Part shown: in pieces, positions 1 through 25,671 of the stretch
Layout: the number at the start of each line of letters is the position of its first letter
How positions within the stretch are numbered: position 1 is the first letter of the stretch
Source of the DNA: a virus
Virus record (IMG/VR): IMGVR_UViG_3300037585_000501
Span: 1-25,671 of that record
Direction: 5' to 3' (one strand)
DNA length: 25,671 nucleotides
Notes under the pieces: model-generated
What the model was told of the DNA's origin: nothing
The model's input: the letters and a program-made list of their open reading frames with translations, nothing else
The model's database searches: none
Translations under genes and position numbers: made by a program

Positions 1-785
1 TTCTGCTTGGCCTCCTCGCGTGTGACGCCCGCATTAAATAGGTTACGCACATTCCAGTCGTGAATGTCTTCTAGGGGCACCTCAGAGCCTCCTAGTGCCA
101 TAAGTGTTCGCACCTCAGCAGCATTGAAGTCTAGCTCCACGAACCAGTCGTTGGTCGGCTTGACGATAGAACGAAAATCCTTGTCCATCGTCATAACGGG
201 GAACGAGTTCTTCTGGGTTGTCAAGCGACCGGTCTTTGTTCCGTTGATGTTATAGCGGCAATACGGGTCAATCTGGCTAAACTTCTTCATTGCCTTCCGA
301 AACTTGGCCAAATGGGCCTGATTAGAGAGGGATGATACGTCAATGTTTAGCTTTTGGTGTCGTATGCGTGCCAATACCTTGGTCAAATCGACCATAAAGT
401 CATAGTTTTGCGGTTTTTCGTAGTTTTCAAAGACATATTGCGTGATTTTGTTGCGGATTTCGCAATATTCAAGCAAAAATGGCTTCGGAACAAGGTCAAA
501 AAAACAATTCTCGTTCATGTTGACCTTAGCCAGCACAAACGAGCGATAATAAGCCTTTAACTTGTCCTCGACAGCGATCCAATCGTCGATCAGGAAAGCT
601 GGACAAGCGTCATTAAGACTCCGATTTCCGCAGTAAATACTGCCGTAGTCCACACCATCTTCTTCAAGATACTCGGCGTATTTCCACGTCCGGACGCATC
701 CACTTGGGATGTCCTCGAAATACAGGTTTCCATCTTTATATACTCCTACACATTCGCCCTTATCGTCGAGCGTTTGAAAATACAT
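1..785 (-). CDS. Family A (PolI-like) DNA polymerase, N-terminal part, cut by the left edge
   Basis: This open frame starts at ATG 785 and runs off the left edge after 261 codons. Family A polymerase motifs are visible. TGRLTT at about residues 185-190 matches Klenow TGRLSS. The motif A equivalent LDFNAAEVRTL gives D219 (Klenow D705, catalytic metal ligand) and E224 (E710). DIH at 240-242 matches the Klenow DIH before the O-helix. The O-helix and the C-terminal HDE motif are outside the window. Only about 220 residues precede motif A and no DnaQ-type exonuclease motif is seen, so the protein appears to begin with the polymerase domain. If proofreading exists, it would come from another gene. 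The start follows GGGGGA and lies 22 nt after the tail-structural gene. Its role would be phage genome replication. The family assignment is secure; the complete architecture is not. Confidence 0.9.
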   Translation of the reverse strand, partial: MYFQTLDDKGECVGVYKDGNLYFEDIPSGCVRTWKYAEYLEEDGVDYGSIYCGNRSLNDACPAFLIDDWIAVEDKLKAYYRSFVLAKVNMNENCFFDLVPKPFLLEYCEIRNKITQYVFENYEKPQNYDFMVDLTKVLARIRHQKLNIDVSSLSNQAHLAKFRKAMKKFSQIDPYCRYNINGTKTGRLTTQKNSFPVMTMDKDFRSIVKPTNDWFVELDFNAAEVRTLMALGGSEVPLEDIHDWNVRNLFNAGVTREEAKQ

Positions 786-801
786 TCGTCCCCCACGGAC
801 C

Positions 802-813
802 TACTAATTAGTA
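802..813. promoter_or_regulatory. Perfect 12-bp palindrome before the DNA polymerase gene
   Basis: TACTAATTAGTA is a perfect 12-bp inverted repeat. It overlaps the stop codon of the 443-aa gene and ends 17 bp before the polymerase start. TATACT just upstream on the minus strand could be a -10 box, but no convincing -35 box accompanies it. It could be an operator or part of a promoter for the replication gene. It could also be chance in AT-rich sequence. Confidence 0.25.
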
Positions 814-2139
814 TACTACAAAGTTTGATGCCTGAACACTTCGTTGCACCGTCTCTTTTACATCACTCTCTAGTCCAAGACCCTCTTCGGCAAAATCAAG
901 TCTTGTAACATCGTAGAACGTAGAGCCGTTAAAATGCTCAACATTGTCAAACTTAGATATAGTATAACTCATCGCTGAGCCTCTGTCAACCCTTTTTACT
1001 AAATCGGTTGCATTTTCTATGATATTATTGAGGACAGTTTCACTATAATTAAGTTCACTCTCAATGTTTCTGATCCTGATATACTTGTCCAGCCACCAAC
1101 TATCGTCATAAGAGGTTGGCAACTTGACAGGGTTAACCTTTTTTCTTGTGATTATTTTTGTTTTTGTCGAACATTTATTAAAAACTGTTTTTGCTGAATG
1201 TTGTGTTGTGGTCGCACCGGGTTCTTTTACAACTGTACGGAATCGGTATTCAACAATCGAGTTATAGAATTTTGTCATCATGTCTGCGATCGATGGAATA
1301 TCATCATTGTACGTTTGAGTAAAGGCTACAGCAAGAACATAATTTGATCCACCAGCAAATCCAAAAGTGTTCTCGATGTAAGGGGTCATTTGCGGGGAAT
1401 TTAAATCTGCAATAAGACGCCAAGGAATATTCTTATCAATTATAAAACCGTATGAAGAGGCTAAGTTTTTAAAGTACTCAAAATTTCTCTGGCTGAGATA
1501 TGCGTCAGCCTTGTATTGATCTACATCGTATGGAGCATTATCAATCTCCAGAGCAAGACCACTGTTCAGAGGAGAATAATTTCTCGTTAAAAAATACATT
1601 GATCGAGTTATTGGTAAAGAAGCAGCAGTATCCTCAACATACTCCATAAAAACATCTGCAAATGACTCAAAATTGTGAATCCTCTTGAGAGCATTTTTAG
1701 AAAGAACATAGTTCTTAAACTGCTGGATCCTAGCGTCCAAAAGACGACGATAACTGTCAAAAGGGTTAATATAAGATTTTTTGACCACCAATTCAGTAAG
1801 CGCAGGGGCATTTCTATTAATGTTACCCAGTGCTAAATCTCTATCAAATTTAGCCTTCATATCGGTAAAAGCATCAACCACAAAGTTTAGACCAACTTTA
1901 TTAGATGTAGGGTTACCGAAACTTTGCAATAATCTTTGTTTTACGAAAAGTGGGTTATTGTTTTCGTCAATACGGCCTATAAAGATTCTTTCATCAAGAT
2001 TTAAGTCTTTAATTTGATTTGTCTCAAGAGTCAAATCATTGACGCGATCAAGGAGAGTTAACGCACGAACGGAATAACGAGCACGTTCGGTAATCATTTG
2101 TCTTGCTGGTAGGTTGTTTCTTCCGTTATATATTGCCAT
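808..2139 (-). CDS. Putative virion/baseplate structural protein (443 aa)
   Basis: No named family is recognised. The 443-aa product is soluble-looking, rich in Asn, Asp, Tyr and Phe, with no signal peptide or membrane segment. The segment around residues 225-260 (SYGFIIDKNIPWRLIADL, then NSPQM) resembles, from memory, structural proteins that follow baseplate hub genes in marine T4-like phages. A short basic stretch (TKTKIITRKK) lies in the last third. The start is ATG 2139, 13 nt after the hub-like gene stops, with AGGGGGA as ribosome-binding site. It is the last gene of the tail cluster before the DNA polymerase. Position and style suggest a baseplate or tail-fibre-proximal component. The exact role is unknown. 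Confidence 0.65.
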   Translation of the reverse strand: MAIYNGRNNLPARQMITERARYSVRALTLLDRVNDLTLETNQIKDLNLDERIFIGRIDENNNPLFVKQRLLQSFGNPTSNKVGLNFVVDAFTDMKAKFDRDLALGNINRNAPALTELVVKKSYINPFDSYRRLLDARIQQFKNYVLSKNALKRIHNFESFADVFMEYVEDTAASLPITRSMYFLTRNYSPLNSGLALEIDNAPYDVDQYKADAYLSQRNFEYFKNLASSYGFIIDKNIPWRLIADLNSPQMTPYIENTFGFAGGSNYVLAVAFTQTYNDDIPSIADMMTKFYNSIVEYRFRTVVKEPGATTTQHSAKTVFNKCSTKTKIITRKKVNPVKLPTSYDDSWWLDKYIRIRNIESELNYSETVLNNIIENATDLVKRVDRGSAMSYTISKFDNVEHFNGSTFYDVTRLDFAEEGLGLESDVKETVQRSVQASNFVVY

Positions 2140-2152
2140 TATTGTTGTCCCC

Positions 2153-5100
2153 CTATGGTATTACCGTCACATCTGGCCAGTCCGGTCTTGTGCCGGGATC
2201 TTGCCATCTTGCTTTAACTGTTGTTGTATATACTCCGCTGTCAGATATAGAGTTTGCTACTTCTGTTATTAGGTGATAACCTCCGAGGCCCATAATGTTA
2301 GCATAAGACCTTTGACGAGCAGGAGCCTGTCCCATATCAGCCCAAGATGGACCTGCTCCAAGAGCCTCTGCATCAATATACAAGTATTGTCCTATCTTAA
2401 ACAAATTGTTCCCAACCATCTCAATGGACACATCAAACGCATTAGATAATTGGTTAAGCAACAACCCCCCTTCTGATGCAAATTGCGCTTCTGGTAGGAA
2501 TTCTTGATTTGTCTTTGCAAACTTCATTGTTTTAATAAGGCCGCGATCGGCGCCAAAGGCTGTGTGGTAGATGCCTCTTCTTAAATCAGCATCGTATTCG
2601 CCATTTAGTGAGTTCGGGTCTATTGTCTGGGTTCCGATGAAAAGATACTCAAACACATCTTTTTGTTGTTCTCTACAGTTACCTAGTATTGGATTGTCCG
2701 GAAGGATTAAGGCTGGATCTATTGTTCTGTAAGTGCTTTCTCCTGCTATCTCCCTAGCATCAATAGCTGCTTCCTCATCTGGGCCACGGTTTACGACCAT
2801 AATGGGGGCTGCTTCTGCGAGGCCTATCACCCGAAATACATTCGTGTCTTCAATATTTTCAGGCGAGTTTGCCATCATTGCTTGTGTTGTAGTGGACGTA
2901 TCAATAAGGCCACCAAAGCATTTCGTTCCAAGAGTGTTTATAATCAATGAAGATATTAGGTGATTTACAAACTCAAAGAAAGGATAATTATCTGAGTCTT
3001 TCGCTAATACATTTTCTACCATAAACTCGTTAAAAAGTGGGACAGAGATTGGAATGTGTGCTAAATTAATGGTTTGATTTTTCCCGGTTGCTTTCAGCCT
3101 AGCGTCTATATTCCCAAGTATTACCCTAAAATTATCTAGCACGTTCTTGACTGTTGGTGGTGGTGTTGTTTTCTTAAATCCTATAGCAGATAAAAGATCT
3201 GACCGGTCACTTGAAACATCCTCTCCGGAGAAGTATTGTCTAACTACCTCCCCCAGTGCGCCAGCCCCGGCACCGTCGCCGGCTTGCCCGGCCAGTTCAA
3301 CTCGCTCTAGGTTTGTCAAGGTTGCACTAGTAATTCCCCCTCCTTCAAATGTGTCCTCTCCTGTTATACTATCTAACACAACAGCCAATAAATCACCTAA
3401 AAAGATATAACTGATCGTATTTACCATCCTTACCCCTATATCCTTTTCAACAATCTCCTCTTGGATTGATTGGGTTAGTGCTTCTTGTGTTGGGGACACA
3501 ATTCTTGCAAACAGTTCTCCAAAATTCTCTGGCCTAAGTGGATCCGAGGTCCTATCGACAGGATCCGAATATGCTTCTTTAGAAGATGTAAGTCCTCCGG
3601 TTTGCACTAGAGATAAAGACACAGGGGCTGGAAGTACGGAGACCGATAAATCTGTAGCCCAGTTTGTGTATGTTAATTTTTCAGCAGGCGTCATCGTATA
3701 TGTATGAACTGCGCCGCCCGTATCAAGTTTATCAAATATGTGTGCAAAAAACAATTGTTTGTTTGAGACATACATTTTTGAAATCGCTAACTCTAAATTT
3801 TCCTGTATCTTGTCGGCGTTATCAATGTTTTTCTTATTATTGTTTACATATTTAACTGCATTTTCGGCATCCTCAAGAGATATGCTTGCTGATGTATTTC
3901 CTTTCAACAGCGGTATTTCATCGCGCTGGTCTTGGTCTATGTTTGATATGCTTACTTGCATTAGGGCTGCGCTGGCGCCACCATAAGGCAATAGAACATT
4001 CATCATCTTATCATTCATCAAGGCGTCAAGACGGCCTCGAAGATTAATTGTTAAATCAACCGATCCATCATCGTTAAATTCAAATTTATGATCAGTTGGG
4101 CTTAATAATAAAATATCTTTGTGACAATTTACTGCTTCTTGAAATTGACCATCGCTGTCGAACGTTCCAAAAGTCTTGCCGCCTCCGTTATAGCCAACTT
4201 CGACCCTAATCTCATAACATTCCGGAGAAAAGTTTTTATAATTCAAATTTCTTTGATCAATGTCGCGACAATCAGGTTGCAGTACAAAGTCTAGGAATCT
4301 ATATTCGCCCGGATTAATATATGATAAAGTAGAACTACCTTGCATCACGTTAGTGCTGGTTCTTTTCCTAACATACGCGCTAAAGTGTTGTGCAGTTAGG
4401 TTTATACTCGCGGCAATTTCTCTTGTCGCTGTAAACGGGTCTGATCCAACAAATTCCCAATCAAAAGATTTTAAACCTACATCGTCGCCTCTTATAAACT
4501 TTTCTTGTGTTGCACCAAGAAAATCTAAATCTATTTTATTACTAAGGCCCATGCCTACTTTAGTAGTTGGGCTAAACTCAAACTCAACGACTGATTTATC
4601 GTCGCCTTCTCTGTAAACCTTAAAAAACCTTAACCTTGGGATAAGTTGGGATATCTCAGAGGATTGCATATTTGCAATCTTATCACCGTGCTTCTTAAGA
4701 GCCAACTTGTTTGTAATACTGCTTTCAGTGCTGTCATCAGCCACAAGATACATTCTAGTGGTATTTTTACTTTTTGAAAAATATCCCGAGGTTTGGATCG
4801 TATTAGTTCTTCGGGCTGCTGGGCCTGTGGTTGTAGTTCCGAGGCCTCTGGATCCAAGTCCTCTCGCTTGATTATAAAAAGTCCTTGGAGGACTTACACC
4901 TGTCGCAGCAGCAGAAGTTCCAGCCAATAACTGCCTGTGGAACTTACTAAATGGCTCAAGGTTATAAAGAAGAAAACACTGGTGTGCTAATCTTACTGTT
5001 TTGGCACCCAAGGCCGGTGCGGTGAGGGGGTTTCCGAATATACCTCCTTCTGAAAGCTCTATCGCTTCGCCGCCTGCAAGAGCACTGTTTGCACCTAGCA

Positions 5101-5482
5101 CTGCCTCTTGGACGCGCTGATTCTCAGAATCAGTGATAGTAGGATCGCCCAGAACATCATTCAAAGCTAGCTTTGCAGCGTTAAATTCGGCTTGCTGTGC
5201 TGAGGTTAGTGTGCTTGCTTCATTACCAGCGTAGCCCTTCTCTACGATTTCTGATAGGCCAGCGATATATGAAGCCTTTTGATTCTCATTAAACTGTACA
5301 TCAATATCAGGTGTACGAATTCGCACGGTGCCGGTACTTCGACCCTGATATGTACCCTTGCTCTGATTAGTATAAGGGAACCAAGTATCATACCAGCTTG
5401 GGTCTATCAGACTGTTGTCGCCAAGTTCGGACCCGAGAATAGACTTAAATTGGTTCCCGCTGGCCTCATATCCTCCAGCCAT
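2153..5482 (-). CDS. Large baseplate hub-like structural protein (1109 aa)
   Basis: This 1109-aa protein follows the LysM/gp53-like gene by 2 nt, the position where contractile-tail phages usually encode the hub. The N-terminal quarter is rich in Gly, Ser and Thr. The middle contains beta-rich stretches such as KVYREGDDKSVVEFEFSP and HKFEFNDDGSVDLTINLRGR, followed by a long helical region. The C-terminal part, from about residue 990, contains FDVSIEMVGNNLFKIGQ and ends with a GLGGYHLITEV...VYTTTVKARW block. From memory, such blocks end hub/spike-base proteins of marine T4-like phages. It is far longer than T4 gp27 (about 390 aa) and may combine several hub functions. No lysozyme-like catalytic motif was recognised. 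The structural role is reasonably sure; gp27 equivalence is inference. Confidence 0.65.
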   Translation of the reverse strand: MAGGYEASGNQFKSILGSELGDNSLIDPSWYDTWFPYTNQSKGTYQGRSTGTVRIRTPDIDVQFNENQKASYIAGLSEIVEKGYAGNEASTLTSAQQAEFNAAKLALNDVLGDPTITDSENQRVQEAVLGANSALAGGEAIELSEGGIFGNPLTAPALGAKTVRLAHQCFLLYNLEPFSKFHRQLLAGTSAAATGVSPPRTFYNQARGLGSRGLGTTTTGPAARRTNTIQTSGYFSKSKNTTRMYLVADDSTESSITNKLALKKHGDKIANMQSSEISQLIPRLRFFKVYREGDDKSVVEFEFSPTTKVGMGLSNKIDLDFLGATQEKFIRGDDVGLKSFDWEFVGSDPFTATREIAASINLTAQHFSAYVRKRTSTNVMQGSSTLSYINPGEYRFLDFVLQPDCRDIDQRNLNYKNFSPECYEIRVEVGYNGGGKTFGTFDSDGQFQEAVNCHKDILLLSPTDHKFEFNDDGSVDLTINLRGRLDALMNDKMMNVLLPYGGASAALMQVSISNIDQDQRDEIPLLKGNTSASISLEDAENAVKYVNNNKKNIDNADKIQENLELAISKMYVSNKQLFFAHIFDKLDTGGAVHTYTMTPAEKLTYTNWATDLSVSVLPAPVSLSLVQTGGLTSSKEAYSDPVDRTSDPLRPENFGELFARIVSPTQEALTQSIQEEIVEKDIGVRMVNTISYIFLGDLLAVVLDSITGEDTFEGGGITSATLTNLERVELAGQAGDGAGAGALGEVVRQYFSGEDVSSDRSDLLSAIGFKKTTPPPTVKNVLDNFRVILGNIDARLKATGKNQTINLAHIPISVPLFNEFMVENVLAKDSDNYPFFEFVNHLISSLIINTLGTKCFGGLIDTSTTTQAMMANSPENIEDTNVFRVIGLAEAAPIMVVNRGPDEEAAIDAREIAGESTYRTIDPALILPDNPILGNCREQQKDVFEYLFIGTQTIDPNSLNGEYDADLRRGIYHTAFGADRGLIKTMKFAKTNQEFLPEAQFASEGGLLLNQLSNAFDVSIEMVGNNLFKIGQYLYIDAEALGAGPSWADMGQAPARQRSYANIMGLGGYHLITEVANSISDSGVYTTTVKARWQDPGTRPDWPDVTVIP

Positions 5483-5484
5483 TT

Positions 5485-5829
5485 TTACACCGTCCCGTAA
5501 TCAAAGAATGTAAGAACCTTATTTAAGGGCTGAGGCACATAAACCACATCGCCTGCTTTGAGCATTCCTTCGTTTGGCTTTTGGTTATACCAAGCCAGAA
5601 CCCACCATAATCTTGGGTCGCCATAAAATTGGTTCGCTAATTTATAATATTTGTCTCCCATTTTCCAGACGTGTCTAGAGGAAACAAATTTTCTTCTTAT
5701 CTTTTTAGTTAAAGGAGGCAATTTAGGTGTTGCATATTGTTTTACTCTAGATAAGCCACGCTTCTCAAGGAATTCTTCATAGAATTCATTTCTGTTAACA
5801 AAAGTATCTTCTCGTCCGTGTCTTGGCAT
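5485..5829 (-). CDS. LysM-containing, gp53-like baseplate protein (114 aa)
   Basis: This small basic protein has a LysM-like C-terminal domain at about residues 54-103. Its core, WKMGDKYYKLANQFYGDPRL, then WWVLAWYN and GDVVYVP, has the usual LysM order: helix, YG-D turn, WW helix, Asn, Pro-ended strand. T4 gp53 (baseplate wedge) and the LysM proteins of other contractile tails (XkdP/gpX type) share this pattern. They usually lie between tape measure and hub, as here. The start codon overlaps the upstream stop as TAATG, indicating translational coupling. In the virion it probably helps join the baseplate hub or wedge to the tube. The choice between a gp53-like wedge and an XkdP-like hub connector is open. 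Confidence 0.7.
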   Translation of the reverse strand: MPRHGREDTFVNRNEFYEEFLEKRGLSRVKQYATPKLPPLTKKIRRKFVSSRHVWKMGDKYYKLANQFYGDPRLWWVLAWYNQKPNEGMLKAGDVVYVPQPLNKVLTFFDYGTV

Positions 5830-6473
5830 TAGAAATTATCTCCTCCTACCCATTGAAATTTTCCGCTGCTATCCTCTACGAAGCCCGGAGTAACTGGGTG
5901 TAAAGGTATAAAGTCAAATCTAAAGTTATAATCTTGAAAATCTACTATTGAATCTTTATTATACGAGATCCTAACTAACGGTGAGTCAAGTGGCGTAAAC
6001 CCTAGTCCCGGTGTCATACCGTATGATTCCATAACACACAATAAGTAGCCGCTTGAGTCTATAGGAGAGTGAATCAAGCCGGGCAATTTAACTGCCACCA
6101 AGGGTGGGCGCTGAATAAGAAGCGCATTAGGTATCGTGGCCGCTGCTTCATAAGTAGGGTATAGTATTTTCTTTATTTTTTCATGAAGGCTAGAACCGCC
6201 GGACGCGTCGGCTGTGAGACCTATAGCAAGAGTTATCCTTCGCGATGTACCTTGGTAGTTTACTATGGGGTCCATTCTACCAAAGGTATTTGTTGTGCTA
6301 TATCTCGGGTCATAGTTGTCTTGAAACTCAGATAAGTATAAGTTGCCCGTCGTTAGACCAAAATTAATTTTATACGTTACGTCTGTAATTTTTATATTGC
6401 CATTCGCGTCACTACTAAAACCGTGGATGGGAACCATCTGTAAAGCCGCTGCACTATTTACATTGGACGGCAT
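5829..6473 (-). CDS. Putative baseplate/tube-initiation protein (214 aa)
   Basis: This 214-aa protein lies directly downstream of the tape measure (3-nt gap, SD GGGGGAA) and overlaps the LysM gene as TAATG. The sequence is beta-rich without membrane segments. A helical stretch (LHEKIKKILYPTYE) is followed by strands around PPLVAVKL, SGYLLCVMESYGM and YNFRFDFIPLHP. A helix followed by strands ending in a F-x-F-x-P-LHP block is reminiscent of small baseplate hub or tail-tube-initiator proteins. No family was firmly recognised. The position between tape measure and LysM/hub genes supports a baseplate component or the initiator of tube polymerisation. Confidence 0.6.
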   Translation of the reverse strand: MPSNVNSAAALQMVPIHGFSSDANGNIKITDVTYKINFGLTTGNLYLSEFQDNYDPRYSTTNTFGRMDPIVNYQGTSRRITLAIGLTADASGGSSLHEKIKKILYPTYEAAATIPNALLIQRPPLVAVKLPGLIHSPIDSSGYLLCVMESYGMTPGLGFTPLDSPLVRISYNKDSIVDFQDYNFRFDFIPLHPVTPGFVEDSSGKFQWVGGDNF

Positions 6474-6476
6474 GTG

Positions 6477-8582
6477 TTAGTTCCCCCTTGTTGTAACTTG
6501 ATTATTGATAAATGCATTAACAATAGAGTCATAAAGAGTACTCTTTTGTCCATTAACATAATTAGTTGCCTCGACAGAATTCACAGCAGTCTGGAACTCC
6601 GTGCCATCAATAGACAAAGATATGTTAATAGTTGGTGGCGGGCCTGCGGGGGCTGCGGAGGCGGCTGCTGTAGCCTCAACCGTGGCGGGTGTATTCGTTG
6701 CTCCTGTCATAGCGAGAGCGCCGGCGCTGACTGTTGTAGCAGCCATCGTTGCCGTGTAAGCCATGGCTTTCGTAGTGCTTAGTTCGTTAATAGAAGCAAC
6801 GATACTCGCTATTTCGATTGCCATTGATTGTAAGTTTTTAATCATACCGTCACCAAATATAGAATTAAATGCGGTACCAAGGGCGATTGCGGCAATTGCT
6901 GCGAGGCTAAATGCTCCGGCGAGGGGCAAAATGACAGGCATAAGGCCCAAGGCTGCTGGTGTAAGGAACAGGAAGGCAGCGGCGAGCAAGCCAAGAACCA
7001 CTAAAATACTCGGTGAGAAACCATAGTATATACCTTGTGCTAAGTATGCCACGGCGGTGGCAACAAGCACAAATGGGTTCTTCAGCATAGTTTTGGTAAG
7101 TGCAGCAAAAGCGGTACCGAGCAGATAAATTGCAGGCACCATTAATCGGGCGCCAATAAGAGGCGCCAAAAGTTGGATGCCATCTGCAATTGTCTTTATC
7201 ACAGGTATAAAAACCTGAAATGACATTGCAAGACCACGACCGATTTGCATCAATTCTTCCATAACACCGTTAAACTCTCTTGTTTGTGCCTCAAGTTCTC
7301 TTAGTTCTTTAGCACTTTTCATTGGTTCATTTACCAAATCAATATCGCCATTCATCAACATAGCAAGTTGTGCTTCTCCGAGACCGGTTGCGCTGGCCAA
7401 TGCCTTTCTTTGATAATAGTCCATCTGGTCAAACGAAATACCCGCATTATCAATTCCTTGTTTAAGGAGCCTTAGTCTTTCTGTTGGGTCCGTGACCGAA
7501 ACCATCTGCACAGCGTTAAGGAAAGGTCCGCCGAGCAGTGCGTTTAGTCGCCCAACAGATTCGGCGGCTGTGTCGAAGCGATCAAATTGCTTGGTAAGGT
7601 CTAACAACTCACCCATCTCCATGCCGAGACTCTTAGCAGCAGCCTGCAAACCTCTAAACGCATCAACACCATTAGCACCAAGGGCCGCTATCTCATTCCC
7701 AAACTGTCCAAAATCTGTTGCAATCTTCTCAGCAGATACACCGAGATCTTGAGCGAAAGTAAACAATTCTCGTTGTAGTCTTGCTGCCTGATCAGCATTC
7801 ATGCCCATTGCTTTTGTTGCAAAGTTGAGATTATTGGCAGTGATTTCAGAACTAATTCCAAGTTCTTGCAATATAACAGTTGTTTCTGCTAATGCAGTTT
7901 GATCTTTTTTACTCATCGTGGTAAATTCAGACATATTTAAAAACAAAGATTGGAATGCCTGACCAGCCTCATCGGATGAGACGCCGGCGGTGTACAAAGA
8001 TCTTTCAAGGCCAGCAATTTGAGAGTTAAATGTTCCTGCTTGACCTGTTGCCCTATTAAAGGATACAGCAGCCTTATCTTGAGCAACGGCCAACTGTAGT
8101 GAATTAAAAATTAATGCGCCAAACAGGACTTTCGGGTTTTTTAATTTAGCAAGACCATCCGCCATACCCTTCATAGCGGCTTCTGGGTTTAGCAGACGTT
8201 CGCCAAGTAAGGTCGCGCCATCGGATATTCCAAAGATAGACTTAAGGGTGCCCTCTGTGGCTTGTTTTGTGTCCTGTGTAACAGCAAGGCGTTCTTTATC
8301 AAGAGATAAATCTCTTAGTTTTTTCTTATACAGGGCGTCAGATAGATTGTTTCTATCTTCTAGGAGTTGTTTTATGTCCTCTTCGAGTAATATCGCCTTT
8401 TGTTTATACTCTAATTCTTTTTCATCAATTCCTAATAAATCATCACCAACTTCTTTTAAGTTTTTTGCAAGATTGATTTCATCAGTTAACTTGTTGATCC
8501 TTTCTTGCACTGATAGGCTTCGCGCCTCTTCCAGCGCGGCGATTCTTCTTATAATGGCTTCTGTGTTACTCTCTTCGGACAT
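6477..8582 (-). CDS. Tail tape-measure protein (701 aa)
   Basis: Tape-measure proteins set tail length and are ejected with the DNA. The layout fits. Residues about 5-110 form a charged coiled coil. Residues 150-450 are long helical repeats rich in Ala, Gln, Leu and Gly. Residues about 450-570 contain several hydrophobic segments (for example SILVVLGLLAAAFLFL). An Ala/Thr/Pro-rich linker at 605-650 leads to a short beta C-terminus (TINISLSIDGTEF). The family norm of about 1.5 angstrom per residue predicts a tail near 100 nm, similar to T4 (gp29, 590 aa). The start ATG follows AGGGGG. It is preceded by the 331-aa gene and, further upstream, by a chaperone-like ORF. Confidence 0.85.
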   Translation of the reverse strand: MSEESNTEAIIRRIAALEEARSLSVQERINKLTDEINLAKNLKEVGDDLLGIDEKELEYKQKAILLEEDIKQLLEDRNNLSDALYKKKLRDLSLDKERLAVTQDTKQATEGTLKSIFGISDGATLLGERLLNPEAAMKGMADGLAKLKNPKVLFGALIFNSLQLAVAQDKAAVSFNRATGQAGTFNSQIAGLERSLYTAGVSSDEAGQAFQSLFLNMSEFTTMSKKDQTALAETTVILQELGISSEITANNLNFATKAMGMNADQAARLQRELFTFAQDLGVSAEKIATDFGQFGNEIAALGANGVDAFRGLQAAAKSLGMEMGELLDLTKQFDRFDTAAESVGRLNALLGGPFLNAVQMVSVTDPTERLRLLKQGIDNAGISFDQMDYYQRKALASATGLGEAQLAMLMNGDIDLVNEPMKSAKELRELEAQTREFNGVMEELMQIGRGLAMSFQVFIPVIKTIADGIQLLAPLIGARLMVPAIYLLGTAFAALTKTMLKNPFVLVATAVAYLAQGIYYGFSPSILVVLGLLAAAFLFLTPAALGLMPVILPLAGAFSLAAIAAIALGTAFNSIFGDGMIKNLQSMAIEIASIVASINELSTTKAMAYTATMAATTVSAGALAMTGATNTPATVEATAAASAAPAGPPPTINISLSIDGTEFQTAVNSVEATNYVNGQKSTLYDSIVNAFINNQVTTRGN

Positions 8583-8593
8583 TCAGTCGCCCC

Positions 8594-9589
8594 CTATTTA
8601 AACGGCCATTTAATGCCAGTTTGCTTTTCAAACTTTTTAACAGCATTGGACAATTTTGCTTTGTTTTTATATGTAGAGGGGTGATTCAAGCCATACTTCT
8701 TTGCTGCCTCAAGATATTTCTTTTCTCCACCAAGAGCACCCGCAAATGCTGATACGTCTCGCGGAGCACCTGTGATCGCCACTGGGAGGGGTCTGGTGTT
8801 AAACATTGCGTTTAATATTAGTTCGATGGCTCCTCCAAACTGTGCGAGGAATATCTCATTCATTTCTTCTGATTTAAGTTTTTCTAAGTCTATAACTGTG
8901 GTAACTAGTTGTTCTTCGTTAAGACCCTCTGGCAACGGTCTGGTTGGTGTAGTGGTTCTGGCGCCCGCCATACCCCTTATCCTGTCTTCATCGTTAAACC
9001 ACTGGTCATCATACTCTTCTTTAAATTTATCGGACAGATCTTGGACGACTTTATTTACATCGCCTACCTTATCATTCATAAAAGACACGATTGTTTTGTA
9101 AAGATTTGGCATTTTTTTGATTAGTTCGCTTGGTAGAAAAGTTGCATAAGTGCGAGCTTCTAATGTGAGTCTTCGTGCCATAACATTTATAGCTATCGCT
9201 ATCGCACCAGTTGCATCTTTTAATATTTCTTCGACTTCTTGTTGTTTTTCATCTGTTAATATAGGCACATAGATGGTCACACCATCTTCATCTTTTTCTT
9301 CTAAGGTTATGCGATCAAATATATTAACAAACATACCGAGTCTCACACTTTTGGCAAAGTTTGCGTCATTACTCATCACAATGCCCACACCATTAAGGCG
9401 AAGGAAACCGTACATTTCTTCGGCCAGATCTTCTTCGAACAAATTTGCTATAATAGCCTCAAATGTTTGACTTTGCCTCGCGGCAGAGGAGGCGCCTCCG
9501 AGCGCCTTCATAAAGATGCTTTCTTCGTTGACTATTTCGCTAACTTTATTATCAATCGCTTCCGAAAGATCACCATTAATATCGAGCAT
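8594..9589 (-). CDS. Uncharacterised helical protein upstream of tape measure (331 aa)
   Basis: The start chosen is ATG 9589, preceded by GAGGAG nine nt away. An in-frame ATG at 9628 would lie upstream of the putative promoter and at the edge of the terminator, so it is unlikely. The 331-aa product is mostly alpha-helical and acidic. It has a Thr/Pro-rich linker in the last third (ARTTTPTRPLPEG) and a basic, Lys-rich C-terminal segment ending WPFK. That segment resembles a small DNA- or protein-binding helix bundle. It is the first gene of the unit that then encodes tape measure and baseplate. A role in tail assembly or as a minor virion protein is inferred from position only. No family is recognised. 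Confidence 0.65.
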   Translation of the reverse strand: MLDINGDLSEAIDNKVSEIVNEESIFMKALGGASSAARQSQTFEAIIANLFEEDLAEEMYGFLRLNGVGIVMSNDANFAKSVRLGMFVNIFDRITLEEKDEDGVTIYVPILTDEKQQEVEEILKDATGAIAIAINVMARRLTLEARTYATFLPSELIKKMPNLYKTIVSFMNDKVGDVNKVVQDLSDKFKEEYDDQWFNDEDRIRGMAGARTTTPTRPLPEGLNEEQLVTTVIDLEKLKSEEMNEIFLAQFGGAIELILNAMFNTRPLPVAITGAPRDVSAFAGALGGEKKYLEAAKKYGLNHPSTYKNKAKLSNAVKKFEKQTGIKWPFK

Positions 9590-9606
9590 TGTGTAGATCT
9601 CCTCTA

Positions 9607-9616
9607 TATAAATAGT
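9607..9616 (-). promoter_or_regulatory. Putative late-promoter box, copy 1 (ACTATTTATA)
   Basis: On the coding strand this reads ACTATTTATA. It lies between the terminator at 9627-9661 and the GAGGAG ribosome-binding site of the 331-aa gene, about 17 nt before the start codon. Six more boxes with the ACTATTTA core head other virion transcription units in this window. No conserved -35 element is seen upstream. A T4-late-like single-box promoter is the best reading. Confidence 0.6.
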
Positions 9617-9626
9617 TTGACAAAGC

Positions 9627-9661
9627 AAAAAGACCGGAGGGTTTAACGCCTGCCGGTCTTT
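9627..9661 (-). terminator. Rho-independent terminator after the tube-chaperone unit
   Basis: The minus strand forms a 9-bp stem AAAGACCGG/CCGGTCTTT with a 15-nt loop, followed by a short T run ending TTTTTGC. The upstream arm overlaps the last codons of the 69-aa ORF. It should end transcripts from the tail-tube unit. A promoter-like box follows 10 nt downstream. Confidence 0.75.
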
Positions 9662-9852
9662 CCTTTGTTGGCCTCTTGTATTTTTTCGTTCTCTTTCTCA
9701 ATTTGACTTGCGAGACGTTGAAGAAACCAGCGACGAATTGTTATTGGCAAGTTGTATGCCTCCATAAAAGACCAGTTTCCGTGATACTTTAATAGAAACA
9801 ATTCTTCATATACAGATTGTATATATTCGCTATCTAGACCAAAAAAAGTCAA
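9643..9852 (-). CDS. Small tail-assembly chaperone-like ORF, possibly reached by +1 frameshift (69 aa)
   Basis: This 69-aa frame overlaps the end of the gp26-like gene by 23 nt in the +1 frame. Its only early start is TTG 9852, which has no SD at usable distance. The protein (YEELFLLKYHGNWSFMEAYN, then LPITIRRWFLQRL) has the aromatic helix, N-LP and R-W-x-L-Q-R-L features of small proteins encoded just before tape-measure genes in T4-like phages. These are thought to act as tail-assembly chaperones. The overlap holds a run of seven T, where the gp26 reading TTT-TTT-TGG could slip to GGT and enter this frame. An AAGGAGGT lies just upstream. Either weak TTG initiation by coupling or programmed recoding could express it. 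The C-terminus (ENEKIQEANKGKTGRR) is highly charged. Confidence 0.65.
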   Translation of the reverse strand: MTFFGLDSEYIQSVYEELFLLKYHGNWSFMEAYNLPITIRRWFLQRLASQIEKENEKIQEANKGKTGRR

Positions 9853-10675
9853 CCGTTAAAGGCATTTCCACCTCCTTCTCAAATCCACAAGCATCGCAAG
9901 AGAACTCTTGCGTCATATCAAGACCCGGCTGGACCTTGGCGTATGCTGCGCGTAGATAACGAGAATCGAAGGCAGGAAGGGCATCAATCGCCCTATTAAT
10001 TAAACTTCTATCTTCATTGCCGTTAATAGACAAGGTAATCATTTTTAACTGGTCTGTGAGATTTGGCTCGTAGACTTTGGACTTTTTATTTGCTTGCATC
10101 TTAGCAAGCAGTTCATTTTCATCCTTGCCGGTAAGCAACCTTATTTCCATTTCGAACTTACTTCTTGGAAGTTTAACAATGAAAGTACGACGATCAGTTG
10201 GGGTAACATCATAATCGCCATAATCATCTCCCTCATAAGCACTAATTTCATTTAGATCAAATGTGTTCTCGGATGCAGCGCCACAACTAGGGCAAGTAAC
10301 CTTTGTTGTATAGTCTGCTCCAAAGCCATTAATTCTGGATGCCACAAGAATAGCGTTCTTATCTCCCGATAGGAGACTGGGAACTCTAAGAGTACCGTCA
10401 AGAATAATGTTTTTTAAGAACCGATCAAGTGCAAGGCCTTTCTTTAGAAGGGATGGAGAGGTTAGAATATCCTCGTCCTTTGCTGTCATAAACTTAATTT
10501 CAATCGAATCTTTTTTGTGAAGCGGGTGAACTTCCGAGTAGAATCTACCCTTTGATGGAAGGTCAACTATCTCTGTTGGTACAGAGAAGTCTAAAGGAGA
10601 ACGAGTCTCCTCATCTTGCGCTACAACAGGTGGTGCTTCAGCACCTGCTGCAAAACGCTTACTATTGTCTCTCAT
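9830..10675 (-). CDS. gp26-like baseplate hub subunit with zinc-ribbon cysteines (281 aa)
   Basis: The product resembles the T4 gp26 baseplate family (Pfam T4_baseplate type). It has a disordered N-terminus, then DLPSKGRFY at about 39-46, IEIKFMTAKDEDIL at 58-71 and LLKKGLALDRFL. Two CxxC pairs (CPSC 128-131, CDAC 260-263) could bind zinc. It ends PLTVDFFWSR. At 281 aa it is longer than T4 gp26 (208 aa). The start chosen is ATG 10675 after GAGGTG; a GTG six nt upstream overlaps the SD and is less likely. It follows the second tube gene by 27 nt. It overlaps the small chaperone-like ORF, and its last codons may be a frameshift site. The likely role is a hub component or assembly factor of the baseplate. 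Confidence 0.75.
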   Translation of the reverse strand: MRDNSKRFAAGAEAPPVVAQDEETRSPLDFSVPTEIVDLPSKGRFYSEVHPLHKKDSIEIKFMTAKDEDILTSPSLLKKGLALDRFLKNIILDGTLRVPSLLSGDKNAILVASRINGFGADYTTKVTCPSCGAASENTFDLNEISAYEGDDYGDYDVTPTDRRTFIVKLPRSKFEMEIRLLTGKDENELLAKMQANKKSKVYEPNLTDQLKMITLSINGNEDRSLINRAIDALPAFDSRYLRAAYAKVQPGLDMTQEFSCDACGFEKEVEMPLTVDFFWSR

Positions 10676-10702
10676 AAACACCTCATATTGTTTGTTTTAT
10701 TT

Positions 10703-11635
10703 TTATGGATCGCCGGTTATGGCGGAGTCGGATCCATCCGTACTTTTAGTTTTGGCCGGAAGGCCAACGCCGTTTTGTCTGCAATATTTATCGCCCTTGT
10801 AAAACTCTGCTTCTTCCACGACGGGTTCTTTGTTGGCAGTTTGGGCTGCGACATAAGCAATATATTTGTCCTTACATTTGCTAGTCGCAGTCGTTTTTGA
10901 AATTGGCTCTTCAAGCAATGCCGCAGCATCTTGGGATAACAATTTGGAATCAGGAAAATATGTAAAACCTTGTTCTTGGCCTATCTTAGGAAACTCGACA
11001 GTAAAGGCAGTATAATACCAAGTAAGAGTTATCTCAACTAATTCATTGCTGGAATAATCAAATTTTCCAAAATCTACTTGGTCAGGGTATGCATCATAAA
11101 GTGTCCACCTTTCTATATCATTACCTTTTTCATCTAACTGGTATATTTGCACGTCACCGATTGAATTTAAAAAAGATCTTGCATAATCTGATATATCTCC
11201 TCCGTTCTGGATCGCACCTCTTGCTTGTGAATCATTAAGACCGCCTCTTCGGAAAAGTCTTGCTATCTTTCTTGTGACATTTGGATAATACGGATCGACC
11301 AAAACCATTGTAATAGGCCGCATTGTGGGTGTCGTAACCCTTGGATTTGCTCTTGCACGCTGAAAACCTGTTAAGGCTTTCCCTTGTTCGTCGTCTGGCA
11401 AGTCCATGCCGGGCTTGTCGCAAGACTTAATATACCATACATCCGCACCAGTTAAGCCTACACTTTGCTTATCTTTAAAGGCATCGCCACCGGGTGCTTC
11501 ACTTTTTTCGTTTCTGGCGTCTTCTAAGCCAAGACCCGGTATAACCACCCTGAACCTAAACTGGGCTTTGGGGGCGCGAGTGCTATTGGTCCAAAACTGC
11601 GGGTCTACTCTGTCTGTAAAATCTTCAATAGACAT
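10703..11635 (-). CDS. Second tail-tube-like protein with C-terminal extension (310 aa)
   Basis: This is a paralogue of the adjacent gp19-like tube protein. Both begin with FWTNS..R.PK..FRFRV, and both contain a DE.GN..E.WTL block followed by a F..DY...L.E.T.T..Y strand pair. The paralogue adds an insertion near residues 35-60 (EDARNEKSEAPGGDAFKDKQ) and about 90 C-terminal residues beyond the tube fold, with two cysteines (KCKDKY, KYCRQN). In T4, gp48 and gp54 at the tube-baseplate junction are gp19-fold proteins. This copy could be such a junction or initiator ring. It could also be a second tube subunit. The start ATG follows AGAGG and lies 14 nt after the first tube gene. Confidence 0.75.
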   Translation of the reverse strand: MSIEDFTDRVDPQFWTNSTRAPKAQFRFRVVIPGLGLEDARNEKSEAPGGDAFKDKQSVGLTGADVWYIKSCDKPGMDLPDDEQGKALTGFQRARANPRVTTPTMRPITMVLVDPYYPNVTRKIARLFRRGGLNDSQARGAIQNGGDISDYARSFLNSIGDVQIYQLDEKGNDIERWTLYDAYPDQVDFGKFDYSSNELVEITLTWYYTAFTVEFPKIGQEQGFTYFPDSKLLSQDAAALLEEPISKTTATSKCKDKYIAYVAAQTANKEPVVEEAEFYKGDKYCRQNGVGLPAKTKSTDGSDSAITGDP

Positions 11636-11649
11636 TTAAGCCTCTGGTA

Positions 11650-12231
11650 TTAAACTGTAAATAACTTAGGAATACCGGGAGTACTAGGAGTCTCAAACGA
11701 GGCCCAATCATAACGCATTGTCATAGTGACTTCAGTGAGGTCTTCGTTACCGTAGTCCAACTCACCGAAAGTCAATGATTTAACCCACCCATTGTTAAGG
11801 GTCCATTTCTCCAAGGAGTTTCCTTCTTCATCGATCTGCTCAATAAGAACTTGACCCAATGCAGCAACAGAATCAGCCTTGGAGACAGTTGCAAAGTCAT
11901 TAGGGCCGTTAACACCAGCAGGGATACGGTATCCGGCTCTTTCGACCAACTGTGCAAGACTACCAGCCACATCAGGATCAGCAGGATCAACAAATGTAAT
12001 GGACACTTCATTCCACTCTGTACGAGCAGGCCAGTAGTAAGTATGGTTCAAATAACTGTGAGTTGATTCCGTAAAGGAAACCTCTGGCTTGGTTGCTGTC
12101 TTAGCAAACCACATGATACCACCGCCCAGAACAGGGTCTTCTTCTGCACCGGTAAAACTAACCCTAAATCTGAAGTTACGTTTTGGGTCTCTAACTCCTG
12201 AGTTAGTCCAAAAATTATTGGTCGTGGCCAT
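11650..12231 (-). CDS. Tail tube protein, gp19-like (193 aa)
   Basis: Length (193 aa against 163 in T4 gp19) and position directly after the sheath gene fit the major tail tube protein. It polymerises as hexameric rings inside the sheath. Visible features are the N-terminal FWTNSGVRDPKRNFRFRV strand, a KPEVSF segment (the T4-family K-P-x-x block), a W-NE-VSITFVDP strand and a C-terminal LTFGELDYGNEDLTEVTMT hairpin. SD AGGAG precedes the start, and the ACTATTTA box is about 21 nt upstream. It is the first gene of a unit that continues through the second tube gene and the gp26-like gene. Confidence 0.88.
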   Translation of the reverse strand: MATTNNFWTNSGVRDPKRNFRFRVSFTGAEEDPVLGGGIMWFAKTATKPEVSFTESTHSYLNHTYYWPARTEWNEVSITFVDPADPDVAGSLAQLVERAGYRIPAGVNGPNDFATVSKADSVAALGQVLIEQIDEEGNSLEKWTLNNGWVKSLTFGELDYGNEDLTEVTMTMRYDWASFETPSTPGIPKLFTV

Positions 12232-12252
12232 TATAAAATTTCTCCTGTTTGT

Positions 12253-12262
12253 AGTAAATAGT
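12253..12262 (-). promoter_or_regulatory. Putative late-promoter box, copy 2 (ACTATTTACT)
   Basis: In the 45-nt gap between sheath and tube genes, the coding strand reads ACTATTTACT. It shares the 8-base core ACTATTTA with the other boxes but lacks the TA ending. It lies about 21 nt before the tube start codon, just upstream of the AGGAG ribosome-binding site. Confidence 0.5.
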
Positions 12263-12276
12263 GTTTATCTATTTTT

Positions 12277-15228
12277 TTAGTCCTCAAAAGAGGCCCCTGA
12301 GCGTGTGATAATAAAGTCGATCGCGATAAACTCAATGGCGCGGGTAGGCTTGATAAAGATCTTCGCGTAGAGGATGTTTCTATCAACAAGGTCTGGGGTA
12401 GTGGTGGTTTCGTCAAGAACAATCTTGAAGTCATCAATACCAAAGTTAACTTTGACGCTGTTAAGGAACCTTTCTGCTCTCGACTTGAAGTCATTCCAAG
12501 TAGCCTCGACATTAGGCTGGAATAAAGTTCCCGTGGAGATTCTGGAGATACCTCGCTTAACGAAGATCATAAGACGGCGGATATTGATACGGTCAAGAGC
12601 CGACTGAGTTGCTTGAAGTGTCTTTTGTCCAAAGATAACGATGCCCTCTGCGGGGAACGATGCGATCGGGTTGATATTAACATCGTACAGATCGTCACGG
12701 TTGCGGGAGGTTAGTTTCTGCTCAACACCAACAACCGGGAGACCGCCGGCGCCAGTCGAAAGACCGCCACGATTGAATCCTGCGGGTGCGAACCAAACAT
12801 CCGAAGCTCTCTCAGTGTTTGCGAGAACACCAAGTGCGACAACCGAAGGTGGCACATAAAGGAGAGTTCCGTTAATATCATCTCTGATATTGACCCAAGG
12901 ATAGTAAGCTGCACCATAAGAGTTGTTAATATTTCGTGCTGTCATCTGTGTGATTGTTGTATCAATACTTCCCCTTCTAGTCGAAGCTGCGGCGTTCGAC
13001 TCATGTCTTGGAGTTAAGCCTCCTTCGACATCAATAATTGCAAGTGTATCTGCTCTAGACTCTGCTGTATCAATAATGTGCTTAGTTACGCGCTCATCGG
13101 TTATACCGGGCATTGAAAGAAGGTTCATTTGCGCCACTTCAGGATCAGCAACAATATCAACTGCTCTGCGAAGAGTGTGGTATACATAACTACTTTTCTC
13201 TGCTGGGTTGGTGCTAATCAGTGAGTTACGGAATGGATCACGCTCTGTGATATCAACACCGTCAAACCCACCAAAGAGAGGAGCCGTGAAACGATTGACT
13301 TTAGAATCAAGAATATTCTTGTAGCGGTTTGCAGTTAAAGTGCTGCCTCCAGAGCCGGATGAGTTCCAAGAAGTCCCTGCTACGACCGAGCCTGCTGTCC
13401 AATCTACTTTTGTAATCATTCTGGACGGCGACGAGTCAGAGAATGCGGTTCCATCCGTTGTAACAACAAGCTCATCCAATGTAAATACCCACTGATTAAC
13501 AAGGCCATTGGGTAGTGTACCCTTGCCAAAGTCATCAGCCCAAGAACTGTCGGCTACTACATCAGCACCAAAGGCTCTAAGATAATCAGGATAGCCCGGA
13601 TCATAAATATTCGAAGTAGAAGTTTTGGTGTTTTGTAAGCCAAAGAAAGCGTTTGTCGTAGGATCACAACCATCGCCGGAACCTGTTGAACTGACACCTA
13701 ATGCTTGTGGGCGAATACCTACTTTCGGAAAAGTAATACTTGCTGTTCCAAAGGGGTTAGTCGCTACGGCCGAGAACACAAACATACCACCGAGGTTAGT
13801 AGGCATGTTAACAACCGGAACACTACCTGATCCTAAAACATATGCACTGGCTACCGTGGCGGCGGTGGATCCACTATTGAAAGTAAAGCTTGGGAACCTT
13901 GGAGGACCAAAGACGCCAAACGGAAGAAGTTTTGAATCAATACCGCCTTCGAGAGCCGAGTTCATATGAGCACGAATATATTTTGAGCGATTAGGGTATT
14001 GGCCATACTCCCGGTACCTTTTCTCAGTATCGTCGTATTCTTGGTACCTATCGCCAATAACCAAAGGAAGATAGTTAGAGGAATTCTTATTAAGAGTACA
14101 TTCTGAATATCTCTCTAGAACAACCGGCGCTAAATCATTATCTTTTGCATCGCGAATAACTACGTCAAAAGTTCCAAATTCAACATTGTCATTACGAGAA
14201 TATTTGATATTATCGATAGAGACTTTAATGTCTCTCTGGAGTTGCGAACCATAGCCATTGATACCAATGAACTTAAATAGTTTGGTCATTTTGTTATATG
14301 TAAATGACGCGGTTGCGTCTAAGTTTTGAGCAAAGAACCACCCAGTGTGTGCGTCACGATATGCCATACGCTTATTGTGGTTACCGGCTTCTCCTGAGCC
14401 AGATACAACTGGGAGGATAACGCCACGACGGAGGGTGGCGGTGTTAAAACCACTATCAATCAAGTGTCTTTCATAAGTCTCGCCAAGCCAATAAGGCTTC
14501 GTGTCATCCGAAGACTCAATAGTAGTGTTTACCAATTGTGGATTGGTGTTAAAAAGTTTTCTGATATAACGGTCGCCAGAAGCATCTAATGTAGCTGTTT
14601 TGTTTTCTATCTCAGTGGATCCCTTTTGTAGAATCCTAATTTTAAACTGTCCGGAGGAATCGGAATCAACAATTGTCGCAACCCCCTCTTGATTTGTTGC
14701 GGCGCCGGATGCCTTGTAAGAACCAGACAAAACAGGCACCGAGCCACTGTTCATATACCACACAGCGGCAAGAGTTCCGTTATTGGTGCCAGACCCGGAA
14801 TCAAAAACAAACAGTCCATATGGGCCACCATTTGATGCAGCAACAGTATCAGGCGTATTAAGAGTTTCCCAGCCTGCTTTACCGTTTGCGTCAGCGTTAG
14901 GATCTTGCGTTCCCATTAATCGAATATACGTCACTGGTCCGACGCCAGCAGCAAGATAAGCCTGTGCAGCGTATGCACCATAAGTTGGGGACGAATAGTT
15001 GCCGTCACGCCAAGTGTCTTCGACACCACCTCTGCCCGCAATGGGGTTACCGAAAGTTTCTACAAACTCGGAAAAAGAATTAACTGTGGTTGGGACCATA
15101 CCCGGTCCTTTTTCTGCGCGACCAATGATAACTGGACCAACGTTCTCCGGTAACGCTGGGATCTGTGATTGGTCGATCTCATTCAGGAAAATACCCGGTG
15201 AAACAAATCTGAATTTATTGGCTGGCAT
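12277..15228 (-). CDS. Tail sheath protein, gp18-like, oversized (983 aa)
   Basis: This is the contractile tail sheath subunit. The N-terminal part has FVSPGIFLNEIDQS, GPVIIGRAEKGP and YAAQAYLAAGVGPVTYIRL, the conserved sheath start. The C-terminal 230 residues contain YYPWVNIRDD, DVWFAPAGFNRGGL (T4: W-x-SPAG-NRG), VIFGQKTLQ, the RRLMIFVKR helix and a closing domain ending FIAIDFII. Length is 983 aa against 659 in T4. The extra material sits between about residues 120 and 650 and is rich in Gly, Ser, Asn and Thr, consistent with surface-exposed insertion domains. SD AAGGAG precedes ATG 15228. The gene appears to form its own transcription unit, with putative promoter boxes on both sides. Confidence 0.92.
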   Translation of the reverse strand: MPANKFRFVSPGIFLNEIDQSQIPALPENVGPVIIGRAEKGPGMVPTTVNSFSEFVETFGNPIAGRGGVEDTWRDGNYSSPTYGAYAAQAYLAAGVGPVTYIRLMGTQDPNADANGKAGWETLNTPDTVAASNGGPYGLFVFDSGSGTNNGTLAAVWYMNSGSVPVLSGSYKASGAATNQEGVATIVDSDSSGQFKIRILQKGSTEIENKTATLDASGDRYIRKLFNTNPQLVNTTIESSDDTKPYWLGETYERHLIDSGFNTATLRRGVILPVVSGSGEAGNHNKRMAYRDAHTGWFFAQNLDATASFTYNKMTKLFKFIGINGYGSQLQRDIKVSIDNIKYSRNDNVEFGTFDVVIRDAKDNDLAPVVLERYSECTLNKNSSNYLPLVIGDRYQEYDDTEKRYREYGQYPNRSKYIRAHMNSALEGGIDSKLLPFGVFGPPRFPSFTFNSGSTAATVASAYVLGSGSVPVVNMPTNLGGMFVFSAVATNPFGTASITFPKVGIRPQALGVSSTGSGDGCDPTTNAFFGLQNTKTSTSNIYDPGYPDYLRAFGADVVADSSWADDFGKGTLPNGLVNQWVFTLDELVVTTDGTAFSDSSPSRMITKVDWTAGSVVAGTSWNSSGSGGSTLTANRYKNILDSKVNRFTAPLFGGFDGVDITERDPFRNSLISTNPAEKSSYVYHTLRRAVDIVADPEVAQMNLLSMPGITDERVTKHIIDTAESRADTLAIIDVEGGLTPRHESNAAASTRRGSIDTTITQMTARNINNSYGAAYYPWVNIRDDINGTLLYVPPSVVALGVLANTERASDVWFAPAGFNRGGLSTGAGGLPVVGVEQKLTSRNRDDLYDVNINPIASFPAEGIVIFGQKTLQATQSALDRINIRRLMIFVKRGISRISTGTLFQPNVEATWNDFKSRAERFLNSVKVNFGIDDFKIVLDETTTTPDLVDRNILYAKIFIKPTRAIEFIAIDFIITRSGASFED

Positions 15229-15276
15229 CTAAAAGTCTCCTTAACATAGCAATCGTTCTACGTCGCTGCACTCAAA

Positions 15277-15286
15277 TATAAATAGT
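15277..15286 (-). promoter_or_regulatory. Putative late-promoter box, copy 3 (ACTATTTATA)
   Basis: The coding strand reads ACTATTTATA, preceded by AAT, in the 79-nt gap before the sheath gene. It lies about 48 nt upstream of the start codon, giving the longest leader after the 152-aa gene. It is identical over 10 bases to copies 1, 4 and 5. Confidence 0.6.
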
Positions 15287-15307
15287 ATTGTAGGAGAGCA
15301 AAGACCC

Positions 15308-16228
15308 TTACTCCCTATAAAAACCTTCGTCGTCGTCCAAGAAGGTATTTATGTCGCCAACGATGACCCTTTCTCTTGGGATCTTAACGTCAACATAGTT
15401 TTGAACAACAGAGTATTTTGGCTTAGGATCATTCTTGCCTTGGCCCATCAAATATCCTAATACTCTGATGTTAATATCGGTCACATAAGTTCTTTCTTCT
15501 TCGCCTAGATCTGCGACGTTATTGGAATAACCAATATCGCCTTCGATAAAGGATTCGAATCGATGACCATCATGATTGATAAAGAAAGAGTTCATTTGTC
15601 CTGTGAGAGTATAGAAAGGTTGTGTCAGATCATTCATCTGTTGGACATAATCTGTTCTTATCTTGAGAGAGTACTGCGTCTTCACCCATATTGGAATAGG
15701 TTGAAACACTGTTTCAAACACAACCCTACTTTTATCTTTTTTTCCTCTTGGGAAGTTTTGTTGACCATTGCCAACGTTGTTATTCGCACCGAACTTTCTA
15801 GATGAGAAAGCATTTGAAAAGTTTGATGTTTTCCTTTGGTTTATGAGACGAGCGGCTGGAACGTTGACTCTACGGGTTTTATAATACGACGCTCCGGAGT
15901 CTGGAATGTGTGCCTGAAACGTTCCCTTAAACGCAGGGTCCTTGGTCATAGCTGTGCGCTCAAGAGTCATGAGAGGAAGCTTCAGGGACCCATTATTATC
16001 CCTAAGATCTCTATTGTCTTTGATTTGGAATGCTCGCTCGGAAGAAACCCAAATAAGTGGTGTCTTCTTAGATCCCTTATTAGTCGTGGTATGTAGATTT
16101 AAATTATTATCAAGGAAAGAGAATAGAGCCTGATCAATTGTTTCGATCGTTGAAGGCATAAGGTTTATTTCTTTTATGATGCCGTCTGCACCGTCTATCT
16201 CTGTATATGAATAATCTTTAGGTGGCAT
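15308..16228 (-). CDS. Tail completion / sheath-terminator protein, gp15-like (306 aa)
   Basis: The order neck (gp14-like), this gene, sheath (gp18) matches T4 13-14-15-(16-17)-18. The pattern also fits T4 gp15: an early helix (TIDQALFSFLDNN), an IWVSSERAFQ segment, LKLPLMTLER, then YSLKIRTDYVQQMNDLTQPF and a late strand pair. T4 gp15 has equivalent VPITYASKE, LP-RINLHL and TRYEDDMFQIVEQILPYF blocks. A basic, Asn-rich insertion (about 130-165) is probably flexible. The start ATG lies inside the gp14-like gene (11-nt overlap) after GGGAGGA. In the virion it should cap the tail tube and join it to the neck. Similarity is from motif reading, so the family name is likely but unproven. Confidence 0.72.
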   Translation of the reverse strand: MPPKDYSYTEIDGADGIIKEINLMPSTIETIDQALFSFLDNNLNLHTTTNKGSKKTPLIWVSSERAFQIKDNRDLRDNNGSLKLPLMTLERTAMTKDPAFKGTFQAHIPDSGASYYKTRRVNVPAARLINQRKTSNFSNAFSSRKFGANNNVGNGQQNFPRGKKDKSRVVFETVFQPIPIWVKTQYSLKIRTDYVQQMNDLTQPFYTLTGQMNSFFINHDGHRFESFIEGDIGYSNNVADLGEEERTYVTDINIRVLGYLMGQGKNDPKPKYSVVQNYVDVKIPRERVIVGDINTFLDDDEGFYRE

Positions 16229-16712
16229 CGAATAAATCCTCCCGTGCTCGGATACACTTAGCAGATATCTCTAAGAGATGATCTACTTGACCATAAAGCG
16301 GTCTTGGTTCCGATAAACTAACTATCTCGTAGAAAAACTTTCCGTATACCACGAAGTCACCTTCTCTCACAAAAAGGTCTTGATCTTCGGTTAGGCGCCG
16401 CTTATGGAAGTGGACTGTGATTTCTGTGGTCTTATCTAGACCTATACTGTTTTCAAACTTTGTGTTTATCCCGTCAAACTCTACAAGAGCGTTCACTCGG
16501 ATGGGAGGCAAAAAGTTCTTGTGAATAGCCTCTCCATACAGTGAGTGAAAGTCTGTTGTTTGAGTGTCTATTGGATAATAGGCGATGGTTTGCCCAATGA
16601 CGCGTTCTATGAGTTCATCATTAACTTGTTTAACGAGATCTCTTTCTTTCTTCCCGGTGAATAGTGGGGGAGGCGGGGCATCAGGTTGTGACCATTTATT
16701 ATCTTGCGACAT
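16218..16712 (-). CDS. Neck protein, gp14-like (164 aa)
   Basis: The 164-aa product has a Pro-rich start (DAPPPPLFTG) and a helix (KKERDLVKQVNDELIERVIG). It then shares the order of T4 gp14 features: YYP, LYGE.., a beta stretch, and REGDFVVYGKFFYEIVSL (T4: EGD-IYFP..LFEI). T4 gp14 (256 aa) forms part of the neck joining head and tail. This version is shorter. The start follows AGGGG, with 4 nt after the previous stop. It is translated with the gp15-like gene, which overlaps it. The membrane is not involved. The alternative is a generic head-tail connector. Confidence 0.7.
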   Translation of the reverse strand: MSQDNKWSQPDAPPPPLFTGKKERDLVKQVNDELIERVIGQTIAYYPIDTQTTDFHSLYGEAIHKNFLPPIRVNALVEFDGINTKFENSIGLDKTTEITVHFHKRRLTEDQDLFVREGDFVVYGKFFYEIVSLSEPRPLYGQVDHLLEISAKCIRAREDLFDAT

Positions 16713-16716
16713 TTAC

Positions 16717-18027
16717 TTACCCCTGATAAATCATTAATGGAATACCGCCGTTTACCTTATCTATGGCTTCAATCTTTTCAGCGTCTTGTTGTGCGAGGGC
16801 ATTATATGTCATTTCATCCAGAATAGTTTTTAGCTCTTCCTTGAGATAATCTTGCTCTTCTTTTGCTTGTCCCAAGAGGTCAGCCGAGTTAAGAGTTACA
16901 TTATCACCGGGGATTGGGATACTACCACCAAACTTGCCTCGTATCTGGCCTAGCATCTCTTTACAGAGCGCGAGAGCGTAACGACGGATCCAGTGCTTGC
17001 CAATGGCGTTAACGTTCTTGTAGGGTATGTTATCGAACGGCAGAGTATTCATATTATTGATACCATCTGTTCCATTTTTTCTATCGGCGTCTTCGGTCCA
17101 AGGGTCTTTATCAATGGTAAATTGAACATACATGTTTGGAACAAACCCATGTGGTATTGGAAATATTCTTAATTTGTTATTAAACAATTCATATGAGTAG
17201 TGAGATAGCCTTGTATGTAAATGATCTTCATACGCCATGGCTTGCAGTTTATTTTGCCATACTGGTATAATTTCAAAAGTACTATCATCTGAGTATTGGC
17301 CATAATAGTTAAGATTGCCCACTACATTTAGGCCTCCATAGTAACCATAGAATCTCCACATTGCGCCGGGGGTCTTATAAAATACTCTGTGTATTTTAAC
17401 TTTTTTGTTACCAACAAGATTAGCGTATGGTACTGCGTCACCGGTGGCTTCATCTTTGTTGGTTGCTGCTGATCTAGAAATAATTGTTTGTATATCATAG
17501 TCTTGCACACTGGCTGTTAAAGCAAAGGATGCAGAATAAAAAGTATTATTACCTCCGACGCCCGCCTCCTCAGAAAAACCTTCCCCAACACGACGAGCGT
17601 ATTCTACCTTAAATGTAGGAAAGGCTAAATTAACTGCCGAACCAGATGCATCACCACCTGTCATTTGTCCGTCGTGATCAAACGTGCCAGTAGCGAAGCC
17701 CAACAAACTGCCAAGAACATTTTTGGCTTGATGCTTATTAATATGATAAGCATACTCTAAGACTGATTCTTCGTAGGCAGCATAGACATTTCCTACTGTT
17801 AACTCGATATCAAGGACATCACCGCCAAGTTTCTTATAAGTGTAAGCAACTTGATCGGCCGCTCCTGAAACAAAACTAGCGTCAAATAGGTCCCCACCTG
17901 TCGCGTATATGCCAAAAGGATAGTGAGTAGCGTTTGCAGCACCATTTCCAGTTGCAGCAACACTGCCAGTGGATGTCAGTATAACCTTACTTGTCGTGCT
18001 AGCAGGTGTTAAAGTAGGAACAGCCAT
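16717..18027 (-). CDS. Putative neck/head-tail connector protein, gp13 position (436 aa)
   Basis: This first gene of the neck unit sits where T4-like phages encode gp13. Residues 1-60 are Ala/Thr/Gly-rich. Then comes a helical segment at about 78-112 (VGNVYAAYEESVLEYAYHIN, then KHQAKNVLGSLLG) reminiscent of head-tail adaptor helices. A long beta-rich middle (MWRFYGYYGG, QFTIDKDPWTE) follows. A C-terminal helix bundle (QAKEEQDYLKEELKTILDEM) ends the protein. It is longer than T4 gp13 (309 aa). SD AGGAG precedes the start, with a promoter-like box about 20 nt upstream. It is probably a neck ring protein. Identity with gp13 rests mainly on gene order. Confidence 0.6.
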   Translation of the reverse strand: MAVPTLTPASTTSKVILTSTGSVAATGNGAANATHYPFGIYATGGDLFDASFVSGAADQVAYTYKKLGGDVLDIELTVGNVYAAYEESVLEYAYHINKHQAKNVLGSLLGFATGTFDHDGQMTGGDASGSAVNLAFPTFKVEYARRVGEGFSEEAGVGGNNTFYSASFALTASVQDYDIQTIISRSAATNKDEATGDAVPYANLVGNKKVKIHRVFYKTPGAMWRFYGYYGGLNVVGNLNYYGQYSDDSTFEIIPVWQNKLQAMAYEDHLHTRLSHYSYELFNNKLRIFPIPHGFVPNMYVQFTIDKDPWTEDADRKNGTDGINNMNTLPFDNIPYKNVNAIGKHWIRRYALALCKEMLGQIRGKFGGSIPIPGDNVTLNSADLLGQAKEEQDYLKEELKTILDEMTYNALAQQDAEKIEAIDKVNGGIPLMIYQG

Positions 18028-18046
18028 ACGTTTTTCTCCTATACAT

Positions 18047-18056
18047 TATAAATAGT
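18047..18056 (-). promoter_or_regulatory. Putative late-promoter box, copy 4 (ACTATTTATA)
   Basis: The coding strand reads ACTATTTATA directly after the T-rich tail of the terminator at 18061-18094. It lies about 19 nt before the start codon of the 436-aa neck gene. Terminator then box is the same arrangement as at 9607-9661 and 18933-19006. Confidence 0.6.
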
Positions 18057-18060
18057 TTAC

Positions 18061-18094
18061 ACAAAACAAAACCCCCCACCAATAAGGTGAGGGG
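18061..18094 (-). terminator. Rho-independent terminator after the lysine-rich gene
   Basis: The minus strand has a 9-bp stem CCCCTCACC/GGTGGGGGG (one G-U pair) with loop TTATT, followed by TTTTGTTTTG. It lies 27 nt past the stop codon of the lysine-rich protein gene and closes the two-gene unit. Confidence 0.8.
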
Positions 18095-18120
18095 TGTGTT
18101 AAGTCGTTACTCTCAAAGTA

Positions 18121-18417
18121 TTAGGTATCTGCTTTCTTTTTAGTCGTTCTTTTTCTTGTCGTTGTTTTCTTGACTGGCTTCTTTTTAGCGACAGTCTTTT
18201 TAGGTGGTGCTTTCTTTGCTTTTGGAGCCGGAGTTTCCTCAACTGGAGACTCGGTGGGAAGAGCAGGAGCGGTAGGCTCCTCTGCAACAACTAACTCCAC
18301 CTTTTCTTCTTCGACAGTGGGCTCTGACTTTTCAGCCAGAGCCTTGACGAACGAGTGATTAGCAAACTTCTTTCCAAACTTTTGAGGGTATCTCTTAAGT
18401 CTGTTCTTCTTACCCAT
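18121..18417 (-). CDS. Lysine-rich protein with histone H1-like tail (98 aa)
   Basis: The product has three parts. A conserved-looking basic N-terminus (GKKNRLKRYPQKFGKKFANH) comes first. An acidic centre (about 33-65, rich in E, V and P) follows. The C-terminal tail of K, A, P and T repeats (KKAPPKKTVAKKKPVKKTTT) resembles histone H1 or AlgP-type tails. The start chosen is ATG 18417 after GAGGT; a TTG codon directly upstream is unlikely. It lies 9 nt after the 152-aa gene and before a terminator, so the two are probably co-expressed late. It could bind packaged DNA, or bind negatively charged surfaces on the capsid. Function is unproven. Low-complexity tails arise easily, so similarity to histones need not mean descent. 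Confidence 0.7.
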   Translation of the reverse strand: MGKKNRLKRYPQKFGKKFANHSFVKALAEKSEPTVEEEKVELVVAEEPTAPALPTESPVEETPAPKAKKAPPKKTVAKKKPVKKTTTRKRTTKKKADT

Positions 18418-18426
18418 CAATTACCT

Positions 18427-18885
18427 CTATGAAGCAGCAAACGCAGTGGTAACGGTGCCCTTAGTTAAAAGATCCGCCTTAACATGCCAAACTGAACCAT
18501 CACAGTAAATTTCAACAGTAGAGCCTGCGTGTACACCATTACTGGCGTTAGCACTACTTGTCACCTTGAAAACAAGGTGCGAAGCCACTGTGGACGTAAC
18601 GTTCGCAGTGTGGGTGCTGCCTGCTTTAGCTTCAACGAGAGCCATGCCTTCCATTCCTCCATTAGGGGAAACGATTCTAAGAAGGTCGGCATTGTTTTGC
18701 AAGGTTGCACTAACAATAAATTTGAAATAGGCGCCGGCTTTAAGTGCTGGTAAGGTCACCTCTGTGTTTGGGGTGCCCAAGAAATAGACTTCACCCGATT
18801 CTGCTGACGCAATAGTTTTAGCCGCAGTAATAGTTTCAACTCTCATGAGCGATGCATTTCTAGACGCTCTTGCTACTTTAGACAT
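18427..18885 (-). CDS. Putative capsid decoration / virion protein (152 aa)
   Basis: No family is firmly recognised. The 152-aa product has a short basic start (SKVARASRNASLMR), then a beta-rich body with alternating hydrophobic residues and many Gly, Ala, Thr and Val. GEVYFLGTPNTEVTLPAL, AYFKFIVSATLQ and GSTVEIYCDGSVWHV look like successive strands. Beta-sandwich decoration or fibre-tip proteins have this look. It heads the unit directly downstream of the major capsid terminator, with SD AGGAG and its own promoter-like box. A head-associated structural role is inferred from composition and position. Confidence 0.6.
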   Translation of the reverse strand: MSKVARASRNASLMRVETITAAKTIASAESGEVYFLGTPNTEVTLPALKAGAYFKFIVSATLQNNADLLRIVSPNGGMEGMALVEAKAGSTHTANVTSTVASHLVFKVTSSANASNGVHAGSTVEIYCDGSVWHVKADLLTKGTVTTAFAAS

Positions 18886-18932
18886 ATTAATAATCTCCTA
18901 TTATGAAAAAGGCAAACCGCCCTGTCTTCAGT

Positions 18933-18942
18933 TATAAATAGT
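18933..18942 (-). promoter_or_regulatory. Putative late-promoter box, copy 5 (ACTATTTATA)
   Basis: The coding strand reads ACTATTTATA, preceded by AT. It lies about 47 nt upstream of the 152-aa gene and 31 nt downstream of the capsid terminator. It is a perfect match to copies 1, 3 and 4. Confidence 0.6.
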
Positions 18943-18973
18943 ATGGTGCGCTTGTAAAAGGATTTGTAAACAT

Positions 18974-19006
18974 AAAAAAAGCCCCGCTATCCGAAGATAG
19001 CGGGGC
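18974..19006 (-). terminator. Strong terminator with UUCG loop after the major capsid gene
   Basis: The minus strand forms a perfect 11-bp stem GCCCCGCTATC/GATAGCGGGGC closed by a TTCG tetraloop, with seven T immediately after. This is the strongest terminator in the window. It lies 24 nt past the capsid stop codon. The loop should stabilise the 3' end of the capsid mRNA. Confidence 0.95.
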
Positions 19007-19030
19007 CAGTCGTAAAAGACTTGCTAGTTA

Positions 19031-20719
19031 TCAGCTACCAGCCTCACCATTAAGGCCGCGACAAATAACCAGACCGTACATATCAGGACGCACCATCTTC
19101 TTGGCGTACCGAGTCATCACGCCCTTCCGGGGGATGAAGTCTTCAGTACCGAAGATAGTCGGCGTGACCTGCAAAGGCACATACGGAGCGTAAACATAGC
19201 CCGACTCAAGGAAGCTACCACCCTTACGGCCGACGAGCAGCACGTTACGAGGGAAGTAAGGATCGACATAGATGTCGAACTTCTTCGAAACCGAACCAAC
19301 GTTCACAGCACCTGCGGTGCCACGATCAGCGTCAGCGGTAACACTTGCACGGAAACCAGCGGTAAACTCAAGGATGTTAGCAACTTCAGGTGAGGTCACC
19401 ACGAAGTTAGCACCACCCCGCAGAGTCTTGCGGTGGATCTGTGCCGAGACATCATTGATAGTCTCGATGAGGGTTTCGTACCACTCGGAAACCGTACCAG
19501 TGAAGTCAGGAGCAGCCGAAGTTGCACCAATCTCAGCACCAGTTGTGCGGTTCACGAAGAGACCCGGCGAACGCGACCAGTAATAAGTACCAGCGGTTGC
19601 ACCTTCGATAAGATCGTTAAGGATCTCACGGTCGATCTCAAGAGCAATCTGCTCGGAGAGAATCGAGGTCAACTCAACCTCAGCGTCGAGGTTGTGGTAG
19701 GCATTCAGGTCCTGACCAAGTTCCGGCGACCACTTAGCTTTGAGCTTACGGGTTTGTGCCGTAACAGCGATCGAGTCCACCTTGATGTCGATCTCAGGGA
19801 TCTCACTCTTGCCAACTGCGGAACCATTGTTACCAGTACCGAAGGAAGGCTCCTCAAGGCCCCAAGTATCATCACCAACAACAGCACCGATGGCGCCGCC
19901 AGCTTGGAAGTCATCCGTGATCGGATAAGCAACGGTGTAACCAGTGTTAGCAAGCGTTCCAAAAGTACTGGAATGCGTGAACACGAAGGTAGCAGTTGTA
20001 CCATCCGAAGTAGTCAGGCGACGAACCTGTGAAGAACTACTGAGGTTCGGTGGCGTAACAACAACATCAACCAACTCATCGGTGTTAAGTTGTGACATCT
20101 GAGCCAAAGGAATCGTAACGGTCTGTGCGAACACGCCATCAGCGATGTCGGGGTCGAAACGAATCAACTTGTCTGTAGTGTCGGATGCGCCAACCGTAAA
20201 GGTTGCTTGTCCAAGAGTACCAGTTGCAACGGTGGTCGAAGCCGTAGGCATCGAGTAACCACTCTGCAAGTTGTAAAGACCACCTTCATCTTCTGTGATA
20301 GCAGTGACACCAAGCTGGATGCCCTTACCAACACGACCACCACCATAAACAGACTCGCCGGCGCCGAGGCCCAGACGTGCTTCTTCATAAGTGAAGTCGA
20401 GGAAGAAGATGAGACCACTAGGGAGACTCATCGGCTGAACGCTAACGAGATCGTTGGCCAAAAGACCACCGAACACGCGGCGAACGAGCGGGAAAGCGAC
20501 GGAAGCAAAACCTTCCACATCGCCTGCTGCCATAGAAGAAGCCTCTTTCAGAAGCTGCTTGGCTTGGTTTTCGAGAAGTCGAGCCATTCCGTTCTTCGAA
20601 GAATCATCACTGAGTCCTTCGAGGAGTCCGGTCTTTTCCCACTTGGAGAGAAGAGCATCGCCTTCTTGTTTGAGATCGCGATTCACGATCCCTTCTGTTA
20701 ATTTATTTAATATTGACAT
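19031..20719 (-). CDS. Major capsid protein, gp23-like (562 aa)
   Basis: This is the main shell protein of the head. Features are an N-terminal propeptide-like helical region (KWEKTGLLEGL, MARLLENQAKQLLKEA), then FASVAFPLVRRVFGGLLAND and the signature VSVQPMSLPSGLIFFLDF at about 92-109. Further on are RKTLRGGANFVVTSPEVANIL and a C-terminus RYAKKMVRPDMYGLVIC. The propeptide has L-x-E sites of the kind cut by gp21-type proteases; LKE59-ASS is a good candidate. The start is ATG 20719 after AAGGAGG with 8-nt spacing. A GTG nine nt upstream overlaps that SD and is rejected. T4 gp23 is 521 aa. The gene follows the scaffold gene and ends in a strong terminator. Codon use is biased towards C-ending codons, as expected for high expression. 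Confidence 0.95.
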   Translation of the reverse strand: MSILNKLTEGIVNRDLKQEGDALLSKWEKTGLLEGLSDDSSKNGMARLLENQAKQLLKEASSMAAGDVEGFASVAFPLVRRVFGGLLANDLVSVQPMSLPSGLIFFLDFTYEEARLGLGAGESVYGGGRVGKGIQLGVTAITEDEGGLYNLQSGYSMPTASTTVATGTLGQATFTVGASDTTDKLIRFDPDIADGVFAQTVTIPLAQMSQLNTDELVDVVVTPPNLSSSSQVRRLTTSDGTTATFVFTHSSTFGTLANTGYTVAYPITDDFQAGGAIGAVVGDDTWGLEEPSFGTGNNGSAVGKSEIPEIDIKVDSIAVTAQTRKLKAKWSPELGQDLNAYHNLDAEVELTSILSEQIALEIDREILNDLIEGATAGTYYWSRSPGLFVNRTTGAEIGATSAAPDFTGTVSEWYETLIETINDVSAQIHRKTLRGGANFVVTSPEVANILEFTAGFRASVTADADRGTAGAVNVGSVSKKFDIYVDPYFPRNVLLVGRKGGSFLESGYVYAPYVPLQVTPTIFGTEDFIPRKGVMTRYAKKMVRPDMYGLVICRGLNGEAGS

Positions 20720-20760
20720 TTTAATCACCTCCTTTTAATATTATAAATTGGATTATTCTG

Positions 20761-21729
20761 TCATTTAAGTCCTGCCAATCTTTGGAAACGATCCTTCGCA
20801 ATGGAATCCCCTTGCGCTGGTTTTTCTTTTCTTCGTCTTGGTAGGGTCGATGAAGGTCTACTGATTGCTTCGCTCAACGATTTTGGTTTTCTATTACTAG
20901 AAGAACCCGCTGCGCTTTGAAGGGTTTCATATATAACCTTCGCCTCTTCAACAGAATCAGCCTTGCGAATAGACTCGACAACTTTTGACTTTTGTCGCTC
21001 ATTCAGGGAGGCACTATTCAATGCCTGATTCATATAGAGAAGTTTCGCATTTTCCAAGAGGGTTTGTTCAACCTTCTCTTTCAATGCTAAGATGCCTTCA
21101 ACAAGCTTTTTATTGTCGCTTGTCAAAGATTCGTTTGTAATGGTCAGACGATCGTGGGCATCCTGAAGAGCTTTAATTTCCTCTTGGGCCTCCGTTCCGC
21201 TTCGCCTAGCCAATTCTAATTCTTCTGCGTATTGCATTTCACCTTGTGGGGTTGCGAGCCAGCCAGTCTTAACGGGCATTACATCAACAACCAATTCCTC
21301 GACAAGTTCTTTAATAGAGTCCTCATCAAGTTCAATCTCTTCTTCATCTAACTCAAGTTCTTCTTGGAGGGGAAGGGTTTCTTCCTCTTCTTCAGGCTCC
21401 ATTCCAAGGTCGGCCATAAGGTCTTCTTGGCCAACAGGCTCGCCTTCTAATTCATCGGCCATGGCCTTAAGATCATCAAGGCTAAAAGTTACAACCTCTT
21501 CTTCTTCCTTATCAGGACAAGGGCACATTTCCTCTTCTTCGGCAGCAGCGAAGGCAGGCTCTTCCATGGCGCCCATCATATCCATTTCATCTTCTTGCTC
21601 TAAGATAGTTTCAACAACATTCTTCACTTCGTTGTTATACTTTTCCAGAATAGTAGACTCGGCGTTCTTTAACGCTGCGTCTCTAAGTTCTTGTGCGTCG
21701 ATAATTGCTTGTTCTAGGAGTGTTGGCAT
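20761..21729 (-). CDS. Prohead core scaffolding protein, gp22-like (322 aa)
   Basis: This acidic scaffold directly precedes the capsid gene, as in T4. Residues about 1-45 are helical. About 45-150 are extremely Glu-rich, with an unusual CPCP within EEEEM..DKEEEE. About 165-265 form a coiled coil (AEELELARRSGTEAQEEIKA, LKEKVEQTLLENAKLLYMNQAL). The C-terminus is basic and Ser/Pro-rich, ending DRFQRLAGLK, and is the likely capsid- or protease-interacting tail. The segment LNERQKSKVVESIRKADSVEEA is typical of gp22 relatives from memory. Several I/L-x-E sites suggest digestion by the prohead protease after assembly. T4 gp22 is 269 aa. Confidence 0.85.
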   Translation of the reverse strand: MPTLLEQAIIDAQELRDAALKNAESTILEKYNNEVKNVVETILEQEDEMDMMGAMEEPAFAAAEEEEMCPCPDKEEEEVVTFSLDDLKAMADELEGEPVGQEDLMADLGMEPEEEEETLPLQEELELDEEEIELDEDSIKELVEELVVDVMPVKTGWLATPQGEMQYAEELELARRSGTEAQEEIKALQDAHDRLTITNESLTSDNKKLVEGILALKEKVEQTLLENAKLLYMNQALNSASLNERQKSKVVESIRKADSVEEAKVIYETLQSAAGSSSNRKPKSLSEAISRPSSTLPRRRKEKPAQGDSIAKDRFQRLAGLK

Positions 21730-21767
21730 GCTTAAATCCTCGTGTTAGAAACACTTATTTTCTCATA

Positions 21768-21777
21768 AATAAATAGT
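21768..21777 (-). promoter_or_regulatory. Putative late-promoter box, copy 6 (ACTATTTATT)
   Basis: The coding strand reads ACTATTTATT, then TATG, in the 69-nt gap between the bS21 and scaffold genes, about 38 nt before the scaffold start. It matches the other boxes at 9 of 10 positions. It would drive scaffold plus major capsid, since the scaffold-capsid gap has no full box. Confidence 0.5.
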
Positions 21778-21798
21778 ACCCTAATTACAGAAAAACCT

Positions 21799-22074
21799 TT
21801 AAGTCTTCTTGTTTTGCTCATTTAGCTTTTTTAGAACCGCTTGACGGCGGGCTCTAGCTCGTTTTCGCTTAACAGATGGCTTTTCGTAATAGTCGTATTT
21901 TCTTACTTGCTCTATGACTTTTTCTTTTTTACACTTCTTAAGAAATCGCTTTATAGTGCGTTCAGGATGTTCGCCTTCTTTGGCGTAGGTAACAACGTGG
22001 GCCGGGTGTTTTGTCTTATGGTAAAACTTCCTTGGATTGCGTCCCCGGTTGTTCCTTTTATTGTGATAACTCAT
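21799..22074 (-). CDS. rpsU: Phage-encoded ribosomal protein bS21 homologue (91 aa)
   Basis: Residues about 33-85 match bacterial small-subunit protein bS21. [20 protein letters not shown] aligns with E. coli [40 protein letters not shown] aligns with [20 protein letters not shown]. bS21 sits near the anti-Shine-Dalgarno helix of 16S rRNA and assists initiation. Phage copies are known from marine phages, including Pelagibacter phage HTVC008M. This copy has an extra N-terminus of about 27 basic, Asn/His/Arg-rich residues that bacterial bS21 (about 70 aa) lacks. It lies between a virion gene and the scaffold gene, in a late-type unit. It may replace host bS21 and bias ribosomes towards phage mRNA, which is inference. 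SD GAGGG precedes the start. Confidence 0.88.
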   Translation of the reverse strand: [91 protein letters not shown]

Positions 22075-22086
22075 TATCCCTCTTTA

Positions 22087-22506
22087 TTAACTATCTACGC
22101 CCTCAAGACCTTCCCATGAAGATGTTAAGTGGCGAGCATTTATATTTGTAAGTCCAGCAGTCACAGTAGCGTTAACAGTTCCGGCCTCTGCTGATAATAA
22201 ATATAATCTGGTGACCCTAAAGTCGGCTGAAAAAGATGCCGACTCTGCAATTGTAATAAAATTATTGTTGGCTTCGTCTAAACCACCAGTAGCAAAAGCC
22301 AATCGTATATCACAAGATCCCGAGGCGTTTGCCCCATCGTTCCTAATCGTAACAAATTTAGTTACTTTTGGGAAAGCAACTTCAAGTGCCGTGCTAACAG
22401 CACCTGATAGTGGCACTGTCAAACTTGATTTAACATAGGGCCTTGAGCTAACTTGGTAAGATCCAACGTGATTTAGACCTGCTGTATATTTAAAATTGTC
22501 TGGCAT
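22087..22506 (-). CDS. Putative virion structural protein (139 aa)
   Basis: This beta-rich 139-aa protein starts with NFKYTAGLNHVGSYQVSSRP. It continues with alternating strands (VTKFVTIRNDGA, CDIRLAFATGG, SADFRVTRLYLL), a Thr/Val/Ala strand and a short C-terminal helix (SSWEGLEGV). A small beta-sandwich of this kind suggests a capsid or neck decoration protein. I recall similar proteins near the head genes of marine T4-like phages but cannot name a family. SD AGAGAGG, with an ACTATTTA box 20 nt upstream overlapping the previous stop. It is co-transcribed with the bS21 gene 12 nt downstream. Confidence 0.6.
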   Translation of the reverse strand: MPDNFKYTAGLNHVGSYQVSSRPYVKSSLTVPLSGAVSTALEVAFPKVTKFVTIRNDGANASGSCDIRLAFATGGLDEANNNFITIAESASFSADFRVTRLYLLSAEAGTVNATVTAGLTNINARHLTSSWEGLEGVDS

Positions 22507-22525
22507 CGTATTACCTCTCTTCCTT

Positions 22526-22533
22526 TAAATAGT
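22526..22533 (-). promoter_or_regulatory. Putative late-promoter box, copy 7 (ACTATTTA)
   Basis: The coding strand reads ACTATTTA followed by AAGG, with its first base in the stop codon of the 142-aa gene. It lies about 20 nt before the 139-aa virion gene. The 3' TA of the full box is replaced by AA, so this is the weakest match along with copy 2. Confidence 0.4.
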
Positions 22534-22961
22534 TAGTTGTTGACTAAAGCCTTCCAGTTTTTGCCACCTAAAGCAAGAATACCAGAAATATCTACTCCGG
22601 GGTCTTCGGGGCTTTGGCCGGCCATCGGACTTGCTTGCGCTGTTGCAGACGGCTGGCCACTATCTCTAATCGGTGTTGTGCCCTCAAAAAGATCGACACC
22701 ATTATATGCATCCTTGCCTATTTCATCAAGTAAACGCTCTCTTGTTTCGTTTTGCCTTTCTTTCAACTGTTCCATTTGGACACTATTTTCGTTGGATATT
22801 GTTGGAACAATCTCTTCTTTATTTTCTACAAGAAACTGGTTACCCATTCCTTGCATAACTTCTGAGACTATGCTTGACAACAAGCCATCATTTAAGATTG
22901 TCTCTTGGACACACTCTTTTACTAATGGCTTAATTATTTTTTTAAGTTCTGCTCTTTTCAT
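22533..22961 (-). CDS. Uncharacterised head-operon protein (142 aa)
   Basis: The start ATG lies 1 nt after the protease stop, so the two genes are almost certainly co-translated. The N-terminal 45 residues form a basic-then-amphipathic helix (KRAELKKIIKPLVKECVQET, LLSSIVSEVMQGM). Next comes a charged coiled-coil-like stretch (VQMEQLKERQNETRERLLDE). A Pro/Ser/Ala linker follows, then a short ending (SGILALGGKNWKALVNN). Marine T4-like phages often carry a similar small protein next to the protease. It may be a prohead core component comparable to T4 gp67/gp68. No family assignment is claimed. Confidence 0.6.
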   Translation of the reverse strand: MKRAELKKIIKPLVKECVQETILNDGLLSSIVSEVMQGMGNQFLVENKEEIVPTISNENSVQMEQLKERQNETRERLLDEIGKDAYNGVDLFEGTTPIRDSGQPSATAQASPMAGQSPEDPGVDISGILALGGKNWKALVNN

Positions 22962-22962
22962 T

Positions 22963-23577
22963 CTAGTCTCTCAAGATATCATTTAAGATTCTGTTTATCT
23001 TATCTGCTTTGGTGAAAATGTTTGGCTCTTTGTGCTCTCGCATCCCCTTTTTCACCTGCATAAAGGCACCGGGGGTAGATGGCTCTGAGACGAAATCAAA
23101 GCAGATAAGCTGAAAATCGTCTTCAACCATTGTAGTTCCGCGAACCTCCTTGACGGATCCAAGGCCACGGGATGAGATCCCTAATGTTACGCCCGATTCA
23201 GCGAGTTGCTTTAGGATCTGGCCTGATGGAGTATTGAGGATCTCAACCTTACCCATAAGGGCTTCACCATCCCACCACATATCTGTGACAAGGTGAGAAG
23301 CGTTCTTTAGGTTGATAACTGAGTCGTCGGGATGGTCTAACTCGCCAAGTGCTCTGCGCTCTTTGACAAGTTTCCAATAGTTTTCTACTTCGCGCTGGAG
23401 AATACTTTTGGAATACACGCGGCCGTTTCCGTTTGGTGTGTCAAACTTCTGCATACAGCCAGTCATATAAAACTTCTTGCCTGCGGCCATCAGCTTCTTT
23501 TCATCTTCAGTCAGCATGTCTTGGCAGACACCACCATCACAAAGTGCGTAATATTCTCTTAAAAGTGTTTTTCCCAT
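22963..23577 (-). CDS. Prohead core protease, gp21-like, family S77 type (204 aa)
   Basis: This protease digests the scaffold and trims the capsid protein during head maturation. Visible motifs are GELDHP at 78-83 (catalytic His82) and LGISSRGLG at 132-140 (nucleophile Ser), both typical of T4 gp21-type serine proteases. NGNGRVYSKSIL upstream and FDFVSEPSTPGAFM at 160-173 are also characteristic. Length matches T4 gp21 (212 aa). The start chosen is ATG 23577 after GGAG with good spacing. A TTG twelve nt upstream overlaps that SD. It lies two genes upstream of the virion/bS21 pair and three before scaffold, so the order 21-22-23 is kept but interrupted by four inserted genes or units. Confidence 0.92.
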   Translation of the reverse strand: MGKTLLREYYALCDGGVCQDMLTEDEKKLMAAGKKFYMTGCMQKFDTPNGNGRVYSKSILQREVENYWKLVKERRALGELDHPDDSVINLKNASHLVTDMWWDGEALMGKVEILNTPSGQILKQLAESGVTLGISSRGLGSVKEVRGTTMVEDDFQLICFDFVSEPSTPGAFMQVKKGMREHKEPNIFTKADKINRILNDILRD

Positions 23578-23599
23578 TGTTATCTCCAAGCGACATTAG

Positions 23600-23616
23600 C
23601 GGGCGTTACCCGCCCG
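23600..23616 (-). other. GC-rich hairpin in the leader of the protease gene
   Basis: The minus strand folds as CGGGCG-GGTAA-CGCCCG, a 6-bp all-GC stem with a 5-nt loop. It lies 23 nt upstream of the protease start, within the 95-nt gap after the membrane-protein gene. No T run follows, so it is not a classic terminator. It may be an RNA-processing or mRNA-stability element, or may tune expression of the protease. Confidence 0.4.
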
Positions 23617-23683
23617 AGTTAAGAGCCGCTACAGCAGCGTCGAACTTCTGGTATGTTTCTACGTCGCATTGTTCACTCCTTTG
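23606..23683 (-). pseudogene. Short coding-like frame without start, possible micro-gene remnant
   Basis: In the gap between the membrane protein and the protease, one frame reads CDVETYQKFDAAVAALNSGG and then stops. It looks like an amphipathic helix from a real protein but has no start codon. A well-placed SD and ATG (GGAG, then ATG 23669) opens a different frame that encodes only 16 unconvincing residues. A two-base loss at ATG(TG)C would explain the mismatch. It could be a decayed small gene, a sequencing or assembly error, or chance. Confidence 0.25.
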
Positions 23684-23978
23684 TTAATCTTATACCTTCG
23701 TCACCAACAATCATTGAAAGAATGTAAGAAACTCCGGCTCCTACCCAACCACAAATAAAAAAGTTTGCAACAGTGTAGTCAAAAGTAAATAGTTCTGTCC
23801 AATGGTTTATGACGAATAAAAACCACCCTGCATGGAAGCCAAAGCACAGGGTACAGTTAAATAACTTGCCAAAACCACCAAGCCATTCTTTGCTTGGTCG
23901 GATTCTATTAAAAATGCTCGCATACACGACAAGATAAGTCAAGCCGTAGCAAGCGAGCGCAAACCACAATAATTCCAT
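23673..23978 (-). CDS. Small inner-membrane protein, DUF1360-like (101 aa)
   Basis: Three hydrophobic segments are visible: about residues 3-23 (LLWFALACYGLTYLVVYASI), 46-60 (FGFHAGWFLFVINHW) and 69-91 (TVANFFICGWVGAGVSYILS). Between the first two, NCTLCFGFHAGW gives a C42xxC45 pair before an F-G-x-x-x-G turn, the pattern I associate with DUF1360 proteins of phages and bacteria. It would sit in the host inner membrane, not in the virion. It lies among head-assembly genes, with SD GAGGT overlapping the previous stop codon. Function is unknown. A membrane role during prohead assembly or superinfection control is possible but unsupported. Confidence 0.7.
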   Translation of the reverse strand: MELLWFALACYGLTYLVVYASIFNRIRPSKEWLGGFGKLFNCTLCFGFHAGWFLFVINHWTELFTFDYTVANFFICGWVGAGVSYILSMIVGDEGIRLTKE

Positions 23979-23986
23979 TTTAACCT

Positions 23987-24535
23987 CTATTCATATTGAT
24001 AAGATTGCCAGTAAGGGCCGTAAGTATAGCCGGGGCGAATGGTTCCCTTTTCAGGTGCTTGTGGGACTTCGCCAAGTTCTGTCGAATCTTCTTCTTCAGG
24101 TTCTGTAAAGTAATCTGTTTCCATTTCGTCAAACTTTTCGACGAATTCAAAATATGGCCGCTCTTCATCAATATACTTCGAAATATTGAGAATGGCCATG
24201 TTAATAACGTTTAATTCGTCAGATGATAATAATTGACCTTCCATTGATCCGTATATAGAGCCACCCTGCACAGAGTCCGGAGACACAAGACCTTTCTTTA
24301 CTAAAAAAGAAAACAATCTGTCTTGGGCGCCGTACACCATCTCAGACATAATATCCTTTGCAATTGCCAAAACTTTATTCTTACTCTTCATAATAATGAT
24401 ATCAATATCGGCATGGTCAGAAATAAAATAATCACCATTAGCAGTTCTTCTTATCTGAAGTTCAACTTCTGCTATCGGATCTGCTTTCTTGGGTTCTTGC
24501 GGCTGCTTGGAGCCAACGGTGATTTTGATAGCCAT
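23987..24535 (-). CDS. Uncharacterised acidic protein in head operon (182 aa)
   Basis: The start chosen is ATG 24535, which overlaps the previous stop as TAATG and has AAGGA 12 nt upstream. An ATG twelve nt earlier (24547) directly abuts that SD. The N-terminal half has a strand-rich segment (VELQIRRTANGDYFISDHAD, IDIIIM) and a helix. A middle block YGSMEGQLLSSDELNVINMA, then ILNISKYIDEE, follows. The C-terminal 50 residues are very acidic and then Tyr/Gly-rich (GYTYGPYWQSYQYE), probably disordered. No known family is recognised. Tight coupling to its neighbours suggests a part in head assembly or portal-proximal structure. Confidence 0.6.
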   Translation of the reverse strand: MAIKITVGSKQPQEPKKADPIAEVELQIRRTANGDYFISDHADIDIIIMKSKNKVLAIAKDIMSEMVYGAQDRLFSFLVKKGLVSPDSVQGGSIYGSMEGQLLSSDELNVINMAILNISKYIDEERPYFEFVEKFDEMETDYFTEPEEEDSTELGEVPQAPEKGTIRPGYTYGPYWQSYQYE

Positions 24536-25362
24536 TATTCGGCGCATTCCTTTACAAGTTTCTGTACCTGCATAACTTTTTCCAGCATCGCAGGATTAAT
24601 CTTTTTGGTTTGGAATTTATCAAGCGTTGCTCTCACATCTTCCAATTTGCCTGCGAGATCTTTGTTTTCAAGCATCACCTCTTTTTCTTTAAGAGTGGTG
24701 ACTTCATTCTTAAGCCTTCCTAACTCTTCGTTAAGGTATACTTTAAATTCTACTTCGTTAGCGCCGAAGGAAACAATATAGTTGTTTAATAATTCTTTTT
24801 GCTCCGTAAGGAGTTCACCATCATATGATTTGTTGAAGTTTTCAATAACAGTTTTAAATACCAATTTATCGACGTGAGGCATTTGTTTTGCTTTGACAGG
24901 CTCTTTGCCTTTCGCGGTCATAGAGAAAACCAAAGCCTTTTCTAAAAGCACCTTTTCTTTCACGGAGGTGTTCTGTGTAAACAGTTGCCAGATAGTAGCG
25001 AGGTGTTTGTAGTTTGGAACAAAGTTGCCATAAACTTCTTTGCCAAAGTTTTTATTAATACTTTCAATAAGTTTAGACTGGGCTTCGAAGATTTTGCCAG
25101 CGTCCAATTTAGAATAGCGAGAAGTAGATTCTGTTAACAGACGCTCTGCTGTGAACATGTCTACCTTCTTAGTCTCGGATAAAGTTTTGATCAGTTCCAA
25201 TTCTTTTTGGAGAATTCGGCCAACAGAGAAATTTTCTTTTAACATAGAAACCAGAGTATTTTTCTTTTTTATGTCCTTATTGACAATTGCTTTGGTTAAC
25301 TCTTTAACAAGTGCCTCATATAAAAAAGCAGTGTTTCTCTTTTTATTGTGCTTTAGTTTCAT
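24535..25362 (-). CDS. Uncharacterised helical protein in head operon (275 aa)
   Basis: This 275-aa lysine- and glutamate-rich protein begins MKLKHNKKRNTAFLYEALVK and is predicted almost entirely helical. Residues about 215-275 form a coiled coil (LKEKEVMLENKDLAGKLEDV). SD GGAG lies 7 nt before ATG 25362, inside the end of the upstream gene (20-nt overlap). The stop overlaps the next start as TAATG. I recall similar proteins between portal and protease genes in marine T4-like phages. A prohead core role is plausible given composition and position, but no family is claimed. Confidence 0.6.
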   Translation of the reverse strand: MKLKHNKKRNTAFLYEALVKELTKAIVNKDIKKKNTLVSMLKENFSVGRILQKELELIKTLSETKKVDMFTAERLLTESTSRYSKLDAGKIFEAQSKLIESINKNFGKEVYGNFVPNYKHLATIWQLFTQNTSVKEKVLLEKALVFSMTAKGKEPVKAKQMPHVDKLVFKTVIENFNKSYDGELLTEQKELLNNYIVSFGANEVEFKVYLNEELGRLKNEVTTLKEKEVMLENKDLAGKLEDVRATLDKFQTKKINPAMLEKVMQVQKLVKECAE

Positions 25363-25671
25363 TTTTAGTCTCCGTTGAGTTGCCCAAACTTTCTAGCAGC
25401 CTTTTAACTTCAAAGTTAGTGGTATGTATTTTTTCTTCTTCGGTCACAAAGCCGTTATCATAATTAGTTTCTTTCGATTCAAACATCCCCTTGGCTAAGG
25501 AATCTAAACCTCCATAGCCGCTCTTGCCGGGAAAAGTTTTACGAGGGTCCATGTTTGTGCCTGCGACGGAGGCGCGGTGACGTTTCATTGCTCCCTTGGC
25601 TCTATTGTCGCGGCCCTTCTTAACAGGATGATAGACCTTACCTTTTGAACCGGGGGTAGTATAGCCATCGT
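25343..25671 (-). CDS. Basic head-operon protein, C-terminal part, cut by the right edge
   Basis: The open frame continues to the right edge without a stop. 108 residues are visible, beginning DGYTTPGSKGKVYHPVKKGR. An ATG at 25588 exists, but the sequence before it is coding-like and in frame, so the gene very probably starts outside the window. The visible N-part is strongly basic with many Gly and Lys. The C-part is acidic (NGFVTEEEKIHTTNFEVKRL) and ends ETKNETKAQ. In T4-like gene order this lies where the portal gene or a small core protein would be expected. The sequence does not look like a portal C-terminus, so it is left unnamed. Confidence 0.55.
   Translation of the reverse strand, partial: DGYTTPGSKGKVYHPVKKGRDNRAKGAMKRHRASVAGTNMDPRKTFPGKSGYGGLDSLAKGMFESKETNYDNGFVTEEEKIHTTNFEVKRLLESLGNSTETKNETKAQ

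Follow-up and report, generated by a model that had tools for sequence, protein, structure and literature searches.

Boxes at the heads of virion genes as a candidate two-element late promoter of uncultured T4-like phages

Late transcription in phage T4 is the standard case, in which the promoter has no -35 element and activation is coupled to replication by the sliding clamp; T4 gp55 lacks a region-4-like domain and has gp33 and the sliding clamp gp45 as partners. The nearest known core to the one described here, ACTAhTTA, is the late box of Aeh1, derived in silico as CTAAATA from -12, with a/g and C at -13 and -12, and no -35 element is mentioned for it in the excerpts of the source papers (PMC1524935, PMC2988020). 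Compared from the published box rather than from Aeh1 sequence, it has A at -9 and -8, where the present core has T, A or C, and then T. Neither our box nor a gp55 with a region 4 is described in the excerpts of the open PMC literature searched (PMC7892883, PMC2988020, PMC1524935, PMC2984593, PMC3121705, PMC7029224, PMC3037559).

With T4 the boxes have in common an octamer rich in A and T that precedes virion genes and lies at about -13 to -6 (PMC1524935, in excerpt), a TAnnTA in register with the T4 box TATAAATA, and a gp55-family sigma, found here in relatives. They differ in the family core, which is ACTAhTTA rather than TATAAATA (first base variable), in a conserved upstream GGnnTTT, where T4 has no -35 conservation (excerpts of PMC2988020 and PMC7892883; our control of 29 T4 late boxes contains a single GGnnTTT, off position), and in the sigma itself, which in the relatives extends about 50 residues beyond T4 gp55 at the C-terminus. 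An earlier note on this DNA had called the box unlike that of T4, and this holds in part: no sense-strand TATAAATA occurs in the window, but the shared TAnnTA and the CTAAATA of Aeh1 make the box less alien than supposed.

Boxes in the window

The window, by which we mean the whole 25,671-nt stretch of DNA analysed, carries the core ACTATTTA in 10 copies over both strands, against a mean of 1.28 and a maximum of 5 in shuffled sequence (n=100). All seven copies that the earlier note had placed in gaps before genes are present there, on the - (coding) strand; the ten-mer ACTATTTATA, described as identical in four of them, occurs four times, always on the - strand; and the reported 17-48 nt to the start codon are recovered when counted from the end of the ten-mer. 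Measured from the end of the core, the spacings are 19, 40, 49, 21, 50, 23 and 19 nt for the boxes from 22526 down to 9609. Two more copies lie at 14274 and 23786, - strand, both within ORFs, and another at 6453 on the + strand. Three boxes had been said to follow terminators; a hairpin scan finds two of these (before 18935 and 18049), and the third, before 9609, was read by eye (9-bp stem, loop of about 15, then a run of T) and is absent from the list of the scan, which allowed loops of 3-8. The predicted features are as follows, with the fraction of relatives' upstream regions that keep the core:

22526..22533, - strand: late box core ACTATTTA before ORF 22087-22506; predicted +1 near 22520; GGCTTT upstream, without exact GGnnTTT; relatives 9/10
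21791..21797, - strand: GGnnTTT of the 21770 promoter, offset -20
21770..21777, - strand: late box core before scaffold-position gene 20761-21729; predicted +1 near 21764; relatives 35/36
18980..19007, - strand: terminator hairpin 3' of the major capsid gene, directly preceding the 18935 box; strong in the scan
18935..18942, - strand: late box core before ORF 18427-18885; predicted +1 near 18929; without GGnnTTT; relatives 7/7
18071..18095, - strand: terminator hairpin preceding the 18049 box; strong in the scan
18069..18075, - strand: GGnnTTT of the 18049 promoter, offset -19 (also -18); overlaps the terminator 3' arm and T run
18049..18056, - strand: late box core before neck gene 16717-18027; predicted +1 near 18043; relatives 46/61
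15300..15306, - strand: GGnnTTT of the 15279 promoter, offset -20
15279..15286, - strand: late box core before sheath gene 12277-15228; predicted +1 near 15273; relatives 34/34
12255..12262, - strand: late box core before tube gene 11650-12231; predicted +1 near 12249; without GGnnTTT; relatives 13/18
9629..9635, - strand: GGnnTTT of the 9609 promoter, offset -19
9609..9616, - strand: late box core before ORF 8594-9589 (ATG at 9589); predicted +1 near 9603
805..812, - strand: possible eighth box, variant ACTAATTA, 19 nt 5' of the ORF starting at 785; weak (palindromic, without GGnnTTT)

Conservation and an upstream element

The earlier note would have counted against its promoter a motif equally common in genes or on the other strand, or one missing from the same gaps of relatives; both conditions were checked, and the outcome favoured the promoter. 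Across 81 contigs (the window and 80 relatives), ACTATTTA ranks first among the 8-mers of non-coding sequence, with 225 sense and 0 antisense copies, duplicates having been removed not at all or only where exact. The core is kept in 144 of the 166 upstream regions at unit heads and in 14 of the 301 at other genes, counting only distinct upstream sequences and alignments starting within the first 15 residues, with misplaced starts dropped; ORF 8594, which has no testable relative, was left out, and ORF 24535 (9/18) was counted as non-head, although it is head-like in relatives. Gaps before the neck gene are without the core in 15 of 61 cases. In six large contigs, the core occurs in 35 of the 66 gaps that lie no more than 20 kb from the capsid gene, against 31 of 227 elsewhere (p 2.7e-10). 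The family consensus is ACTA[T>A>C]TTA, and the predicted +1 is a purine in 78% of cases, compared with 48-58% farther downstream, a peak that fits a box lying about 13 to 6 nt upstream of the predicted start site.

The earlier note saw no shared -35 element, and in this it has to be corrected. GGnnTTT starts 20-18 nt before the core in four of the seven window boxes, whereas it is found near the same offset from only 122 of 25591 sense-strand positions of the window, and the relatives confirm the element: 115 of 359 non-redundant sites (near-duplicates excluded) carry it at -21 to -18, about 20 nt before the core, where shuffles give a mean of 3.2 and a maximum of 9. It accompanies 10 of 98 coding copies of the core and 0 of 27 antisense copies. 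The exact element is missing at this offset from 244 of the 359 sites, as from three of the seven in the window. It is commoner where a hairpin precedes, and part of the signal overlaps terminator tails; such tails were nonetheless rejected as a full account, because GGnnTTT persists in sites without an upstream hairpin (43/190), with the spacing fixed there too.

Overall, the boxes appear to be promoters, and the support for this is strong. A late promoter is well supported because the box is specific to one strand, lies between genes, recurs in relatives at the same gene heads and clusters around the capsid gene, and because relatives encode a gp55-type sigma; the earlier proposal, a late promoter that has diverged and is read by a phage sigma factor, is thus supported, but not as a single box without a -35 element. 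We consider it probable that these are two-element late promoters of T4-like phages, read by a gp55-type sigma. The boxes would be the -10 parts of late promoters in a large uncultured T4-like myovirus group, laid out as GGnnTTT, about 13 nt, ACTA[T/A/C]TTA, about 5 nt and a purine start site. Both elements, their spacing and strand, their position at the heads of virion units and their conservation can be read from the sequences themselves, and "late" is taken from the genes that the boxes serve.

A gp55-type sigma factor in relatives

The earlier note had proposed a search for a gp55-like sigma factor, and a gp55-type late sigma is encoded by all three relatives larger than 100 kb that were picked by their capsid gene; there is no hit in 17 shorter relatives (fragments of 24-79 kb), and none was found in the window, itself a fragment of an incomplete genome. 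The gp55 family phrog_234 is matched in the 8 sigma-bearing large records given and, at E<=1, also in 7 of 14 control genomes. The top structural match of the modelled sigma is T4 gp55 (Z 10.9 over 115 residues), a rank shared with other sigma factors, and a sequence search of solved structures returned five RpoS rows (E 0.27-0.97) plus one unrelated chain. Profile comparisons of a 28-sigma alignment with T4 gp55 alone (probability 1.2%) and with the RM378 sigma were not significant; the assignment to gp55 is therefore based on phrog_234, the fold and the alignment. Region 2 is likewise supported by phrog_234 and the fold, with Pfam Sigma70_r2 below the cut-off in relatives: among 22 records it rises above it only in RM378, and is weak in two relatives. 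The RM378 sigma differs (phrog_1740), and the capsid region of RM378 holds no sense-strand ACTAhTTA.

The C-terminal domain is modelled as helix-turn-helix-like (pLDDT 84). Pfam Sigma70_r4 matches 0 of 28 sigma members at E<=1; the best structural match is the response regulator DesR (Z 6.3), and six of the top seven are sigma factors (Z 5.2-5.8), all values in the noise range of the tool. The end of the protein is thus predicted to resemble sigma region 4, by a weak match. The reader of the boxes would be the phage's own gp55-type sigma on the host RNA polymerase core, with its region-2-like domain binding the core box; that the extra helix-turn-helix acts like region 4 and reads GGnnTTT we regard as an evenly balanced proposition. 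So arranged, the protein would be like the two-domain factors of the sigma-70 family (ECF SigH/SigR; SigI), in which region 2 goes together with a helix-turn-helix at the C-terminus and the promoter has two elements. In ECF promoters the -35 element often starts with GGAAC. In contrast to a place among the ECF factors or SigI, the relatives' sigma is nearest gp55 by sequence, and a Foldseek search of the sigma models gave no hit at E<=0.001.

Neither gp33 nor gp45 was detected in the large relatives (0/8 by phrog_254 and PF02916, with T4 positive), a search that diverged homologues can escape. A single-sequence search of 1089 ORFs of six contigs, run without a positive control, left T4 gp43, gp62, gp44, gp45, gp32, gp59 and gp33 unmatched at E<=0.1; the only T4 proteins matched, weakly, were gp46 and gp47. 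Twenty selected large ORFs of one contig include glycosyltransferases, nucleotide-sugar enzymes, a VanY-like protein, a DnaG-like primase and an SbcC-like protein, with no clamp or polymerase among them. A search of a genome collection found two MAG contigs, whose labels (Flavobacteriales, Actinomycetes) conflict, and we therefore claim no host; the capsid protein had no match in plasmids.

Other readings and wider meaning

An alternative that is unlikely, though far from negligible, is that the gp55-type sigma reads the core only, GGnnTTT binding a separate phage activator, as MotA acts near -30 at T4 middle promoters, or being in part a selected overlap with terminator tails. It would account for the greater frequency of GGnnTTT after hairpins, for the many promoters without it and for the weakness of the structural resemblance to region 4. 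Also in its favour are Microcystis phage Mel-JY01 and Flavobacterium phage immuto: both have homologues of the long gp55-type sigma, and their sense-strand boxes, which share TATTTA (ATATTTAT, 15 vs 1, and TATATTTA, 21 vs 2; the immuto scan covered all but the last 410 bases), are without AC at -13/-12 and without GGnnTTT. A GTTG-N20-TATATTTA type, resembling host promoters of Bacteroidota, accounts for many of the immuto boxes, and a search seeded with the Mel-JY01 sigma recovered no relative. Against reading of the core only stand the spacing, fixed in hairpin-free sites as well, and the very presence of an extra C-terminal domain with a predicted helix-turn-helix-like fold.

That the box serves a host sigma, housekeeping or alternative, is very unlikely. 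Some phage genes are indeed transcribed with host sigma factors, but the same genomes have, at a distance from the capsid region, a separate TTGACA/TATAAT class (0 of 66 gaps near the capsid gene and 36 of 227 elsewhere, in six large contigs), which coincides with the core in 1 of 66 core-bearing gaps, and a sigma-70-type reading of the box was rejected. The housekeeping promoter consensus of Bacteroidota is TTG-N19-TAnnTTTG; the box has AC where this needs TA, and TTG-N18-21-TAnnTTTG occurs in 0 of 227 box-free gaps, so that this reading was rejected too. The gp55-type sigma of the relatives also argues against a host factor.

Highly improbable is a box that is no promoter at all but an element that acts in the RNA (as a processing site or translation enhancer), as its closeness to start codons might suggest, or a T4-type promoter facing backward, considered because the reversed ten-mer contains TATAAATA, inside four window boxes: strong terminators directly precede two boxes, the distance to the start codon varies between genes (roughly 10-100 nt), and the fixed-spacing upstream element and purine-rich start region point in the sense direction. 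The reversed family core is TAADTAGT, not TATAAATA, and the four + strand TATAAATA copies of the window are the boxes read in reverse; nearly all genes of the six large contigs lie on one strand, and therefore backward promoters, here rejected, would serve few genes.

Returning to the two-element promoter, we put forward, tentatively and with some doubt, a broader picture in which a whole T4-like lineage would run late transcription on a gp55-type sigma whose own C-terminal DNA-binding domain reads a real -35 element, needing neither gp33 nor the sliding clamp, and intermediate between ordinary two-domain sigma factors and the stripped-down gp55 of T4. The hypothesis about this domain reduces to a one-protein test. 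In pelagimyophages, a search along the lines described for cyanophages is reported to have failed (PMC7029224, in excerpt); for uncultured T4-like phages, ACTAhTTA with GGnnTTT can serve as a working consensus of the late promoter. A lineage of T4-like phages that combines a longer gp55 with a conserved element upstream of the core would reveal how the T4 system arose or was lost.

Conservation of the box in the window and its relatives

The record behind the window is a genome fragment, and these 25.7 kb of a T4-like myovirus carry long ORFs on the - strand only, with family matches to a head maturation protease, a bS21-like protein, the major capsid protein, a head-tail adaptor, sheath, two tube-like proteins, a baseplate hub and a baseplate wedge subunit; the gp15-like protein scores under its family cut-off, and the gene at 20761-21729 is labelled scaffold by position only. 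By capsid protein, the closest relatives with a name are Microcystis phage Mel-JY01, at 38%, and Rhodothermus phage RM378, at 36%; two uncultured records match at 40% and, over 60% of the protein, at 43%. The bS21-like gene (21799-22074; PF01165, E 4e-12) lies within the head operon, and RpsU of Mel-JY01 is likewise placed between protease and capsid genes. The sheath protein (12277-15228, 983 residues) matches its family mostly in the C-terminal third, and the adjacent genes at 10703-12231, both matching tail tube family phrog_4542, suggest a tube duplication. Downstream of the baseplate-like genes, the window-edge ORF 3-785 weakly matches DNA polymerase family phrog_17 (E 6e-7); a variant box precedes it:

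805-812, variant box before ORF 3-785

Rechecking the window bore out the seven cores reported before the virion units in the earlier note, each in its place, and its four identical ten-mers (4/4, one strand). The core occurs 10 times, whereas 100 shuffles give an expectation of 1.28 and never more than 5. An IMG/VR capsid-relative scan supplied relatives (best 80 loci of at least 600 rows), making 81 contigs with the window. When these are oriented by gene strand, ACTATTTA is the top-ranked non-coding 8-mer, with 225 sense and 0 antisense copies in ~70 kb of non-coding sequence versus 61 and 9 in ~874 kb of coding sequence. It is concentrated in non-coding sequence and, there, sense-only, as the promoter reading of the earlier note would have it. 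Since the variants ACTAATTA (60 vs 3) and ACTACTTA (31 vs 0) follow, and each remaining single-base change occurs at most 16 times, the core consensus is ACTAhTTA, with h being T>A>C.

The same gaps keep the core in relatives. Starting from matches of window proteins in relatives, we scanned the 110 nt ahead of each start, counting only upstream sequences that are distinct and alignments that begin no later than residue 15. The core stands in 144 of 166 unit-head regions (sheath 34/34, scaffold-position gene 35/36, ORF 18427 7/7, ORF 22087 9/10, neck 46/61, tube 13/18; ORF 8594 had zero usable relatives) versus 14 of 301 before other genes (capsid 1/64, protease 0/23, gp15-like 0/32), nine of these 14 coming from ORF 24535; antisense cores number 2/166 and 1/301. 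In the eight core-less neck gaps inspected, the preceding gene extends right to the neck gene. Relatives of ORF 24535-25362 have the late box upstream in 9/18 and the shorter CTAhTTA in 17/18, and in them this ORF looks like a unit head.

The upstream element and the T4 late promoter

The earlier note saw no shared -35 element, which did not hold up: GGnnTTT lies upstream of 4/7 window sites, and in a logo of 200 distinct non-coding sites GG occupies -20/-19 and TTT -16 to -14, measured from the core. Across 359 non-redundant sites on 80 contigs, the element starts at -20 in 89, -19 in 34, -18 in 23 and -21 in 20, with 0 to 9 at other offsets except for one with 11, which belongs to a minor bump spanning -41 to -38. 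With each site counted once, 115/359 carry it at -21 to -18 (200 shuffles: mean 3.2, maximum 9). It is found at 43/190 sites with no hairpin upstream, at 10/98 coding copies and at 0/27 antisense copies.

At position 13, counted from the first base of the core, 78% of sites have a purine (positions 25-44: 48-58%). If position 13 is the start site, the core would lie at -13 to -6, the same register as T4's TATAAATA in the excerpts of PMC1524935. The box and the T4 late promoter are alike in placement and in the class of genes served, but differ in two defining features, exact sequence and the absence of a -35. Under the same procedure T4 itself ranks TATAAATA (16 vs 7) and words containing GTTTAC high, and its 29 non-coding late boxes show GGnnTTT once, at -12. 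According to the excerpted text of PMC2988020 and PMC7892883, T4 late promoters lack a conserved -35 and upstream contacts of gp33 are with DNA backbone only. Among the published cores compared, the nearest is the in silico Aeh1 late box, CTAAATA starting at -12 (PMC1524935, in excerpt).

Promoter classes and host

Six large contigs of 120 to 193 kb, each with almost all its genes on a single strand, were selected for having both the candidate sigma factor described below and the capsid gene. Of their 293 gaps measuring 40 nt or more, 66 carry the core: 35 of the 66 gaps lying up to 20 kb from the capsid gene versus 31 of the 227 elsewhere (Fisher p 2.7e-10). Sigma-70-like sites occur in 0/66 gaps near the capsid gene and 36/227 elsewhere, and one gap has both. 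These largely separate gap sets indicate two promoter classes, of which the box would belong mainly to that of the virion genes; we infer its late timing from gene content. CTTGACA and TATAAT abound in the core-less gaps, and a Bacteroidota-type promoter pattern was not found in those of large relatives G001, G021-G024 and G026, which together argue against a Bacteroidota host, although one MAG contig carrying the sigma is labelled Flavobacteriales. In Flavobacterium phage immuto (L275, 60001-80000), ten or more GTTG-N20-TATATTTAGGTATCAATAATTAAAAC-like promoters, nearly identical to one another, cluster at ~60-77 kb and look like a host-type early class.

A candidate gp55-type sigma factor and its C-terminal domain

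The sigma factor envisaged in the earlier note has a candidate in relatives, a protein of ~235 residues traced from weak Pfam matches in two of them. Among 20 capsid-picked relatives searched it is present in 3/3 above 100 kb and 0/17 fragments of 24-79 kb; the same search found a distant copy in Mel-JY01 and none in RM378 or T4. Further sigma relatives comprise 32 loci, one being the query's own contig; a second sigma search covered 80 of 580 matching stretches, on contigs partly shared with the first. The capsid gene is present in 7/15 sigma-bearing records. The eight large sigma-bearing records compared match gp55 family phrog_234 (E 6.5e-5 to 1.6e-10), a family that at E<=1 also matches in 7/14 control genomes; the immuto sigma matches weakly (E 0.008). 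T4 gp55 (7d7c) heads the fold comparison with Z 10.9 and rmsd 4.6 over 115 residues, several other sigma factors being tied to within 1; the alignment spans the region-2 stretch, and T4 gp55 stops ~50 residues short of the new sigmas' C-terminal end. Against this assignment, profile comparison with T4 gp55 alone gave a probability of 1.2%, and Foldseek with the sigma model nothing at E<=0.001. Profiles of gp33 and gp45 match in T4 and in none of the eight large relatives, where diverged homologues could escape them.

The last 75 residues, aligned across 34 relatives including the immuto lineage, are predicted as a helix-turn-helix-like bundle (pLDDT 84, pTM 0.68). Sigma factors make up six of its seven top structural matches (SigH in four cases, including a SigH/E chimera; SigF; and SigR region 4) at Z 5.2-5.8, within the tool's noise range, as is the best match, response regulator DesR (Z 6.3); Pfam Sigma70_r4 matches 0/28 sigma members. 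Because of this, that the domain reads GGnnTTT is offered as a hypothesis to which we give even chances. Against a simple rule linking domain and element, the long sigma of Mel-JY01 and immuto comes without GGnnTTT; their recognition-helix region differs from that of the window family, so another DNA sequence could be read there.

Strand bias and unit-head conservation favour the diverged late promoter for a phage sigma proposed in the earlier note: we are confident that the box is a late promoter, and think it probable that its reader is a gp55-type sigma. In a T4-like lineage it very likely forms the -10 of a late promoter built from two elements.

Follow-up and report, generated by a model that had tools for sequence, protein, structure and literature searches.

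A Very Probable Programmed +1 Frameshift at UUU-UGG in the gp26-Like Tail-Assembly Chaperone Gene of a Marine Phage

Introduction

The bacterial gene for release factor 2 (RF2, prfB) is expressed through a +1 frameshift at CUU-UGA. To our knowledge, programmed +1 shifts are much rarer than -1 shifts in described phages and follow no general motif.

Phage lambda gpG and gpGT are a frameshifted tail-assembly chaperone (Xu, Hendrix and Duda 2004, as cited in PMC5009743), and -1 sites with a poly-T sequence, GTTTTT, occur in the chaperone genes of Vandenendeviridae and Andersonviridae (PMC12846349). Shifts of +1 are described for Listeria phage PSA (CCC-UGA) and, probably, for the haloarchaeal myovirus HSTV-2 (PMC5009743). 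The T4 proteins gp26 and gp51 are listed as hub assembly chaperones (PMC3004832), and some T4-like phages, in the account that PMC10885494 gives of Vladimirov et al. (2022, Virology 566:9-15), encode the short chaperone and the long fusion in two separate genes and use no frameshift.

The locus described here lies in a 25,671-nt viral sequence (IMG/VR record IMGVR_UViG_3300037585_000501, positions 1 to 25,671; hereafter the window). A +1 frameshift at UUU-UGG very probably yields a short and an extended tail-assembly chaperone in this marine phage.

Results

The gp26-like gene, on the minus strand, ends GAC-TTT-TTT-TGG-TCT-AGA-TAG (9850-9830), which comprises GAC at 9850-9848, a run of seven T's (T7) at 9847-9841, TGG at 9841-9839 and the zero-frame stop codon TAG at 9832-9830. 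With TTT (9842..9844) in the P site and TGG (9839..9841), which encodes the sole tryptophan of the translated protein, in the A site, a slip of one base would re-pair the P-site tRNA with TTT at 9843-9841 and give entry at GGT (9840-9838) into the +1 frame, which runs for 65 codons to TAA (9645-9643). The first-pass annotation had described the T7 run, the TGG next in the zero frame and the entry at GGT in this way, and all of its coordinates proved correct when the minus strand was re-checked.

The zero-frame product (TAC-N; 9833..10675, minus strand) is 281 aa long from ATG 10675, has two CxxC pairs and ends FFWSR. This ATG is probably the start, rather than the listed GTG at 10681, because relatives begin MRDNSKR. 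Translation with a 4-base step gives a predicted transframe fusion (TAC-NC; 9646..10675, minus strand) of 343 aa, or 345 aa when counted from GTG 10681, with the junction ...VDFF-GLDSEY.... The T-like C-terminal extension of this fusion (9646..9840, minus strand, +1 frame) begins GLDSEYIQSVYEELF and has no start codon of its own.

The gp26-like protein matched PF12322 (T4_baseplate, the gp26/gp51 family) with 50.3 bits (E 3.3e-13), passing the curated Pfam cut-off of 24.5 bits, and phrog_150 "baseplate hub" with E 1.2e-13. Among 549 PDB chains aligned to the AlphaFold model of the zero-frame protein (pLDDT 86), the best two were 2ob9 from HK97 (Z 5.8) and 3klu, YqbN (Z 5.3), which we take to be a tail-assembly-chaperone homologue, with the next chain at 3.6; both matches are modest, with Z below 8 and an rmsd of about 7.4 A. 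2ob9 is the HK97 tail-assembly chaperone. A Foldseek search of the PDB with the model gave nothing significant, and no solved structure was found among the sequence relatives of the protein. The description of the small ORF as tail-chaperone-like in the earlier annotation was apt, and family membership and modelled fold suggest that the gp26-like protein is itself the short tail-assembly chaperone and that the predicted pair is TAC-N and TAC-NC.

Upstream of the gp26-like gene on the same strand lie two tail-tube-like genes (10703-11635 and 11650-12231; phrog_4542/phrog_45 tail tube) and a tail sheath gene (12277..15228; phrog_23, E 3.6e-66). The tandem tail-tube-like genes differ in size (310 and 193 aa), and each matches both phrog_4542 and phrog_45. 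A minus-strand ORF at 6477..8582 encodes 701 aa, is rich in Ala and Leu and is devoid of Cys and Trp; it had no database match. Its composition and length, together with counterpart ORFs elsewhere, suggest that it is likely the tape-measure gene: eight relatives have a large ORF of 681-986 aa close to the T-like ORF or immediately downstream of it, and annotation of the next large gene names a tape measure in phages immuto and LIS04 and a tape measure or tail protein in SP-15. A strong hairpin followed by T's (9616-9670, minus strand; AAAGACCGG...CCGGTCTTTTTGC; -23.7 kcal/mol, z -4.05) overlaps the stop codon that closes the T-like ORF, and it resembles an intrinsic terminator placed directly 3' of the chaperone gene, although it was absent from the output of a simple terminator scan.

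Relatives were obtained from two scans of viral contigs, the first yielding 80 (36-99% identity) and the second 80 more. Once identical stretches had been removed, 134 loci were readable at the junction and are the non-identical relatives of the window's lineage referred to below. The motif [TC]TT TGG [CTAG]CT (YTT TGG NCT) is kept in register in 134/134, and a zero-frame stop follows 2-4 codons past the site in each. At the slip codon 130 relatives have TTT and 4 have CTT; TTC never occurs there, the third base being T in all 134, and the T that follows the slip codon is likewise common to all relatives in the lineage. Elsewhere in the same genes phenylalanine is encoded by TTT 1004 times and by TTC 383 times (28% TTC). 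Conservation in register in every relative and a third base confined to T, despite the use of TTC elsewhere, place the site beyond chance. The first-pass annotation had proposed conservation of the T run as a check, and the TTT-TGG site is kept. The periodicity of information content passes from the zero frame to the +1 frame at the slip codon. As in other frameshifted tail-assembly chaperones, a conserved slippery sequence lies at the ORF overlap, and a second, startless ORF in another frame overlaps the end of the first. Unlike that of a canonical -1 frameshift of the form X XXY YYZ, the extension lies in the +1 frame both in the window and throughout its lineage.

The +1 ORF is open in every relative of this lineage except where the end of a contig cuts it. 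Across 126 sequences the extension contains no stop codon in the +1 frame versus 306 and 339 in the other two, and its median dN/dS is 0.05 in the +1 frame versus 1.55 and 2.58. On these figures, the extension evolves as a protein in the +1 frame only, under purifying selection. No Pfam family matched it above the cut-off, one relative's copy matched phrog_20255, of unknown function, weakly, and in annotated phage records it is either unannotated or called a separate hypothetical gene.

The arrangement extends to distant phages. Rhodothermus phage RM378 (protein identity only 26%) and Microcystis phage Mel-JY01 have TTT TTT TGG at the same place and Flavobacterium phage immuto has TTT CTT TGG, each with the +1 ORF. 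A second lineage, formed by relatives of Mel-JY01 and immuto (74 loci), has YTT TGG in 67 and TTT TAC or TTT TTC in 6; the lone exception (L222, near 2247) reads TTC-TTC-TGG and carries the T-like domain in frame -1, either because the shift has switched direction or because of an assembly error. SP-15-like phages (L267-L296) have the +1 ORF mostly after TTT CGY, which is possibly a second +1 motif with UUU re-pairing on UUC. In the jumbo phages LR756511 (L087) and XacN1 (L090) it is the -1 frame that holds the extension, downstream of T-TTT-TTC or T-TTT-TTT; -1 extensions were found only in these two and in L222.

PF12322 includes both T4 gp26 and gp51, which cover positions 14-235 and 13-280, respectively, of the 282 of phrog_150, and the predicted fusion aligns with T4 gp51 end to end (P 1.2e-4). 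Direct comparison of the T-domain with gp51 was initially not significant; with more gp51 sequences it scored 14.9 versus a maximum of 14.8 in 200 column shuffles, a likeness that is supportive but not proof.

The direction of the shift can be read from variants that break the T run, namely TTC-TTT-TGG in 5 and TTT-CTT-TGG in 4 of the 134 non-identical relatives, with the +1 ORF intact in all nine. Transcriptional slippage, in which RNA polymerase would omit one base in T7 and the edited mRNA would encode the fusion, fits the window and most relatives, in which T7 is present. The nine variants, however, retain runs of only T4 (TTC TTT TGG) or T3 (TTT CTT TGG), a poor substrate for such slippage, as does the distant immuto. 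Moreover, the run is preceded by GAC rather than GAT (59:1 in one clade), a preference that avoids T8, and we therefore consider polymerase slippage very unlikely. A -2 ribosomal slip would reach the identical frame and give FFF-GLD instead of FF-GLD; UUU can re-pair two bases back in T7, and -2 shifting is documented for phage Mu (PMC5009743). In the TTC-TTT-TGG relatives it would nevertheless pair tRNA-Phe with UCU; these sequences bar re-pairing at -2 and permit it at +1, and the invariant positions are only those that a +1 slip needs, leaving the -2 slip highly improbable. The variants support slippage of the P-site tRNA by +1, on UUU-U or, as in RF2, on CUU-U.

Alternatively, the small ORF could be an independent gene starting internally or at TTG 9852, which an ORF caller did find and which the first-pass annotation had noted as a start lacking a Shine-Dalgarno sequence. 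This TTG is indeed the only upstream start of the +1 ORF in the window, 12 nt before GGT, but it is missing from many of the relatives inspected, and many have no start codon whatever in the +1 frame ahead of the slip. Roughly half of the inspected relatives carry +1-frame stops within 9-15 nt 5' of the slip codon, and no conserved start or Shine-Dalgarno sequence for the small ORF, nor any common internal start, was found among the relatives' loci read. The lack of a proper start codon, which the first-pass annotation had named as a supporting observation, holds among these relatives, and a separate gene is extremely unlikely. A gene broken by sequencing error or mutation, as the position of the frame change at a homopolymer, the usual place for errors, might suggest, is refuted by conservation, the frame relation being the same in 134/134 non-identical relatives from independent assemblies and also in finished isolate genomes.

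The programmed +1 frameshift put forward in the first-pass annotation is supported: the site is kept, the extension is coding in the +1 frame only and the variants agree with slippage of a P-site tRNA. Patterns of sequence evolution show where the slip site lies, which way the predicted shift runs, that the extension is coding and that it lacks a start.

A Shine-Dalgarno-like element, AAGGAGGT (9870..9877, minus strand; -33 to -26 from the slip codon), shows synonymous bias and is a candidate stimulator. The GAG:GAA ratio at codon -30 is 17:0 within the window's own clade, versus 134:167 elsewhere in those genes (p 1.9e-6), and at codon -24 within the larger clade it is 72:0, versus 684:1122 elsewhere. 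Both biases create GGAGG, which lies at -25 or about -31. They are not accounted for by codon context, since GAR before GTN elsewhere is GAG in 73 cases and GAA in 101, and the internal GGAGG appears from these codon counts to be under synonymous selection. The element to which the first-pass annotation had drawn attention is thus selected, but at 20-27 nt upstream of the slip codon it is too far for the classic RF2-type geometry. It may act as a stimulator by making the ribosome pause a few codons before the slip site, or by pushing it from behind.

In individual sequences of the larger (CCT) clade, the region from GGAGG to the slip codon has a more stable fold than its synonymous shuffles (z -2.6 to -2.8), with a 5' hairpin present in this one clade; in the window's own clade the upstream fold is weakly more stable (z -0.7 to -1.9). 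The hairpin would tolerate GAA in place of GAG, so the GGAGG signal is distinct from it. RNAalifold found no consensus structure across clades, and a downstream stem (+10..+76) is modest (z about -1.1). An in-frame ATG is present in the window at 9865, from which the earlier annotation had suggested a separate short product, MPLTVDFF; this was rejected, as codon -21 is ATG in only 7/134 relatives.

Discussion

We propose that most ribosomes end at TAG and produce TAC-N. In a minority, tRNA-Phe on UUU in the P site, with UGG waiting in the A site, would slip one base onto UUU; Gly-tRNA would then be accepted at GGU and the +1 ORF read through, giving TAC-NC, the short chaperone joined to a helical T-like domain. 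If lambda gpG/gpGT is taken as the model, the short form would coat the tape-measure protein and the extension would recruit tail-tube subunits. The shifting rate, the role of the upstream GGAGG and the function in assembly are what we infer here. Several points count against the model: UGG, not being a stop codon, does not have to be decoded slowly, the structural match to known chaperones is modest, no consensus RNA structure emerged, and L222 has its T-like domain in the -1 frame.

A frameshifted chaperone is a well-known strategy. Three features of this one appear to be new within the literature searched: the shift by +1, the site UUU-UGG and the GGAGG upstream of it. The result is a simple +1 site, near-universal in independent sequences from more than 200 relatives, with candidate upstream stimulators, and many public pairs of "baseplate hub" and "hypothetical protein" could be re-labelled as one chaperone gene. 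A further and more doubtful proposal, which we think rather unlikely as a whole, is that UUU-UGG is an unreported +1 recoding signal that needs neither a stop nor an adjacent Shine-Dalgarno sequence and depends on decoding of a single Trp codon with a 5' GGAGG and/or 5' hairpin behind the ribosome; the arrangement would perhaps be near the ancestral one, T4 genes 26 and 51 arising by duplication and fusion. If this were true, the chaperone ratio could track charged tRNA-Trp.

Comparison with described systems places the locus between several of them. It resembles RF2 in that a P-site tRNA would slip +1 on YUU U, with CUU itself in 4/134 relatives; it differs in having UGG rather than a stop in the A site (TGG in 134/134) and a Shine-Dalgarno-like element 20-27 nt away rather than adjacent. 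PSA and HSTV-2 share the +1 direction in phage structural or tail genes, but they use other slip codons, and the PSA genes are those of the capsid and tail shaft, not a chaperone. Vandenendeviridae and Andersonviridae likewise carry a poly-T site where a myovirus chaperone gene ends (PMC12846349), although the direction is -1 and the T run rather than YTT TGG is the site. Like lambda gpG/gpGT, the locus has a short protein and a predicted low-abundance extended form, encoded just upstream of what is likely the tape-measure gene, with an extension that lacks a start. Lambda and most phages, however, shift -1 whereas the window's phage shifts +1, and the protein family differs, being PF12322 with zinc-ribbon-like CxxC pairs in the window. 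In T4, gp26 corresponds to the short form and gp51 to a gp26-like protein with a C-terminal extension (Vladimirov, Gautam and Davidson 2022, as related in PMC10885494 and PMC12846349), but T4 uses two genes, 26 and 51, with no frameshift, where the window's phage has one gene and a +1 shift. The PF12322 family would thus realize the same two-product logic via +1 shifts, via -1 shifts and via separate genes.
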